Shown one piece after another: positions 1-64,000 of a DNA stretch of 64,000 nt. This DNA comes from Hyphomonas adhaerens MHS-3 (GTDB lineage Bacteria; Pseudomonadota; Alphaproteobacteria; Caulobacterales; Hyphomonadaceae). Position 1 is the first letter of the stretch. The number at the start of each line of letters is the position of its first letter. The stretch spans positions 186,001 through 250,000 of the forward strand of contig NZ_ARYH01000002.1 in assembly GCF_000685235.1 (NCBI RefSeq). The letters run 5' to 3'. The notes below the pieces were generated by a model. It was not told the DNA's origin and made no database searches. It saw nothing but the letters and a program-made list of their open reading frames with translations. The translations under genes and the position numbers were made by a program.

Positions 1-1
1 G

Positions 2-328
2 CTGATCGAATTGCTGAGCCATTCCAATGGAACATCGGACAAGGCAAGCGGTACCGAGTCTCAGTCCGCCACCTGCCCCATTTGCGAGGCCCTTTCTGTC
101 TGCATGGTCGAGTCTGGGGCGCCGGAGATGCGCGCCAGAACGTTGGTGGAGCGTCTCAATGCGCACGAGCTGTCTGACAAGATCGAGATCACGTCCGATG
201 TGGCTGCTCGTATTGCTACGCTGCAGACGGGTCATGGGAGCGCGCTGAACAGGCTTGCGACTGGTCAAAACAAGCCGGTGGTTCTTGTCCAGAATGGCTC
301 CACCATTGCGCGTTACGTGCCGAGGTGA
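2..328 (+). CDS. 3' end of an unrecognised protein (cut by window edge)
   Basis: The frame is open from the left edge of the window to a TGA at 326-328, so this is the C-terminal part of a longer gene or a gene whose start lies just outside. About 108 residues are visible. A Cys-x-x-Cys pair (CPIC) followed by another Cys nearby could be part of a metal site. The tail is a mix of helix-like and hydrophobic segments ending in ARYVPR. I do not recognise the family. It runs towards the convergent vsr gene. It could also be a chance open frame; the start is not visible. Confidence 0.4.
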   Translation: MIELLSHSNGTSDKASGTESQSATCPICEALSVCMVESGAPEMRARTLVERLNAHELSDKIEITSDVAARIATLQTGHGSALNRLATGQNKPVVLVQNGSTIARYVPR

Positions 329-513
329 GGTCGACACACGTCGCATCCGTAGTCGGTCCGGTCGTTAGGAGCGAACCTGCATACCCCGGGGGGAGGGTCC
401 AACTCTGGAGCCCCTCCTCCCAGACCGGCGGGGTAGTCGATTTTTCTCTGCGGTCAAAAATGTGGAGATATTTTTTTGTTCGAGAAATACCAGTTGCCCG
501 CCGATTCGAGCAT

Positions 514-981
514 CTATTCAGGGCGATCTGGACCAGGGATTACCAGATATTCTTGAGCCGAATCTGGTGTCTCGATCCAATCGATAAGTTGATTGAGGTT
601 CGCTTCGAAATCCGCAGGTTTGAGACCGCACTCCCAGACCACGGCAACCCGCCATCCCAATTCCTGTAATGCAGCAACGTTTTCCGCATCCCGTTCCACA
701 TTTCTTTCGAACTTCTGAGCCCAGAATTCCGGTCGTGTTGTGGGCGTAGTCGCGTATCGGCACTCTGGATGGCGGTGCCAGAAACAGCCATGAACGAAGA
801 TAACGATTCGGCGGCTGGGCATCACGATATCTGGCCTGCCCGGGAGCTTGCGATGGTGCAGTCGATATCGGTATCCACGAGCATGTAGCGCCTTTCGCAA
901 GGCCAGCTCAGGTTTGGTATTCTTGCCACCGATTCCGGACATCATGCGGGAGCGGGTTTTCTGATCGACAATGTCTGCCAT
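514..981 (-). CDS. vsr: Very short patch repair (Vsr) endonuclease
   Basis: Vsr nicks DNA at T:G mismatches that arise when 5-methylcytosine deaminates, and so protects sites modified by a cytosine-5 methylase. The 155-residue product has the family hallmarks in order: SRMMSGI near the N-terminus, a GRPDIV segment holding the catalytic Asp, the VHGCFWHRH motif with catalytic and zinc-binding residues, and a late VWEC segment. The length is normal for the family. It is divergent from the cytosine-5 methyltransferase at 1047, with only 65 bp between the two starts, the expected pairing for Vsr and Dcm-type enzymes. Vsr-like folds can also act as restriction nucleases, so a restriction role with the adjacent ATPase operon cannot be excluded. 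Confidence 0.96.
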   Translation of the reverse strand: MADIVDQKTRSRMMSGIGGKNTKPELALRKALHARGYRYRLHHRKLPGRPDIVMPSRRIVIFVHGCFWHRHPECRYATTPTTRPEFWAQKFERNVERDAENVAALQELGWRVAVVWECGLKPADFEANLNQLIDWIETPDSAQEYLVIPGPDRPE

Positions 982-1046
982 CGATGGTCAGAGCTCCTGG
1001 ACTTGGTTCGCAAAGCACTTCAAGAACGAGATGATCGGAGGGTCAA

Positions 1047-2624
1047 ATGGAAGACTACGGTATCATTGATCTGTTCGCCGGCCCTGGAGGGCTCGGAGAA
1101 GGTTTCAGCCGTCAGCTCAATACCTCAGGTAAACGCGCATTCCGTATCTATCGCTCCGTCGAGATGGACCCGTCCGCTCACTCGACCCTGCGCCTTCGCG
1201 CCTTCCTCAGGACATTGGACGCCATTCCGGAAGAATACCTTGATTTTCATGCGGGTAGATCGTCTGAGCCGGACTGGTCCTCGGTCAACAAGGCGGCCTG
1301 GAAGGAGGCGTGCGCTGAAGCGCTGTGCATGGAGCTCGGAAAGCGTGAAACAACGGAAATCCTATCGGCCGCGATCACTCAGGCCAAGAAAAAGTGGGGT
1401 GACAGGACCGTCGTGATTGGTGGACCTCCTTGCCAGGCCTATTCCCTCGCAGGACGCTCGAGAAACAAGGGCATTCAGGGGTATGATGCAGCTGCGGATC
1501 ATCGCCATTTCCTGTTTCGCGAGTACCTGAATGTCCTCGCATCCCTGAAACCGGCCGTTTTCATCATGGAGAACGTGAAAGGGCTGCTTTCTTCATCCGT
1601 GAATGATCAGCGGGTGTTCGATCTGCTCATGCAAGACCTTCGCAGTGTTGGCGGAGAGAAGGATCTCTACACCCTGGTGCCCCTGACGCTGAAATCCGAA
1701 GGTAATGATCTCCTTGGGGACTGGAAGCCTTCTGACTTCATCATACGTGCTGAAGAGCATGGCATTCCTCAAGCCCGTCACCGGGTCATTCTCCTCGGTA
1801 TTCGGCGAGATGTTGCTCAGAACCTGGGTAGTGGCGGAGCTGAGAATTTCCGGTTTGCTGCGCAGGACAAACCTGTTCCGGCCCAGGCAGTACTCGCCTC
1901 CCTGCCCCGCTTGCGGAGTGGATTGAGCAAGGAAACAAATAGCTGGGCAAACTGGCACAAGGCTGCCCTGTCGGAGATGAAGCGGGTCGAAAAAGCCGTC
2001 AGGAAGGAACCTGCGGCATTGCGAGAACAGGTGGCTCTCAACATCCGGATCTTCTCTGAACTCGATGAGGAGCTGCCACAGTCTTCATCAGCGACCAGCA
2101 TTCCGGGAAACGAGTGCCCTCCAAAACTGCGCGACTGGCTTCACACCCCAGCCCTGCGCGGCACGGCCAATCACCACTCTCGCGGACACATGCGTTCGGA
2201 TCTGGGCAGGTATTTCTTCGCCGCGGCTTTTGCCGGCGCTCATGATCGCTCACCAAAAGCTTCGGAATTTCCTGAAGCTCTCGCACCGGACCACCAAAAC
2301 TGGACAACGGGTGTTTTCGCGGATCGGTTCAGAGCGCAGGTTGCAAGCAGACCCTCGACCACCGTCACCAGTCACATATCCAAGGACGGACACTATTTCA
2401 TCCATCCAGATCCTTTGCAGTGCCGCAGCCTAACTGTGCGCGAGGCTGCCCGGCTTCAAACGTTCCCGGACGACTACCTTTTTCTTGGAAATCGCACTCA
2501 ACAATATGTGCAAGTTGGCAATGCGGTCCCTCCACTTTTGGCCAACCAGATTGCAGATGTTGTCCTTGCAATCCTTGAAAACGCTCCACTCAAATCCCGG
2601 AAAATTCAGCCTAAAGCAGCGTAG
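1047..2624 (+). CDS. DNA (cytosine-5)-methyltransferase
   Basis: The 525-residue enzyme transfers a methyl group from SAM to C5 of cytosine in a specific DNA sequence. Conserved motifs are visible in order: motif I (IDLFAGPGGLGEGF, residues about 7-20), motif IV with the catalytic Cys (GGPPCQAYSLAGRSR), motif VI (MENVKG), motif VIII (QARHRVILLG), the target-recognition region, then motifs IX-X (REAARLQTFPDDY and VQVGNAVPPLLA) at the C-terminus. It is longer than the simplest Dcm enzymes because of insertions between motif VIII and IX. The start has a good ribosome site (GGAGGGT just upstream). It diverges from vsr and converges on the ATPase operon ending at 2908, suggesting that all form one modification-linked module. 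The target sequence cannot be read from the protein. Confidence 0.96.
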   Translation: MEDYGIIDLFAGPGGLGEGFSRQLNTSGKRAFRIYRSVEMDPSAHSTLRLRAFLRTLDAIPEEYLDFHAGRSSEPDWSSVNKAAWKEACAEALCMELGKRETTEILSAAITQAKKKWGDRTVVIGGPPCQAYSLAGRSRNKGIQGYDAAADHRHFLFREYLNVLASLKPAVFIMENVKGLLSSSVNDQRVFDLLMQDLRSVGGEKDLYTLVPLTLKSEGNDLLGDWKPSDFIIRAEEHGIPQARHRVILLGIRRDVAQNLGSGGAENFRFAAQDKPVPAQAVLASLPRLRSGLSKETNSWANWHKAALSEMKRVEKAVRKEPAALREQVALNIRIFSELDEELPQSSSATSIPGNECPPKLRDWLHTPALRGTANHHSRGHMRSDLGRYFFAAAFAGAHDRSPKASEFPEALAPDHQNWTTGVFADRFRAQVASRPSTTVTSHISKDGHYFIHPDPLQCRSLTVREAARLQTFPDDYLFLGNRTQQYVQVGNAVPPLLANQIADVVLAILENAPLKSRKIQPKAA

Positions 2625-2907
2625 TCAGACCCGATGCAAAGCTTTTTGAACCTCTTCCAAGCGCCGATTAGAGGCCAACACTTTCCGAGACTAGGCTATT
2701 CTCCAAGTATTTCAGCGTGCAGATGAATATATATTGTTTGTTTGGCGACGTTTTTGATCAGCCACATTGTGTGTGACACCACTCGCGCTCAAAAATACCG
2801 AAACAAGAGTTCAGGAGATGTCACTCCCCCGCCCTCCGGGTCTGTCTTCGGCTCATCGAGCCGGTTTGCGCTCGACCCTTGTCAATATCAGGGGTCATTT
2901 TCCGCGG
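2625..2907. other. Intergenic stretch between convergent genes
   Basis: The stretch lies between the 3' ends of the methyltransferase and the minus-strand operon. Two short inverted repeats are visible: CGGCTC/GAGCCG at 2849-2863, and GACCCT/AGGGGTC with an intervening loop at 2874-2896 followed by a short T-run. The second could be a weak bidirectional terminator. Small open frames here show no family resemblance and I do not call them. Confidence 0.35.
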
Positions 2908-3687
2908 CTAGAATGGAGCCTTCTCACTACTGGGGCGCCAGCTGTCGAACTCGGATGGAAGCAAGGCATAAATATCTGCTTTGCTCATAGAGTACAGATC
3001 GTAATTCATCTGTAGTTGTTTTGCAATTTTAGTGGCGAGACGCCTTGCGCTTCCCGGCGTCGCTTTTCCCAAAGCATTGCGCTTCATAGTTCCAGTTTTT
3101 GGATCAATATACATTTCAACTGCAGCTTTCATGAGGCCACGAGAGGCTAGGAAGTCCCTATCCTGAGTATATAGTTGCTCGATGGCATCAGAATGTGCGT
3201 AGGGAGGCCTGGATAGAAAGAATTTTGCGACCTCCTCGCCAAAGGAGCGATGAAGCCAGAAGCTCATAAACGCGAGATGTCGGTAATACCTAAACTTTTG
3301 ATATTCCCTGGGAATGTATCGGTATGCACTCCAAAGCTTCCACTCCCCCCCCTTTGGCGGCTTTTCGAGGAGTTGCCTCAAATAGATAGCAGAAATCCAC
3401 GCCCACAGCCCAATGTTCGTGTGTTGCACAACAGCAAGATCAGTGGGAAGGTTTTCAGATAGATACTCCCCCATTTCAAACCTGTCCTTGAATTGAAGCC
3501 CTGCATCAATCTCAATTTCATGAGATACAATGGTTGTCATTTCCGGATCAACGGCGATCGCATCTACAGCTGAAAAGAATGCATCGTCCACTAGGGCTGG
3601 CTTTCGGGCATCAACATTGTCACGCGCTGTCTCAATAAGTGCTTCGAAAGCTTCGATCCCTCGTTGATTGAACATAGCCAATTGCAT
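2908..3687 (-). CDS. DUF6339-like protein, last gene of the GHKL ATPase operon
   Basis: The protein has 259 residues if started at the ATG at 3687, which lies one base after the upstream gene's TAA; the open frame extends further back but only overlaps that gene. It is largely helical, with a central aromatic and arginine-rich segment (FRYYRHLAFMSFWLHR) and a conserved-looking C-terminus with SKADIYALLPSEFDSW. From memory this resembles DUF6339, a family of unknown function found next to GHKL ATPases and cytosine methylases; I could not search to confirm it. No catalytic motif or membrane segment is evident. The one-base spacing implies translational coupling and a shared complex or pathway with the two genes upstream. 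Confidence 0.72.
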   Translation of the reverse strand: MQLAMFNQRGIEAFEALIETARDNVDARKPALVDDAFFSAVDAIAVDPEMTTIVSHEIEIDAGLQFKDRFEMGEYLSENLPTDLAVVQHTNIGLWAWISAIYLRQLLEKPPKGGEWKLWSAYRYIPREYQKFRYYRHLAFMSFWLHRSFGEEVAKFFLSRPPYAHSDAIEQLYTQDRDFLASRGLMKAAVEMYIDPKTGTMKRNALGKATPGSARRLATKIAKQLQMNYDLYSMSKADIYALLPSEFDSWRPSSEKAPF

Positions 3688-3688
3688 C

Positions 3689-4501
3689 TTACACAAACTC
3701 CTCAAGCAAGGTTTTCCCGTTTCGCCACTTTTTCTCCGTAAACGCCGTAACAATTTTGTCTGAAAGTTCTAAGCGCTCTTCGTTTCCATCCGGAAGTTCG
3801 GCATCCTCTCCTCGAAGCGAATATTCGAGGGATTGCTCAACAAATTTCAGCCAATCATCAGCCGGGGAGCCCTCCTCCAATACATTTAGATCTTCATTAT
3901 TAAGGAGAAGCCCAACGACGACCGCACGCAGAATTTCCGGAAATACGTGAACTGGAAAATAGGCTTGATCTTTGGACTTGTTAAAATAGGCCCGATTGAG
4001 CGAAATCACCGGCATATCTGGCGCTGGCCAAGTCACCGACCAAATTCTTGAACCGAGACTATCGGAAAGATCTGGACTAAAGAAACCTTCAAAGCTGCTT
4101 CCTGCATCATTCGTCCCTGGTCCCGCCTGAAGTTTGAAGGGCGATGTTGCTGCAAGCAGTATTCCCCGGGTTGCCTCATCGTTCGATACGAGTTTGAGAC
4201 GAAATTCGAGAATGGCGTTGTCCGGACAATCTTCAAGCACGAACTCTTCGGTGGACCCCCCCTCTGGCAACTCAAACCGGTGCGTATTTCCAAGGAATAG
4301 GACATCCAGCACAAGCAACCGATCGATTGAGGAATCTATGCCAGATTGCTTGAGAATATTTTCTTCATCCCATTGAACCTTAAACACAAATTCATTGGAG
4401 TTTCTATTAAGCTGTTCCACTAATATCAGCTCTGGCTTTTGCTTTATTCGTTTGCGATTTGTGAAATTCCACTTTTCCACAAAATGAGTGCGAACCGACA
4501 T
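3689..4501 (-). CDS. Unknown protein in the GHKL ATPase operon
   Basis: The product is 270 residues, acidic, with alternating beta-like segments in the first 180 residues (for example LLVLDVLFLG and AILEFRLKLV) and a helical, acidic C-terminal third. I do not recognise a family or catalytic motif. It starts three bases after the stop of the ATPase gene and ends one base before the next start, so the three are almost certainly translated as a unit. By position it may be the partner or specificity subunit of the ATPase, but that is inference only. Base composition is more AT-rich than the core genes to the right. Confidence 0.7.
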   Translation of the reverse strand: MSVRTHFVEKWNFTNRKRIKQKPELILVEQLNRNSNEFVFKVQWDEENILKQSGIDSSIDRLLVLDVLFLGNTHRFELPEGGSTEEFVLEDCPDNAILEFRLKLVSNDEATRGILLAATSPFKLQAGPGTNDAGSSFEGFFSPDLSDSLGSRIWSVTWPAPDMPVISLNRAYFNKSKDQAYFPVHVFPEILRAVVVGLLLNNEDLNVLEEGSPADDWLKFVEQSLEYSLRGEDAELPDGNEERLELSDKIVTAFTEKKWRNGKTLLEEFV

Positions 4502-4504
4502 TAC

Positions 4505-6460
4505 TTATCCCCCCACCTTTACCTCTGTTTTAATCAATAGGTCTCGGTGCCTATCGAATCCGCTAGCCACAACCTTAAATTCCGGCTTTTGAACTTCGAC
4601 CACAAGCTTGTTGCCATTCTGTGTAAGGACTTTAGCGGCCTTCTCAGGAGTGATTTCTACACCAATAGTGCTGGAAAAATCGAAATCGATTGGAGTGTAA
4701 TCTTTGAATGAACGGGCATTCCCGCCGACCGAAAGGTAGGCCGTTTCTATTTCGATCGTTAGCGGCAGCGTTATGTCTTCGCCAGCCATCACATCACTAA
4801 GTCCCGCTACTGGCACTATTGAGAAGCCTGTCCTCGCTTGTTCGCGATCGATCCTTACCAATTCGGTAGCACGCTCCCGTTTCGTAATTTCGGGCTTTTT
4901 GGTCTTCTTGCCTTTTTGCTTCTTCGCTTCGCTCGCATCGTTTTGCGATGGTTTTTTGATCGAGAAGATATCAGCGGCGAAGCCTTCGATCTTGTCCTTC
5001 TCCTCATCCTCTCCGACAAGAATTCTATAAAGCTCTCGGGCAGCGTCCATTGCGAAACGAAGAGGCCAGTCAGATTTGAACTTCTTATGATCTTTCAACG
5101 TACCGATAAGCCATTTGGTATGTGCCGGACCCTCGGCCAACCCCAGATAGTCTGACATTTCCTTGTCTTCGACGATTATAAAGCAACATCCGAAGCGGCC
5201 CGATATGTTGTCCTTTTGCTCCGAAAGAATGATGCCATTACGTAGAAATTGACTAATTCCATTTGGAGCCTTTTCAGAGGCCGCCTGGAGAAACACCTCG
5301 AAGATTCCTGTAGTTGCATCACCTTTGATCGGTACAAGATCGACACCGAATTGGACCCCGACCATATGTCCTTTCTCGTACTGATCTTTAATGCGCTGGA
5401 GGTTGTCTTCACTGAAGCAGGAAGCTTTCAAATTGGCGCGTTTGCTTTTTTCATCATCACCTTCGACAGCGGGCTGCATGCCAATAAAGTAGTTCGGATG
5501 GCGATCTTCTTTCATCTGCATCACCTGCCTAGCTTTATTGACCAGCAGATTGGTCTTCTCGAGCTTTTTCTTGTCCTTTATTTTTGAAATCGCGCCATTG
5601 AGACTTTCGGCGTCGATATTTGTGGCCTGACCCGAGATCTCATCAGTAATGGAAACATTGAGTCGACCCCTCAAAATGGGCCAATAGTAGTCATCCAGCA
5701 GGGCCTCTAGAATTGAATCATGACCAACGTTATCGTGCACGGCCGGTATGAGAACAGACAGTCCGTACCCTGCACGATCCAAACTAAACGTCTTGGCAAA
5801 TGATGCTATAGTGTCGCCATCCTCTACGGGCATGAATGAGCTACCATCTGAAGCCGTTTTCCCAAACCGCCCATAGCCCAGGTAGCTGCAATCATCCAAT
5901 TGATGGAAGGGCAGGTTAGAGAATCCAATAAGGAACTCCCGATCATCGTCAGAACGCTTGGTAACTGCCCAAATAGTCGACATGCCCGAGATACGAGTCA
6001 GCGTGGTTTTGCCGACACCATGGTTTCCGAGCGTACCGCTCCCTTTACCGGTAATTCCTTCATTCCACCAGAACCCGACAAAGTTGCTCCCAGAAAGGGC
6101 CTTGTTCTTATCGGTTGAACCGGTCAGGCCCCTAGTCCCATAATCTTCAACTGACAGACAGCGAATGGTCTTTCCTTCGAAATCCTCCGCATATCTGCCG
6201 AGATCATCGCACTTGGTGTGATCGTTCAAACTAAGGCCTTCATCTTCAGTTGAGATGAACCGTTGGAAGTCTGCCCACTGACGGTCAAAAAGTTTGAAAT
6301 AAACAACTACGGGCGGACCAGACTTGTCCAACGCGGCGTCAAGAGAGTTCTGGATTGCTTCTCTGACAACAGATGTCGCCGCGTTTTGCCCGCTAAAGAA
6401 CTGGTCAAGTTTAGATTTTCTGTTGCTGTCAAATGGACCTGATTTTGGAAATACCCACAT
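4505..6460 (-). CDS. GHKL (MutL/MORC-like) ATPase of a methylase-linked defence module
   Basis: The 651-residue protein carries the Bergerat fold of the GHKL superfamily in its N-terminus: the N box with catalytic Glu and Mg-binding Asn (REAIQNSLDA, Glu34 and Asn38), motif G1 (EDYGTRG, Asp106) and motif G2 (GTLGNHGVGKT, about 142-152). Such ATPases dimerise on ATP binding and clamp DNA. MutL/MORC relatives are known inside restriction-modification operons, and the MzaB-type MutL protein belongs to a described defence system, but the Z1 helicase and AIPR partners of that system are absent. The middle has a lysine-rich linker (EAKKQKGKKTKKPEITKRE), and the C-terminal 120 residues look beta-rich. 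It follows a small gene by 14 bp and precedes the next by 3 bp. Confidence 0.88.
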   Translation of the reverse strand: MWVFPKSGPFDSNRKSKLDQFFSGQNAATSVVREAIQNSLDAALDKSGPPVVVYFKLFDRQWADFQRFISTEDEGLSLNDHTKCDDLGRYAEDFEGKTIRCLSVEDYGTRGLTGSTDKNKALSGSNFVGFWWNEGITGKGSGTLGNHGVGKTTLTRISGMSTIWAVTKRSDDDREFLIGFSNLPFHQLDDCSYLGYGRFGKTASDGSSFMPVEDGDTIASFAKTFSLDRAGYGLSVLIPAVHDNVGHDSILEALLDDYYWPILRGRLNVSITDEISGQATNIDAESLNGAISKIKDKKKLEKTNLLVNKARQVMQMKEDRHPNYFIGMQPAVEGDDEKSKRANLKASCFSEDNLQRIKDQYEKGHMVGVQFGVDLVPIKGDATTGIFEVFLQAASEKAPNGISQFLRNGIILSEQKDNISGRFGCCFIIVEDKEMSDYLGLAEGPAHTKWLIGTLKDHKKFKSDWPLRFAMDAARELYRILVGEDEEKDKIEGFAADIFSIKKPSQNDASEAKKQKGKKTKKPEITKRERATELVRIDREQARTGFSIVPVAGLSDVMAGEDITLPLTIEIETAYLSVGGNARSFKDYTPIDFDFSSTIGVEITPEKAAKVLTQNGNKLVVEVQKPEFKVVASGFDRHRDLLIKTEVKVGG

Positions 6461-6474
6461 CGAGTAAAATCTCC

Positions 6475-6696
6475 TTATAGCTTAAATTCACTGCGCGATT
6501 GCGAGCCTATTTCAGTGTATCGCTTCTTCGAGCCATCCACGGCTTCCTGCAGAGCGCGGAATATCTTCTTCACATCTTCGTCGGTGTACTCATATGCGCT
6601 TTTGTTACAAAGATTTCCGATTAATTGGATATCCTTGATAGCTTTATTGACTCTGTTTTCAGCCAGCCGAACAAATTTGTCCCTTTTATCAGACAT
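6475..6696 (-). CDS. Small protein leading the GHKL ATPase operon
   Basis: A 73-residue, highly charged, helical protein with a central segment IRLIGNL-like (KDIQLIGNLCNKSAYEYT) followed by DVKKIFRAL. A clear ribosome site (AAGGAG, seven bases upstream) supports the ATG at 6696. It is the first gene of the minus-strand operon, 14 bp before the ATPase. I do not recognise a named family. The size and position suit a regulator or a small subunit of the ATPase complex. It lacks a clear helix-turn-helix. A near-perfect inverted repeat lies between it and its promoter (6720-6737). Confidence 0.75.
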   Translation of the reverse strand: MSDKRDKFVRLAENRVNKAIKDIQLIGNLCNKSAYEYTDEDVKKIFRALQEAVDGSKKRYTEIGSQSRSEFKL

Positions 6697-6719
6697 ATCA
6701 ACTCTCCTTTGTGCTCAAT

Positions 6720-6737
6720 ATGTTCACATATGAACAT
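6720..6737 (-). promoter_or_regulatory. Inverted repeat in the ATPase-operon promoter, candidate operator
   Basis: ATGTTCA and TGAACAT form perfect 7-bp arms around a 4-bp centre, about 24 bp upstream of the first operon start codon. Just upstream on the operon strand the DNA is very AT-rich (TAATATATAAAAAA), suitable for a -10 element. An operator at or just after the transcription start is a reasonable reading. No controller gene is recognisable next to it. Confidence 0.5.
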
Positions 6738-7281
6738 TATTACAAACATTTTTTATATATTATTGTCTGTAGCGCTTTGGTTGGTGCGTGTTCTCTGCAC
6801 AAAAGACACCTGCCTAGAGCATTACTAATTTGGATATAGGGGGCTAACCTGCTTCCCGTAGCCATGCGCACCATGCTGACTGGAGTGCATGCGGGAGTGC
6901 CGATATTAGGCATTCGAGTTGGAGACTAATTGTCCAATTCGGTTCGAATGTTTCTAGTGTCAGCTCTCGGTGCTAATTCGGAGGGAGTATTCGGCGCTCG
7001 CCAATAGTGAAGCGCGGTCTTGAGCATTGACCTGAGCCCCACGCGTCCCGCGCTTATTTCGAGAGTCTGCCCCTTTCTTGAACCGATCCCAAAATTGCCC
7101 TCATTCTGGGCTGGAGTTTTTGGGGGCAGAGCAGTTCTAATGAGCAAGGCCCAGGGCATCCAATTCCACTTGGAATCGGCGTCGCCTAAAAGTTGACGAA
7201 TCTCTTGGCCAATCATACGGTCATCAAACTGGCGTAGTAGCCGAGGCGGCGGGGGCAAAGTACCGAACGCCCAGTGCGTTG
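6738..7281. other. Intergenic region between the ATPase operon and the reverse transcriptase
   Basis: This 540-bp region separates divergent genes. An open frame on the minus strand at 6926-7258 (TTG start; ATG at 7216) encodes up to 110 residues including SKWNWMPWALLIRTALPP, which reads like protein, but I know no relative and see no ribosome site. The remainder may carry the RT promoter or a noncoding RNA template such as those upstream of many defence RTs. I see no confident msr-msd-like inverted repeat pair by eye. Confidence 0.3.
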
Positions 7282-8940
7282 ATGGCGTACGAGCTCTTTG
7301 TTAGACAGGCAAAGGGCGCGTGCGACGGAAAGACAAAAATCTTTCTGGACTCCCTGACTCTAAGCCCCCGTCCGCCGATCTTGCGGGGAGCCATGCAGAA
7401 CGCGATCAAAGTCGAGATCAAGCGGCTCGCAAAACGCGCCTTTGAGAAGGAGGCAAACGCGGCGGAGCTTGAGAAACACTATCAGGCACAATTTGCCAAA
7501 CGTACCGGTCTTGCAGCCGGTCCCTCTTCCCGTCAAACCTCGCCCCCTTTCTCAAGGCATTTCGATCCAAAATACTGCGCGCGGCACGCCAACTTTTTGG
7601 CGAAGACAATTTGGCACAAGGTTCTGACAAAAGCCTACGAGCCGGCCCCAGCAATATGTTATGCGATCCCAAAACCAGATGGCTCGCACCGCGAAGTCAT
7701 GGCTTTCTCGATTCCGGATGCGGCCCTGGCAAATATTGTATTGCGCCGAAGCCGGGACCGGAACATTAAGCGTCTTTCGCCAGCCTCCTATGCTTACCAT
7801 CCGGACAAGAATGTGTTCGATGCAATACTGGCGCTCAGGGAATTCGATGATCGCGGCAAGCTCTTCGCCGTTCAGATCGATTTTGAGAAATACTTCGACA
7901 ATATCCCATCAAGATATCTGAAGCGGAAGCTGGAGGATTCGGGGCAAATCAGCCTGACACCGCACGAGAAGCACATATTCGATCGCTTCATGCACCATCA
8001 GTACGCATACTACCAAGACTACGCATCGGGCAGCTTCAAGCACCGCCACAAAGGCACGCCGCAAGGGTCTTCCGTTTCGCTCTTGCTGGCGAACCTCGCA
8101 AACCACGATCTTGATGTCGACCTAACTGCTGCGGCTGGCAGATTTGTCCGTTTTGCCGACGATGTCGTCGCACTCAGCTCCGACTATGCGCAGGCGCAAC
8201 TCATCGAGAAGTGTTTTCTGGATCATTGCCGGGTAAGCGGCCTGAAGGTCAACGCGACCAAATCACCTGGAATTGCGATTGTTTCATCAAGGCAGCAAGA
8301 ACTCAGAACCATTCCATATTTCGACTATCTCGGCTACCGATTTTCGCCCTCGGGTTTGACTGCACCGGACAAGACAATTCGAAAGCTGAAAGCGCGCGTA
8401 TCGCGTTTGGCGAACTTGTATCTCATTCATTACCTGCACGCAGGGTTCAACAATTCAAGGTGTAGCGGCACCAACCCACAATATGATTGGGACCTGCTCG
8501 GTCTGATCTACGAGCTTCGCCGGTCCATTTACGGTGGGCTTTCAGAAGCTGAAATATCCGGCTTTATTGAACGTGGGACCCGCCTTCCGCGCATGAAAGG
8601 TCTTATGGGATTTTACTGTTTGCTCGACGATCCTGCGCCGCTCAAGGAGCTTGACGGCTGGATGCTGAGCATCGTGCGCCGTGCAATGCGAACCCGGTAC
8701 CACATTCTTGCCAGCAAATACGGAGCGTCCTGCCCGAAGCCTACCAACAAATCACTCGCAACCGGTACCTGGCTCGACCCGGCAGCATGGCAGGGACCGC
8801 AGCTGCCTGAATCGCGTATGCCAAGCCTCGTTCGCGGGTGGCGGGCTGCGCGCAAGCACTTCTACACGTTTGGTCTCGAAAACGTCGAAGCCCCGAAGTA
8901 CGGCTTTTATTCGGACTTCGAAAACCTGTTCGGATATTAG
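7282..8940 (+). CDS. Reverse transcriptase, probable defence-associated RT
   Basis: The 552-residue protein has an RT domain at about residues 120-380. Visible motifs are: KPDGSHREVMAFSIPDAAL (fingers), SPASYAYHPDKNVFDAI, the first catalytic Asp in AVQIDFEKYFDNIP, the GTPQGSSVSLLLANLANHDLD segment, and the catalytic pair in FVRFADDVVALS. The active site reads FADD instead of the YADD of most bacterial RTs. A C-terminal extension of roughly 170 residues follows, with no group II intron maturase or HNH domain recognised. ATG at 7282 is preferred over the TTG at 7279; no clear ribosome site is seen. The location in a defence island and the downstream metallo-beta-lactamase gene suggest an Abi/UG-type system; the exact class is unknown. 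Confidence 0.9.
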   Translation: MAYELFVRQAKGACDGKTKIFLDSLTLSPRPPILRGAMQNAIKVEIKRLAKRAFEKEANAAELEKHYQAQFAKRTGLAAGPSSRQTSPPFSRHFDPKYCARHANFLAKTIWHKVLTKAYEPAPAICYAIPKPDGSHREVMAFSIPDAALANIVLRRSRDRNIKRLSPASYAYHPDKNVFDAILALREFDDRGKLFAVQIDFEKYFDNIPSRYLKRKLEDSGQISLTPHEKHIFDRFMHHQYAYYQDYASGSFKHRHKGTPQGSSVSLLLANLANHDLDVDLTAAAGRFVRFADDVVALSSDYAQAQLIEKCFLDHCRVSGLKVNATKSPGIAIVSSRQQELRTIPYFDYLGYRFSPSGLTAPDKTIRKLKARVSRLANLYLIHYLHAGFNNSRCSGTNPQYDWDLLGLIYELRRSIYGGLSEAEISGFIERGTRLPRMKGLMGFYCLLDDPAPLKELDGWMLSIVRRAMRTRYHILASKYGASCPKPTNKSLATGTWLDPAAWQGPQLPESRMPSLVRGWRAARKHFYTFGLENVEAPKYGFYSDFENLFGY

Positions 8941-9221
8941 ACAGCTGGCAGCCGGGGACTAAGCAATCTTATCAGCCGGATATCGTCGCTCCAGGCTGCA
9001 GATTCATGCTTCGATCTCTGAAGTGACTTTATCACCGTCTGGCGGTTAACGAATATCTTCGAACGCAAGCGGGCTGCTGGGTGGACATAGCAACTTCGGT
9101 CGCGGCCAAGATTGAGGAGGCGAGGCCGAAGACTGCGTGAGCGCGGCAATGCAGCCTCGTCGAACGGCACAGAATTATTTAGGGTTGAAGGTCTACTTGA
9201 GGGCAAACATCAGAACCCACC
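8941..9221. other. Spacer between RT and metallo-beta-lactamase genes
   Basis: 281 bp without a convincing gene. It has modest short repeats (CGAGGCCGAAG, GCGGCAATGCAGCC) and could hold a structured RNA, but I see no clear stem-loop with a terminator. No strong ribosome site precedes the next ATG. Confidence 0.25.
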
Positions 9222-10265
9222 ATGCATTTTGACGTCGCCACGATTTTTCATCCGGTCGGTCATGGTCTTTTCTCGTCCGCCACTTTACGCGTGTACGGTC
9301 AAGATCCCGCGATGGACTATGCATGGGTCTATGATTGTGGAAACCACTGGGCGCAACCGCTTGTCACGCGTGAGGTCGACAGATTTGCGAGCGCCGTCTC
9401 CTCGCTCGATATGTTCGTCATCTCGCATTTTGACGCGGACCATATCAGCGGCGTTTCCCGGTTGCTCGGTAAAACGTCAATACGCCGCATCATGCTTCCC
9501 TATATGGATCTCGCGCAGCGACTTATTCTGGCGTTTGATCAGGGAGTGACAGGCACCGAGGGGATTGCAGGGTTCTACCTCAATCCCACCGCTTATCTTG
9601 CTCAGCAGGCCAACGATCCGGATATCGAGTTCCTGTTTGTACCTCCCTCTTCGCCGGATGCGCCTCCGGTTACGCCGGGGGAAGATTTGACTCCACCACA
9701 AGATGGCTCTTTGCCTTTTGGAGATGTGGCCCCGGACATACGACCAACATTCGGCAGCTTGAAAGAAATCATCGAATATTCAGATGGGATTCCAGAAGCG
9801 TTCGGTCCCGACATTTATGCGATGAGACGTAGCGAGATTGGCACAACAGGACGCTATCCGAAGATCGCTCTGCTGGAGCGGGAAGGAAGAATTGCTATCG
9901 AACATCTCTGGGAGTTTGTTCCTTACAACGATCCCCTTCCCAAGCCGAGAAATCTCCAGCGTTTTTCCAGCGAAGTCGCGCGATCCCGCAATGATCTGAT
10001 GAAGGCGGCCTCTGACACAAAACGCGAGGAATGCATTCAAGCGCTGAAGAAGCTATACGATCATCATCTGACGGGCAGCCGCACTTCAGAAAAGCGCAAT
10101 CGCGGCAGCCTGTTCCTGTTTGAAGGACCTCTCCGTCGAACTAAAGTGCGCGCTTGCGGATTTCGTTGGCCCGCAGCCTTCCCTGATTACCCCAGCCCCG
10201 TCACTGGGATTATTGGGCACGGATTTAACCCACCCATGCGAGGCGCCTCGTCGGAAGCTTTCTGA
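9222..10265 (+). pseudogene. Metallo-beta-lactamase-fold protein, N-terminal part (frame disrupted)
   Basis: This frame holds the first 347 residues of a metallo-beta-lactamase-fold protein. The N-terminus has the family pattern (FHPVGHGL, WVYDCGN) and the metal-binding motif in SHFDADHISGVSRLL at about residues 67-81. The final segment becomes unlike the family after about residue 335 and stops at 10263-10265. The missing half of the fold, including MTGDG and the MHHGSKYNW metal motif, follows at once in another frame (10265-10597). The full enzyme therefore needs a -1 frame change between about 10229 and 10262. It resembles the ComEC-type subgroup of hydrolases that act on nucleic acids or nucleotides. 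The upstream neighbour is the RT. Confidence 0.75.
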
Positions 10266-10597
10266 TGACCGGCGATGGCGTTCTGAAGATGAGTTCGGAG
10301 CTGGACAATCTGAAAAAGTATTTCGGATCGGCGCGCATGGCGGACATCCTGGCGCTTCAGGTCATGCATCACGGCTCAAAATACAATTGGCACAGAGGCA
10401 TCGCAAAACACCTCTCGCCGGCCTTCAGCATCTTTTCCGCCGATCCAAGCCGGCTGAGGCCGGGCCATCCTAGCCCGGTTGTCCTGGCGGATTTCAATCC
10501 GTTCAATCCCAAGACTGCCGACCTGCACGAGGGAATATTGATCTACGCCCGGTACCCGCCGTCGAGCACGTTCAAAATGACCGTTGAAGGCACGTAG
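10265..10597 (+). pseudogene. Metallo-beta-lactamase-fold protein, C-terminal part
   Basis: This 110-residue frame begins with an ATG overlapping the previous stop (TGATG) and contains MTGDGVLKM, then LALQVMHHGSKYNWHR, matching the LLTGD and HHGS motifs of the second half of the ComEC-like metallo-beta-lactamase fold. Reading the same frame upstream of the ATG gives RRLVGSF, which joins naturally onto TGD, so the true domain continues across the break and the ATG is probably not an original start. It is either a frameshifted pseudogene, a sequence error, or two chains made by coupled translation. It converges with the exonuclease gene ending at 10615. Confidence 0.7.
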
Positions 10598-10614
10598 GCA
10601 ATTTTCTCCAGCGC

Positions 10615-12006
10615 TCACGCTTCCACTGAAGTATAGGTAGAAGCAAGCGTATCAAAGAACTGGGCCAGCTCCGTAGACAGTGTAGACCCTGCTCCGTTCG
10701 ACGGCAGGTGAGAAATTTCTGCCCGCGCCATCGCAATCGTTCGCCATAGACCAGGGTCCTGGTGAGACGAATGAAGCCGCTCGCTGATCGCGGCGGTAAA
10801 CCTGCCCGCTTCCTCCTGACTGAAAAGTTCTGGCGCAGCTTCGAAGATGAGCCTCTGCGCGATCTGACGAAAACGGGCATCTTCGAAAGTTCGGACAAGG
10901 TCCAGACGGCCCGGCCAATCTAGGCGATGGAAGTCATTCATTCGGGCCGCATCTGCCGAGCTCGCAAATCCCTCATGAACTTTCTGCTCAAGATGCTCGC
11001 CAGGTGGATAGACAGGCGCCGTTCCTTCCTCGATGCCAACAAGGCGGCCCCTAAGCTCACTGTCAGTGCTTAGCAGGCGAGCCTGCGCTGACTCATGGGA
11101 CGTCGGTGCCCGTCCCCAATGGGTTTGTGCCTCTTCCAGCGAGAAGACGACAGGGGCTTTGTTCAAGGGAATACGGCGCAAGGGATTGGGAGATGCTTTA
11201 AGTGCTTTTTCCAGACCATCATCATCCAGTTTGCTGAGCCCGCTCCAGTCAGTATCGAGTCTGGCCATAAGGGCCGCAGACGTCTGGGACCCGAGACGGT
11301 CGGTGCGCATCCCCCACCAGAGCGAGGGCGCGCCGAAATACTCAGCGATAAGAACCGGCTCCTCAGCGCTACATCTTCGGGACGTCTCCGCCTTGGGCGC
11401 CGCAGCAACCATCGTCTGCCACAAGGCCGGTGCGCTATCCGCGATACGGCGTGCGATGTGGACAGTTGCTTCGACATCAGCGAGCGCATCATGCGCCTGC
11501 TCATGGGAATAGCCATTCAAAGGCGCAAGCTGGTCCAACTTGAAACCCGTCTTTCTCCTGGCTGTTGTCGGATAGGTCAGTATCCCGGGCGCAAGGTGAG
11601 ACGCCGCCCGCACAAGCGGAAGAACGTCCATACGGGCATTGCCATTCGTAACGGTGAGATAGGGCGGATGGAGTGTCTGCCAGAAGGCGCGTTGCAAGAG
11701 CGGTTCATCGAACTGGATCGTGTTGTAGCCGAGAAAAATGGCTGGCGACCAGGCTTCGAGTTTCTCGCGGACAGCTGTCATCATCTCATAATGGCTGCCG
11801 GTCATCTGATCTGTGAGCTGGGCCGGCGAGATCCCGGTGACGAATAGAGCCATGGGTGCCGGAACCACCCAGGGCCGGCATCGGCAACGGATTTCGAAAC
11901 GCTCCACCTCATTCAACTGGTCATCGGTCAGGATGGCAGCGAATTGAAGAATTTGGTCGAAATCGAGGTTCGTTCCCGTCGTCTCGGTGTCATAGAATAC
12001 AAACAT
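10615..12006 (-). CDS. Exonuclease I (SbcB) family 3'-5' DNA exonuclease
   Basis: The 463-residue protein belongs to the DEDD exonucleases. Motif Exo I is FYDTETTGTNLDFDQILQFA, Exo II is in FLGYNTIQFDE, and Exo III is HDALADVEAT, giving the four acidic residues plus the His. The C-terminal half has the ExoI-type pattern (EGFASSADAARM, DWPGRLDLVRTFEDARF), and total length matches E. coli ExoI (475). Such enzymes degrade single-stranded DNA from the 3' end. ATG at 12006 is chosen because AAGGAG lies five bases upstream; the frame is open to a GTG at 12027. It is divergent from the helicase operon and converges on the RT/metallo-beta-lactamase genes. It may be a defence gene or a displaced housekeeping sbcB. 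Confidence 0.9.
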   Translation of the reverse strand: MFVFYDTETTGTNLDFDQILQFAAILTDDQLNEVERFEIRCRCRPWVVPAPMALFVTGISPAQLTDQMTGSHYEMMTAVREKLEAWSPAIFLGYNTIQFDEPLLQRAFWQTLHPPYLTVTNGNARMDVLPLVRAASHLAPGILTYPTTARRKTGFKLDQLAPLNGYSHEQAHDALADVEATVHIARRIADSAPALWQTMVAAAPKAETSRRCSAEEPVLIAEYFGAPSLWWGMRTDRLGSQTSAALMARLDTDWSGLSKLDDDGLEKALKASPNPLRRIPLNKAPVVFSLEEAQTHWGRAPTSHESAQARLLSTDSELRGRLVGIEEGTAPVYPPGEHLEQKVHEGFASSADAARMNDFHRLDWPGRLDLVRTFEDARFRQIAQRLIFEAAPELFSQEEAGRFTAAISERLHSSHQDPGLWRTIAMARAEISHLPSNGAGSTLSTELAQFFDTLASTYTSVEA

Positions 12007-12197
12007 CCGGGCTCCTTCACCTTCCACAAGACATTGCGGTCCGCATCTCCAATCTACGGTTTTGTGACCGCGAATCCTCGTCTAGGTGTAGACAGCATTG
12101 TTGATGTGTAAAAGCGGATGGGTATGCCATTGAACAAATGAAGTTTTTTGTTGCCAATTGGCGCACAATTCCAACCCGCCACGCGCTCACCCGCTAG

Positions 12198-15197
12198 ATG
12201 CAGCCAACACGAGTCAAACATCCTTCTATGACCTTTGAACTTCGCCCCGGCCCTTCTCCGAACAGGCGCCCCGTTGCCGGGGGACGTATCAAAGTGCGGG
12301 GGTCAGTCTGGAAAGTTCAGAACGTCGAACCGGATGGCGCTGCAAACTTCCTGCACTGCATCGGCCTCAGCGGCATTACCCGCGGCAAATCATCAATCTT
12401 CATAGACAGACTGGAGCCTGACCTAGAGCTGCTCGACCCGGCCAATCTGACCCTTATCCCCGACACGTCCAGCAATTTCAGGCAGACCAAGCTCTACCTT
12501 GAAGCCGCCTTCAGGAGTGCGCCTCCTGCGACCGATACGCCGCTCGTTCTTGGACAGGCCGCGATTGATGATCTTGCCTTCCAGCATGCGCCTGTGGAAC
12601 GTGCGCTAAGCCAGTCGCGGGTGCGGCTCTTGATCGCCGACGATGTCGGCCTAGGCAAAACGCTTGAAGCCGGCCTTGTGACCTCAGAACTCATCCTACG
12701 CCATCGTGCTGACCGCATTCTGGTCGTGACGACCCGCGCGATGCTGACCCAGTTTCAGCGGGAATTCTGGACCAGGTTCTCGATCCCGCTTGCACGCCTC
12801 GATGGGGCCGCCATCAAGCGCATGCGCAATGCGATCCCGTCCAACTACAATGTTTTCGACCAATTCGACCGGGCCATCGTGTCAATCGATACGCTCAAAA
12901 AGGATCTGCAATACCGCGTCGCGCTGGAAAACTCGCGCTGGGATCTGATCATCATTGACGAGGCTCACAATGTCGCTGCGCGTAAGTCCGCCGCTGGCTC
13001 TAAAAGCCAGCGGGCGCGCCTCGCCGAATTGTTGGCCCGCCAGACAGACGCGCTCCTGCTTCTGACGGCAACACCCCATGACGGCTCAGCAGAATCCTTT
13101 GCGAGCCTGATCGAGATGCTCGATCCGACACGGGTGCCCGATCCTGCTTCTTTGCGACGCGAGGATATTGAAGATCTGGTGATCCGGCGTTTCCGCTCGT
13201 CGCCGGAAGTCATGTCAGCCATTCGGGCACATGTGCCCGAAAGGGTGATCAATCCGCGCCACTTCCCACTCACGCCCCAGGAAGACGCGGCCTATGATCT
13301 GGTGGCGCGACTGGAACTCGACCTGGATGCAGACGTCAACAAGCCAGGACGCGCCATCGATCTCTTCCGCACGACCCTCGCCAAGGCTCTATTCTCGAGC
13401 CCGGCCGCCTGCCTTGAAACAGTCGACGGCAGGCTTCGCAGAATGAAGGCGGGTACGGCCAAAGGATCAAATAAGGACCGCCAATCCCTTGAAGATCTAG
13501 CTTCGGCCTTGTCCGTCATCGAACCGGGTTCGTTCAGCAAGTATCAGAACCTTCTGGCACTCCTCAAAGAGATCAGGTGGACAGGCCGCGATCCAGGCGA
13601 CCGGCTTGTCATCTTTTCGGAGCGGATTGCGACGCTGAACTGGCTACAGGCGCAGCTCAGCAAGGATCTCGGGCTTGCGGAGGGCGCCATTGGCAAGGTT
13701 GATGGATCTTCTGTGGAGGCGGACGAGCGCACCCAAAAAATCCTCGAAGACTTCGGCCAACGCGGATCGCACCTTCGGATATTGCTGGCCTCAGACATGG
13801 CCTCAGAAGGTCTTAATCTCCACTTCCAATCCCACAGACTGATCCACTTTGACCTGCCCTGGTCCTTGCTGCGCTTCCAGCAAAGAAACGGCCGCATCGA
13901 TCGTTACGGCCAGCTTTGCAAACCGGAATTCTACTACTTCATCGGCGAAAGCAGCCACGAACGCGTTCGCGATATGTGGGTTCTCGAAAAACTGGTCGCC
14001 AAGGACGAAGCCGCGCAAGATGGCATCGGCGATCCTGCCGTATTTCTCGGTGCAGGCGATATTGACGGCGAAGAAGCGATTGTTGCGGAAGCGGTTGCAC
14101 GTGGGGCGGGCGCTGAAGCATTCGATGCAGAGATGGATCAGCGGGCCAAATCAACCGCGGTTGAGCACGCTGACAATTCCTGGGACCTTCTGTTCAGTGA
14201 GTATGAAACGAGCTCCCCTCCACCGGCAACCGCAGTGCCCCCCCCTCGCCTTTATCCAACGACTTTCAGCTTTGCCACCGACATGCTGCAGACTCTCCTC
14301 CCAGAGGGCACGGGCGATCTTGCAATCGATGGTCGGGAACGGATTATCCGGCTAACGCTCCCTGATGAACTGAAGGCGATCGATAGTTTTGGCTACACGG
14401 ATCGCGGGACAGTCGATGACCGCTACATGCCACCGGAAGCGGTCGGCCCGGGAGACCGGATTGAGCTGACCGATCAGGCCGGCACAGTGACGGCCGCCAT
14501 CAACCAATCCCGCGCCGAAGACCGCGCCTGGCCGCGCCTTCAATACCTCTGGGATGCCCACCCGCTGGTGAATTGGCTGGGAGACCGGGCCGAAGCCCTC
14601 TTTGCGCATGGCACGGCGCCACTTTGTGACGTTCAGCAGGGACTGGGCGAAGGCGACATCGCCATCCTGGTGCATGGCGCCATTGTCGATGGATTAGGGC
14701 ATCCGGCGATCGATCGCTGGGCCGTTGTTGTGTTCGAAGGCGAAAAAGTCTCAAGGATCGAAGAGGATGTCAGCGCCTTTCTGACCGGCATCGGGTTTTC
14801 AGGCGATACGCCCAATCCGGCTCAGCCTGCCCCGTTGGCTTCCTCACATCTCCTCGAAATTGCTGTCGACCGTTTTCAGTCTGAACTCGTCAAGGCGCGG
14901 CAGGCAAAGCAGGCCGAGCTGGACGAAGTGGCCAAAGACATCCGCGCACGGCTCGCAGAATTCAAGACAAGGTTCGATTCCCAGCTCTCGCTGAAGTTCG
15001 GCGACACGGCCGACGCCAGTGAGCAATCAGGATCCGACCGGTTACGAATGAGCCGCAGGGCCAAGCAGCAGAAGAAAATCGAGACCATGTTCCAGGATTG
15101 GGAAAAATGGATCACCGTGAGCTGCAAGCTCGCAGACGAGCCCAATCCTCATGTCGATATCAAGGCCGTGTTCCGGAGGACTTCACATGGCGCTTGA
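12198..15197 (+). CDS. SNF2-type DEAH helicase, DrmD-like
   Basis: The 999-residue protein is a superfamily 2 translocase. The P-loop is ADDVGLGKTLEAGL (about residues 150-163), motif II is IIIDEAHNVAARK (about 251), motif III is LLTATPHDG, and motif VI is QQRNGRIDRYGQ (about 560). The C-terminal 400 residues have no recognised domain and end in a helical, charged region. Length and motif style match DrmD, the SNF2 helicase that opens class 1 DISARM operons, and the next gene is a DrmMI-like methylase, as in DISARM. The stop at 15197 overlaps the methylase start by 11 bp. An alternative start is the ATG at 12228. Its promoter should lie in the 190 bp shared with the divergent exonuclease. Confidence 0.88.
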   Translation: MQPTRVKHPSMTFELRPGPSPNRRPVAGGRIKVRGSVWKVQNVEPDGAANFLHCIGLSGITRGKSSIFIDRLEPDLELLDPANLTLIPDTSSNFRQTKLYLEAAFRSAPPATDTPLVLGQAAIDDLAFQHAPVERALSQSRVRLLIADDVGLGKTLEAGLVTSELILRHRADRILVVTTRAMLTQFQREFWTRFSIPLARLDGAAIKRMRNAIPSNYNVFDQFDRAIVSIDTLKKDLQYRVALENSRWDLIIIDEAHNVAARKSAAGSKSQRARLAELLARQTDALLLLTATPHDGSAESFASLIEMLDPTRVPDPASLRREDIEDLVIRRFRSSPEVMSAIRAHVPERVINPRHFPLTPQEDAAYDLVARLELDLDADVNKPGRAIDLFRTTLAKALFSSPAACLETVDGRLRRMKAGTAKGSNKDRQSLEDLASALSVIEPGSFSKYQNLLALLKEIRWTGRDPGDRLVIFSERIATLNWLQAQLSKDLGLAEGAIGKVDGSSVEADERTQKILEDFGQRGSHLRILLASDMASEGLNLHFQSHRLIHFDLPWSLLRFQQRNGRIDRYGQLCKPEFYYFIGESSHERVRDMWVLEKLVAKDEAAQDGIGDPAVFLGAGDIDGEEAIVAEAVARGAGAEAFDAEMDQRAKSTAVEHADNSWDLLFSEYETSSPPPATAVPPPRLYPTTFSFATDMLQTLLPEGTGDLAIDGRERIIRLTLPDELKAIDSFGYTDRGTVDDRYMPPEAVGPGDRIELTDQAGTVTAAINQSRAEDRAWPRLQYLWDAHPLVNWLGDRAEALFAHGTAPLCDVQQGLGEGDIAILVHGAIVDGLGHPAIDRWAVVVFEGEKVSRIEEDVSAFLTGIGFSGDTPNPAQPAPLASSHLLEIAVDRFQSELVKARQAKQAELDEVAKDIRARLAEFKTRFDSQLSLKFGDTADASEQSGSDRLRMSRRAKQQKKIETMFQDWEKWITVSCKLADEPNPHVDIKAVFRRTSHGA

Positions 15198-18100
15198 TCT
15201 CTTCGGCATCGATAATGAAAACGACTTCTATCCGACCGCGTTTCTGTCCTCGGCGCTTGAGGGAGAGATATCGGATGCCATCGCTCGCTGGGCATCAGGC
15301 GACGAGGCCAGGACTCCCGACAAGCGCCTGGAGTCTATTGCCGAGGACTATCTGCGCCTGCTCAGCCGGATCCGGCAGTCCGGAACACGAGACATCGCGC
15401 TTGAAACAGCCAAGGCCGCATACTCCCTTATCGTTCCGGCGCTCGGCTATCCCTATGGGCGAAGTTTTGCTGAGCTTGAGGAAGGAACGCAGATCCCGCT
15501 GCTCGCGCGCGTCGCCGATGCCGATGGACGCGATCGTCTCTGGATTATTGAAGCCCCCCTACCTGGCAAAGAGGATGAAGCTTCCGACCCGATCTCCCTG
15601 CCCTTCTCCAGGGAGCAGTTTCCGGAAAGCCTCCTTGACGCCGCAGACACATCGACGCCCATCGAAGATCTGATCTCCAACGGCATATTCGATCGGGACG
15701 ACCCACCACGATTTGTCATCGTAGCATCGCCCACACAGCTCGTTCTCATTGACCGGAACAAATGGACGGCGCGTTCAGTCCTCCGCTTTGACCTTTCAGA
15801 AATCTTCTCGCGGGCAGACGCGCCGACCCTTCAGGCAATGGCCTGCTTTATCGCCTGTGAGGCACGTGTTCCAAAGACAGGGATCGCGCTGGCCGAGCGT
15901 CTGGAAGAAGAGGCTCAGCGCCACGCCAATGCGGTGACGGCATCGCTCAAGAAGACAGTGCGCGAAGCGATCGAAATTCTGGGCAATGAAGTCCTCGCTG
16001 TTTGCGAGAACAAATACCCGAAAGGTCATCCGAGGGCAGGCGTCTGGATCGAAAGCGAGGAGCTTTCCATCGAATGCCTGCGCTACATGTACCGCCTGCT
16101 GTTCCTTTTCTACGCCGAGGCCAATCCCCGGCTCGGCATCATGCCCATGAAGGATCCGGCCTATCTCTCAGGCTACAGCCTTGAGGCGCTTCGCGGCCTT
16201 GAATCTGTCCGCTTGCGCACACTGGAGGACCAGACCGGCACGTTCATCTGGGACAGTCTGCAACGCCTGCTCGGGCTGATGTTTGAAGGCCTCGAGCCGA
16301 AGTCGATTGGCGCTTCAAGATCCTTCTCCTTGCCGCGCGTCCGGGTCTCGCTGCTCGATCCAAAGAGTACGCCGATCTTGTCGCGTGTACGCCTGCGCAA
16401 TGCAGCGCTTCAGCGCATCATTCGGCTTCTCTCACTGAAACAGGATAAGGCCGGGACAGGACGCATCTCCTATGCCCAACTTGGCATCGGCCAATTGGGC
16501 GCGGTTTATGAAACGCTGATTTCGTTCACCGGCTTCGTTGCGAAGAGCGATCTCATTGAGCTGATCCCCAAGAAAGGCAAGGACAACCACGCCGACGACG
16601 AAAATGATACCAGCGACGACAGTGACGTGATCGAGGACGAGGAAGAAGAAGAGGCATATTCAGCTGTCGATAAAATCGATCCGCTTGCGCCGAGCTATTT
16701 CGTCGAGCGAAGCCGTGCCGACGAATTTACCCCGGAACAGATTGTCTATGACGGGACTGAGCCGCGCATCTACAAACGTGGCAGCTTCATCTACAGATTG
16801 GCCGGGCGGGACCGGCAGAAGTCCGCCTCTTACTATACACCGGAACCTCTGGCGCGACTGCTGGTCAAACACGCATTGATGGAACTCTGCAAAGACCTTC
16901 CGGCCGACGGCATCCTTGAACTGAAAATACTTGAACCGGCGATGGGGTCTGCTGCCTTCCTGGTGGAAGCAACCAATCAGCTGGCAGATCTCTATCTCGA
17001 ACGTAAGCAAGAAGAGACAGGCAAGCGTATTCCGCAAGAGGATTATTTTGCCGAACGCCAGAAAGTGCGGGCCTATATCGCCGACCGCAATTGTTTCGGC
17101 GTGGACCTTAACCCGATTGCGGTGGAACTGGGTCAGATCTCGCTCTGGCTCAACAGCCTGCACAAGGGTGATTTCTCGCCCTGGTTTGGCGACCAGCTGC
17201 ATGCGGGCAATTCGCTGATCGGGGCGCGGCGGGCGATCTATTCAAAGCACCTTTTGAGCGGAAAGAAGGCCAAGGATTTGTGGCTGGGCGCCAAGCCGCA
17301 GGAAATCGGCTGGCGGGGTGAGCTGCCCGACGGCCATGTCTGGCAGTTCCTGTTGCCGGCGGAGAAGATGGCCAATTTCGACGGCGAAAGATCCATTCGG
17401 GAATTCGCCGGTGAGGCGCAGGATGCCATCAAGGCCTGGCGCAAGGGCGGGTTCTTCGCGCCATTCGAGGCGCATGAGGTCAAGCTACTGGTCCAGCTCT
17501 CGGAAGCCGCCGATGCGCTATTCGACGCGGTAGCCGATGACCTCGAGAAGATGCGCGCGTCATCCAACGACGCCATCACGCTCTGGCCAGACAAACCCAT
17601 GGCGGGTGTCAAAGGACTTGATTACCAATCTAAACTGGAACGCCTGCGCGTGCTGCAGGGCGAGGAACATGTCGCCAATTCCCTGCCCTACCAGCGGCTC
17701 AAGACAGCGATGGACGCCTGGTGCGCACTCTGGCTGTGGCCGCTGGATCAGGTGGGCAAGCTTCCGTCGCGCATGGAATGGTTGCGGGATCTGTCGCTCA
17801 TCCTGTTGGGCGGTATGACAAGCGATGGGGAGATAACCCTGCCGGAGGGCGTAGAATTGCCCGAGGCGCCCCAGGACCTGGTCGAGATGATTGAGACGCG
17901 ACAGGCGGCAGCCGAGGTGATCGCCGCCGACATGCCGTCCAAGACGATCAACGCCGCGCTGTTCCAGGCAACGGACATCGACACGCTGATCCGTAACTCG
18001 CCCTGGCTGCAGGTTGCGCGCGAAACAGCCCGGCGCGAGCGCTTTGTACACTACGATCTCATCTTCGCCGATATTCAGCGCGCGCGCGGCGGATTTGATC

Positions 18101-20088
18101 TGATTGTGGGGAACCCGCCCTGGGCCAAGCCGTCGTGGAATGAAGGATTGGTGCTTGCGGATATCGATCCCAAGCACATGAACCTCTCGGCGTCAGACGC
18201 GAAGAAGATTCTCGCTGAAGCATTGGCGCAAGCCAAAGGTGAGGTGCGCTTCCTTGAGGAATTCGTTTCAACGCGCGGCGCCATGGCGGTGACGAGTTCG
18301 GAGATGATGCACCCATTTGCTGGCGGCGGATCGAACAATCTTTATCGCTGTTTCGCGGACCTGGCGTTTAGGCTGACGGCACCAAAGGGCTATGCGGCGA
18401 TGATCCATCAGGATGGGCATCTGGGTGATCCGAAGTCAGGCGAGTTCCGTCGGCACTGGTATGCGCGGATCGCGAAACATTTCGATCACAGCAACAAGAT
18501 CACCTCAAAGAACTTTGCAGAGGTCGTCGATCATGTGCGCTTCAGCCTGAACATCTATCGTGGCACGCCAGCCAATATTTCGTTCGATCAGATAACGATG
18601 GCATTCTTGGCATCGCAGGTGGAAGAATCATACCAGCACGATGGCTCCGGCTCGATCCCGACGATCAAGGGGCCCGACGGCTATTGGGACACGCGCGGCC
18701 ATCGCGAACGCCTAATGCGGATCGACCGCGATGCGCTGTCAGTCATTCATGCGCTTTCGGAGGAGGAGGGCACGCCGGTCGAAGAAGCCCGCTTCATTCA
18801 GCCTTTCTCGGCGCGAATGCTCGACGTGTTCCGCCAGATGGCGCGCTTTCCAAAGCTTGATGCTGCCATCGCGCCGGTCGAAACGACGGGTGGAGAACAC
18901 GTCGCAGGCTGGCAGATGAACCGCCTGTGGGATGAAACCAACGCTCAGAAAGACGGCACCATAAAACGGAAGACCGCCTTCCGATCGGCCTCAGAGATGG
19001 TCCTGCAAGGGCCGCTCTTCCACGTCGACAATCCACTCTACAAGACGCCACGTGCGGTCTCGCGGACGAATGCCGACTATGATGTGATCGACCTTGTCGC
19101 CGCACCTGACGACTACCTTCCGCGCACCAATTACGGCCCGGCGGTAGAACCCGCCGAATACCGACGCCGCATGACCCGCTGCCGCTGGGATCCAACAAAG
19201 ACACATGCCGACTTCTACCGTGTTGCATTTCGAGCGATGATCAACTTGAATAGTGAACGAAGCTTGATCGGTGCCACAATTCCGGTTGGCGCTGCTCATG
19301 TGAACAGCATAGAAAGCGTGGCGTTCAGAGACGAAACGGACCTCGTTAATGCCACCGCACTTTGGTGCAGTTTGCCGATCGATTTCTTGATTAAGGCAAG
19401 CGCCAAACAAAACCTGCATGACAAAGACGCGCAGGGAATCCCTTGGGCCGAACTGAACGACACTTCCAAGCACCGCGGCCTCCGCCTCGCCTCCCTCACA
19501 ACGGCGTATGCCGACCTCTGGAACCGCAACGGGCCCAATCTGAAGCCCTTGCCCTGGTCGTCCGACGATCCGCGACTTGCGCTGGAGGGGCCGGTCGAGG
19601 GACCTCGAGCATGGGACCGCACCGCGGCCTTGCGCACCGAGTTCGCCCGTCGCTTGGCTTTAGTTGAAATCGACGTGCTTGTGGCTCAGGCATTTGGCCT
19701 CAAGCTCGATCAGTTGATTGAGATCTATCGGATCTACTTTCCCGTGCTGCAGGAGAATGAGGCCGGCACTTGGTATGATCAGAATGGGCGGATTGTGTGG
19801 ACCTGTTCCAAGGGACTGCCGGGGATTGGCTGGCTGGAGCCAAATCGAACTGGGGAGATGAAGAGTCCAGGACGAGCGGCTTGGGAGACTAAGCTCACAG
19901 AATTGAATGCTCTTCCGGCTGACAAGCAGGTGCTCACCTGCACGGTCGTGGATGATACGCAGCCAGGCGGCCCGCGTGAGGTTGAGCGGAGGTTTGTCGG
20001 GCCCTTCACGAAGTGTGACCGGGTTGAAGACTATAAGCGTGCCTGGGCCTTCTTTGAGGCCCACAAGGATAAGGATGGGATGGCATGA
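15187..20088 (+). CDS. Giant N6-adenine DNA methyltransferase, DrmMI / Eco57I-like
   Basis: The protein is 1633 residues if it begins at the ATG at 15187, which has GGAGG eight bases upstream; the frame opens at 15151. It methylates adenine N6 with SAM. Visible are ASYYTPEPLARLLVKHAL (about 545-562), motif I as LEPAMGSAAFLVEA (about 580), the acidic motif GVDLNPIAVELGQISLW (about 638) and catalytic motif IV NPPW (about 975). The 330 residues between motifs I-III and NPPW are an insertion typical of Eco57I and DrmMI enzymes. A very acidic linker (about 465-495, with a run DEEEEEA) precedes the methylase domain; the first 460 residues are unassigned, and the last 500 may be target recognition. 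It overlaps genes on both sides (11 bp and ATGA), so co-translation is expected. It supplies self/non-self marking. Confidence 0.92.
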   Translation: MALDLFGIDNENDFYPTAFLSSALEGEISDAIARWASGDEARTPDKRLESIAEDYLRLLSRIRQSGTRDIALETAKAAYSLIVPALGYPYGRSFAELEEGTQIPLLARVADADGRDRLWIIEAPLPGKEDEASDPISLPFSREQFPESLLDAADTSTPIEDLISNGIFDRDDPPRFVIVASPTQLVLIDRNKWTARSVLRFDLSEIFSRADAPTLQAMACFIACEARVPKTGIALAERLEEEAQRHANAVTASLKKTVREAIEILGNEVLAVCENKYPKGHPRAGVWIESEELSIECLRYMYRLLFLFYAEANPRLGIMPMKDPAYLSGYSLEALRGLESVRLRTLEDQTGTFIWDSLQRLLGLMFEGLEPKSIGASRSFSLPRVRVSLLDPKSTPILSRVRLRNAALQRIIRLLSLKQDKAGTGRISYAQLGIGQLGAVYETLISFTGFVAKSDLIELIPKKGKDNHADDENDTSDDSDVIEDEEEEEAYSAVDKIDPLAPSYFVERSRADEFTPEQIVYDGTEPRIYKRGSFIYRLAGRDRQKSASYYTPEPLARLLVKHALMELCKDLPADGILELKILEPAMGSAAFLVEATNQLADLYLERKQEETGKRIPQEDYFAERQKVRAYIADRNCFGVDLNPIAVELGQISLWLNSLHKGDFSPWFGDQLHAGNSLIGARRAIYSKHLLSGKKAKDLWLGAKPQEIGWRGELPDGHVWQFLLPAEKMANFDGERSIREFAGEAQDAIKAWRKGGFFAPFEAHEVKLLVQLSEAADALFDAVADDLEKMRASSNDAITLWPDKPMAGVKGLDYQSKLERLRVLQGEEHVANSLPYQRLKTAMDAWCALWLWPLDQVGKLPSRMEWLRDLSLILLGGMTSDGEITLPEGVELPEAPQDLVEMIETRQAAAEVIAADMPSKTINAALFQATDIDTLIRNSPWLQVARETARRERFVHYDLIFADIQRARGGFDLIVGNPPWAKPSWNEGLVLADIDPKHMNLSASDAKKILAEALAQAKGEVRFLEEFVSTRGAMAVTSSEMMHPFAGGGSNNLYRCFADLAFRLTAPKGYAAMIHQDGHLGDPKSGEFRRHWYARIAKHFDHSNKITSKNFAEVVDHVRFSLNIYRGTPANISFDQITMAFLASQVEESYQHDGSGSIPTIKGPDGYWDTRGHRERLMRIDRDALSVIHALSEEEGTPVEEARFIQPFSARMLDVFRQMARFPKLDAAIAPVETTGGEHVAGWQMNRLWDETNAQKDGTIKRKTAFRSASEMVLQGPLFHVDNPLYKTPRAVSRTNADYDVIDLVAAPDDYLPRTNYGPAVEPAEYRRRMTRCRWDPTKTHADFYRVAFRAMINLNSERSLIGATIPVGAAHVNSIESVAFRDETDLVNATALWCSLPIDFLIKASAKQNLHDKDAQGIPWAELNDTSKHRGLRLASLTTAYADLWNRNGPNLKPLPWSSDDPRLALEGPVEGPRAWDRTAALRTEFARRLALVEIDVLVAQAFGLKLDQLIEIYRIYFPVLQENEAGTWYDQNGRIVWTCSKGLPGIGWLEPNRTGEMKSPGRAAWETKLTELNALPADKQVLTCTVVDDTQPGGPREVERRFVGPFTKCDRVEDYKRAWAFFEAHKDKDGMA

Positions 20089-23000
20089 ACCCGATCCTGC
20101 TCGGCAAACAGGTTAAAGATGGGCTGAGGGATCTGGTCCGCTCAAGCTTTGAAACGACGACTGCTGCCTTTTCAGGTATGATTGAGCGGTTTCTTGGGAC
20201 GGATGGAAATTTCCTGAAAGGTCCCTGGCTATCGGTTGATCTGCCGTTCCGGCCTGCAGACTCCGAGATTGAACTCTTTCCGGAAGTGCCGCTGGGGTTT
20301 CGTCCGCACAAGCACCAGGAACTTGCCTTCAACAGGTTGCGCGCGCCGAACGCCCGATCCACGCTTGTTGCGACGGGTACGGGGTCAGGTAAGACCGAGT
20401 GTTATCTCTGGCCGATCCTGGATGCGTGCCGCGCTCAGATGGCTGAGCCCGGGATCAAGGCGATCATCATCTATCCAATGAATGCGCTTGCCACCGATCA
20501 GGCGCGGCGCATTGCCAAGGCCATTCACCGCATACCTGCTCTCAAAGGCGTGCGATGCGGCATCTATGCGGATTCCGAGCCGACGCCCGCCAGCGATGCG
20601 ATGAGTGATGCTGACGTCATCACCAGCCGCGAAGAAATGCGGCGAAACCCGCCAGATATTCTGCTCACGAACTATAAGATGCTGGACTATCTGCTCTTGA
20701 GGGGACGTGACAAGCGGCTCTGGGCGAAGAATGGTCCGGAGACGCTTCGCTATCTCGTTGTCGACGAATTGCATACATTTGATGGGGCGCAAGGCGCCGA
20801 TCTTGCGCTTCTTATCCGGCGGTTGAAGGCGCGTCTGGGGACGCCGCAGAACCATCTCGCCTGCGTCGGGTCTTCCGCTACGCTCGGAAGCGGTGAGGAT
20901 GCGGTTGATAGATTGATTTCTTATGCAAGCGACCTTTTTGGCGAAGCGTTTGAGCGGGACGGCGTCATCCAGGAAGACCGGCTTCTGACCCATGAATATC
21001 TGGAAAGCATTGACTATACTGATCTCCCCGCGCCTGGAGAAATTGTTGAGGCTGTACGAGCAGGGTTGGGTCAGTCGCAGGCCGGTATCGCGCTCAATCT
21101 GGCACGGCTCTTCTTTGACGATTTCGACCCGAACAGCACCTACTACGACGAGAGCCTGCCAGCAGATGCCTCGTCGGAGGCGTGGCGCATCGCGCTCGGG
21201 ACGCGTTTGCGGGCGCATGTGGCCTTTCACCGGGTCCTCGAGGCGATACAGACCAGTGGTCGAGCCGCACTCCTTGAGGGAGCCGTGGGTGCGCTGGCAG
21301 GCGCGCGGCTCTTTCGCGACGGCTGGACAAGGCCTGAACTCGCGGCGCTTGTGGAAGCCGTTGTCATCCTGACCTCATGGGCGCGCCGGGAACTTGGTGG
21401 CCGGGCACAGCCCCTCCTGAATGTCCGAGCACAAATCTGGGCGCGTGAACTCGGCCGTATGGTCGCTCTGTTACCCCGGCCCGGCGAGAGCGAAGACCTC
21501 GTGCCTGCCAGCCTGCATCACTCGGCCGACATGGAGACCGAAGATCTTGAGCGCGCCCTGCCGGTAATTCATTGCCGGCATTGCGGCACGAGCGGCCAGC
21601 TTTGCCGGATCAATGAGAGCAGCCAGAATCTCGGCGCCGACCTCGATACGCTCTATGCAGAATTCTTCGAAGGCGGTGACCGGCTGCGTGTCGTCTATTT
21701 TGAGGCCGTCAGGGCAAAGCTGAAGGGCAAAACGCATGGCGGGGTTGTGAAGGTCAGCGTTCATCCGGACAGTCTTGATTACAAGTGGGAGGAAGCCTCC
21801 CAGATGGCAGCTGGCTGGACGTCTGCTTGGCTCTACGATCCTACAAACGAAAAGGGCTTCATCGACAGAACCTGCCCGGCCTGCGGGACTGAACACAGCC
21901 TGCAAATCCTCGGCCTCAGATCGGCCCGGCTGACAGCCGCGCTTTCGACCACCTTGTTCAACTCCGATCATCATGAAGAGCTGGACACGGAAAAGCCCCG
22001 GGTTCTGATCTTTTCCGATTCCGTCCAGGACGCAGCTCAGCGCGCGGCCGTGACCGAAATCAGAAACGTCCAGACGGTCGTTCGAAAAGCGCTCTATCGT
22101 TCAGCATCCTCGCATGATGAGGATGGACTCGCTTTGAGTGTCCTGTGGAGCGATGAGATTGACCGCATGCGTACCGAACTTGGCGAGGCAGGTTTCATTG
22201 CCCGATTTGTAGCGCGCGATCAAAGCTGGCGCCAACCTTATCAGGACCTCGCTCTGAAGGACGAAGTGCCAACGGACACGATGTTCGGCGACGATGTCGC
22301 CTTGCGGCTCGGCTGGGAATTTTTCTCCGACCTCACTTACCGCTCGCGCACATCTCAGACCCTCGAAACCGCGAGGCTCTGCGTCGCAGATGTGCCAGCC
22401 GGGCGGCTTGCTGATGCCGCTGAGGAATTCCAGGCAGCCCTGCAGGCCCATCTTGGCAATGGCTACGCCATCGATCTTGATGAGGCGAATTCATTCCTGA
22501 CGGGACTCGCCATCCATATGCGCCGGTCCGGTGCGGTCTGGCACCCTTATGTCAAGCGCGCAGCCGAACAAGGTTCGCCCGCACGGGGGCTCAATTTTTA
22601 TGCGGCCGCGCGCACGCTGGGTCTTGGCAATCGCGGTGTCCTGCCTTTCCCCAATCCGAGGCGCTCAGCCGCTCCAAGGCTGCCGACGCTTCGGTCTCGC
22701 GCGGAAGGCTTTCAGTTTGTCGGACGCGATCACGGGACCAATTGGTACCGGGCCTGGATCAACCGCTTCTTTGGCAAGGCGGACGGCGGGTTCGGGACCA
22801 ATCATACCGACATCTTTCGTCTCGCATTCGACGTGCTTGCCCGCCAGGACGTAACCGAAGAGGTTATGACCTCCGGCAATGAAGTAATTGGTGTCTGGGG
22901 GCTGCGGCCCGAAGCGGTTCGTCTAACGCAAAAAGCCGTCGATCTCACCTGCGACCAGTGTGGTCGCCGCGAATGCGTCACCGGCGTGGAGCCCCTCGCT

Positions 23001-26000
23001 TGCCTGCGCATAGGTTGCGAGGGGTCACTTCGGCCAACTGGGGAGACCCCGGCCTCGTCAGACTCGTCCGCCTATCTCAGAGGCGTGATGGAAACCTCAC
23101 GCAATCATCGCATCGTCGCTCGCGAACATACCGGCATTCTCGAAACGGATGACCGGCGGCAGCTGGAGCGGCTTTTTATTGAAGGCGAGGCCCCCTGGCA
23201 CCCCAATCTGATCTCTGCGACCCCGACGCTTGAAATGGGCATCGATATCGGGGACCTCTCCACCCTCATTCTTGCTTCCATGCCGCCGGAAGAAGCCAAT
23301 TATGTTCAGCGGATCGGGCGCACCGGACGGCGGGACGGCAACTCGCTCAATCTGACGCTGATCGCTGCACGGCCCCACGATCTTCAATTTTGGGAAGATC
23401 CAGGCTCGATGCTGGCCGGTCAGGTGACGCCGCCGGGCGTGCATTTGCAAGCCGCTGCAGTTCTGAGGCGGCAGGCCGCCGCCTTTGCCCTCGACCGATT
23501 TGTGGCCGATAGCGAGACAGAGATCGACTATGGAAAGGTCAATACAGCAATATCCGCACTGGCCAGGAACATACCTGGAGGTTTCCCGTGCAACTGGTTC
23601 ACTCATTTGAGGGGCAATGGTGCGGAGATTGCCGAGGCCTTCCTCGCAATTCTGCCCGAAGCTGTGCGCGACAGCGAAGCGCTTGTGACCCAATTGCGAG
23701 ACTATTTGGTCGGCGATGGGGAAACCTCTCTCCGCTACCGCGTCCGGGCGGTATTTGACGAGGCCGCCGAAGAACGCGCCGAATTACTCGAGCTTCAAAA
23801 GCAGCTCGACAATGCGCGCCGCCGGCTGAAGGACCAGTCGCCTCCGCCAATGGATCTCGACGAGCAACTGAAGAAGTTGAGTGAGCGGCGGACAGAAATA
23901 TCGCGGACGATTCGAGAGACGATCAACCAGGTTCAGGTTCTGCAATTTCTGACCGATCGTGGCCTCCTGCCGAACTACGCCTTCCCGGAAGAAGGCGTGA
24001 AGCTCAAGTCAATCATCGTCAAATCGCGTGAAGTCAGCGATACGCGTGCAGACGGGGATGCGGATCTCATCATCCGCGAATATCAGCGCCCAGCCTCCTC
24101 GGCCTTGAGTGAATTTGCGCCTGACCAGACCTTCTATGCAGAAGGACGCGAAGTCACGATCGACCGGATAGACCTTCGCTCAAAAGACCTTTCTGTCTGG
24201 CGCTTTTGTCCAAATTGCACGCATGGCGAGCTTGATGCGACAGGCGGCAGTCGAGCCACATGTCCGCGATGTGACACTCCGATGTGGTCAGATTCTGGCG
24301 CTCAGGCGGAAGCCGTGGATTTGCGGTCCGTCGTTGCAACAAGCAGCGAACAGAAAGCAGCAATACGAGATATCGATGAGCGGACCCAGCGCCAATATGA
24401 CCGCCAGGTCTTCCCCAATTATAGCAACGAGGCCATCGAGGTCGCCTATGCCATCAAAGGCGGCAAAGCTCAGGCGCCATTCGGATTTGAATTTATCCCT
24501 CAATGCGACTTCCGGGATGTCAATTTCGGCCTGAAGACCGGTGTGCGCCAAGGAGCAATGATCGCCGGCCAACAACGCCAGTCGCGTCCGTTCCGGATAT
24601 GCCGCAAATGCGGCATGCTGCAGAAAGACATTTTCGACAAAGACCGCGATCAGAAACCTGGTAGCCACCAATCCAAATGCTCTGCGGACGGCATGGCCGA
24701 ACCGCGATCAGTCTGGGAAGCGCCCGTCTATCTCATGCGCCGGTTCACGACCGAGGCCTTGCGCCTGATTGTGCCTGTCGCCGGCCGGGCAGATGATGAC
24801 GACATCAAGAGCTTTGTTGCGGCGATCGAGCTTGGCCTGAAGAAGTATTTCTCCGGCCGGGTGGACCATATCCGGAGCGTTGTAGTCGAAGAGCGTCTCC
24901 GCAGCGGCGCGAGCGTGCGAAACCTATATCTTTATGACGCCATTCCAGGTGGGTCGGGATATCTGCGTCAACTCGCGAGCAATCCACAAAGCTTGCTGCG
25001 TGTGTTCCGCCTCGCAGCCTCGACCTTGCGCGACTGCCCCTGCGCGAATGAAGACCACAAGAATGGCTGCTTTCGTTGCGTCAAACCCTATCGCTCGCAA
25101 TTTGGCCCGGGCGAGCCGAAGCGCGACCTGGCATTGCAGCTCGTCGAGGCGGTTCTCGCCGACTGGGATGCCCTGACCGAGGTTGAACAGGCGATCAACG
25201 AAGAACTCGGTGCGGACCTCATTGAAAGCGAACTGGAAGCACGCTTCCTGGATGGACTGAAGAAAGCCTTCGGCGCGCGCAACCTGAAGGATATCATTCT
25301 CGGCAACGGGCAACGCGGCCTTCAGCTTCGCATCGAAGTGCAGGGCGAGGAAATTTACTGGCAGATCGAACCACAGGTTCAGATCAATGAGCGCTTCCCT
25401 GGTCTGCCGGAGCGAAGGGTTGATTTTGTCCTGACCGCTCAGGGTGAGCGTGCTGGCAAACCCATGGTCATCGAACTTGATGGCTGGGAGTTTCACGCAA
25501 AGAGCCTGGAAGATGATGTCGAAAATCGGATCCGCATGATCCGAAGCCGGCAGGTGGAAGTATGGACACTCACCTGGGACGATTTCGAAGAGGTGCCCGG
25601 ACCTGCTGCGAATCCCTTCAGGCAAGGCGGTCTCGATACTGGCCGGGAAACAGTTCTTGCCGGGCTGCTAACGGATCCGCGCTACAATGCCCTTCACAGC
25701 CTGGCCGGAGGTGTTGATACTTTGCGGTCCGGAAGGTCTATGGAAGCGCTCATCGCTCGCTTGAAAGATGATACCTGGGAACCTGCTAAGGCAGCCCTTC
25801 TCTTTGGCAGGGTTGCGCTCGGCCGGAAGGGAGAGGCGCTTGCAGATCTGCCGGCCGATCTCATCAATGAAGATGCCCGTCTCTTCCTTGAGGAGGGTGC
25901 ACTGTTCGGAACGCTGAGTGACCGCGGACTGACGGCCTTTTTTGGGCTCGCAGACGTCTCTCCGCTCGATACGGTCGATCAGGGCAATGCTGCCCGCCTT

Positions 26001-26489
26001 GTCCTTCATGCGGCCATGTCGCCGCTATATGAAACCCGGCTGGATGACAAAGACGCACGCGCCCTCTGGAGAGGGCTCTGGCGCAGCATCAATCTATTAC
26101 AGGAACTTCCCGGCCTCCATGTCAGCCTGCCAGGGCTAGAGACACTGGACGCCCGGTCGGCAGAGGCCAGCTTCTCCGCCAGCGCGCCTGTATCTGACAT
26201 TGAATGGCAGGATATCCGCTCACTGGTCGGGCCAGAGCTTGCCGACCTGGTGACGTCAATCCAGCTTGCCGGCCTGCCGCCACCTGATCTTGTCGGCCAG
26301 GACATGATGCAGGGCGACCAGGTTGTCGGAACCATAGAGCTCGGTTGGGAAGCTCGCAGGATTGCAATCGCACTCGCACCGATCGACCTGGAAGGCTGGG
26401 ACATTGCCGTTGCTGTACCTGTCGATGCCCCAGACTATTCTGCATTCCTTCGCCAAATCCTCCGTTCTGTTTCTGGAGACGCCGCATGA
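20085..26489 (+). CDS. 2134-residue helicase with DUF1998-like region and C-terminal nuclease-like fold
   Basis: Motifs of a superfamily 2 helicase open the protein: Walker A ATGTGSGKTE (about 95-104), motif II VVDELHTFDGAQG (about 225), motif III GSSATLG (about 262) and motif VI QRIGRTGRRDG (about 1075). Several Cys pairs follow: CRHCG and CPACG between the helicase halves, then CPNC/CPRC (about 1375-1400), CRKC (about 1507) and CPCANEDHKNGCFRC (about 1650), the last typical of DUF1998. Near 1780-1815 come RRVDFVL and MVIELDGWEFH, then a D-x-x-x-R-helix, resembling PD-(D/E)xK/Vsr-like nucleases. It reads like DISARM DrmA and DrmB fused, or like DruE of Druantia. It is joined by ATGA overlaps to the methylase and to the RelE-UvrD gene. 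Confidence 0.9.
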   Translation: MNPILLGKQVKDGLRDLVRSSFETTTAAFSGMIERFLGTDGNFLKGPWLSVDLPFRPADSEIELFPEVPLGFRPHKHQELAFNRLRAPNARSTLVATGTGSGKTECYLWPILDACRAQMAEPGIKAIIIYPMNALATDQARRIAKAIHRIPALKGVRCGIYADSEPTPASDAMSDADVITSREEMRRNPPDILLTNYKMLDYLLLRGRDKRLWAKNGPETLRYLVVDELHTFDGAQGADLALLIRRLKARLGTPQNHLACVGSSATLGSGEDAVDRLISYASDLFGEAFERDGVIQEDRLLTHEYLESIDYTDLPAPGEIVEAVRAGLGQSQAGIALNLARLFFDDFDPNSTYYDESLPADASSEAWRIALGTRLRAHVAFHRVLEAIQTSGRAALLEGAVGALAGARLFRDGWTRPELAALVEAVVILTSWARRELGGRAQPLLNVRAQIWARELGRMVALLPRPGESEDLVPASLHHSADMETEDLERALPVIHCRHCGTSGQLCRINESSQNLGADLDTLYAEFFEGGDRLRVVYFEAVRAKLKGKTHGGVVKVSVHPDSLDYKWEEASQMAAGWTSAWLYDPTNEKGFIDRTCPACGTEHSLQILGLRSARLTAALSTTLFNSDHHEELDTEKPRVLIFSDSVQDAAQRAAVTEIRNVQTVVRKALYRSASSHDEDGLALSVLWSDEIDRMRTELGEAGFIARFVARDQSWRQPYQDLALKDEVPTDTMFGDDVALRLGWEFFSDLTYRSRTSQTLETARLCVADVPAGRLADAAEEFQAALQAHLGNGYAIDLDEANSFLTGLAIHMRRSGAVWHPYVKRAAEQGSPARGLNFYAAARTLGLGNRGVLPFPNPRRSAAPRLPTLRSRAEGFQFVGRDHGTNWYRAWINRFFGKADGGFGTNHTDIFRLAFDVLARQDVTEEVMTSGNEVIGVWGLRPEAVRLTQKAVDLTCDQCGRRECVTGVEPLACLRIGCEGSLRPTGETPASSDSSAYLRGVMETSRNHRIVAREHTGILETDDRRQLERLFIEGEAPWHPNLISATPTLEMGIDIGDLSTLILASMPPEEANYVQRIGRTGRRDGNSLNLTLIAARPHDLQFWEDPGSMLAGQVTPPGVHLQAAAVLRRQAAAFALDRFVADSETEIDYGKVNTAISALARNIPGGFPCNWFTHLRGNGAEIAEAFLAILPEAVRDSEALVTQLRDYLVGDGETSLRYRVRAVFDEAAEERAELLELQKQLDNARRRLKDQSPPPMDLDEQLKKLSERRTEISRTIRETINQVQVLQFLTDRGLLPNYAFPEEGVKLKSIIVKSREVSDTRADGDADLIIREYQRPASSALSEFAPDQTFYAEGREVTIDRIDLRSKDLSVWRFCPNCTHGELDATGGSRATCPRCDTPMWSDSGAQAEAVDLRSVVATSSEQKAAIRDIDERTQRQYDRQVFPNYSNEAIEVAYAIKGGKAQAPFGFEFIPQCDFRDVNFGLKTGVRQGAMIAGQQRQSRPFRICRKCGMLQKDIFDKDRDQKPGSHQSKCSADGMAEPRSVWEAPVYLMRRFTTEALRLIVPVAGRADDDDIKSFVAAIELGLKKYFSGRVDHIRSVVVEERLRSGASVRNLYLYDAIPGGSGYLRQLASNPQSLLRVFRLAASTLRDCPCANEDHKNGCFRCVKPYRSQFGPGEPKRDLALQLVEAVLADWDALTEVEQAINEELGADLIESELEARFLDGLKKAFGARNLKDIILGNGQRGLQLRIEVQGEEIYWQIEPQVQINERFPGLPERRVDFVLTAQGERAGKPMVIELDGWEFHAKSLEDDVENRIRMIRSRQVEVWTLTWDDFEEVPGPAANPFRQGGLDTGRETVLAGLLTDPRYNALHSLAGGVDTLRSGRSMEALIARLKDDTWEPAKAALLFGRVALGRKGEALADLPADLINEDARLFLEEGALFGTLSDRGLTAFFGLADVSPLDTVDQGNAARLVLHAAMSPLYETRLDDKDARALWRGLWRSINLLQELPGLHVSLPGLETLDARSAEASFSASAPVSDIEWQDIRSLVGPELADLVTSIQLAGLPPPDLVGQDMMQGDQVVGTIELGWEARRIAIALAPIDLEGWDIAVAVPVDAPDYSAFLRQILRSVSGDAA

Positions 26490-28663
26490 CCGAGACCCAA
26501 TACCGCGTTTCCTTTGACGTTGCCTGCATGAAGGCCCTGCGAAAGCTTCCCTCAAAAGTCATGGAGCGATTTCATGACATGGTGCTGAAGCTCATGGTCG
26601 ATCCCTCGCGCAGCGGCCTCAACATTGAGTCCATTCAAGGTGCGCAGGATCCGGCCATGCGTTCTTTCCGCATCGATCAGGGCTACCGCGCCATCGGCTA
26701 TTTGCAAGGCGGCGACTTACTGCTTTTGCATGTCGATGAACATGACAAGGCCTATCGATGGGCGACCAATCGGACTGTGCAGTTTAACACCAAACTGAAC
26801 CGGATCCAGATCCTCGAAAGCGCAACGGCCAGTGAAGCGGCTCCTGCCGGCAATGCGGCCGCGCCCCCAGAACGCACGCGCAAGGGACCGGGACTGTTTG
26901 ATCCCTATACAGATCTGGAATTGACGGGACTCGGCATCGCCGAGAAGCAGATCGACAGGATCCGGACCTATGAGACCGAAGCAGATCTGGAAGCTGATCG
27001 CACCTTTCTGGATGCAACAAGCTACGACGTCCTTTTCTCGTTAGCCGCAGGCTTTTCACTTCAGGAAATCCCAGACCTCATCCTGGCCAATGATCGTCTA
27101 CCTACCGCCAAATTGGAGTTCGCAGAAGCGTTACGGACGGATGAGAGCCGCCAGGATATTTTTGTCCCTGATGACGAAGAAGACCTTCGTCGCTTCCTCA
27201 ATGGTGACCTCGAGGGCTGGCAGGTTTTTCTGCACCCGGAGCAGAGGCGGATTGCCTATCATCGAGCCTATAAAGGCCCCGCCCTCGTCCGCGGCGGTGC
27301 CGGCACAGGCAAGACCGTCGTTGCCATGCATCGGGCCAAACATCTGGCTGATGCGATCGCCAAGGATGCGGGTCGCAAAGGTGACAAAGTCCTGTTCACC
27401 ACTTTCACGTCGACCCTTGCCCAAGACGTCAAGGCCAACCTTGCCACCTTGTGTCCGGAACACCTGGCAGGCCCAGATCCGGTCATTGAAGTGATCAATC
27501 TCGACCGCTGGGTTGGTGACTTTCTGAAGCGCCGCGGATTTGAACGAAACATTGTCTATTTCGGCGAAGACCGCGACCGGCTTGACGATATCTGGACAGA
27601 AGTCCTTGCCGACGCCATCCTACCGGAAGGTTTGTCGGATGAATTCATCAAGGATGAATGGGCCCAAATCATTCAGGCTAAGGGGATCGGAACCGAGCGC
27701 GATTATTTCATGGTCCAGCGAACCGGCCGAGGTACGCCGCTTGATCGTCGAAAGCGGCGCGCCTTGTGGACGGTTTTTGAAGCCTACCGTGCAAAGATGG
27801 TGAGCGAGGGACTGGCTGAACCAGATGACGCCTATCGCGAAGCCATCGCCATATTGGAAAAAGACCGAACCCGGCTTCCCTACTCTTCAGTCGTTGTCGA
27901 CGAAACACAGGATATGGGAGAACCAGCCCTTCGTCTCATCCGGGCCATTGTTCCGAAATCCGGTGAAGGAGATCGCGACAGTCTCTTTCTTGTGGGAGAT
28001 GCACACCAGCGAATCTATTCCCGGAAAGCTTCTCTTTTGGGGTGTGGGATAGAGGTCAGAGGGAGCGCCAGTCGGCTTCGCCTCAATTACAGAACCACCG
28101 AACTGATCCGCCGCTACGCTGTTGCTGTCCTCGAAGGTGTTGCCGTCGATGATCTGGACGATGATTTCGACACGCTGTCCGGCTATCGTAGCCTGAGGCG
28201 CGGTGCCGATCCCATTCGGATTGGCTATGCGACGCCTTCCAAAGAGATCGCCGCGCTGATCGATTGGCTGAAAGAAGTGCCGCCAGACGGCAACACGCCC
28301 GTTTCGACAGCCGTTCTGGTCCGTACAAACCGGCAACTGAGCGAGATCGAAGCGGCGCTTGGCGCTGCCGGGCTTGAAGTATTTGTCTTGCGCAACAACC
28401 GGCCGGACGATCGAATTACACCGGGAGTCCGCCTGGCAACCATGCACCGGGCTAAAGGCCTTGAATTTGATCGCGTGGCATTGGCGCTCCTTTCGAGCGA
28501 AATGGTTCCGCCGCGCCAAGCCCTGTCGCATGCGGTCGATGAAGCTGGCAGGCGCGAAGTCATTGAACGGGAAAAGTCGTTGATCCATGTTGCGGGCACG
28601 CGTGCCAGAAGTGAGTTGAGGGTGAGTTGGCACGGGATCCGTCCAGATCTAATTCTGGGATAG
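26486..28663 (+). CDS. RelE/ParE-like domain fused to a UvrD/Rep-type helicase
   Basis: The ATG at 26486 overlaps the previous stop (ATGA) and has a GGAGA ribosome site; the product is 725 residues. Residues 1-90 follow the RelE/ParE toxin pattern: KALRKLP, then RSFRIDQGYRAIGY, then HVDEHDKAYRWA. A linker leads to a superfamily 1 helicase: Walker A RGGAGTGKTVVAMH (about 267-280), motif II VVVDETQDMG (about 468), motif III LVGDAHQRIY, and the late motif TMHRAKGLEFDRVALAL (about 651). RelE proteins cleave mRNA on ribosomes; whether this one keeps activity is unknown, and it may only be a binding module. It is the fourth gene of the operon. It could sense or unwind phage DNA replication intermediates; that is inference. 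Confidence 0.9.
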   Translation: MTETQYRVSFDVACMKALRKLPSKVMERFHDMVLKLMVDPSRSGLNIESIQGAQDPAMRSFRIDQGYRAIGYLQGGDLLLLHVDEHDKAYRWATNRTVQFNTKLNRIQILESATASEAAPAGNAAAPPERTRKGPGLFDPYTDLELTGLGIAEKQIDRIRTYETEADLEADRTFLDATSYDVLFSLAAGFSLQEIPDLILANDRLPTAKLEFAEALRTDESRQDIFVPDDEEDLRRFLNGDLEGWQVFLHPEQRRIAYHRAYKGPALVRGGAGTGKTVVAMHRAKHLADAIAKDAGRKGDKVLFTTFTSTLAQDVKANLATLCPEHLAGPDPVIEVINLDRWVGDFLKRRGFERNIVYFGEDRDRLDDIWTEVLADAILPEGLSDEFIKDEWAQIIQAKGIGTERDYFMVQRTGRGTPLDRRKRRALWTVFEAYRAKMVSEGLAEPDDAYREAIAILEKDRTRLPYSSVVVDETQDMGEPALRLIRAIVPKSGEGDRDSLFLVGDAHQRIYSRKASLLGCGIEVRGSASRLRLNYRTTELIRRYAVAVLEGVAVDDLDDDFDTLSGYRSLRRGADPIRIGYATPSKEIAALIDWLKEVPPDGNTPVSTAVLVRTNRQLSEIEAALGAAGLEVFVLRNNRPDDRITPGVRLATMHRAKGLEFDRVALALLSSEMVPPRQALSHAVDEAGRREVIEREKSLIHVAGTRARSELRVSWHGIRPDLILG

Positions 28664-28671
28664 AGGCACGC

Positions 28672-28785
28672 ATGCGGGAACCGGCATTTAAAGACTGGTT
28701 CGACGCCCGTAGTGCGTCGGTCGCTCGAGCATGTGGAGAGCTCCGCTCCCGACGCACTCGCGATATCTCAAACCATGAACAATGA
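28672..28785 (+). pseudogene. Short truncated reading frame after the helicase operon
   Basis: Eight bases after the UvrD-type gene, an ATG with a GAGG site starts a 37-residue frame beginning MREPAFKDWFDARSASVAR. The first dozen residues look like the start of restriction-associated proteins that open with a phage-integrase-like helical segment (EPAFxxWLxARxLS); the reading then ends at a TGA. It may be the stump of a lost fifth gene, or a genuine small coupled gene. The following 115 bp up to the PLD gene hold nothing recognisable. Confidence 0.35.
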
Positions 28786-28900
28786 AAGGGTCAGACTCTC
28801 GAAATAAACGCGGGACCCGTGGGGCTCAGCTCAGGCTGACGAAAGCAAATCTCATGCCGAGCTTCTCAGGTCTATCTAAACTCAATTTGACTGACGATTT

Positions 28901-31441
28901 CTAGATCAATCTCGCGATGTCGAGGTGGGTTGGCTTAAACCTCAAAGACGTATTGTCCTTACTCAACTTGATAAGGCTTAAGCGACTAGGTGTGCTTGTT
29001 GCGACAATTCGCAAATCCCAACTCTTGATGTTACGACTGAGAGCGACATCGCCTGGTTCTGCGCCTTCGGGCCAAGTATTCTTCGACGAATTCTTGCGAA
29101 CGGCTAGGCACCACTGTGACAACGAATCGATGTTCCGAAGCCAGCTCTTATCACTCGATGAGAAGCCACCGATACTCTCTTCTGCCTCCTCGAGAACAAC
29201 ATCTTCACTGTGCGCCATTTGCGCCAACGCCAGAACCATCGCATTTCGTTCCAGCCGGCTATTTAGACTCTCTTGGCTTTCATTGAATTGCTTCCGCAGA
29301 TCCATGGCAAGGCGACAATCCCAAGCGAGCCAAAGAAGCAATCCCTTGAGACGAGCGACGTCATCACTTGACTGAATTTCTTCGCCTAGGCCTTCCAAGT
29401 GCAGTAATGATTGTTCGCCCTCGAACAGACTGAACATGATTTCATTCAAGAGCTTTGAGCGGACCTCTTCAGGGACTGTTGTTTTCCCCTTCTCTACCCA
29501 AGTGACACGACCATCACACTTCCGTAGTTCTCTCAGCACAGCCAATACGGCGAGCAACCGGACAAGCACCTGTTCCAGAGGTTGCTCGCCCTTAACAAAG
29601 GCTTTGAGCTGCGCCGTCATTCTATAGATGAGTGTTTTCACCTTCGCGTGACATGCGGTCAGTATTTCTTCCTGCTTGCGAGAAACATATGACTCTTCGT
29701 CTTGATCATCATCGGCGCCCACTTGCTCCTCTTCACTCCGGCCCATGAGGTCAACGTGTTCTGTAGGCGCACTTCGATTTAGGTTTAGGTGATAGATGAG
29801 CGTGTCAAGGAGATAACCGAAATCGCCATTGTGATTGAGACGCTTCTTGGGCCTTCGACCCGTCATCTCCTCAACATCAATCGCTAAACCACCTGGCTCC
29901 GTTAATCCGTCTTCTGAAGTGTTTCCTGAAGCGCTTGCCTTCACTGACGCTACCGACTTCGCCTCAGTCGCTTCGGAGAATACAATTTTTTCGATGCAAC
30001 CGATCAACGCTTCGATATTGGGTGAATCTGATTCCAAGCTTTGGAGGGCTTCCTTGAAGCGGCGCTGGGTCCCGCTCCTAGATTGCTCTTCGACTTCTTT
30101 GCAGTGATGCAAGAGTAGCTTCAAAACCAAACGGTCATCGACAACGACGTTCAACGCGCTGGCCGCCAAAAGGTCCGCTTCAGGGAACTCGACAATCACC
30201 AATTCGTCTTGGGGTCGGGGCTGTGTCGATTGGCCCAGCGTGATGCCTTCTGGGGAGAAAAGGATAAATTTCGGCTCTAATAATTCTGACAATAAATTTC
30301 GGTCGAGCAAAACGCGGAAATCCTCGACGACGGCTACACCACTTCGATGGCTTGGCGGTTCCGCCTCGGTTTGTGTTTCGGCATTTTCTCTGATCGCGAG
30401 CCAGTCCTCTTCACACAAGAAAGGCATGCCCGCAATCGACGCAAAGCCGGTGGCTTCTGCTGCCGAATGTGCCTGATCTCCATAATAAGCGAGCATTAGC
30501 TCGACATTGCTTCGAAGGTTTGGAGACAGCCATGCGGGCGCACTCGGATTGGCGCTGCCCGATGCAAAGATAGCTTGTCCATCTTCCTGTTGAACAAAGA
30601 TTCCTTTAGCATGGAGATAGCGAGAGCTTTCTAGGTCGCTTTCCTCGTCAACACCAAGGGCCTTTGCACTCACCAGAGAAATGTCAATCAGGGTCCGGGC
30701 GTTGGGCGAAATTTGCACCGTATTGGGATCAACTGCGATCGTAAGTCTCTTGGGTCGCAAGTCGTTTGCAACCTGCCGAACAAAATTTAGCTCGCGATCA
30801 AAGAAAGCGCCGGTGAGAGACACACTATCGACATCGCCGCCGATAGAGTTTGCGAATTGACTCCAAAGAGAAGCAGAATTTGGGCGGCCGGCCAAAAGCC
30901 TCACACGACCATCTTTACGAGCAGCACTTTGCATCCAGGGTGCAAACTCTCGGACGCGACGAACCATGAGTCGGATTTGGTCCGGCACGTCAGATGTGAA
31001 GTGGCTGAGCCAATACTCGATCTCTGCCCACACATCCTGCGCCAACGAAACACCTTCGGCGTCTGCCCTACCATCGATCCGCACTAGGTTTGTCATTTCT
31101 CGATTAAATCCAAACCCCGAAAGCGTCATGTTGTGGCTTCCGACGAGCACTAGGCCTTTATCCTTGCCCGTCAGGAAAATGAGCTTTGGGTGAAATGCTC
31201 CGCCGACTTTGACTGGCATGAGTGTATAACTTCGGCCCGCAAATTGAGGAGGATGGCTCGCAATTGAATGAGCATACTGATCGGCGTCCATCATCAAGAC
31301 ATTGTGGCGGACGCCAGCATGGATCAGACGCCGAAGAACAACCTCTTCGTAGAATGGCAGATATGCATTGAACGTCGTGATGAGAGACGCCTCATACCCT
31401 CCCTTTCGAAGTTCATCCAGCAATGAAACACTATGGAGCAT
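28901..31441 (-). CDS. PLD-superfamily protein, possible defence nuclease
   Basis: The chosen start at 31441 follows a GGAG site and overlaps the upstream gene by 11 bp; 846 residues result, although the frame opens at 31516. Two HxK-type half-sites are visible: FHPKLIFLTG with GSHNMTLSGFG (about 115-145), and RYLHAKGIFV with FASGSANPSAPAW (about 280-305). These are the HKD-like catalytic halves of phospholipase D-family nucleases, with Asn, Ser or Thr variants in the second part. The remaining 540 residues, largely helical and acidic, are unassigned. DrmC of DISARM is also PLD-like but far shorter, so this is not simply DrmC. The operon runs opposite to the helicase genes, so it may be an independent module. 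Confidence 0.85.
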   Translation of the reverse strand: MLHSVSLLDELRKGGYEASLITTFNAYLPFYEEVVLRRLIHAGVRHNVLMMDADQYAHSIASHPPQFAGRSYTLMPVKVGGAFHPKLIFLTGKDKGLVLVGSHNMTLSGFGFNREMTNLVRIDGRADAEGVSLAQDVWAEIEYWLSHFTSDVPDQIRLMVRRVREFAPWMQSAARKDGRVRLLAGRPNSASLWSQFANSIGGDVDSVSLTGAFFDRELNFVRQVANDLRPKRLTIAVDPNTVQISPNARTLIDISLVSAKALGVDEESDLESSRYLHAKGIFVQQEDGQAIFASGSANPSAPAWLSPNLRSNVELMLAYYGDQAHSAAEATGFASIAGMPFLCEEDWLAIRENAETQTEAEPPSHRSGVAVVEDFRVLLDRNLLSELLEPKFILFSPEGITLGQSTQPRPQDELVIVEFPEADLLAASALNVVVDDRLVLKLLLHHCKEVEEQSRSGTQRRFKEALQSLESDSPNIEALIGCIEKIVFSEATEAKSVASVKASASGNTSEDGLTEPGGLAIDVEEMTGRRPKKRLNHNGDFGYLLDTLIYHLNLNRSAPTEHVDLMGRSEEEQVGADDDQDEESYVSRKQEEILTACHAKVKTLIYRMTAQLKAFVKGEQPLEQVLVRLLAVLAVLRELRKCDGRVTWVEKGKTTVPEEVRSKLLNEIMFSLFEGEQSLLHLEGLGEEIQSSDDVARLKGLLLWLAWDCRLAMDLRKQFNESQESLNSRLERNAMVLALAQMAHSEDVVLEEAEESIGGFSSSDKSWLRNIDSLSQWCLAVRKNSSKNTWPEGAEPGDVALSRNIKSWDLRIVATSTPSRLSLIKLSKDNTSLRFKPTHLDIARLI

Positions 31442-33083
31442 CCCCAAGCTCCATGATCGAGTATCCCCACTTGCTTGGCCGCCATCGATCCGCACCAGAC
31501 CGCTCCAAAGCGCCAATATCCTTCAAGACTCTGAGAGCCTGATTGAAGCGCGGGCGCGTATGCGCCGCAGACGGAACAGCAATAATCGTCAATCCCTGGT
31601 CCGATGGTCGTATGCGGAAAGTGGAGCGAGATTGCCCCCGCAGCTTCCTCAGTGCGACTCGAAGGTGCAACTCAATACCCCATTCCACTAAAAGCCAGCG
31701 CAGCACGTCGCGCATAGACATTTGAGCCCACGTCTTGCTGGTGTGATGCTCGAATGTCTTGAGGTTTGCAGGGTAATGAAGAAAATAGCCCCTATCGAAG
31801 ATCAAATCAGCATAGGGGCTCGGAAGATCTACATCGCGGTGCCCCAGAGCAAGAAATATCCGAAGGCCCGCCGAGACAATTTCGCGCCGACCATCTGCCG
31901 ATTTTGACGCGCGAGTGAGTTCCGCAACGCGCTCCATCAACGACATTTCGTGCAAAGGAGCCCGCCAATTTTGCAGATCGGGCACCCATGCAGCCGCACT
32001 GCCGAGATAGTCGGAATAGCTATTATGAACACCAAGTTCGCTTAAGGCTGCGATCGTCTCAGGTTCCGACAAATACCAGTCCACGACCTGCGCGGCGGAA
32101 TCCAAACGCAGTCCAGACGCCTCGTAGGCATCTAATACAGCGTAGAATAATCCCTGTACGGCAATGGAGAGGATCTCATTCCGCGCATAGATAGCCCAAT
32201 TGATTCTATTGCTTTTCAGATTCGGGGGAACCTCCCAAGTCAACCCACTGGGGAGGAATCCGGTATACGCGCAGGCACGGAACGCACTCTCAGAAATCTG
32301 TTCGCCTTCATTATCAAGCAGCTCAGTTAGGCCCAGAATTGACTGCAAAGACTGTCGCCGGGGCAATGCGTCCGGGTCAGCAAACAAGCCTTGAGCCGAA
32401 AAAAGGTCAACTAAGACGGATTGCTCTTTATCATTCTTGGAAAGTTGGCAGGGGCAAAATGAACTCAATGCTTCAAGTTCAGATGCGGTAACAACATCAG
32501 CATCCACGACGGACAGAAACAGATCACGGTTTACGCTATGATCAACGCTTTTTGCAATTTGCTCCCCAATCTGCCGCGTATATTTGATTCCGCGCGATGA
32601 GTCGCCGTCGAGGATCGACAGTTCTGCAAAGACCCCGATGTAGTACTGCCCCAGGCCGCCCAGGCGATTAAGGAAGTAACGCTGCTTTGCCCCATCTCTC
32701 AAGGAATAGTCCGAGAGCGTGACTTTGCCATCTTTTTCGAGTGAGGACGCGACCGGGGAAAGCGTATTGCTTCCTACGATTGCCGCAGCATGATCCTCAA
32801 AATTTTCCCCCGCTGTCGCCGCATGCCGCGTCGCGATCAGCGAAAAAAGACAATCCGCTCGTCGAAATCGCTCGATAAATTCGTCATTGAACTGATTGTG
32901 TCCCGCTTGATCCAAAGCCCAAATGAGCCAGGGATAGAATGAATAGTACCGGGCACGGTCTGTGACGTTCGTGATGCCAGGCAGAAGCCGACTATATATG
33001 TTGATGCAAGGCGCCTGCACCGCCAAGTGGTCAAGACCGCCGATTTGCGGAGGCGGCTTTACCCAAGCGGCCTCAACGCGCAT
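31431..33083 (-). CDS. Unknown 550-residue partner of the PLD protein
   Basis: The protein begins MRVEAAWVKPPPQIGGLDHLAVQ and has a central conserved-looking stretch NVTDRARYYSFYPWLIWAL near residue 40. The C-terminal 80 residues (LRVALRKLRG, then RFNQALRVLKDIGALERS) have the spacing of a winged helix. I do not recognise a family; no signal peptide or catalytic motif is seen. It overlaps the PLD gene by 11 bp, so the two are coupled. The ATG at 33083 is overlapped by an even shorter upstream frame. One idea, inference only, is that this is a DNA-binding specificity subunit for the PLD nuclease. Confidence 0.78.
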   Translation of the reverse strand: MRVEAAWVKPPPQIGGLDHLAVQAPCINIYSRLLPGITNVTDRARYYSFYPWLIWALDQAGHNQFNDEFIERFRRADCLFSLIATRHAATAGENFEDHAAAIVGSNTLSPVASSLEKDGKVTLSDYSLRDGAKQRYFLNRLGGLGQYYIGVFAELSILDGDSSRGIKYTRQIGEQIAKSVDHSVNRDLFLSVVDADVVTASELEALSSFCPCQLSKNDKEQSVLVDLFSAQGLFADPDALPRRQSLQSILGLTELLDNEGEQISESAFRACAYTGFLPSGLTWEVPPNLKSNRINWAIYARNEILSIAVQGLFYAVLDAYEASGLRLDSAAQVVDWYLSEPETIAALSELGVHNSYSDYLGSAAAWVPDLQNWRAPLHEMSLMERVAELTRASKSADGRREIVSAGLRIFLALGHRDVDLPSPYADLIFDRGYFLHYPANLKTFEHHTSKTWAQMSMRDVLRWLLVEWGIELHLRVALRKLRGQSRSTFRIRPSDQGLTIIAVPSAAHTRPRFNQALRVLKDIGALERSGADRWRPSKWGYSIMELGDAP

Positions 33084-33177
33084 TTATTCGCCTCCAGAAA
33101 TCGAGGAAGTGCGGATAGTTGGAGCGCTGTGCGGAGCCTGATTTTCCCCAACGCTCAATGAACTCGTCAACTGTCAT
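33073..33177 (-). pseudogene. 34-residue frame resembling the N-terminus of a DNA methylase
   Basis: An ATG at 33177 with a GAGG site five bases upstream starts MTVDEFIERWGKSGSAQRSNY and stops after 34 residues, overlapping the next gene by 11 bp. The phrase FIxRWxxSGxxxRxNYxxFL is the usual opening of large Eco57I-type methylase or type IIG proteins. The simplest reading is that it is the stump of a deleted methylase gene that formerly stood before the PLD pair, now serving at most as a leader peptide. Alternatively it is a real small coupled gene. Confidence 0.4.
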
Positions 33178-33183
33178 ACCGCC

Positions 33184-33315
33184 TCAAAAAATATTACCCA
33201 TGCCACCTATGCGCGGAACCTTAAACGCATTCTCAAGTCCCGCAATGATCACGATGTCTAAGCTCTGGGATTCAATCCGAACATCGCACACTGGCGATCG
33301 CGGGTCGGAACGGGC
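33184..33315 (-). pseudogene. Start-less short frame, gene remnant
   Basis: Between stops on the minus strand there is an open stretch of 43 codons whose translation has good protein character (DVRIESQSLDIVIIAGLENA and then FKVPRIGGMGNIF) but no ATG; only a GTG at 33291 is available. It ends six bases before the methylase-like stump. It is probably the 3' end of a decayed gene; I do not recognise the family. Confidence 0.3.
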
Positions 33316-33488
33316 CTAAACAACGACCTTTCAATTCCGTTACAGAAGAGGTTCTCCATGCACGCTTGAAAAGTCTTTCGGGCGGCCACTAAACTTTTGG
33401 GTATTTCAGATTTATTTGTTGACTACATCATCATTTTTTGGTTAATACATGGGTATTCCAGAATTCCATTGCACCCAGGAGTTTTCGT
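33316..33488. other. Intergenic region upstream of the HTH gene
   Basis: This region becomes strongly AT-rich towards the right and holds the promoter described at 33419-33448. Nothing else is recognised. Confidence 0.3.
33419..33448 (+). promoter_or_regulatory. Sigma-70-like promoter for the HTH/DUF4258-like pair
   Basis: TTGACT at 33419-33424 and TAATAC at 33443-33448 are separated by 18 bp, close to consensus housekeeping promoter boxes. The start codon of the next gene (33489) lies about 40 bp downstream with an AGGAG ribosome site. Confidence 0.5.
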
Positions 33489-34628
33489 ATGCGCGTTTTG
33501 AGAGATGAATTTCATGATCGGCTCGATGAATTTGAGGCCGAATACGATTGGCTGGAACACGACAATGGAAAGTCCATACTCGCCCTTATCGGCGAGCTTA
33601 TTGAACGTATGACGTCGTCTCACAAAGCCAATGTCAGCATGGCCGCCCTAATTGAGATTGTGGCCCATGGAGACGTTCTTGAATGGGACTGGTCTCGCCT
33701 GTCAAAGACCCAGATTACCCCGCATTGGCGCGAGGAACTTGAAGAGGCCATGTCCTATTCCGTGCTGAACGGCCCCGATCTATTTGATCGCCTGCACGAT
33801 CTGAACGCATTTGCATATTTCGGAATGATACCGAATTGGAATCCGGAGTACTGGCCGGATCCAACCGATCCACGCTCGACTGTAGTCCTATCGAGACGGG
33901 AGGCTCAGCGAGATCTGGAAAAATGGGTGCAGGATGTCTGCGAGGAAGTAGATGAACTCGAAAAGCTGCTGCCTGCCGCCCAGCTGAAATCGGGCCTATT
34001 CGACGCGTGTCTGACAACAAGGACCGCTGCCAAAGCCCGTCTCGCCTACGACAAGGGAGACTCCCTCTCAATCGCAGAGCTCGCGGCCCTCTCACGCGTG
34101 TCAATGAAGCGACTACAGAACGCCGTCTACGCCAAGACGGATGAAGCACCGCTTGTCGCAAAAGATGGAAAGATCGCCGCGGAGAACGCACGAGCATGGC
34201 TGGAAGCGCGCGACTACAAACCATCCATTTGGCAGGCCATTGAAGATCTGCAGCCTCTGAACTCTGATTGGGGTGAGGATGTTCCTTACGGAAGCGAAAC
34301 GTCCGAATCCAAGCTGGCTGACTATGTCTTTATCCCTGTTGCCAACGATGGGTCCGAATTTCTACCAGAACTGTGTTGGCGCGACGGGAGAGGCGCCTCC
34401 GAAGCCGGGTACACCATCGGGCCGAAGGGCGCCGAACAGAAAGTCGCAGACTATCGAACCGCTCTGGACATCCTGTCAAAAATGGAAACGCCGCGATGGC
34501 GCAGACCTAACCCGGAGAGTGGAAACTGGGGAATCGTTACTGGTCAAAGCTGGCGCCGGGTAGCGCTCGCGGGCCTTAATATTCCGAATTCCGATCAATT
34601 GACCACTCAAACTCAAGAGGCCAAATGA
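33489..34628 (+). CDS. HTH-containing protein coupled to a small DUF4258-like gene
   Basis: The 379-residue protein starts at the ATG at 33489, which has AGGAG seven bases upstream; an earlier TTG is ignored. The N-terminal 170 residues are acidic and helical. Residues about 190-255 look like a DNA-binding module: SLSIAELAALSRVSMKRLQNA is a good helix-turn-helix, followed by KDGKIAAENARAWLEARDY as in MerR or excisionase-type regulators. The last 100 residues have beta-like character (YVFIPVANDGSEFLP). The stop overlaps the next start (ATGA). The arrangement resembles a toxin-antitoxin or regulator-effector pair; the family is not known to me. Confidence 0.75.
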   Translation: MRVLRDEFHDRLDEFEAEYDWLEHDNGKSILALIGELIERMTSSHKANVSMAALIEIVAHGDVLEWDWSRLSKTQITPHWREELEEAMSYSVLNGPDLFDRLHDLNAFAYFGMIPNWNPEYWPDPTDPRSTVVLSRREAQRDLEKWVQDVCEEVDELEKLLPAAQLKSGLFDACLTTRTAAKARLAYDKGDSLSIAELAALSRVSMKRLQNAVYAKTDEAPLVAKDGKIAAENARAWLEARDYKPSIWQAIEDLQPLNSDWGEDVPYGSETSESKLADYVFIPVANDGSEFLPELCWRDGRGASEAGYTIGPKGAEQKVADYRTALDILSKMETPRWRRPNPESGNWGIVTGQSWRRVALAGLNIPNSDQLTTQTQEAK

Positions 34629-34912
34629 TGTCGACCTCAAATCTCATTGGGTCCTTCCAGACGTCTCGACACGCAGAAAAGAGAAAGGCGCAAAGGTCTA
34701 TCCCAGAAATGGCCATTGAGCTGCTAGTGAAATTTGGATCAAGCGAACCGAGTTATGATCAAACCGAGCGGCTCTATTTTTCCGACAGGGATTGGAAACG
34801 TGTGAAGAGATACTTCGGTGCCTGGATGCCGAATAAATCGGGTCAGCTCCGGGAGCTTTGTCTCGTGCTCGCGCAAGACGGAACCATCATAACGGTTGCG
34901 CACGCACATTGA
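34625..34912 (+). CDS. DUF4258-like small protein, possible toxin
   Basis: The 95-residue protein has the pattern RHAEKRKAQRSIPEMAIELL near its N-terminus, then a beta-rich end with LCLVLAQDGTIITVAHAH. This follows the RHxxxRxxxRxI start and basic core of DUF4258, a RelE-like fold group often found as toxins. The start overlaps the stop of the upstream gene by four bases; a second ATG comes immediately after. It is the last gene of the island before the tRNA. The assignment rests on the short motif only and could be wrong. Confidence 0.65.
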   Translation: MMSTSNLIGSFQTSRHAEKRKAQRSIPEMAIELLVKFGSSEPSYDQTERLYFSDRDWKRVKRYFGAWMPNKSGQLRELCLVLAQDGTIITVAHAH

Positions 34913-35147
34913 ACAAATTGCCAATCCCAAAGACCTCGACGTCAAGCCAGTACATGCCACATCATACCATGCTGAGCATGATCAGAGGCATTTGTGAGCC
35001 GTAATGGAATCACACATCGCTAATCAGCCCGAGCCTGCACAAGGTATTCAGTGAAATGCTTGAAATTTAGCTGTGGGACAAAATGAGGGTTGGTTCGTCC
35101 AGGAAAAAATAAATAAGCATTAAAAACAAAGAGATAATCGAATATTT
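34913..35147. other. Intergenic stretch at the island/tRNA boundary
   Basis: 235 bp of increasingly AT-rich sequence between the DUF4258-like gene and the 3' end of the tRNA-Ser. If the island entered by site-specific recombination at the tRNA, the junction is here. I see no integrase and no repeat of the tRNA 3' end. Confidence 0.3.
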
Positions 35148-35237
<90 letters not shown>

Positions 35238-35388
35238 GCGGCAACCGGCGTTTTTCACGATCCTGCTCCGACAGGCAAGCCCTGATCTGCGCTCTCTGAC
35301 CGGCTCTCTTTGCGGCAGGACTGGATATTAGGTCCGGACTGTCCGAAGGTCCTTTGGAAAACGACATAAAATTCGGAGGAGTCAGCCA

Positions 35389-36588
35389 ATGCTCGAGGGC
35401 ATCAAGGTCATCGAATACGCAACCTACATGGCAGCGCCGGGCGCGGGATCCATCCTCAGCGACTGGGGCGCAGATGTTGTAAAAGTCGAGCCGCCCGGCG
35501 GCGACCCGATCCGGATCTTCTTCCGGACCATCGGGACGGACATCCAGGACAACCCCGTGTTCGACTTCGACAATCGCGGCAAAAAGTCGATTGCGATTGA
35601 TACGTCGAAACCAGAAGGCCAGAAACTGCTCCGGAAGATGGTGGAAGAGGCTGATGTCTTTCTGACGAATGTTCGCCCCGGCGGACTGGAACGCTCTGGC
35701 CTCAGTTATGAGGAACTCAGCAAGATCAACCCAAAGCTCGTTTATTGCTCTCTCACCGGTTACGGCCTTGAAGGCCCGGATGCCGATCGGCCGGGGTTTG
35801 ACGTCGCAAGCTTCTGGAGCCGCACGGGCGTCGGCGCCTTGACCGTTCCAAAAGGTCAGGAACCCTTCCCGCTCCGGACCGCTTTTGGGGACCATACGAC
35901 GTCCATGGCGACGGCAGCAGGCATTTGCGCTGCACTTGTGGAGGCGACGCGGACCGGCAAGGGACGCTTGGTTGAGTCTTCCCTCTTCCGGGCGGGTCTC
36001 TATGCGCTCGGGTCCGACTTCGCGATCCAGCTTTTCTTCAATCGCGTCGCGTCCACAAAGAGTCGACACGAGCAGAATGTGCCCATGACCAATTTCTTCA
36101 AGACCAAGGACGGCAGCTGGATCTGCATCGTCCAGCGTCAGGGCGATGTGGATTGGGTGCCGATGTGCAAAGTCATTGGCCGCGAAGACCTGATGGAAGA
36201 TGCCCGCTTCACCAGTTCCAAAAGCCGTCGGCAGAATGGCGCCGAACTCGTCGATATTATCGACCAGGGTTTTGCCAACTATACAAAGGCTGAGATCTCG
36301 GCTCGTCTGGACGAACATTCAATCGCCTGGGCGCCCGTCCAGACACTGGCAGAAGTCGCAGAAGATCCGCAGACAGAGGCTGCCGGCGCGATCGTTCAGG
36401 TGCCGAGCAGCAAAGGCGACGGCACGACCTACCCTTCTCCTGCGTCCCCCGTCCGGTTTCCGGGCGCCGATGATGGCCCCAAGGGACCATCACCGAAACT
36501 CGGGGAGCATACGCGCGCCGTCCTCGAGAGCCTGGGGCTACCCTCGGGAGACATCGACACATTGTATGCCGATGGCGTGGTGAAATAG
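35389..36588 (+). CDS. CaiB/BaiF family (class III) CoA-transferase
   Basis: The 399-residue enzyme moves CoA between acyl-CoA and a free acid. The family opening is clear (MLEGIKVIEYATYMAAPGAG, SDWGADVVKVEPPGGD), followed by the NRGKKSIAID segment, LTNVRPGGLERSGLSYE, and AFGDHTTSMATAAGI, where the Asp is the expected catalytic residue. GGAGG lies upstream of the ATG. It converges on a crotonase gene with two bases between the stops. Substrates cannot be inferred, but a CoA-dependent degradation pathway for a carboxylic acid is plausible. Confidence 0.95.
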   Translation: MLEGIKVIEYATYMAAPGAGSILSDWGADVVKVEPPGGDPIRIFFRTIGTDIQDNPVFDFDNRGKKSIAIDTSKPEGQKLLRKMVEEADVFLTNVRPGGLERSGLSYEELSKINPKLVYCSLTGYGLEGPDADRPGFDVASFWSRTGVGALTVPKGQEPFPLRTAFGDHTTSMATAAGICAALVEATRTGKGRLVESSLFRAGLYALGSDFAIQLFFNRVASTKSRHEQNVPMTNFFKTKDGSWICIVQRQGDVDWVPMCKVIGREDLMEDARFTSSKSRRQNGAELVDIIDQGFANYTKAEISARLDEHSIAWAPVQTLAEVAEDPQTEAAGAIVQVPSSKGDGTTYPSPASPVRFPGADDGPKGPSPKLGEHTRAVLESLGLPSGDIDTLYADGVVK

Positions 36589-36590
36589 CG

Positions 36591-37388
36591 CTACTCGCCT
36601 TTGAATTCAGGCGTGCGCTTTTCGAGGATGGCATTGACGCCTTCCATATGATCGTCCGTTTCGTGCATCAGCGCCTGGGCCGCGGCGGACATTTCCATGA
36701 TCGTGTCGTAGGACGTCGTGGCGCCCTGACGCATCAATGTCTTGGCGAGCCGCAGGGCCTGCGGCGGTTGCCCCGCAATGCGCTTGGCGAGTGTCATTGC
36801 CTCTTCCATCAACTGTTCGGGCGGCACGACCTGGGAAACAAGGCCCCAGTCGCACGCGGTCTGCGCGTCAATGACATCCCCGGTAAACAGAAGCTGCGCC
36901 GCGCGCGATGAACCGATCAGGCGTGGCAACAACCAGGCGCCACCATCTCCGGGGATCAGGCCCAGTTTCAGGAAGGTGACGCCCATCTTGGCTTTTTCCG
37001 ATGCGATGCGGATGTCCGCCATGCAGGCAACATCGCAGCCGAGGCCGATGGCCGGCCCGTTAATGGCAGAGATCAGGGGGACTTCCAGATTGTAGAGCGA
37101 GCGGACGATCACATGGATGTTCCGCCGGTAGCCTTCGCGAATATCGTGCGGCTTGCCGCCAAACGCACCGGTCTTATTCTGCATGGCTTTCACGTCGCCA
37201 CCCGCTGAGAAAGCACGCCCGGCGCCGGTCAGGATCGCGCAACGAATTTCCGGGTCTGCGGTGATTTCAGCGCAAGCCGCTGCGATTGCTTTTCCATCAC
37301 CATCCTGGCCCAGCGCGTTCATCGCATCCGGCCGGTTGAGTGTCATGATGACGATGGGACCCTGTTTTTCGAGTTTAATGACCGACAT
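36591..37388 (-). CDS. Enoyl-CoA hydratase/isomerase (crotonase) family protein
   Basis: The 265-residue protein starts at the ATG at 37388, with GGAGG eight bases before it; an earlier TTG exists. Crotonase landmarks are AFSAGGDVKAM (first oxyanion-hole loop) and NGPAIGLGCDVACMADIRIAS (second). The position normally occupied by the catalytic Glu in the FxxPExxLG motif reads FLKLGLIPGDGGAW, so that Glu is absent. A true hydratase is therefore less likely; an isomerase, hydrolase or other crotonase reaction should be considered. It converges with the CoA-transferase and may work on the same acyl-CoA. Confidence 0.93.
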   Translation of the reverse strand: MSVIKLEKQGPIVIMTLNRPDAMNALGQDGDGKAIAAACAEITADPEIRCAILTGAGRAFSAGGDVKAMQNKTGAFGGKPHDIREGYRRNIHVIVRSLYNLEVPLISAINGPAIGLGCDVACMADIRIASEKAKMGVTFLKLGLIPGDGGAWLLPRLIGSSRAAQLLFTGDVIDAQTACDWGLVSQVVPPEQLMEEAMTLAKRIAGQPPQALRLAKTLMRQGATTSYDTIMEMSAAAQALMHETDDHMEGVNAILEKRTPEFKGE

Positions 37389-37594
37389 CCGGTTTGCCTC
37401 CAATTATGCTGTCAGGAGAACTGACAGCCCCTGCCCCGCTTGTCCATGTCCGCCCATGCGGCGTTTTCGATCAGATTCGCCGCCATATGACTGAGGAAGA
37501 GCTCTATTAAGTATTACGAATCATCTATCCCCGATTGTGATGCTATTGTCGGGCACGGAAATTCGGTGCCTCCGCTCAAGACGGCGAGGATCGG

Positions 37595-38944
37595 ATGGGA
37601 AGGCTGGGTGATCGACAAGTATTCTGGCTCATTGCGGTGTTTGTGGTCTGTATCGTCCTCGTCGTCAGGACCGAGCCACACTTGTTCGGCTGGTTTGGTC
37701 CGGACGGATATTGGGCAACGCATTGGGCTCGAGACTATTCGAGTGGTTTTGTGCGGCGCGGACTGCTTGGAACATTGATTCAACTGCCCGGCGGAGACCC
37801 CTCCGACTACGCCGTTATTGCAATTTTCAGCTGGGTCATCGCGTTGGCGCTGATGGTCGTCATAGCCGATGCATTGTGGCGCCTGACGCGTCCGCTCGCC
37901 CGATGGCAAGCGGCAACGATCCTGGTCATCGCACTTCTTTCGCCAGTCACATCGGGGATGCTGATTGAAACGCTGGGGGATCCGATCCAGCTGATTGTGC
38001 TGGTCTACGTGCTTCTTGCCAGGCATCTGCTGGCGGGACGCCGAATTGGTGTCATCACAGCAGTCTTTGCTGCTTTCGGGCTTACCATGTCGCTAATTCA
38101 TGAAGCGGCGGTTTTCTTTGTCCTGCCAGCCCTATTCATCCAGGCGTTGATGCTTCGAAAAGGCCGAGGCGCCTGGATGGCATTCGCCGCCTGCTTCATC
38201 AGCAGCGCAGGAGGCGTCGCGGTCCTGTTACTCACCAATGAAGCAGAACCGGTCACATCCAATCCGGTCCTGCATCTTGGCGATGTCACATACATCTACC
38301 CCTTGCAGTTCGACAGCTTCACCAACCTGCTGCGGGACGAACTCATCCGCATGTTTGCCAGCGGCATTGGCGGATATATGGAGACCATCGCACGGCTTGG
38401 CGGCGCTGCGGCGCTGCCTGTCTTTCTTGCCCTGCTCCTGATTACGTTCAGACATGGCCTGTCTCGTCCGTGGTCAGGCAGACAGTTGGCAGTCATGGCG
38501 GCTTTCATCCTGCCTGCGCTGGCGATCATGCCGCTATTGTTGGTCGCCCATGATTGGGGCCGGTTCTTTGCTTACACCTTTATCATTTCCATGTTGGCCA
38601 TGGCCGATACAGCGGGTGAAGAAACTGCCGCGCCTGGCCGGACTGTCATGTTGAGCTTTCTCGGCAGCGGGCTTCTGCTTGCCGGGCTGACAACGACCGA
38701 TCAGTTGACCCTCTACCGGATGGACGGATTGCGGATGCAGCCGCACCTGATGATGGTCAGCTTCGCAATCCTTCTGATGGCTCGGCTGATGGTCATGTTT
38801 TCAGAGAGAAGATCAGGTGAGCAACACAACGCTTCGAGCGATATACAAGATACCGGCCTGGTCGACATCATCCCGCCGGGTGACGGAATCTCGTACCGGG
38901 CGCAGGCGGGTCGGAGCGGCCGCCAGCGAAACACTGCGCCTTAG
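37595..38944 (+). CDS. Polytopic inner-membrane protein of unknown function
   Basis: About ten hydrophobic segments span this 449-residue protein, starting with VFWLIAVFVVCIVLVV near residue 10. After the first segment comes WARDYSSGFVRRGLLG, a phrase shared by poorly described membrane proteins of the glycosyltransferase (GT-C)-like or polysaccharide-polymerase type; I cannot assign it more precisely. The hydrophilic tail after residue 408 overlaps the 3' end of the convergent gene by 77 bp, so the last residues may vary between strains. No operon partner on the same strand is evident. Confidence 0.8.
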   Translation: MGRLGDRQVFWLIAVFVVCIVLVVRTEPHLFGWFGPDGYWATHWARDYSSGFVRRGLLGTLIQLPGGDPSDYAVIAIFSWVIALALMVVIADALWRLTRPLARWQAATILVIALLSPVTSGMLIETLGDPIQLIVLVYVLLARHLLAGRRIGVITAVFAAFGLTMSLIHEAAVFFVLPALFIQALMLRKGRGAWMAFAACFISSAGGVAVLLLTNEAEPVTSNPVLHLGDVTYIYPLQFDSFTNLLRDELIRMFASGIGGYMETIARLGGAAALPVFLALLLITFRHGLSRPWSGRQLAVMAAFILPALAIMPLLLVAHDWGRFFAYTFIISMLAMADTAGEETAAPGRTVMLSFLGSGLLLAGLTTTDQLTLYRMDGLRMQPHLMMVSFAILLMARLMVMFSERRSGEQHNASSDIQDTGLVDIIPPGDGISYRAQAGRSGRQRNTAP

Positions 38945-39656
38945 ACATCCAGTCGGTGGCGACCGGCCCGGCGATCTTGAGCGCGGTGTCCTTCACGTTC
39001 CGGGTCTGGGTGACGACCTGGCAGAATTCCGTTGCGCTTCCTTCGATCAAATTGGTGCCGTCACCATCTCCGAACGTCCAGATTTCGCCCGAAGGGGCAG
39101 TCAACTTGACCACCGGCATCGGACCCGGTGGATCTTCCTTGCGGACCAAATAGGTCCATCCATACGTATTCACACCCAGGACAGCGATATTGCGGATCCT
39201 GTCGGCGTCCTCCCGTTCAGCACCGAGGACATCATAGACTTCCTGCCCGTGCGCCCATGTCTCCATGAGACGCGCAGTGATTGACGACCGGGCGCTCATG
39301 GATGGCCCGGCCCATTTGAGGCGGGCTTTGGGATCGGCGGTTGCAAATATTTGCGCCGTCTTTTGTGCTTGCTTCCACCATGTGGCCAGCAGTGCAGCAC
39401 CAGATGCGCCTTGAACCAGCTCTTGCTCACAGACACGCATGCCTTTTGCACCGACAGCTTCGAGTTCTGCCTCAAGGCGAGCTTCATCCGCGAGCTGCAG
39501 TTCTGCCATCCAGTTCCAGAAATGGAGGTGCCGGAGGACATCATTGACGCTCCAGTCCTTGAACAGGGTGACTTTGTCGAAGTCTGAATCAGGCCGATCT
39601 GCCAGAAGCGCAAAGAGCGCCCGGCTTTCCTCAAGAAAGTCGTCTGCCTGTTCCAT
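38868..39656 (-). CDS. TIGR03084-type DinB/maleylpyruvate isomerase-like protein
   Basis: The 262-residue protein has the helical DinB-like N-terminus with RALFALLADR, WSVNDVLRHLHFWN and WAHGQEVYDVLG, matching the TIGR03084/mycothiol-dependent maleylpyruvate isomerase N-terminal family in which His residues bind a metal. The second half is a small beta-rich domain (VKLTAPSGEIWTFGDGDG). The reaction is unknown. It is transcribed towards the membrane protein, with C-termini overlapping, and lies 64 bp downstream of rpiB. Confidence 0.88.
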   Translation of the reverse strand: MEQADDFLEESRALFALLADRPDSDFDKVTLFKDWSVNDVLRHLHFWNWMAELQLADEARLEAELEAVGAKGMRVCEQELVQGASGAALLATWWKQAQKTAQIFATADPKARLKWAGPSMSARSSITARLMETWAHGQEVYDVLGAEREDADRIRNIAVLGVNTYGWTYLVRKEDPPGPMPVVKLTAPSGEIWTFGDGDGTNLIEGSATEFCQVVTQTRNVKDTALKIAGPVATDWMSKAQCFAGGRSDPPAPGTRFRHPAG

Positions 39657-39720
39657 GCTTTCCTCCTATGTCTCTGCCATATTCGGCGAGACCGGCCGGA
39701 AATGCCACACTTCCCTGGCG

Positions 39721-40170
39721 CTAACCTTCGAGCGCTTTGATCATGTCGACGCGGGTTGCGTGCCGGCCGCCTTCGAATTCGGCAGAGAGGAACGCATCGA
39801 CGATGTCGAGAGCCAATCCTTCGCCGACCACCCGCGCGCCGATCGATAACATGTTGGCATCATTATGCTGGCGGATCATGCGGGCGGAAAACGTGTCGGA
39901 ACAAACGCCGCAGCGGATACCCTTCACCTTGTTCGCTGCCATCATGATGCCTTGCCCTGTGCCACACACGATGATGCCGAGCTGACAGTCGCCAGAGGCA
40001 ACGCGTTGAGCGGCGGCTTCGCCATGAATGGGATAATGGGTGCTTTCCGACGTCATTGGGCCAATATCGATAACTTCCCAGCCACGTTCGGTAATATGCG
40101 CGGCGATGGTTTTGCGTAGCTCGATGTCAGCATGGTCGCTGGAAACGACGATGCGCTTATGGGTGCTCAT
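39721..40170 (-). CDS. rpiB: Ribose-5-phosphate isomerase B
   Basis: This 149-residue enzyme interconverts ribose-5-phosphate and ribulose-5-phosphate. Family motifs: VVSSDHADIELR near the start, GIIVCGTGQGIMMAANK with the catalytic Cys, and RMIRQHNDANMLSIGARVVG near the end. Length matches RpiB. It is 13 bp after guaA on the same strand, so the two are probably co-transcribed; both draw on or feed nucleotide precursors. Confidence 0.96.
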   Translation of the reverse strand: MSTHKRIVVSSDHADIELRKTIAAHITERGWEVIDIGPMTSESTHYPIHGEAAAQRVASGDCQLGIIVCGTGQGIMMAANKVKGIRCGVCSDTFSARMIRQHNDANMLSIGARVVGEGLALDIVDAFLSAEFEGGRHATRVDMIKALEG

Positions 40171-40183
40171 CAGAATGTGGTCC

Positions 40184-41746
40184 CTATTCCCACTCGATTG
40201 TTCCTGGGGGTTTTGACGTCACATCATAGACGACGCGGTTCACGCCCTTCACTTCATTGATGATGCGGGTGGCGACCCGGCCGAGGAATTCGTGCTCGAA
40301 TGGGTAATAGTCCGCAGTCATACCATCTGTCGATGTCACGGCTCGCAGGGCCAGCACGGCCTCGTAGGTGCGTTCATCTCCCATGACACCTACGGTGTTT
40401 ACGGGCAACAGCACGCTGAAAGCCTGCCAGATTTCGTTGTAGAGGCCCGCCTTTCGGATCTCGTCGATGTAGATTGCGTCGGCCTTGCGGAGTGTATCCG
40501 CCTTCTCCCGGGTAATTGCCCCCGGGATCCGGATGGCGAGGCCGGGGCCCGGAAATGGGTGGCGGTCTACAAACGCGTCGGTCAGGCCAAGTTCCCGGCC
40601 GAGGGCGCGGACTTCATCCTTGAAAAGCTCCCGGAGCGGCTCGACCAGCTTCATATTCATGCGTTCAGGCAGGCCACCCACATTATGGTGGCTCTTGATC
40701 GTCACGGAGGGGCCGCCAAGCGCGGAGACACTTTCGATCACGTCAGGATAAAGCGTGCCCTGGGCCAGGAAATCCGCGCCACCGATCTTCTTTGCTTCAT
40801 CGTCGAAGACATCGATGAAAAGACCACCAATGATCTTGCGCTTGCGTTCCGGGTCGGTGACGCCCTCCAACTTGCCGAGGAACAGTTCTGACGCGTCCAC
40901 GTGGACCAGCGGGATGTTGTAGTGCTCACGGAACAGGTTCACGACCTGATCGCTTTCGCCGGCGCGCATAAGACCGTGATCGACATAGACGCAGGTCAGC
41001 TGATCGCCGATCGCTTCATGGATCAATACCGCGGCCACGGAGGAATCGACCCCGCCGGACAACCCGCAAATCACGCGCCCGTCGCCGACCTGTTCGCGGA
41101 TCTTCTGAACCGCCTCAGCCCGGTAGGCTGCCATCGTCCAGTCGCCTTTCAGTCCGGCAACGCCGTGTGTAAAATTGCGGAGCAGCTGACGGCCATGCGT
41201 CGTATGGACGACTTCCGGGTGGAACTGGGTGCCATAGAATCGGCGTTCGGGGGCTGCGATGATCGCGTAAGGTGCGCCGGGGGATTTGGCGATCACACCA
41301 AAGCCGGAGGCCATGTCAGCGACATGATCGCCGTGGCTCATCCAGACCTGTTCATGGTCGCCTGCGTGGAAAAGGCCTTCGAGGATTGGGTCGTCGACAA
41401 CCTTCTCGATAAACGCGCGCCCGAATTCACGGCTGGTACCGCTTTCCACTTTACCGCCGAGTTGCTCCATCATGACCTGCTGGCCATAGCAGATGCCCAG
41501 CACCGGAACGCCGAGGGAAAAGACCGCGTCGTCGGCCCGCGGGCTATCCTCCCAAGTGACACTCGAAGGGCCGCCGGACAGGATGACGGCCTTTGGATCG
41601 TACTCCGCCAGGAAGGCGGCATCGACCTTGTTGAACGGATGGATTTCGCAGTAGACGCCGCTCTCTCGGAGCCGCCGGGCGATCAGCTGAGTCACCTGGC
41701 TTCCAAAGTCGACGATAAGGGCGCGTTCGTGTCTCTGGTCAGTCAT
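40184..41746 (-). CDS. guaA: GMP synthase (glutamine-hydrolysing)
   Basis: The 520-residue GuaA turns XMP into GMP using ATP and glutamine. An N-terminal class I amidotransferase domain has VLGICYGQQ (nucleophile Cys) and a His-x-Glu in FHPEVVHT. The ATP-pyrophosphatase domain has the P-loop [16 protein letters not shown] and the C-terminal dimerisation region ends in KPPGTIEWE. The length is standard. rpiB follows directly. guaB, the preceding step, is on the same strand 8 kb upstream. Confidence 0.98.
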
Positions 41747-41846
41747 GGCGCCGCTTAGCCGAGGATGAGAGATTCGTCCATATCAAGTTACTGCAGCAGT
41801 GCCGCGAGTACTTGACCCTGCTGGCGGACCGGCATTTCCTGCCATC

Positions 41847-42890
41847 ATGACAGCCAGCCTTCCCCACGAGACCCGCAAGCAAAGCGCGCTGGACCAGGCG
41901 CGGGCCGGAAACTTCGCTGAAGCGGTATCCCTCGTTCAGTCCGTTCTGAAAGAAGCGCCGCGCGACGTCGGCGCCCTACTTCTGTTGGGCGACATCCAGC
42001 ATGCCGCTGGCATGAGCCAGGAAGCCAGCCGGGCCTATGGCGCCCTGCTTCAGATTATCGGATCGAGCGGCTCTCCTATGCCGCAGGGCTTTGAATCGGC
42101 TGTGAACCGGGCTCAGGCCCGGCTCAATGAATATGCGAATGCTTATGAAAGCTTCGTCGAAAAGACCGTCCCGAAGCAGGCCCGGTCGAAGCGGTTCGAC
42201 GAGTCGGTCGACATCCTGCTCGGCAAGCGGCAGATCTATGTCCAACAGCCGACCAAGTATTATTTCCCGGGCCTGCCGCAGATCCAGTTCTACGACACCC
42301 AGGATTTCGACTGGGTGCCTGCGCTGGAAGCCAGAACCGCGGATATCCGCCGCGAGCTCCTGAACGTTCTGGCGGACCGGTCTGCCTTCCGACCTTATCT
42401 GGAGCGTGACGACAGCCAGACAAATGTAAACACGCATGATCTCGTCGAGAATGACGACTGGGGCGCTTTCTATCTCTGGAAAGACGGACAGCGCATCGAG
42501 GAGAATTGCGCCCGCTGTCCGATTACCGCATCCGCCTTCGAGGATGTTCCATTTGACCACCTTCCCGGCAAAGCGCCGATGGTCCTCTTCTCGCTCTTGA
42601 AGCCCGGTGCGCATATTCCGCCGCACTCCGGGCTGATCAATACACGCCTGATCTGCCACCTTCCCATCCTTGTCCCCGGCCCCGCCTGGTTGCGGGTGGG
42701 AAGCGAAACCCACTACTGGCAGGAAGGCAAACTGGTCATGTTTGATGACAGTATCGAACATGAGGCGATGAACGAAGCGGACCAGACCCGCGTCGTCCTG
42801 CTGTTCGATATCTGGCGTCCGGAGCTGAGCCTGCAGGAACGTGACGAAGTCGCCAAACTGTTTGGCGCGATCACCTCCTATTCCGGCTGA
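41847..42890 (+). CDS. Aspartyl/asparaginyl beta-hydroxylase-like dioxygenase with TPR-like N-terminus
   Basis: The catalytic half (about residues 170-340) has the AspH fold signature HIPPHSGLINTRLICHLPI, then DDSIEHEAMNEADQTRVVL, giving the metal His residues and the 2-oxoglutarate-binding Arg expected for an Fe(II) dioxygenase. The first 80 residues form paired helices with a TPR-like pattern (ARAGNFAEAVSLVQSVLKEAP), used for partner binding. The ATG at 41847 is the first reasonable start; a GTG at 41799 is an alternative and neither has a clear ribosome site. It is divergent from guaA and converges on the RsmB-like gene. The hydroxylated substrate is unknown. Confidence 0.9.
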   Translation: MTASLPHETRKQSALDQARAGNFAEAVSLVQSVLKEAPRDVGALLLLGDIQHAAGMSQEASRAYGALLQIIGSSGSPMPQGFESAVNRAQARLNEYANAYESFVEKTVPKQARSKRFDESVDILLGKRQIYVQQPTKYYFPGLPQIQFYDTQDFDWVPALEARTADIRRELLNVLADRSAFRPYLERDDSQTNVNTHDLVENDDWGAFYLWKDGQRIEENCARCPITASAFEDVPFDHLPGKAPMVLFSLLKPGAHIPPHSGLINTRLICHLPILVPGPAWLRVGSETHYWQEGKLVMFDDSIEHEAMNEADQTRVVLLFDIWRPELSLQERDEVAKLFGAITSYSG

Positions 42891-42892
42891 AC

Positions 42893-44197
42893 CTAGGCTT
42901 TCCGCAGAACCGCAAAGAAGAAGCCATCCGTACCGGCCCGGCGCGGGGTCAGACGGACCGAACCGGACGGACCGCGATAGCCGCGGACCATCGCCGCGCC
43001 GTCGTCCGTCAGCAGGCCGGAGGCGATCGCCGCTTCAGCAGCGTCTTCCTCGGTAAAATCGGCATGGCCTGTCAGGAATTCCGTCACGCGGTCTTCGTCT
43101 TCTTCCATCAGGAAGCTGCAGGTGGCGTAGACGAGCCGCCCGCCTGGCTTCACGAACGTGCTGGCGTTCGCAAGAATGTCCGTCTGCTCTTGCTGGCGTT
43201 TGGCCAATTGCCCCGGCTTTAGGCGCCATTTGGCATCCGGACGGCGGCGCCAAGTGCCGGTGCCCGTGCAGGGCGCGTCAACAAAAACGAGGTCCATCTG
43301 GCCGGTCAGATCTTCCAGTTGGGTCTGCTCCGATGGATGGACGAGTTGCACATTGTGGGCGCCCGAACGTTTCAGGCGCGGGATCAAAGCAGAAAGCCGC
43401 CGGCCGTCGATGTCGTAAGCGAAGATCTGTCCCTTGCCCTGCATCTGGCAAGCCAAAGCGAGCGTCTTCCCCCCGCCGCCTGCGCAATAGTCCAGCACCT
43501 GTTCGCCCGGCTGGGCGTTCCCAGCGGCCGCCGCAATCTGGGAGCCGGCATCCTGCACTTCCACCCAGCCTTTCGAATAGGCCGGAATGCTTTCAAGGCT
43601 CGCTTCGCGCTGCGACGGGTCGCGGGCGGGAATATGATAGGCATTGTGGAGCAGCTTCGAAGGTTCCGCCTTGGCGCTCTTCAGCGGAGCGGCCGCCTTT
43701 TCCGCATCCACTTTCAGCGTGTTGACGCGCAGATCCACATCCGCGCGGACGGCCATGGCCTGCGCTTCGACGACAGCCTCTTCCCCGAAGACGCGGGCAA
43801 GGTGCGGCGCCAGCCATTCCGGATAGTCGCCCTGCGCATGCGGCGGGGCGGTCGGGTCCGGTGCCATGACGAGGCGTTCGCGCTCCTGCAGCGTCAGCTT
43901 TTCAGGCGCGTGCTCCTCATCCATCGCTGCGTCGATCTCCCGGATGTTCCAGCCCCAGGCATGGGCCAGTGCACCAAGGATCAGGCCGCGCGGGCTGTCG
44001 TCGCCCATGGCGTGGGCGATTGAGTTGCGCTTGCGCAGCGCGTCCAGCACCAGGCCGGAGACCCAGGCGCGATCCTTTGCGCCGGCATAGCGGGCGCGCT
44101 TGCCCCAGTCCCGTGCCGCAGATTTCACCGGCTGGTGGCGGTTCAGGACGTCTGTGAGGACGTCGATGGATGCAGATATCTTTCCGCCGTTGCGCAT
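42893..44197 (-). CDS. RsmB/NOP2 family rRNA (cytosine-5) methyltransferase
   Basis: The 434-residue enzyme carries the SAM-binding motif LDYCAGGGGKTLALA, the DAPCTGTGTWRRRPD segment with a catalytic Cys, and the YATCSFLMEEDED segment with the second conserved Cys, the pair that defines RNA m5C methyltransferases. An N-terminal helical domain of about 150 residues corresponds to the NusB-like part of RsmB. 16S rRNA is the likely substrate. It converges with the dioxygenase gene (2 bp between stops). Confidence 0.93.
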   Translation of the reverse strand: MRNGGKISASIDVLTDVLNRHQPVKSAARDWGKRARYAGAKDRAWVSGLVLDALRKRNSIAHAMGDDSPRGLILGALAHAWGWNIREIDAAMDEEHAPEKLTLQERERLVMAPDPTAPPHAQGDYPEWLAPHLARVFGEEAVVEAQAMAVRADVDLRVNTLKVDAEKAAAPLKSAKAEPSKLLHNAYHIPARDPSQREASLESIPAYSKGWVEVQDAGSQIAAAAGNAQPGEQVLDYCAGGGGKTLALACQMQGKGQIFAYDIDGRRLSALIPRLKRSGAHNVQLVHPSEQTQLEDLTGQMDLVFVDAPCTGTGTWRRRPDAKWRLKPGQLAKRQQEQTDILANASTFVKPGGRLVYATCSFLMEEDEDRVTEFLTGHADFTEEDAAEAAIASGLLTDDGAAMVRGYRGPSGSVRLTPRRAGTDGFFFAVLRKA

Positions 44198-44314
44198 GAA
44201 ACACCTTTGTACTTCGAGTTTCCGAACGGCTTAGCCGGAGCGGTCGCCCATTGAAACAGATAGACTCCAGAACTCTGAGGCATTTACAGTCACCTCTGGC
44301 GGAGGGATGCATGA

Positions 44315-44617
44315 ATGACTGTCTACGTAGTGGCGAAATTGAAGATCAATGACCGTGAGACCTACGCAAAATACAGCGACGGTTTCATGGATATCCTCCC
44401 CCGGTATGGCGGAAAACTCCTGTCCGTGGATGACGGCGCCGAGGTGATCGAAGGCGATTGGCCCTACAATCGCACCGTCCTGCTGGAGTTTCCCGACAAG
44501 GCAGGCATGCAGACCTGGTACAATTCCCCGGAATACAGGGATCTGGTGAAGCACCGCTACGCATCCTCAACAGCCGAGATTGCCCTTATCAAAGGCTGGC
44601 AAGACGTCGAAAACTGA
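44315..44617 (+). CDS. DUF1330 family protein
   Basis: A 100-residue alpha/beta-barrel-like monooxygenase-fold protein. YVVAKLKINDRETYAKYSDG opens the DUF1330 pattern, and YGGKLLSVDDGAEVIEG plus PEYRDLVKHRYASSTAEIAL closes it. The function is unknown; relatives form dimers and lack cofactors. It is 12 bp upstream of an acetyltransferase gene, so probably co-transcribed. Confidence 0.93.
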   Translation: MTVYVVAKLKINDRETYAKYSDGFMDILPRYGGKLLSVDDGAEVIEGDWPYNRTVLLEFPDKAGMQTWYNSPEYRDLVKHRYASSTAEIALIKGWQDVEN

Positions 44618-44629
44618 AGGACTTGCACC

Positions 44630-45244
44630 ATGGAATTCGATCTGCCCTCCGGGCTCCGTAATGCCGGTCCCGCGGACTGGCGATTGATTGGCGATATCAC
44701 CGGGGAAGCGTTCGAGACCGATCCGGTGAACCTCTGGATATTCGGCCACACAACCGCCCTGAAGCCGACATTCGCGCTGCTCGCGCAGGCGATTTACCTG
44801 AAATATGGCATCTGCCACCTGGCCGGCGAAGGCGGGGCGACGATGTGGATCGAGTCTCAGAACCGGCAGGAACTTGGCTTGATACCGACTCTCCGTCTCC
44901 TGCCAATCCTGATGTTCAAAGGATCTCAGGGATCCATCTTCCGGGCCCTCAAAGCCGGCAAGGTGATGGATCAGAACCACCCGAAAGACCCGCACCTCTA
45001 CCTCTTCACCATCGGCACCCGGAAAGACGCGCGCGGAACGGGGCTCGGCAAGCTGATGATGGCGCCGATGAAGGCCGCCGCCGACAAGGCGCGCCTGCCC
45101 CTTTACCTCGAAAACTCGAACCCGATGAATACCGGCTTCTACCAGAGCCACGGATTTGAACGGATGAAACTGTTCGAAATCGGCCCCGGCGCCCCGCCCA
45201 TGGAAGCGATGTGGCGTGAACCGCGCGATCCCCAGCACGTGTGA
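44630..45244 (+). CDS. GNAT family N-acetyltransferase
   Basis: In this 204-residue protein the acetyl-CoA-binding motif is TRKDARGTGLGKLMMAPM (about 145-162), followed by LPLYLENSNPMNTGFYQSHGF, the usual GNAT end. The N-terminal part covers substrate recognition. GAAGGA precedes the ATG. The acceptor substrate is unknown. It follows the DUF1330 gene closely. Confidence 0.92.
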   Translation: MEFDLPSGLRNAGPADWRLIGDITGEAFETDPVNLWIFGHTTALKPTFALLAQAIYLKYGICHLAGEGGATMWIESQNRQELGLIPTLRLLPILMFKGSQGSIFRALKAGKVMDQNHPKDPHLYLFTIGTRKDARGTGLGKLMMAPMKAAADKARLPLYLENSNPMNTGFYQSHGFERMKLFEIGPGAPPMEAMWREPRDPQHV

Positions 45245-45296
45245 CCGGCGCGGGCCTCAGCCCGTCCGGCAAATCGGTGTTGGATAAGGCGTTGGA

Positions 45297-45890
45297 TCAG
45301 CTGCTGTCGTTCCACCGGCCGAACGCATCTGCCAGCAGCATGGGCAGGCCCGCCGCGACAGCGCCGAGTTCCGGCTTCAGCCTGTGCGTGGCAATCGGCA
45401 GGCAGAGCGGACGCGGCGCCCCTGCCCTCCGCTGGCGCTCCATGATGCGGGCAACGCGCACGGCATAAGGCTCCGGATTGCGAAGGATGCGGGCGAGTGC
45501 CTCGAAGCGGCGCATGAGGCTGGCGACCGGCACCGGGCCTGATGCGCCGGGAGAACCTTCAGGAAAGTCCGGGCCATCCAGCGTGTAGACCTGTGTCTGG
45601 CCGCTGAGCGCGATGCTGTAAGGGATCTGGGCCTTGGTGAGCACAGGCTCCTCCTCCGGCGCGGCAGTCTTTGCAACACGCGGTTTCGGTGGATCGAGCG
45701 TCAGGCTGAGCGCCATCAGCATGATCAGACGGCGGAGGATGACCGCCAGCGTTTTCACGCGCGCCTTCCACCACCGCGCCGCAGACTGCGGAACGGTCTC
45801 TGAAGACCGGGTCAATCCGGCATCATATGTGGCCTTTGCCAGGCTGGTACGAACCTGCTGCAGGGCGAAGGAGATGTAATCTGTGCTCAT
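45297..45890 (-). CDS. Hypothetical protein
   Basis: The 197-residue product has a short hydrophobic stretch (LIMLMALSLTLDPP, about residues 55-68), proline-rich and charged segments, and a helical C-terminal region rich in Arg. I recognise no family. It lacks a standard signal peptide. It is convergent with the acetyltransferase gene and separated from its neighbour upstream on the same strand by 65 bp. Confidence 0.65.
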   Translation of the reverse strand: MSTDYISFALQQVRTSLAKATYDAGLTRSSETVPQSAARWWKARVKTLAVILRRLIMLMALSLTLDPPKPRVAKTAAPEEEPVLTKAQIPYSIALSGQTQVYTLDGPDFPEGSPGASGPVPVASLMRRFEALARILRNPEPYAVRVARIMERQRRAGAPRPLCLPIATHRLKPELGAVAAGLPMLLADAFGRWNDSS

Positions 45891-45955
45891 GCGCGGAGAC
45901 TACCGCGCGAGCGTATCCGGTCGGATTGGGTGGTGGATAGGCCGCCGTGTGGCGC

Positions 45956-46642
45956 CTACCGGCTCACACCTCGTGAGTCCTGCACCAATTCGACAACCTC
46001 ATGAAGTTCCTGGAGTGTGTCTCCTGGGTTTGGGGCTGCATCGGCAGGCCAATCCAGGCCGCGGCGAATCCAGGCTGTTTGCATGCCTGCACCCTGCGCA
46101 CCCAAAATATCGGCGACAGGATTATCTCCGATAAAAAGACAATCTTGAAGAGATACGCCGACACGCGCGCCGGCGCGCGCAAATAGTCTGGCGTCAGGTT
46201 TGCGCAATTGCTCTGCTTCGGAAATGAGGCAGGCATCCACCAACTCATCCAATCCGAGGGCATTGATGTGCCGCGTCTGGAAGAGCGTCCAGCCATTGGT
46301 GATAATCCCAAGCTGAAGGCCTTCGCTTCGCAATTGCTCCAATGTTTCTCTCATATGAGGAAAGCCACGAGCATGTTCGCAGCATCGCTCGCTATAGTCT
46401 GCAAGCAAAAGCTCAGCAATTGAGAGGTCACCCCCGAACGCTTTCAGAATTTTCGGGTAAACCTCAGACTTCGGGACATAGCCCCGTTGATCCAGTTCAA
46501 GAAACCGCTCCTGCCATTGTTGGAAGGAGGCGGACCCCAGCCGGGCCGAAAATCTTCCGTATTGGTCTTCCAGGAACGATCGGAGAGATCCCGTTCGATC
46601 GAGGAGTGTATCGTCAAGATCGAACAGGACCGCCGCAATCAT
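45956..46642 (-). CDS. HAD superfamily hydrolase
   Basis: The 228-residue phosphatase-like protein starts MIAAVLFDLDDTLLDRTGSL, with the nucleophile Asp of motif I. GIITNGW is motif II, the Lys in LRKPDARLF is motif III, and FIGDNPVADILGAQGAGM is motif IV. A helical cap sits between I and II. The ATG at 46642 overlaps the transporter stop (ATGA), so the long open frame upstream is not coding. Coupling to a sugar transporter suggests a sugar phosphate substrate, by inference. Confidence 0.93.
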   Translation of the reverse strand: MIAAVLFDLDDTLLDRTGSLRSFLEDQYGRFSARLGSASFQQWQERFLELDQRGYVPKSEVYPKILKAFGGDLSIAELLLADYSERCCEHARGFPHMRETLEQLRSEGLQLGIITNGWTLFQTRHINALGLDELVDACLISEAEQLRKPDARLFARAGARVGVSLQDCLFIGDNPVADILGAQGAGMQTAWIRRGLDWPADAAPNPGDTLQELHEVVELVQDSRGVSR

Positions 46643-48093
46643 TCTGCTGCGCCCGTCTCCTGCTGACGGATCGCTTCGAGATTGGCGTCGTGGTCTGCGC
46701 GCCTGAGCCGGTAGAAATACAGGAAGCTGGCCCCGCCAATATACAGTGCCATCAGGATCGGGATGTACCAGATCGCCAGCGTATTGATCACATCCTGCGG
46801 CACCTGGCCCGGCCTGGCCTTTTCGGGAAAGCCCACCACTGAGAGCAACAGTCCAGCGGCGAAGACACCGATGCCTGAAACACTCTTCTGCATGAAACTG
46901 TTGGCGGCATAGAAAAGTCCTTCGGCGCGCCGCCCGGTGCGCAGGCTGCTGTCGTCGACGACGTCGCCGATCATCGCATGGACAAGAATTGCCGAAGACA
47001 CCCCGCACAGTGAGTACACCGCGCCGATCGCAAACACGGCTGGCAGAAGGCGCGGATCATCGTTCTCAAAGAAAAGACCATTGAGGCGCAGGATGAATGG
47101 CAACGCGCCCATCACCACAGCGAGCACGGCCAGCACGAAGGCTGCATTGCGCTTGCCCATCAGCCGGGACGCCCATGGTGCAACCGCCAGGGCGAGGCTC
47201 GCAGCGACGAGGTATTCAAGCGTCAGGATGGCCAGCTGGATGTTGCTGAACCCCCAGAAGAATGTGCCGAAATACAGCGCCAATGCGGATGTCAGGCCGA
47301 TCGCCGAGTATTTCAGAATGCCGAAGCTGAGGATGGCGAGGAAGTTCCGGTTGGAAAAGGTCCGCGCCATCATTGCGAGGGTCTGGAACGCGCTTTTCCG
47401 CTCGTCGCGGTTCGGCTGCAGCCGGAGATATTTGATCCGGTGATGCGTGCCCACGGTCGATGCCACGACCGAAAAGAACATCAGGCCGCCGCCGAACAGG
47501 CCGAAGGCGAGATAGGCATCGGGGTTCAGCTGACCGACCGGATAGGCCTCCGTCGGACGCATGAAGTAGAACAAGGTAATGAATGAAAGGCCGATGCCGC
47601 CAAGATAGCCGAAGAAGTAGCGATAGCTGGCGATTGCCGTGCGGTCGTCATAGCCGGGGGCGAGTTCGGGCGCGAGCGCGGAACTCGGAATTTCGTAAAG
47701 CGTGATGAAGGTGCGTACCGCTGTCGCCAGCACGACGAGATAGACGAAGAGCGCGGCGCCCTCCAGGCCGGGCGGCGGGAACCAGAGCAGGACGAAGGAA
47801 AGTGAGGCCGGGATTGCGGACGCATACATCAACGGGTGCCGCCGCCCCCAGCGCGTGCGGAGCTGGTCGGAAATCTGGCCGATGATCGGGTCGGAAATGG
47901 CGTCGAAGATCAGGGCGACCATGATGGCCGCCGAGACAAGCGCCGGCGGCGCGCCGATGATGTAATTGTAATACCAGAGCAAGTACGTTCTGAATGCGAT
48001 GTCCTTGACGCCATAGGCGATGGACCCGAACCCGTAAAAGAAACGCGCGAAAAATCCGAGTTTTGGCGGGACGGCCGGGCTGGCCACCGTCAT
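46639..48093 (-). CDS. GPH-type sugar:cation symporter (MFS superfamily)
   Basis: A 484-residue, twelve-segment membrane protein. GSIAYGVKDIAFRTYLLWYY and DAISDPIIGQISDQLRTRWGRRHP near the N-terminus are characteristic of the glycoside-pentoside-hexuronide symporters (MelB relatives). Both halves contain polar residues within the segments, as expected for cation-coupled transport. It is translated together with the HAD hydrolase. The sugar is not identifiable. Confidence 0.92.
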   Translation of the reverse strand: MTVASPAVPPKLGFFARFFYGFGSIAYGVKDIAFRTYLLWYYNYIIGAPPALVSAAIMVALIFDAISDPIIGQISDQLRTRWGRRHPLMYASAIPASLSFVLLWFPPPGLEGAALFVYLVVLATAVRTFITLYEIPSSALAPELAPGYDDRTAIASYRYFFGYLGGIGLSFITLFYFMRPTEAYPVGQLNPDAYLAFGLFGGGLMFFSVVASTVGTHHRIKYLRLQPNRDERKSAFQTLAMMARTFSNRNFLAILSFGILKYSAIGLTSALALYFGTFFWGFSNIQLAILTLEYLVAASLALAVAPWASRLMGKRNAAFVLAVLAVVMGALPFILRLNGLFFENDDPRLLPAVFAIGAVYSLCGVSSAILVHAMIGDVVDDSSLRTGRRAEGLFYAANSFMQKSVSGIGVFAAGLLLSVVGFPEKARPGQVPQDVINTLAIWYIPILMALYIGGASFLYFYRLRRADHDANLEAIRQQETGAAE

Positions 48094-48350
48094 TGTTCAC
48101 CTGCCCGGGAGTGCGCCAACGTCATACCAGTTTTCCGGCGGAGCAAAATAGCTTCCATCGAACTTCCGTCCCCTTACTGTCTTTTTGGACAGACTATGGG
48201 GAATCCGGCCTTGTGGTCCAGCATTTCCGGTGCGCGGCTGCGATCCTGCGTTGCAGCGATATCTGGCCGCAAAGCCGTTCAGGATCAGACTGGCCGTGTC
48301 GGCTCAGATTCAATGGTCGGCAGAACCGGCAAACTTATGCCGTTCACCCC

Positions 48351-49874
<1,524 letters not shown>

Positions 49875-49910
49875 TTATGCACTCTCATCCACTTATCGGG
49901 GAAGTTTTCC

Positions 49911-51284
49911 GTGAAAAATAAACTGCCGGCAAAGAGCGCCATTTCTGTCGCCTTGATCCTGTTTCTGATGTCGTGCAGCGCGAAGGAGGCGGCGGCGCCA
50001 GGCCCTGCAGAAGAAGAGACCGCCCTCATTTCCGCGGAGGCCGGGAATGAGCCGGCGATTGAGTCCTTCTATGGTCCGATACTGGAACAACTCGACGAGG
50101 ATATGCAGCAGTATGTGCAGAGCGGAAAAGTCTCGAACCTCGCCTACGCCTTGATCAAGGACGGAGACCGGATCCAATCCGGTTATTTCGGAACCCGCAC
50201 CCTCAACGGGTCCGACCCGGTCGACGACCGAACAATCTATCGCATCGGCTCGATGACCAAGGCGGTGACAGCCGTCTCCCTTTTGATGCTGCTGGAGGAA
50301 GGCAAGTTCAGTCTGGACGATCCCATCACCCGGTTCCTGCCAGAATTGAACAATCTGCAAGTCACCCGGTCTTTCCAGTCTGGCAGCAGCGGAGGGCTGC
50401 GCCCGGCCGAGCGTGCGCCGACCATGCAGGAACTGCTGACCCATACCGCCGGCTTCGCCAATGGCGACGGCCAGACCGATTATGCCAACCGGGTTTTCCA
50501 ACAGCGGGATGTCGAGGGTGCGACAACCAACGAGGAGTACCTGAAGCGTCTTTCCGGCGTGCCGCTGATGTACCAGCCGGGAACGGCCTGGTCCTATTCC
50601 GCCGCATCGGACCTGCAGGGCATAATCATTGAGCGCATTTCGGGCGAACGTCTCGGCGCTTTCATGAAACGCCGCATCTTTGATCCGCTGGGCATGGTCG
50701 ATACCGGCTTCTCAGTCAGCGACGCCCAGCGCGACCGGCTGGCAGACGTCACCGCCTGGCCCCCGGGTCAGCCCCTGGCAAAGATTGAAGGTCCGATGCA
50801 GGACATGGACGCGGCTCACCTGCCCCGGGATGCTGGCGGCCATGGCCTTGTCTCGACCATCGCGGACTATGAGCGTTTTGCGGAGATGCTGCTGCATGAG
50901 GGGACGCTGGACGGCGAGAGGCTGCTCAACCCGGACTCGGTCCGCCTGCTCCGCACAAGCGGCACCGACTTTACCGATCCGGAAACCGGTTTCCCGATGT
51001 ACCAGCCATTTCGCGGCACGCGCTTCGGCTTCGGGGTTGCAGTCGTCACGAACACGATCCGGTCGGGCCTCGGCGCGCCGGAAGGCACCTATTTCTGGGA
51101 TGGGGCGTACGGAACCTGGTTCTGGATTGACCCCTATCACGACATCATCTTCATCGGCATGGTTCAGAACCTGTCTGCCAATCCGGTTATGCCGCGGAAA
51201 ACGGCGATGACAGATGTCTATCATGCCCTGTTCACAGACTATTTCCCCTCCAATCCGGTGGTTGAGGAAGACCTGCCTGAATAA
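49911..51284 (+). CDS. Serine beta-lactamase-like lipoprotein (class C/esterase family)
   Basis: The 457-residue product begins at a GTG (49911), chosen because it gives a proper lipoprotein signal (KSAISVALILFLMSC, Cys22) and GGGGAAG lies before it. The hydrolase domain has the SxxK motif in RIGSMTKAVTAVSLLML (about 113-129), the YxS equivalent in WSYSAASDLQG (about 227) and a late HGLVSTIADYERFAEML region. Members hydrolyse esters or peptides and rarely beta-lactams. It is probably anchored to the outer-membrane side. The neighbours do not reveal a role. Confidence 0.9.
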   Translation: MKNKLPAKSAISVALILFLMSCSAKEAAAPGPAEEETALISAEAGNEPAIESFYGPILEQLDEDMQQYVQSGKVSNLAYALIKDGDRIQSGYFGTRTLNGSDPVDDRTIYRIGSMTKAVTAVSLLMLLEEGKFSLDDPITRFLPELNNLQVTRSFQSGSSGGLRPAERAPTMQELLTHTAGFANGDGQTDYANRVFQQRDVEGATTNEEYLKRLSGVPLMYQPGTAWSYSAASDLQGIIIERISGERLGAFMKRRIFDPLGMVDTGFSVSDAQRDRLADVTAWPPGQPLAKIEGPMQDMDAAHLPRDAGGHGLVSTIADYERFAEMLLHEGTLDGERLLNPDSVRLLRTSGTDFTDPETGFPMYQPFRGTRFGFGVAVVTNTIRSGLGAPEGTYFWDGAYGTWFWIDPYHDIIFIGMVQNLSANPVMPRKTAMTDVYHALFTDYFPSNPVVEEDLPE

Positions 51285-51378
51285 CCCTCCGGCCGCCTGA
51301 TCACCGGCATTGACCCTCCACACAAACCTCCCATAGAGAATTAGTTACAAAAGAAATTAATTGCTCTGGGAGGAGCGC

Positions 51379-52548
51379 ATGTTGAGTCTATCGAACTACG
51401 GGATGTCCCGTGAGCGGGGGTTTCTTGCGTCTTTCGATCCAGGAGCGGTGGAATTGCCCCTCCGGCTGCAGCCCGTCCGGGAGATGGCGCGCGCAATCCC
51501 CCAATTGATCTGCACCGGCCGGGTTCGGGCCTTGCTGGAACGGTTGCCCCTGATGGATCTGAATGAGTTCTGCGCCACGGCGAGCGAAGCTGAACAGCGG
51601 ATCGCCATGCTGCATTATTCCTTCATGGTGCAAACCTATGTCTGGGGCGAAGCGGAAGCCCCGCGCGCCCTGCCCGCCTGCCTGGCAGTACCAATCTGGC
51701 AGCTCGGCAAGAGCCTCGGCCAGCCGCCGCTGCTCCCCTATTCCTCCTATACGCTTGAAAACTGGACCCTCATCGATCCGGCCGGGCCGATCGATTTGTC
51801 GAATGTGCGCGTCCTCCAGCACTTCGACGGCGGTATGGACGAGGCATGGTTCATACTCATCCATGTCGCCATTGAAGCCCGGGCCGGCGAAATGCTGGAC
51901 GAGGCACTGAATCTGATCGGGGCCGCGGACGCTGCTGACCCAGCCGAAGCGGGGCGTTGCCTCGCCGCTATGTCTCTGGCCTGGGACGACGTGAACGCGA
52001 TCTTCGACCGGATGCCCGAGCGATGCGACCCCTATTGCTATTTTCACCGCGTCCGCCCGTGGATCCATGGCTGGAAGGACAATCCCGCGCTGGGAGATGG
52101 TCTCATCTACGATGGCGTTGAGGAAACTGGTGGTGCGCCACAGGCCTTCCGTGGGCAGACAGGGTCGCAGTCTTCCATTGTCCCTGCCATGGATGCGCTA
52201 CTGAGCGTCGGCCATGCCGCCGACCCGCTGCGGAGTTTTCTGGACGAACTGCATGCCTACCGGCCGCCCGCACACAGGCGCTTTATCGAAGACATCCGTG
52301 CAGCGAGCAAAGTCCGGAACTTCATCGAACATTCCGGGGCACCGGACCTGAAGACGCTCTATAACGACAATGTCTCGAAACTCGCACGTTTTCGGACGCG
52401 GCATCTCGAATATGCAGCGAGCTACATCAACAAGCAGGCAAGCCACAATGCAGGCAATGACCCGGATGTCGGGACCGGCGGGACTCCGTTCATGAAGTAC
52501 CTGAAGAAGCACCGCGACGAAGCAGAGGCGCACCTGCTGCCAGTCTAG
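51379..52548 (+). CDS. Indoleamine 2,3-dioxygenase-like haem protein
   Basis: The 389-residue protein starts at the ATG at 51379 just after GGAGGAG; a TTG upstream is ignored. The C-terminal signature of indoleamine 2,3-dioxygenase is present: RTRHLEYAASYINKQ, in which the His is the proximal haem ligand, and GTGGTPFMKYLKKHRDEAE. The middle region contains the expected helical core (VAIEARAGEMLDEAL). It would open the indole ring of tryptophan to N-formylkynurenine. Kynurenine-pathway genes are absent nearby, so the physiological substrate is uncertain. Confidence 0.9.
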   Translation: MLSLSNYGMSRERGFLASFDPGAVELPLRLQPVREMARAIPQLICTGRVRALLERLPLMDLNEFCATASEAEQRIAMLHYSFMVQTYVWGEAEAPRALPACLAVPIWQLGKSLGQPPLLPYSSYTLENWTLIDPAGPIDLSNVRVLQHFDGGMDEAWFILIHVAIEARAGEMLDEALNLIGAADAADPAEAGRCLAAMSLAWDDVNAIFDRMPERCDPYCYFHRVRPWIHGWKDNPALGDGLIYDGVEETGGAPQAFRGQTGSQSSIVPAMDALLSVGHAADPLRSFLDELHAYRPPAHRRFIEDIRAASKVRNFIEHSGAPDLKTLYNDNVSKLARFRTRHLEYAASYINKQASHNAGNDPDVGTGGTPFMKYLKKHRDEAEAHLLPV

Positions 52549-52551
52549 GCC

Positions 52552-52974
52552 TTAATCGACACAGATCGACTGACCGGCCTTGCCATCTTCAATGGTGGTG
52601 TAGCATCCGAACGGGGCGTCATTGGCCTGGCAAACACCCTCAACCGGAGTGCCGGAGGCAACCGAGCCGGCCTCACCTGCCAGACGGCACTCGCCGAGAC
52701 AATCGTCGCTGCCGGAGCAGGCCTTGCCGGCGTCCGTGAACGTTTGAATGCAGTGCTGCCAGCCCATCCGCCCCGCCTGCTGGACGACACCGCCAGCCGC
52801 TTCACATCTGGCCTGTTCGGCCGGTGTCGCAAACTGCGATGCAAACTGGATGCGTTCATAAGGCGGCATGGAGCTGCCAAAGTCCGGATTGGCCGCATGA
52901 TAGTCACGAAGCGCACTGCAGGCGGCGACCAGAACGATCGCCGCCCCGATTAAGATCAGCCTTCCAGGCTTCAT
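52552..52974 (-). CDS. Cys-rich putative lipoprotein
   Basis: The 140-residue product has a signal with lipobox (RLILIGAAIVLVAAC, Cys19). The mature part holds eight further Cys residues in a pattern suggestive of disulfide bonds (CEAAGG, HCIQTF, KACSGSDDCLGECR, GVCQ, FGCY, SICVD). I recognise no named family. It is coupled to the GFA-family gene by an ATGA overlap. Confidence 0.75.
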   Translation of the reverse strand: MKPGRLILIGAAIVLVAACSALRDYHAANPDFGSSMPPYERIQFASQFATPAEQARCEAAGGVVQQAGRMGWQHCIQTFTDAGKACSGSDDCLGECRLAGEAGSVASGTPVEGVCQANDAPFGCYTTIEDGKAGQSICVD

Positions 52975-53378
52975 CCAGGAAACCTTTCGAAGGACGGAAT
53001 GCCCTCGGGGATGTGATGGAAGCTTGGCGCGTCGGCCGTTTGCATCACGACGTGCGGCTGGCCGAACAGGCTTGTATCGTCAAGCGTTCCCACTTTCAGG
53101 ATCACCGCGTCCGGCAGCGCGGGCGAACGGGTCAGGATATGCGTCCCGCAATTCCCGCAGAATTCCCGGGTGACGGAGTGTTCAAGGTCATTGCGCTTGA
53201 ATTTTTTCGGCTCTCCCTTGGTATAGCGGAATCCGGCCGTTGGCATGGCCATGAAATCGTTCGCCTGCCCGCCTGTAATGTACTGGCATTCGCGGCAATG
53301 GCATTCGCCTTTCATAACGGGCTCGCCGTCCGCCTCGTATCGTATTTCACCGCAATAGCAGCCGCCAGTCGTGGTCAT
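52971..53378 (-). CDS. GFA family zinc protein (glutathione-dependent formaldehyde-activating-like)
   Basis: The 135-residue protein has the expected Cys ligands in order: GGCYCGEIRY, GECHCRECQ and FCGNCGTHIL, which bind two zinc ions in the Gfa fold. The activity of most members is unknown, and the name does not prove formaldehyde chemistry. The stop overlaps the start of the lipoprotein gene. Confidence 0.92.
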   Translation of the reverse strand: MTTTGGCYCGEIRYEADGEPVMKGECHCRECQYITGGQANDFMAMPTAGFRYTKGEPKKFKRNDLEHSVTREFCGNCGTHILTRSPALPDAVILKVGTLDDTSLFGQPHVVMQTADAPSFHHIPEGIPSFERFPG

Positions 53379-53520
53379 GTCGTATCCTCCCGATGTGTTG
53401 CCATCATTGTGAAACGTCAGGTGACGCGGCGCAAGCGGCAGTTAATTGGAACCGAACATGGCCCTCAGGCATAGATATTGCGGAGGGAGTTGTAGCGAAA
53501 GAACGGAAAAGCCTGCTCCT

Positions 53521-53820
53521 ATGCCTGCAGCCAGCTCATTTAACCGCACGATCACCGGCACGTCAGACGTGTCCGTGGATGATGCGATTGCCCGGACGCT
53601 GACCGTGGCACGAGACGGTTATGGAGAGCCTGACTGGTTCGATGTCGTGACGGCCCGCGGGTTCATCTCAAATGGCCAGGTGACGCACTATCAGGTGACC
53701 CTGAAACTCGGTTACGAGGCTGCCAGCAAGGCAGCGGACGCGGAAGACTTCTATTTTCAGCGCGCCTGCGGTGGAAGACGTCCCCCGGGCAACCATCACA
53801 CCATCGAAGCACGGCTTTGA
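53521..53820 (+). CDS. Dodecin-like protein with extended C-terminus
   Basis: The frame opens at 53446 (TTG), but the ATG at 53521 gives a product of 99 residues with SVDDAIARTLTVARDGYGEPDWF and ARGFISNGQVTHYQVTLKLGYE, following the beta-alpha-beta-beta plan of dodecin flavin-binding or related DUF1458 proteins, normally about 70 residues. The segment after LGYE (about 30 residues, HTIEARL at the end) goes beyond the usual length. The start is uncertain since no clear ribosome site exists. Confidence 0.6.
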   Translation: MPAASSFNRTITGTSDVSVDDAIARTLTVARDGYGEPDWFDVVTARGFISNGQVTHYQVTLKLGYEAASKAADAEDFYFQRACGGRRPPGNHHTIEARL

Positions 53821-53896
53821 TTTACGCTGCCAGGCTGGAGTGCCGCCTGTTCTAAGGGTGTGTCACAACTGGATATCTCACATACCAGTATAAATA

Positions 53897-53915
53897 CCTT
53901 ACCCTTCGGGTGAGG
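53897..53915 (+). terminator. Hairpin after the dodecin-like gene
   Basis: CCTTACC and GGTGAGG pair around a CTTCG loop. Only a short T-stretch follows, so factor-independent termination is possible but weak. Confidence 0.35.
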
Positions 53916-54087
53916 AGTTTCCCAACGCCTAAAAAGCCAGATTCTGTAATAAACACTGGGCATCTAAGACCTTGAGCCGCTGTCTGGTCCAGGAATTGCC
54001 AATAGAACGGCAATTCTTGTGTAATCCAGGGGCAGGTTGAGACACGTGCGAGGCTTTGGTCGTCTAAAACTCACTTCTATCGGGCTG

Positions 54088-55008
54088 ATGGACTATGTCA
54101 GCTCGCCGAATTTGAGGAATACCCTGCTGGTCAACGGCTTCTGGCGCAGTGGCACCACATGGCTGCAGCAGACGCTCGTCGATGCGATGGATGCCAAATC
54201 GCTTTTTGAGCCGTTCTCGCCCGCAGCCGGACATCAATGGGACCAGTTGGGCCGCCCGGTCTCCGAAGCGAGCCGGAATGTCTATATGCCCCTGTCAGAC
54301 AACTGCCTGACCCCGCGGGACCGGATCAAGCTGCACCTCGCGCTGAGAGGCGTCGGCACGCATGGTTACACTCATTTTCTGAGGCATTCCGGAAACCGGG
54401 CCTGGTCCCGTGCACTGGTGGTGAAGTTCACCCAATTGGGCTTCGTCCTGGATGAGGTCGCTGACACTCATCACATCCCGATCATTCACATCCGGAGAAA
54501 TCCGGCGGCCATTTATGCCAGCTTCAAGGAAACGGACTGGTCGTGGCGGTTTGAGGATGTGCGCTTCAAGCAGACCTACAGCCTGCAGGACTTCACTAAA
54601 GGCACCGCAGAATACGAACGCGCAGACACCCTGCTCCGGTTCGACAAATCCCCGGTCCATCGCCTGGCCGCATTGTGGAGCCTCAGCGAACGCGCCGCAC
54701 AACAAAGCATCATTTCAGGCAAGGCACACCTTGTCCGGTATGAAGACATCGTCGGACAGGGCCCTGGCATTCTGAACCGGTTGAACATTTCATCCGTGAA
54801 CATCGCATCCAATGACACGGCAAGCCCGGTCACAAATTCCGGCCGTGAAACCCTGACGGTCACAGAGCGCCTGAATGACTGGAAGAAACGCCTGACCCGG
54901 TCGGAGATCGATTGCATCAAATCGGTTTCAAAAGACCTGTTCCCAGACAACGGGTACTTCCAGGCACTCCCCTCCCCGCTCGGGGAAGATCGCTCCAAAA
55001 TCGGCTGA
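54088..55008 (+). CDS. Sulfotransferase-like P-loop protein
   Basis: In this 306-residue protein the N-terminal strand-loop-helix LLVNGFWRSGTTWLQQTL is the phosphosulfate-binding loop of sulfotransferases. IIHIRRNPAAIYASF matches the 3'-phosphate-binding segment. The C-terminal part has RYEDIVG, as in the family. The start at 54088 (ATG) is my choice; GTG 54046 and TTG 54037 are alternatives. The acceptor is unknown; surface polysaccharides or lipids are likely. It converges with rlmE (6 bp). Confidence 0.85.
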   Translation: MDYVSSPNLRNTLLVNGFWRSGTTWLQQTLVDAMDAKSLFEPFSPAAGHQWDQLGRPVSEASRNVYMPLSDNCLTPRDRIKLHLALRGVGTHGYTHFLRHSGNRAWSRALVVKFTQLGFVLDEVADTHHIPIIHIRRNPAAIYASFKETDWSWRFEDVRFKQTYSLQDFTKGTAEYERADTLLRFDKSPVHRLAALWSLSERAAQQSIISGKAHLVRYEDIVGQGPGILNRLNISSVNIASNDTASPVTNSGRETLTVTERLNDWKKRLTRSEIDCIKSVSKDLFPDNGYFQALPSPLGEDRSKIG

Positions 55009-55014
55009 TCCCGC

Positions 55015-55734
55015 TCAGCCCGCTTTGCGCGAGCCTCGAAACCCCTTTGCCACGACGAAGATTTCCGGACTGCCGGCCCGGCTGGCTGGCGGCTTGATGT
55101 GCTTCACGCTGGTGAAATTGGCTTTCAGAAGATCCAGCACTTCCTTGGTTGCACCGCCCTGAAAAACCTTTGAACAAAAGGTTCCGCCCGGCGCGAGATG
55201 CTCGACGGCGAAAGCCGCCGCCATTTCGACGAGGGCGACGGTACGCAGGTGGTCGGTCTGCTTGTGCCCGGTCGTGTTCGCCGCCATGTCGGACAGGACG
55301 AGATCGGGCGGACCGGTCAGCCCCTTCATGAGTTCGGCCACGTCGCCCGGTTCGTTGATGTCGCCCTGGACAATATGCACACCCGCCAGGGGCTCCACCG
55401 GCAGAAGGTCGATTCCGGCAATCTCGCTGGCGCCTTTTATCCCGGCCACCTGAAGCCATCCGCCAGGGGCGCATCCCAGATCGACGACGCGCTGGCCACG
55501 CCGGAACAGATGCAGTTTCTCTTCAATCTCCAGCAGCTTGTATGCTGCGCGGGCGCGATAACCTTCCGATCTTGCTTTCTGGACGTAGGGATCCTGAAGT
55601 TGCCGTTCGATCCAGCGTTTGGAGCTTTCGTTCTTTGCTCTGTGCGCAATGATCTTGCGTTCGCCCATCCGCCGGCCGGATGTGCCGCGCTTGTCGGAGG
55701 GGCCTTTCCAGCGGCGTTTTTCATCATCCGTCAT
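55015..55734 (-). CDS. rlmE: 23S rRNA (uridine 2'-O) methyltransferase RlmE (FtsJ/RrmJ)
   Basis: The 239-residue enzyme methylates U2552 of 23S rRNA late in 50S assembly. It has ARAAYKLLEIEEK (catalytic Lys), VVDLGCAPGGWLQVAG (SAM site), LVLSDMAAN (catalytic Asp) and TFCSKVFQGG (Lys), then FVVAKGFRG. An N-terminal basic extension (30 residues) precedes the usual start. It overlaps the ppx-like gene by ATGA. Confidence 0.95.
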   Translation of the reverse strand: MTDDEKRRWKGPSDKRGTSGRRMGERKIIAHRAKNESSKRWIERQLQDPYVQKARSEGYRARAAYKLLEIEEKLHLFRRGQRVVDLGCAPGGWLQVAGIKGASEIAGIDLLPVEPLAGVHIVQGDINEPGDVAELMKGLTGPPDLVLSDMAANTTGHKQTDHLRTVALVEMAAAFAVEHLAPGGTFCSKVFQGGATKEVLDLLKANFTSVKHIKPPASRAGSPEIFVVAKGFRGSRKAG

Positions 55735-56879
55735 GGGGAGACCTCTGCGGTGGGGGAATTGCCGTCTTTTGCGGGGCCGGAGCCGGCATCTGCGGATTTG
55801 TTCCGGCCGGACCGGCGGCGAGTGCCGCGTTTCCGCGGGCTCTTGCCGCCATACATCATCGACAGCAAGAGGCCTTCGCGCAGTCCCCGGTCGCCGACGC
55901 GCAAGCGATCCCCTGGAAATGCATCCCAGATCGACTGCATGATGGCACAGCCGGACAGCATCAGGCTGGCACGTTCTTCCCCGATGGTCGGCAGGGTCGC
56001 CCGGCCGTCCAGCCCGAGGTCGCGCAACAATTTCACCGCGGCGTCTGCCTCTTCCCGGCTCATCCAGCTGCCATCTACCTTGTCGCGCCGGTAACGATCG
56101 AGCTTCAGGTGAACCCCTGCAAGGCAGGTGACTGTCCCGGATGTGCCGATCAGATGAGAGCCTTCCTGCGTCATGGCGCGGCTGACGCGCTCGGTGCCCT
56201 TCCAGGCGGAAATCACTTTACCGCAATAATCCAGCATGGCGGGGAACGCCTCTTCTTCCGGCAGGTGCCCGAAGCGATCATGAAGCGTCACGACGCCCAG
56301 TGGCAGGCTGGTCCAGTCCTGAATCGGTGCGCGTTTGACGAGCCCGTGTGAGCCACCTTCGCGGGCCACTTTTGCGTTCACCCAGGACAGTTCGGTCGAT
56401 CCGCCGCCAATGTCGATGACCAGCACGGTCTTTGCGTCATCGCCCATCAGGTCGTGGCAACCAATGGTAGCGAGGCGGGCCTCTTCCTTGGCGTTGATGA
56501 TCTTGAAGGTCAGGCCGGTTTCTTCGTGCACGCGGCGGATGAAGTCAGCCCCGTTCTCGGCCTGGCGGCAGGCTTCGGTCGCAATGCAGCGCACCCGGCC
56601 GACACCATTGTTTTTAAGCTTTCCGCGAATCGCCTTCAGCGCATCCAGGGCGCGCTCGATCGCGGCTTCTGACAGCCGGCCGGTTTCGTGAAGCCCTTCG
56701 CCCAGACGCGCAATCTGTGAATGCGAGTCTACGACGCGGAAGGATTTCCCCCACGGCTCCGCCACGAGCAGGCGGCAATTATTGGTTCCAAGGTCAACAG
56801 CCGCATAAAGCGGTCCATTGCGCCCTTTGCGCGAACTTCGCCGGTTTCCCCGGCGGTTCGCCGCTTTTTTGTCAGCCAT
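55731..56879 (-). CDS. Ppx/GppA family phosphatase
   Basis: The 382-residue protein shows the ASKHA fold signatures AAVDLGTNNCRLLVAE near the start and VIDIGGGSTELSWV after it. It is an exopolyphosphatase or guanosine pentaphosphate phosphatase type. The N- and C-terminal ends are basic and low complexity (RRGNRRSSRKGRN; KSPRKRGTRRRSGRNKS). ATG at 56879 is preferred over the TTG at 56909. It heads the two-gene operon with rlmE and is divergent from hspQ. Confidence 0.92.
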   Translation of the reverse strand: MADKKAANRRGNRRSSRKGRNGPLYAAVDLGTNNCRLLVAEPWGKSFRVVDSHSQIARLGEGLHETGRLSEAAIERALDALKAIRGKLKNNGVGRVRCIATEACRQAENGADFIRRVHEETGLTFKIINAKEEARLATIGCHDLMGDDAKTVLVIDIGGGSTELSWVNAKVAREGGSHGLVKRAPIQDWTSLPLGVVTLHDRFGHLPEEEAFPAMLDYCGKVISAWKGTERVSRAMTQEGSHLIGTSGTVTCLAGVHLKLDRYRRDKVDGSWMSREEADAAVKLLRDLGLDGRATLPTIGEERASLMLSGCAIMQSIWDAFPGDRLRVGDRGLREGLLLSMMYGGKSPRKRGTRRRSGRNKSADAGSGPAKDGNSPTAEVSP

Positions 56880-56930
56880 GATGTGGCCCAAACTGAAATC
56901 TTGAGGCAATCTCTACCACAGGAGACGTAA

Positions 56931-57383
56931 ATGACCAGTAGACGTGGGCTGTTTGGATGGTTGACCGGGGGGCGTAGCCGCAAGAGCAGGCAGTCCGCCG
57001 AAGCGCCATATGTGCTGGATCGTCCCGTTGACCGTAACGTCAGCTACAATGCGGTTTCCACCTTCACGGCAAAATACCAGATCGGCCAGGTCGTTCGTCA
57101 CCGTCATTTCCCGTTCCGTGGCATTATCTTCGATGTGGACCCACAATTCGCGAACACCGATGAATGGTATGAAGCCATTCCGGAAGAGGTGCGCCCCCGC
57201 AAGGACCAGCCCTTCTACCACCTGTTCGCCGAGAATGAGCGCACCCACTACATCGCCTACGTGTCTGAGCAGAACCTTGTGCCGGATGACTCCGCGCAAC
57301 CGCTCAGCCATCCCGACATTCAGGAATGGTTCAACGTGACGTCGCGCGGAACCTATGAGCTGAAAAAGGGCGTCGCCAACTAG
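56931..57383 (+). CDS. hspQ: Heat shock protein HspQ
   Basis: The 150-residue protein contains the HspQ/YccV core: KYQIGQVVRHRHFPFRGIIF, then PEEVRPRKDQPFYHLFAENE and IAYVSEQNLVPDD. HspQ binds hemimethylated DNA or regulates Lon-type proteolysis in enteric bacteria. The N-terminus has an extra 40 residues over the minimal form. It starts 51 bp from the divergent ppx gene. Confidence 0.94.
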   Translation: MTSRRGLFGWLTGGRSRKSRQSAEAPYVLDRPVDRNVSYNAVSTFTAKYQIGQVVRHRHFPFRGIIFDVDPQFANTDEWYEAIPEEVRPRKDQPFYHLFAENERTHYIAYVSEQNLVPDDSAQPLSHPDIQEWFNVTSRGTYELKKGVAN

Positions 57384-57386
57384 GCG

Positions 57387-57572
57387 TCAGTTTGTCGGGC
57401 CATTGTCAGGCCTGTCACCATTTTCCAGAATGACGATCACTTCATCCCAATGCGCCAGCGCCTCGGTATCTCCCTGAGCCGCAACTTCCGCTGCGCGCAG
57501 CGTCGCAATCACAGCCGCATCTTCGCCGTATTGGGCCGAAAGCTGGGCAGCAATTCGGGCGGCCTCGCTCAT
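57387..57572 (-). CDS. Small protein coupled to hldE
   Basis: A 61-residue helical protein starting MSEAARIAAQLSAQYGEDAA and ending with VIVILENGDRPDNGPTN. Its ATG overlaps the hldE stop (ATGA), arguing for expression. The frame extends far upstream but that part is antisense-like overlap with hldE. The family is unknown to me. It is convergent with hspQ (3 bp apart). Confidence 0.65.
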   Translation of the reverse strand: MSEAARIAAQLSAQYGEDAAVIATLRAAEVAAQGDTEALAHWDEVIVILENGDRPDNGPTN

Positions 57573-59035
57573 GTTTCGCCAGCCTTGGCGCGGGCGATCG
57601 CCGCTGTTGTGGACTGGCCATCGAGTGTTGGCACGATGTGTACGGTTCCGCCGCGCGCGAGCACCACATCCGCGCCGATAATCGTGTCCAGCGTATAGTC
57701 GCCACCTTTCACGAGAAGATCCGGCTGCAGGGCTTCGATCAGAGCTGCGGGCGTATCGTCTTCGAAGACGACCACGGCATCGACAGCACTGAGGCCCGAC
57801 AGCACACGTGCGCGGGACTCTGCGTCGTTTACCGGACGTGTCGGCCCCTTCAGCCGCCGGACCGACGCGTCGGAGTTCAGACCGACGATCAGACGTCCGC
57901 ACCGGCTCTTGGCCTCCTCCAGAACCTTGAGATGTCCGGGGTGAAGGATATCGAAACAGCCATTGGTGAAGCCAACCGTGAGGCCCGCTTCACGCCAGAT
58001 CGAGACCTGAGATATGGCCGTTTCAAGCGGGATATGGCTAACTCCGCCATGATCGAGCCCCATCTCAAGAGCACCGCGCAATTCGTCAGCCGACACAGTG
58101 GCTGTGCCGGATTTTCCGACCGCGATACCGGATGCCGCGATCGCAAGGTCGACCGCCTGGCTGAGCGTGCCTCCGCCGGCAAGCCCCAGCGCCAGCGCCG
58201 CAATGGACGTGTCCCCTGCTCCCGACACATCGTAGACTTCCCGCGCCTTTCCGGCCTTGTGGGTGACTTCACTGTCTTTTGTGATGAATGACATGCCCTT
58301 GGCCGCGCGGGTGACGACCACGGCTTTCGCCGGCAATGTCTTCGCGGCAGCGGCCAGCGCGGCAGCGGCATCCTGGTCGGTCTCGGTCGGCATGCCGAAC
58401 GCATGTGCCAGTTCGTGACCGTTCGGTTTGAGCAGGTCGACCGCGCCATAGCGCCGGAAGTCACGCCCTTTCGGGTCGGCGATGACCGGAATGCCGAACG
58501 CTTCTCCTGCCTCCAACGCGGCCTTGATGACGCCGTCTGTCATCGCGCCTTTGGCGTAGTCCGACAGGATGATGAGGGCGGCATCCGCCGCCACCTCGTG
58601 AAGTGCGGAGACGAGCTCGGATTCGATGTCCTTCTCGATCCCGGCGACCTCTTCAGCATCGACTCGCAACAATTGCTGAGCGCCGGCGACGAAGCGGGTT
58701 TTGAGTGTGGTCGGCCGTCCGCGCATGGCGATGAGGTCCGCTTCGACATTCGGCAGCTTGCCCAGCAACGCCGCGAGTTCCCGGCCTTCGGCGTCGTCCC
58801 CGACCACACCGATCAGGGCCGTATGAAGTCCGAGTGAGGCCAGGTTGCGAGCAACATTTCCCGCGCCGCCGGGCATGGAGGCTTCCCGCGTGCGGCGCAT
58901 GATCGGAACCGGCGCTTCCGGTGAAATTCGAGAGACATCGCCATAGACGAAGCGATCGAGCATGACGTCGCCGACACAGACGATTTTCCGCCCTGCCGCA
59001 GACGCGATCAGGTCAATGAGGGATGCGCGCGCCAT
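57569..59035 (-). CDS. hldE: Bifunctional heptose 7-phosphate kinase / heptose 1-phosphate adenylyltransferase
   Basis: The 488-residue enzyme makes ADP-heptose for lipopolysaccharide inner core. The N-terminal PfkB-type kinase has VCVGDVMLDRFVYGDVSRIS, PGGAGNVARNLASLG and the catalytic YDVSGAGDTSIAALALGL. The C-terminal nucleotidyltransferase (about 350-488) has FTNGCFDILHPGHLKVLEEA. The ATG at 59035 gives the usual family start; the frame opens further upstream at 59152. Confidence 0.96.
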   Translation of the reverse strand: MARASLIDLIASAAGRKIVCVGDVMLDRFVYGDVSRISPEAPVPIMRRTREASMPGGAGNVARNLASLGLHTALIGVVGDDAEGRELAALLGKLPNVEADLIAMRGRPTTLKTRFVAGAQQLLRVDAEEVAGIEKDIESELVSALHEVAADAALIILSDYAKGAMTDGVIKAALEAGEAFGIPVIADPKGRDFRRYGAVDLLKPNGHELAHAFGMPTETDQDAAAALAAAAKTLPAKAVVVTRAAKGMSFITKDSEVTHKAGKAREVYDVSGAGDTSIAALALGLAGGGTLSQAVDLAIAASGIAVGKSGTATVSADELRGALEMGLDHGGVSHIPLETAISQVSIWREAGLTVGFTNGCFDILHPGHLKVLEEAKSRCGRLIVGLNSDASVRRLKGPTRPVNDAESRARVLSGLSAVDAVVVFEDDTPAALIEALQPDLLVKGGDYTLDTIIGADVVLARGGTVHIVPTLDGQSTTAAIARAKAGET

Positions 59036-59142
59036 CAGCTGTACGCCGCGCCCGCCAGAAGGGAATCGGTCATGCTCTTCTCCGGTTTTTCTGAGGATAT
59101 AGCCGCTGGCGGGGTGACGTAAAAGGTGAAGCCGCATGCCGG

Positions 59143-60666
59143 ATGGATCCAAACCGGCTCGCGGTACGTATGTTTTCCGACACCGGAAACATCAGGAAAA
59201 GCGCCCTGCCTGCCTCTGCACCCCCCATTATCGTCTGGTTCCGGGAAGATCTGAGGCTTTCCGACAATCCGGCCCTGCATGCCGCCGTCAGGCAGGAGCG
59301 CCCAATCGTCTGCCTGTACATACACATGAACGGAGAAAATGCCGGACGCCCGTTGGGGGGCGCCTCGCAATGGTGGCTCGACAAATCTCTGAAAGCATTC
59401 TCGCGCGATATCGAACAGCTGGGTGGACAGCTGACGGTCCAGGCAGGCGATGGCAGCGCCTGCCTGGACAGGGTAATCGATGAAACCGGTGCAGACACGG
59501 TCTACTGGAACCGCCGTTACGCCGCCGCAGAGCGCGATGCTGATGCTGAAATCAAAGCTCACCTCAAGGATCGGGGAATTGATGCCGAAAGCTTCAACGC
59601 CCGCCTGTTGGTGGAACCCTGGGTATTGAAGACCGGATCGGGGGGATTCTACAAAGTCTTCACCCCCTTCTGGAAAGCGCTGCGCGCCTGCTACGAAGCG
59701 CCCGCCGCGCTTCCCCGTCCGAAGAGTCTGACGGGCCCGGCGCCCGAAACGCTCAGGATAGATGATCTGGGCCTGCATCCTGAGAAGCCTGATTGGTCGA
59801 CAGGGTTCGACGCAATCTGGTCTCCGGGCGAAACCGGCGCGCTGAACCGCTTGAACGCATTTCTGGACGGGCCGGTCGAGGCCTACCCGGAAGAACGAGA
59901 CCATCCTGGCAAGGAAGATGGCACATCCGGTTTGTCGCCCCATTTGAGGTTCGGAGAAATCGGACCGGCACAAATCTGGCGTACGGTCACATCGGCCATG
60001 GAAGCTGGCCGGATCAGTGAGGACGGTGGTTGGAAATTCCTGTCCGAGATCGTCTGGCGCGAATTCTCCTACGTGCTGCTCTACTACCGGCCAGACCTCG
60101 CCGAGGCGAACTACAATTCAGATTTTGATCACATGCCATGGCGCACCGACGAGCCCGCACTGAAAGCATGGCAGACCGGACAGACAGGCTATCCAATCGT
60201 TGATGCGGGTATGCGGCAATTGTGGGAAACCGGCTGGATGCACAACCGTGTCCGGATGATTGTGGCCTCCTTTCTCACCAAGCATCTCTTGCTAAACTGG
60301 CAGAACGGCGAGGCTTGGTTCTGGGATACCCTGGTGGATGCCGACCCCGCATCGAACCCGGCGAGCTGGCAATGGACGGCCGGATCCGGCGCCGATGCGG
60401 CGCCCTATTTCCGCGTTTTCAATCCGATCACCCAAGGACAGAAATTCGACGCCGACGGCGCCTATGTGCGGCGCTGGTGTCCAGAAATTGCGGGCCTGCC
60501 TGACAAGCATCTTCATTCCCCGTGGACTGCAGACGAGCAAACTTTGTCCCGTGCAGGCATTACACTCGGGGAAGACTACCCATGCCCTCTGGTGGACCAC
60601 AAATCCGCGCGGGAACGGGCTCTGGAAGCGTACGAAACCCTGAAATCTCAACGCACAAACGCTTAA
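59143..60666 (+). CDS. Deoxyribodipyrimidine photolyase
   Basis: The 507-residue flavoprotein uses light to reverse pyrimidine dimers. The antenna-domain start PPIIVWFREDLRLSDNPALH, then the FAD-binding segments TSGLSPHLRFGEIGP, WREFSYVLLYY, MRQLWETGWMHNRVRMIVASF and DADPASNPASWQWTAGSGAD are all in order. The ATG at 59143 includes a short extra N-terminus. It is divergent from hldE and leads a run with cfa and SDR. Confidence 0.95.
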   Translation: MDPNRLAVRMFSDTGNIRKSALPASAPPIIVWFREDLRLSDNPALHAAVRQERPIVCLYIHMNGENAGRPLGGASQWWLDKSLKAFSRDIEQLGGQLTVQAGDGSACLDRVIDETGADTVYWNRRYAAAERDADAEIKAHLKDRGIDAESFNARLLVEPWVLKTGSGGFYKVFTPFWKALRACYEAPAALPRPKSLTGPAPETLRIDDLGLHPEKPDWSTGFDAIWSPGETGALNRLNAFLDGPVEAYPEERDHPGKEDGTSGLSPHLRFGEIGPAQIWRTVTSAMEAGRISEDGGWKFLSEIVWREFSYVLLYYRPDLAEANYNSDFDHMPWRTDEPALKAWQTGQTGYPIVDAGMRQLWETGWMHNRVRMIVASFLTKHLLLNWQNGEAWFWDTLVDADPASNPASWQWTAGSGADAAPYFRVFNPITQGQKFDADGAYVRRWCPEIAGLPDKHLHSPWTADEQTLSRAGITLGEDYPCPLVDHKSARERALEAYETLKSQRTNA

Positions 60667-60765
60667 GGCTGGACCACTATGAAGCAGGAATTTCCGGAAA
60701 TGGTTGGATTCGAAGGGTCGTTCTGGCAAGGTGGCACCCAGTCCCTGTTGGAAGAGGGAGATGCA

Positions 60766-61992
60766 ATGACCGGGATGATTAAAGCTTCACCCAACGCGAT
60801 CCGGACCCTGAATAATGTTCCGGCAAGCTTCAGAATTGCCTGCCTGGCCCTTCTCAATACACAGCACGGCACCCTGGAATTCAGATTGCCCGATGGAAGG
60901 CAACTCCTGTTCAAGAACAGTCAGCCGGGTCCGCATGCGGTGATATCCGTGCACGACTTTAATTTTGTCAAACGTGCGATGGCTGGCGGAGATGTCGGCT
61001 TTGCCGAGGCCTATATGGATGGCGAATGGTCTACGCCAGACTTGACGGAAGTCCTTCGCTTCTTCTCTGCCAATTTCGAGGCAACCGGCAAGCTGGCTGT
61101 CGGTGGTGCGGTTGTCCGCTGGGTCAACATGGTTCGCCATGTCTTTTCAAGCCGGAACACGCGCGAAGGCGCAAAGAAGAATATCGAGGCGCACTACGAC
61201 CTCGGGAACGATTTCTATTCCTTGTGGCTCGATCCCTCGATGACTTACTCTTCTGCGGTTTTCGAAAACCAGAACATGACCTTGGAACAAGGACAGCAGG
61301 CGAAATATCGGAACATCTGTGATCGGATTGGTGCCGGGCCGACGAGCGAAATCCTCGAGATCGGATGCGGCTGGGGCGGGTTTGCAGAGTTCGCCGCGAA
61401 GCAACGCGGATCGAAAGTAACGTGTCTCACGATCTCCCCTTCCCAACGCGATTATGCGATGCAACGGATGCAACGAGAAGGCCTCAACGAGCGGGTTGAA
61501 ATCCGGCTGGAGGACTACCGCGATCATGCTGGAAAGTATGATGGCGTCGCTTCAATCGAAATGTTCGAAGCCGTCGGCGAATCCTACTGGCCCAGCTATT
61601 TCGCGAAGATTTTTGAAACACTGAAAGACGGCGGCAAGGCCGCGTTGCAGATCATCACAATCGACGACGACCTGTTCCCCAGATACCGCAAGCGCGTCGA
61701 CTTCATCCAGCGCCACATCTTCCCCGGTGGCATGCTGCCCAGTGAGAAAGCGCTCAAGGAACAATTCCATCTGGCCGGTCTGCGCCATGACGGCGTGACC
61801 TATTTCGGACAGGATTACGCCCGCACCTGCCGTGAATGGTCCCGCGCGTTCAATGATGCCTGGGAGCAGATTTCCAAACTCGGCTTTGACGAGCCTTTCC
61901 GGCGCATGTGGAACTTTTACCTCGCCTATTGCGAAGCGGGCTTTTCGGATGCCCGCATCAATGTCGGCCAGTTCCAGCTGTCCAAGGCCTGA
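60766..61992 (+). CDS. cfa: Cyclopropane-fatty-acyl-phospholipid synthase
   Basis: The enzyme adds a methylene bridge to unsaturated membrane lipids. From the ATG at 60766, which has GAGGGAG before it, the product is 408 residues; a longer frame starts at 60679. Motifs: [23 protein letters not shown] site [32 protein letters not shown], and [15 protein letters not shown] at the end. It sits after the photolyase in the same direction. Confidence 0.94.
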
Positions 61993-62045
61993 CCAATACA
62001 CGGCAATTCAAATTCATCCCAACGGGCCAAGACAAGGGCGGCATT

Positions 62046-62759
62046 ATGCAGGCGGTCATAATCGGTGCTGGCGGCGGCATAGGTGCAGCGCTTGTCGCGC
62101 AATGCGCTGCAGATCCCGCAATCGAAAAACTCCACATCGTTTCCCGTCATCCGGCTGCCTCACGGGGAAAGATCAGTTCATATTCAGCTGACATCACGAA
62201 CGAGACCAGCCTCGCGGAATTGGCCAACGTTCTGAAACGTGAGACCGACCTGAGGCTCATTCTGGTCGCGACCGGAATTCTGTCCGACGGCGATAAACTT
62301 CAGCCTGAAAAGTCACTTCGCCACCAGTCAGCGGACGCCTTTGATCAGGTGTTCCGTATAAATACGTTTGGGCCAGCCCTGGTCGCCAAGCACCTGCTTC
62401 CCATCATGCCGCGCCGGGGGCGTGCAGTTTTTGCCGCTTTAACGGCCCGTGTCGGCTCGATCGGCGATAACCGTCTGGGCGGGTGGCATGCCTATCGTGC
62501 CTCGAAAGCCGCGCTCAACATGCTTATCCGGAATTACGGGATTGAACAGGCGCGCCTCAATCCGGATTTCATCGTCGCCGGGCTTCATCCCGGAACCGTT
62601 GACACGTCCCTGTCCCGCCCATTCCAGAAGAATGTGCCCGACCAGCAGCTTTTCTCGCCTACTGAGTCAGCAAAACACCTCTTGCGAGTCATCGACGGCC
62701 TGACGCCGGCCGATAGCGGCAAGTGCTTCGACTGGGCGGGAAAAGAGATACCTGCCTAG
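62046..62759 (+). CDS. Short-chain dehydrogenase/reductase
   Basis: The 237-residue protein starts [16 protein letters not shown], a Rossmann fold. VATGILSD is the NNAG-equivalent region. The catalytic YxxxK is in [16 protein letters not shown], preceded by Ser in [11 protein letters not shown]. It resembles CsgA-type C-factor SDRs. It is 54 bp after cfa and its stop overlaps the convergent pyrG by 4 bp. Confidence 0.92.
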
Positions 62760-64000
62760 ACCAGACGGCTCTGTTTGACGGCCGCTTCGATGAAGCTTGC
62801 GAACAGAGGATGCGGCTGGAACGGGCGGGATTTCAGTTCCGGATGATACTGAACCCCAATGAACCAGGGATGCGTCGGAATCTCGAATATCTCTGGCAAT
62901 GTGCCATCCGGTGACTTTCCGGAGAACAGCCCGCCAGCCTTTTCCAGCGCATCCATATAGGCTGCGTTGACCTCATACCGGTGACGGTGGCGTTCGGATA
63001 TATCCAGAGCCCCATAGATCTCCGCGACCTTGCTGCCCTCCGTCAGGCGGGCCGGGTAAGCGCCAAGGCGCATCGTGCCGCCCTTGTCGGTATTCTCGTC
63101 GCGCGTCACTTTTTCGTTGCCTTTGGTCCATTCCTCCATGAGGCCAACGAGCGGCGATTTTGTCTTTGGTTCGTTTTCAGTCGTGTTTGCGTCTTCAATG
63201 CCAGCCATGTGGCGGGCCGCCTCGATCACGGACATCTGCATGCCGTAGCAGATGCCGAAACACGGCACCTTCCGCTCCCGGGCGAACCGTGCCGCCCGCA
63301 TCTTGCCGTGCGCCCCGCGTTCGCCGAACCCGCCCGGCAGGATAATGCCGTGCACGCCTTCCAGAATGTCCAGCGGACGATGCTCATCATCAAACTCTTC
63401 GGAATTGATGAGTTTCACCTCGACCTTGACGTTATTGGCCAGGCCGCCATGGCTGAGGGCCTCGGCAACCGACTTATAAGCGTCGGGAACATCGGTGTAT
63501 TTTCCGACAAGGCCGATACAGACCTCGCCATCGGGATTGTGGATCGTGTTGGCGATCTTTTGCCAGCCTGAAAGGTCGGGCTCCGGCGCGTCATCGATCC
63601 GGAAGTGCGCCAGCACTTCCTTGTCGAGTCCCTGCGCGTGATACGCTTCGGGCACATCGTAGATATGACGCACGTCACGCGCTTCGATCACGCTGGACGG
63701 ACGGACGTTACAGAAGCTGGCGATCTTGCCTTTTTCGTTCTCCGGGATCGGGCGGTCACACCGGCACAGGAGCACCTGTGGCTGGATACCGATGGAGCGG
63801 AGTTCTTTCACCGAGTGCTGGGTCGGCTTGGTCTTCATCTCGCCGGCGGCCGGAATATAGGGCAGCAGTGTCAGGTGGATGAAGCAGGCGCGGTCCGGCC
63901 CCAGTTCCTGGCCGAGCTGGCGGATGGCTTCAAAGAACGGCAGGCCTTCGATGTCGCCGACTGTCCCGCCAATTTCACAGAGCACGAAATCAACGCCCTC
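62756..64000 (-). CDS. pyrG: CTP synthase (5' end beyond window edge)
   Basis: About 414 C-terminal residues are visible; the N-terminus lies past the right edge. The synthase portion includes [20 protein letters not shown]. The class I amidotransferase domain ([35 protein letters not shown] with the nucleophile Cys, and [14 protein letters not shown] with the His-x-Glu) completes the enzyme, which turns UTP into CTP. No frameshift is seen. Confidence 0.98.

Follow-up and report, generated by a model that had tools for sequence, protein, structure and literature searches.

The closest described counterpart of the locus analysed here is the ARMADA Type II anti-phage system, validated experimentally in Escherichia coli NCTC 12900/ATCC 8739 (Bell et al., bioRxiv September 2025, PMC12458937). 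As the text of that report has it, Type II operons encode, in this order, an SNF2/BrxHII-like helicase (ArmA), a PglX-like protein (ArmB), a giant YprA/DruE-like protein (ArmC) and a RelE-UvrD protein (ArmD); all four genes are needed in E. coli, the defence is direct and not abortive, and ARMADA is placed next to Druantia (PMC12458937). The restriction mechanism of ARMADA is listed as unknown in the text of PMC12904381.

Here we analysed a 64,000-nucleotide stretch of Hyphomonas adhaerens MHS-3 (the window), whose ORF table holds four consecutive genes on the forward strand at 12198-28663 (table 1). ORF coordinates and start sites bear out the four-gene operon of the original prediction, with overlaps of 11 bp (armA/armB), 4 bp (armB/armC) and 4 bp (armC/armD), and no extra gene lies within it. 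The gene identities given there, an SNF2 helicase, a DrmMI-like methylase, a 2134-residue helicase with a DUF1998-type domain and a RelE-UvrD fusion, were recovered with PADLOC, Pfam and a structure model of the RelE part; Pfam domains run SNF2/Helicase_C, Eco57I/N6_Mtase, DEAD/Helicase_C/MZB and UvrD in proteins one to four. ArmA-, ArmB-, ArmC- and ArmD-type genes are therefore found on one strand in the order A-B-C-D, as in ARMADA Type II, and we are confident that the four genes, which lie on an integrated Hyphomonas island of 37.3 kb, make up an anti-phage system of ARMADA Type II. The arrangement is not a chance one, because the same proteins recur in the same order in distant genomes.

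Table 1. Positions, within the window, of the ARMADA genes, their domains and adjoining features
Feature	Position	Strand	Length or residues	Evidence and remarks
armA, BrxHII/RapA-like SNF2 helicase	12198..15197	+	999 aa	PADLOC, Pfam, alignment to ATCC 8739
armB, PglX/type IIG-like adenine methyltransferase	15187..20088	+	1633 aa	PADLOC, alignment, motifs
armC, giant YprA/DruE-like helicase	20085..26489	+	2134 aa	PADLOC, Pfam, alignment
MZB/DUF1998 zinc-binding domain of ArmC	24819..25082	+	residues 1579-1666	PF09369, 1.8e-8
Predicted Vsr-type (PD-(D/E)xK) nuclease domain of ArmC	25227..25619	+		approximate boundaries; invariant residues; family name from PMC12458937
ArmC C-terminal module, homologous to ZorE C-terminal domain	26184..26432	+	~85 residues	NCBIfam, PADLOC, profiles
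armD, RelE-like domain fused to GajB-like UvrD helicase	26486..28663	+	725 aa	
RelE-like domain of ArmD	26486..26821	+	about residues 1-112	structure model and PDB match
PLD-like gene adjoining operon	28901-31516	-		PDC-M27B/ZacB-like; DrmC weakly, 3.1e-4 (PADLOC)
tRNA-Ser(TGA), island integration site	35148..35237	-		14 bases at 3' end (35148-35161) repeated at far island end

E. coli ATCC 8739 (L018), one of the two strains in PMC12458937, supplied the reference ARMADA II operon. Identity to it amounts to 40% over 934 aligned residues for ArmA, 41% over 1549 for ArmB, 36% over 2013 for ArmC and 40% over 699 for ArmD; the corresponding values against a relative of the same genus (G038) are 75%, 69%, 71% and 73%. 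The eight residues mutated in PMC12458937 (in NCTC 12900 numbering ArmA K136 and D236, ArmB N971 and G605, ArmC K110 and D234, ArmD K266 and D454) carry the same numbers in ATCC 8739, and all eight are identical in the window and in eight comparison systems (ATCC 8739 and seven others). Conserved in the window proteins are Walker A K154 and Walker B D254 of ArmA, the NPPW (N988) and AMGS (G599) motifs of ArmB, numbered from the ORF start at 15151, and Walker A K276 and Walker B D472 of ArmD; the preservation of ATP-binding and methylase motifs speaks for four intact enzymes. The Hyphomonas and E. coli systems are therefore alike in four-gene order, domains, near full-length alignment, all eight tested residues and residence on a tRNA-integrated element, whereas they differ in sequence (36-41% identity), in host and in integration site, tRNA-Ser rather than tRNA-Phe/tRNA-Leu. 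By analogy with the E. coli systems, at 36-41% identity, the window copy would be active against phage.

Some gene boundaries deserve comment. The mechanical ORF of armB begins at 15151, and its start is most likely the ATG at 15187; GGAGG lies seven bases before this codon, which yields the 11-bp overlap with armA. The 725 residues of ArmD are counted from the ATG at 26486, the mechanical ORF beginning at TTG 26345. The armA start could lie some codons further in, the G038 relative aligning from residue 11. Between 11900 and 29000, scans for promoter-like sites (2, where shuffles average 5.5) and terminator-like sites (18, against 15.1) stayed at background, and Rfam matched a tRNA alone over positions 1-36000.

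The individual proteins correspond to the published parts in kind as well as in order. ArmB is labelled REase_MTase_IIG by PADLOC (6.9e-196), with DrmMI next (8e-58). The best labels for ArmD, RTasHel (2.5e-21) and GajB (8.4e-21), are both UvrD-type helicases. Its RelE part has no Pfam match even at E≤1; yet in a model of residues 1-240 (pLDDT 89.6) solved RelE-family toxins are the best matches (2khe, E 1.4e-4, TM 0.79 on target), so the N-terminal part of ArmD is modelled as a RelE-type domain, and this fold suggests that ArmD may have RelE activity. The corresponding fragment alignment comprised the window and 47 of 62 fragments. Between its zinc-binding domain and its tail, ArmC carries a region in which E1718, Q1764, D1780, D1799, H1804, D1811, R1815 and D1833 are invariant in 52 aligned sequences, these being the window and 51 of 75 available relatives. 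Such invariance is as expected of a working nuclease, and we regard the region as a candidate one, the name Vsr being that of PMC12458937; the four parts and their order agree with the published definition, and here the Vsr-type nuclease draws its support from these conserved residues. Pfam gave no match in this region, Foldseek with a 445-residue C-terminal model returned nothing at E≤0.001 (best BsmI, 2.0e-3, TM 0.22), and the five PDB sequences that matched the C-terminal profile, all of them designed or engineered repeat proteins aligned to the helical middle region, were judged uninformative. In a quick tree of 34 rows (midpoint root, no bootstrap, ArmC from 19 of the 80 loci described below, and no ARMADA Type I, DISARM or DrmA rows), the window ArmC and 27 further ArmC rows form one group; the remaining six rows, three of DruE and three partial ones from related genomes, lie apart. 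Given a tree without ARMADA Type I sequence, the assignment to Type II is drawn from gene order and the presence of ArmD.

Three other readings of the operon were rejected on feature tests. That it is an undescribed hybrid subtype, as the original prediction had proposed, is very improbable. On its side are the best 25 matches in the PADLOC 2023 lists and the NCBIfam lists, which contain no model named for such a system, and the failure of all four proteins to attain an NCBIfam cutoff; against it, the published definition of ARMADA Type II fits part by part and in order, with no gene to spare. A separate, conserved four-gene system with parts related to DISARM and Druantia was correctly foreseen, but it is not new: its homologues belong to a single class already in print that has these four genes, that class being ARMADA Type II and neither DISARM nor Druantia. 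The window system is distinct from DISARM and Druantia but already published, and is a new member of ARMADA Type II. Hardly credible, too, is a variant of DISARM class 1 with fused drmA and drmB, its drmC lost or replaced by the neighbouring PLD gene. Such a variant would explain why PADLOC relates ArmA to DrmD (its best label, 9.5e-102) and ArmB to DrmMI, the SNF2 helicase and methylase being what the two systems have in common, and why a PLD-domain gene stands directly downstream on the opposite strand. Yet ArmC prefers DruE models (DruE3 2e-101, DruE1 2.5e-97) over those of DrmA, which match at best at 8.4e-12 and across a short helicase stretch; ArmA scores 349 bits against the DrmD equivalog of NCBIfam, below the cutoff of 610; the adjoining PLD gene is PDC-M27B/ZacB-like rather than DrmC-like; and in seven annotated comparison regions, judged by gene names, no PLD-annotated gene stands beside the four genes. 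Unlike DISARM class 1, the operon holds helicase and zinc-domain module in one 2134-residue protein, which stands in the place of separate drmA and drmB as originally described, adds a RelE-UvrD gene and has no drmC, short or otherwise, among its four genes. Finally, a Druantia subtype whose DruE gained DISARM-type partners is extremely unlikely. In its favour, DruE models are the best PADLOC matches of ArmC, the text of PMC12458937 sets ARMADA beside Druantia, and Druantia type III (DruH-DruE) likewise combines, in one giant YprA-like helicase, a zinc domain of the DUF1998 type with a C-terminal nuclease region, a candidate one in ArmC. Against it, ArmC reaches 25% identity with ATCC 8739 DruE (1798 aligned residues) and 36% with ATCC 8739 ArmC (2013), the tree sets its three DruE rows apart from those of ArmC, the partners are ArmA, ArmB and ArmD, and a tblastn search of the window and of 20 kb on its left with ATCC 8739 DruH, a single query that a distant DruH could escape, is without a match at E≤1e-3.

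The ARMADA Type II operon is carried on an integrated element. The 14 bases at the 3' end of the tRNA-Ser recur at L014:17884, 2.1 kb to the left of the window and beside a phage-integrase fragment, which sets the repeats 37,264 bp apart and gives the island its 37.3 kb. The genes flanking the island are 37,545 bp apart here versus 280-291 bp in seven relatives (G004, G006, G018, G027, G032, G035, G036). At the empty site the tRNA-Ser is present in all four loci scanned (two in G018, one each in G004 and G006, three of the seven genomes), and the 14-mer occurs as a single copy in six of six loci from five genomes. The left flanking gene was found in 12 genomes, own included; G003, G007, G031 and G040 do not have the flanking pair together. 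In E. coli, ARMADA islands likewise sit in tRNA genes, as described in the text of PMC12458937. The neighbours on the Hyphomonas island are DRT9, a C5 methylase and the PLD gene and, unlike in E. coli ARMADA II, ZorA, ZorB and DruH have no match. A recently validated class is extended to a Hyphomonas island with different neighbours, so ARMADA does not depend on the Zorya-Druantia array in which E. coli has it.

How the four proteins might work together can be outlined conditionally. All four would act jointly on incoming phage DNA, ArmA and ArmB recognising and remodelling DNA that does not carry the host methyl mark. ArmC would unwind this DNA, to be cut by its putative C-terminal Vsr-type nuclease, and ArmD would extend the unwinding, its RelE-like domain either attacking RNA or regulating the complex. 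Since loss of the methylase abolishes defence (text of PMC12458937), ArmB is probably part of the attack and does not serve self-marking alone.

A scan of one genome per species yielded 575 pattern matches and 493 ArmC relatives, the best 80 of which were kept and all examined. The conserved gene order in distant genomes that the original prediction had asked for among homologues of the 2134-residue protein is indeed there: among these best 80 of 493, the order A-B-C-D is found in 39 of the 50 loci whose view extends at least 8 kb upstream and 2.3 kb downstream. Five of the 50 (L047, L062, L071, L073, L089) read B-C-D, with 4.8-6.3 kb between B and C; there the cargo pushes ArmA towards or beyond the fetched edge. 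Three (L070, L081, L096) show only C-D and two (L082, L088) A-B-C without ArmD, and in the eleventh deviating locus (L063) a weakly ArmA-like helicase lies in the cargo between B and C. ArmD follows ArmC in 62 of the 65 loci with a downstream view, the misses being L082, L088 and L093; in L093 the ArmD frame overlaps that of ArmC. ArmA is followed by ArmB in 49 of the 58 loci with an upstream view. Hosts belong to Pseudomonadota, Cyanobacteriota, Bacillota, Campylobacterota, Bacteroidota, Chlorobiota, Calditrichota, Thermotogota and Thermodesulfobacteriota, and the same operon is found on plasmids of Haematobacter, Martelella, Gemmobacter, Microvirga, E. coli and Pseudanabaena; that of Haematobacter has one extra gene between armB and armC. 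ArmC is rare, occurring in 7 of 398 whole genomes of the phylum at E≤1e-100, two of them partial, and at full length in 2 of 101 genomes (own and relatives); three more of these 101 (G008, G013, G014) match over about 240 residues of the helicase core only.

The C-terminal module of ArmC leads beyond ARMADA, to ZorE of Zorya type II, which is a nickase as stated in PMC11890865. ArmC residues 2039-2107 match ZorE at 6.5e-6 in NCBIfam, and the isolated module matches ZorE2 at 5.2e-7 in PADLOC; profile comparison of the module with ATCC 8739 ZorE gives a probability of 96.9% (1.3e-10, 83 columns), direct BLASTP against ZorE gives 2e-9 for the window ArmC and 8e-8 for that of ATCC 8739, and a profile built from ArmC alone finds ZorE at 8.4e-15. 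ATCC 8739 DruE gave no match to the ArmC-module profile at E≤0.01. Homology of the ArmC tail and the C-terminal domain of Zorya II ZorE is, in our view, well supported. The likeness ends there: the HNH part of ZorE is without match in ArmC, ZorA and ZorB of ATCC 8739 have no match in the window, and of ZorE the C-terminal part alone matches, inside ArmC. The main text of the ARMADA paper (PMC12458937) does not contain the word ZorE; PMC13192584 calls the ZorE C-terminal region unassigned and mentions ARMADA twice without linking it to the module. In the main texts of these two papers the ArmC/ZorE link was not found, and it may be in print elsewhere.

The module is a near-constant tail of ArmC, ending 74 of the 80 frames among the best 80 of 493 relatives; the module fragment alignment comprised the window and 44 of 51 fragments. 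Of the six frames without it, four are on short contigs whose end the frame approaches or overruns, and the other two come from the loci lacking ArmD, so that one deletion may have removed both module and ArmD. With a threshold of E≤1e-4, 10 of the 398 genomes of the phylum have the module, in a search that scored at most 13 first-look candidates per genome and may miss weak carriers: six carry it in ArmC, three in ZorE and one in a Zorya II remnant with parts of ZorA and ZorE. The six are drawn from seven ArmC genomes, the seventh (G242) holding part of the gene only; each of the three ZorE carriers belongs to a Zorya II set that also has ZorA and ZorB, and none of their genomes gave an ArmC match. 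The module is not exclusive to ARMADA loci.

At least 600 bp separate armB from armC in 28 of the 63 loci, among the 80, with ArmB in view; the window operon has no cargo there. Fifteen of 59 listed inserted or compared proteins were scanned, ten with PADLOC and nine with Pfam, four of them with both. Complete Zorya II sets (ZorA, ZorB, ZorE) occupy the slot in L062 and L089, and other loci hold an AbiLi-AbiLii pair (L064), a TmtA protein (L071), a GmrSD-type protein (L062), an OLD-TOPRIM and UvrD pair (L055), a helicase with a PLD domain (L036) and a weak match, just below cutoff, to M78 peptidases (L007). Four inserted proteins end in the module, namely both ZorE, the TmtA of L071 and the GmrSD-type protein of L062, the last with a single full copy (6.7e-15) that a weak partial stretch precedes (0.0067). 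We suggest tentatively, as a reading somewhat short of probable, that the ArmC/ZorE module is a portable unit through which different enzymes that attack DNA reach one common target or partner, the armB-armC junction accepting whole cargo systems. This recruiting role is one that we infer, and ZorE bearing the module is also present in genomes that gave no ArmC. If true, the shared module would give the co-occurrence of ARMADA and Zorya II a physical basis. We regard it as the most interesting lead from this locus, its role being testable in two systems at once.

The island that carries the ARMADA Type II operon may also supply its own antidote to one of its defence genes. Beside a reverse transcriptase called by PADLOC as Drt9 (1.6e-157) lies, on the opposite strand, an ExoI/SbcB protein labelled RTasSbcB (1.8e-140). 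The genome that carries it has no second SbcB match at E<=1e-5, and a search of 61 genomes left 54 without any. Since active DRT9 could not be transformed into a delta-sbcB Escherichia coli strain (PMC12483538), the island SbcB may act as an antidote delivered together with DRT9. The two MBL-fold frames in this region match the LmuA profile weakly, the first in its N-terminal part (5.4e-6) and the second in its C-terminal part (5.9e-4), as if a single MBL-fold gene had been interrupted.

Genes accompanying the operon on the island

Feature	Window position	Strand	Remarks
C5 methylase, 651-aa protein and two neighbours	1047-6460		same island as operon
DRT9 reverse transcriptase, MBL-fold pair and ExoI/SbcB protein	7279-12027		SbcB on other strand
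Two adjoining MBL-fold frames	9222-10265 and 10265-10597		weak LmuA profile matches
PLD-like 871-aa protein and 550-aa protein	28901-33083	minus	directly 3' of armD, opposite strand
396-aa frame	33438-34628		between PLD pair and tRNA-Ser

The C5 methylase has DrmMII as its best PADLOC label and the 651-aa protein is PDC-M33A-like; its two neighbours are without match in both Pfam and PADLOC. Beyond armD, the PLD-like protein is PDC-M27B/ZacB-like, the adjacent 550-aa protein has no family match, and the 396-aa frame has none in Pfam, PADLOC or NCBIfam. The same place in a same-genus relative (G038) is occupied instead by another pair, a 547-aa protein without PADLOC match and a DrmD-like protein of 1058 aa.

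Among the relatives, no ArmD was found in the ARMADA loci L082 and L088, and nor was the module at the C-terminus of ArmC that is homologous to the C-terminal domain of ZorE. At L096, a DruE-like giant helicase lies immediately 5' of ArmC (L096:6548-11950), ArmA and ArmB not being seen within 12 kb upstream, and two further loci hold Zorya II sets (ZorA, ZorB, and ZorE) between armB and armC (L062:6134-9902; L089:6820-10303).
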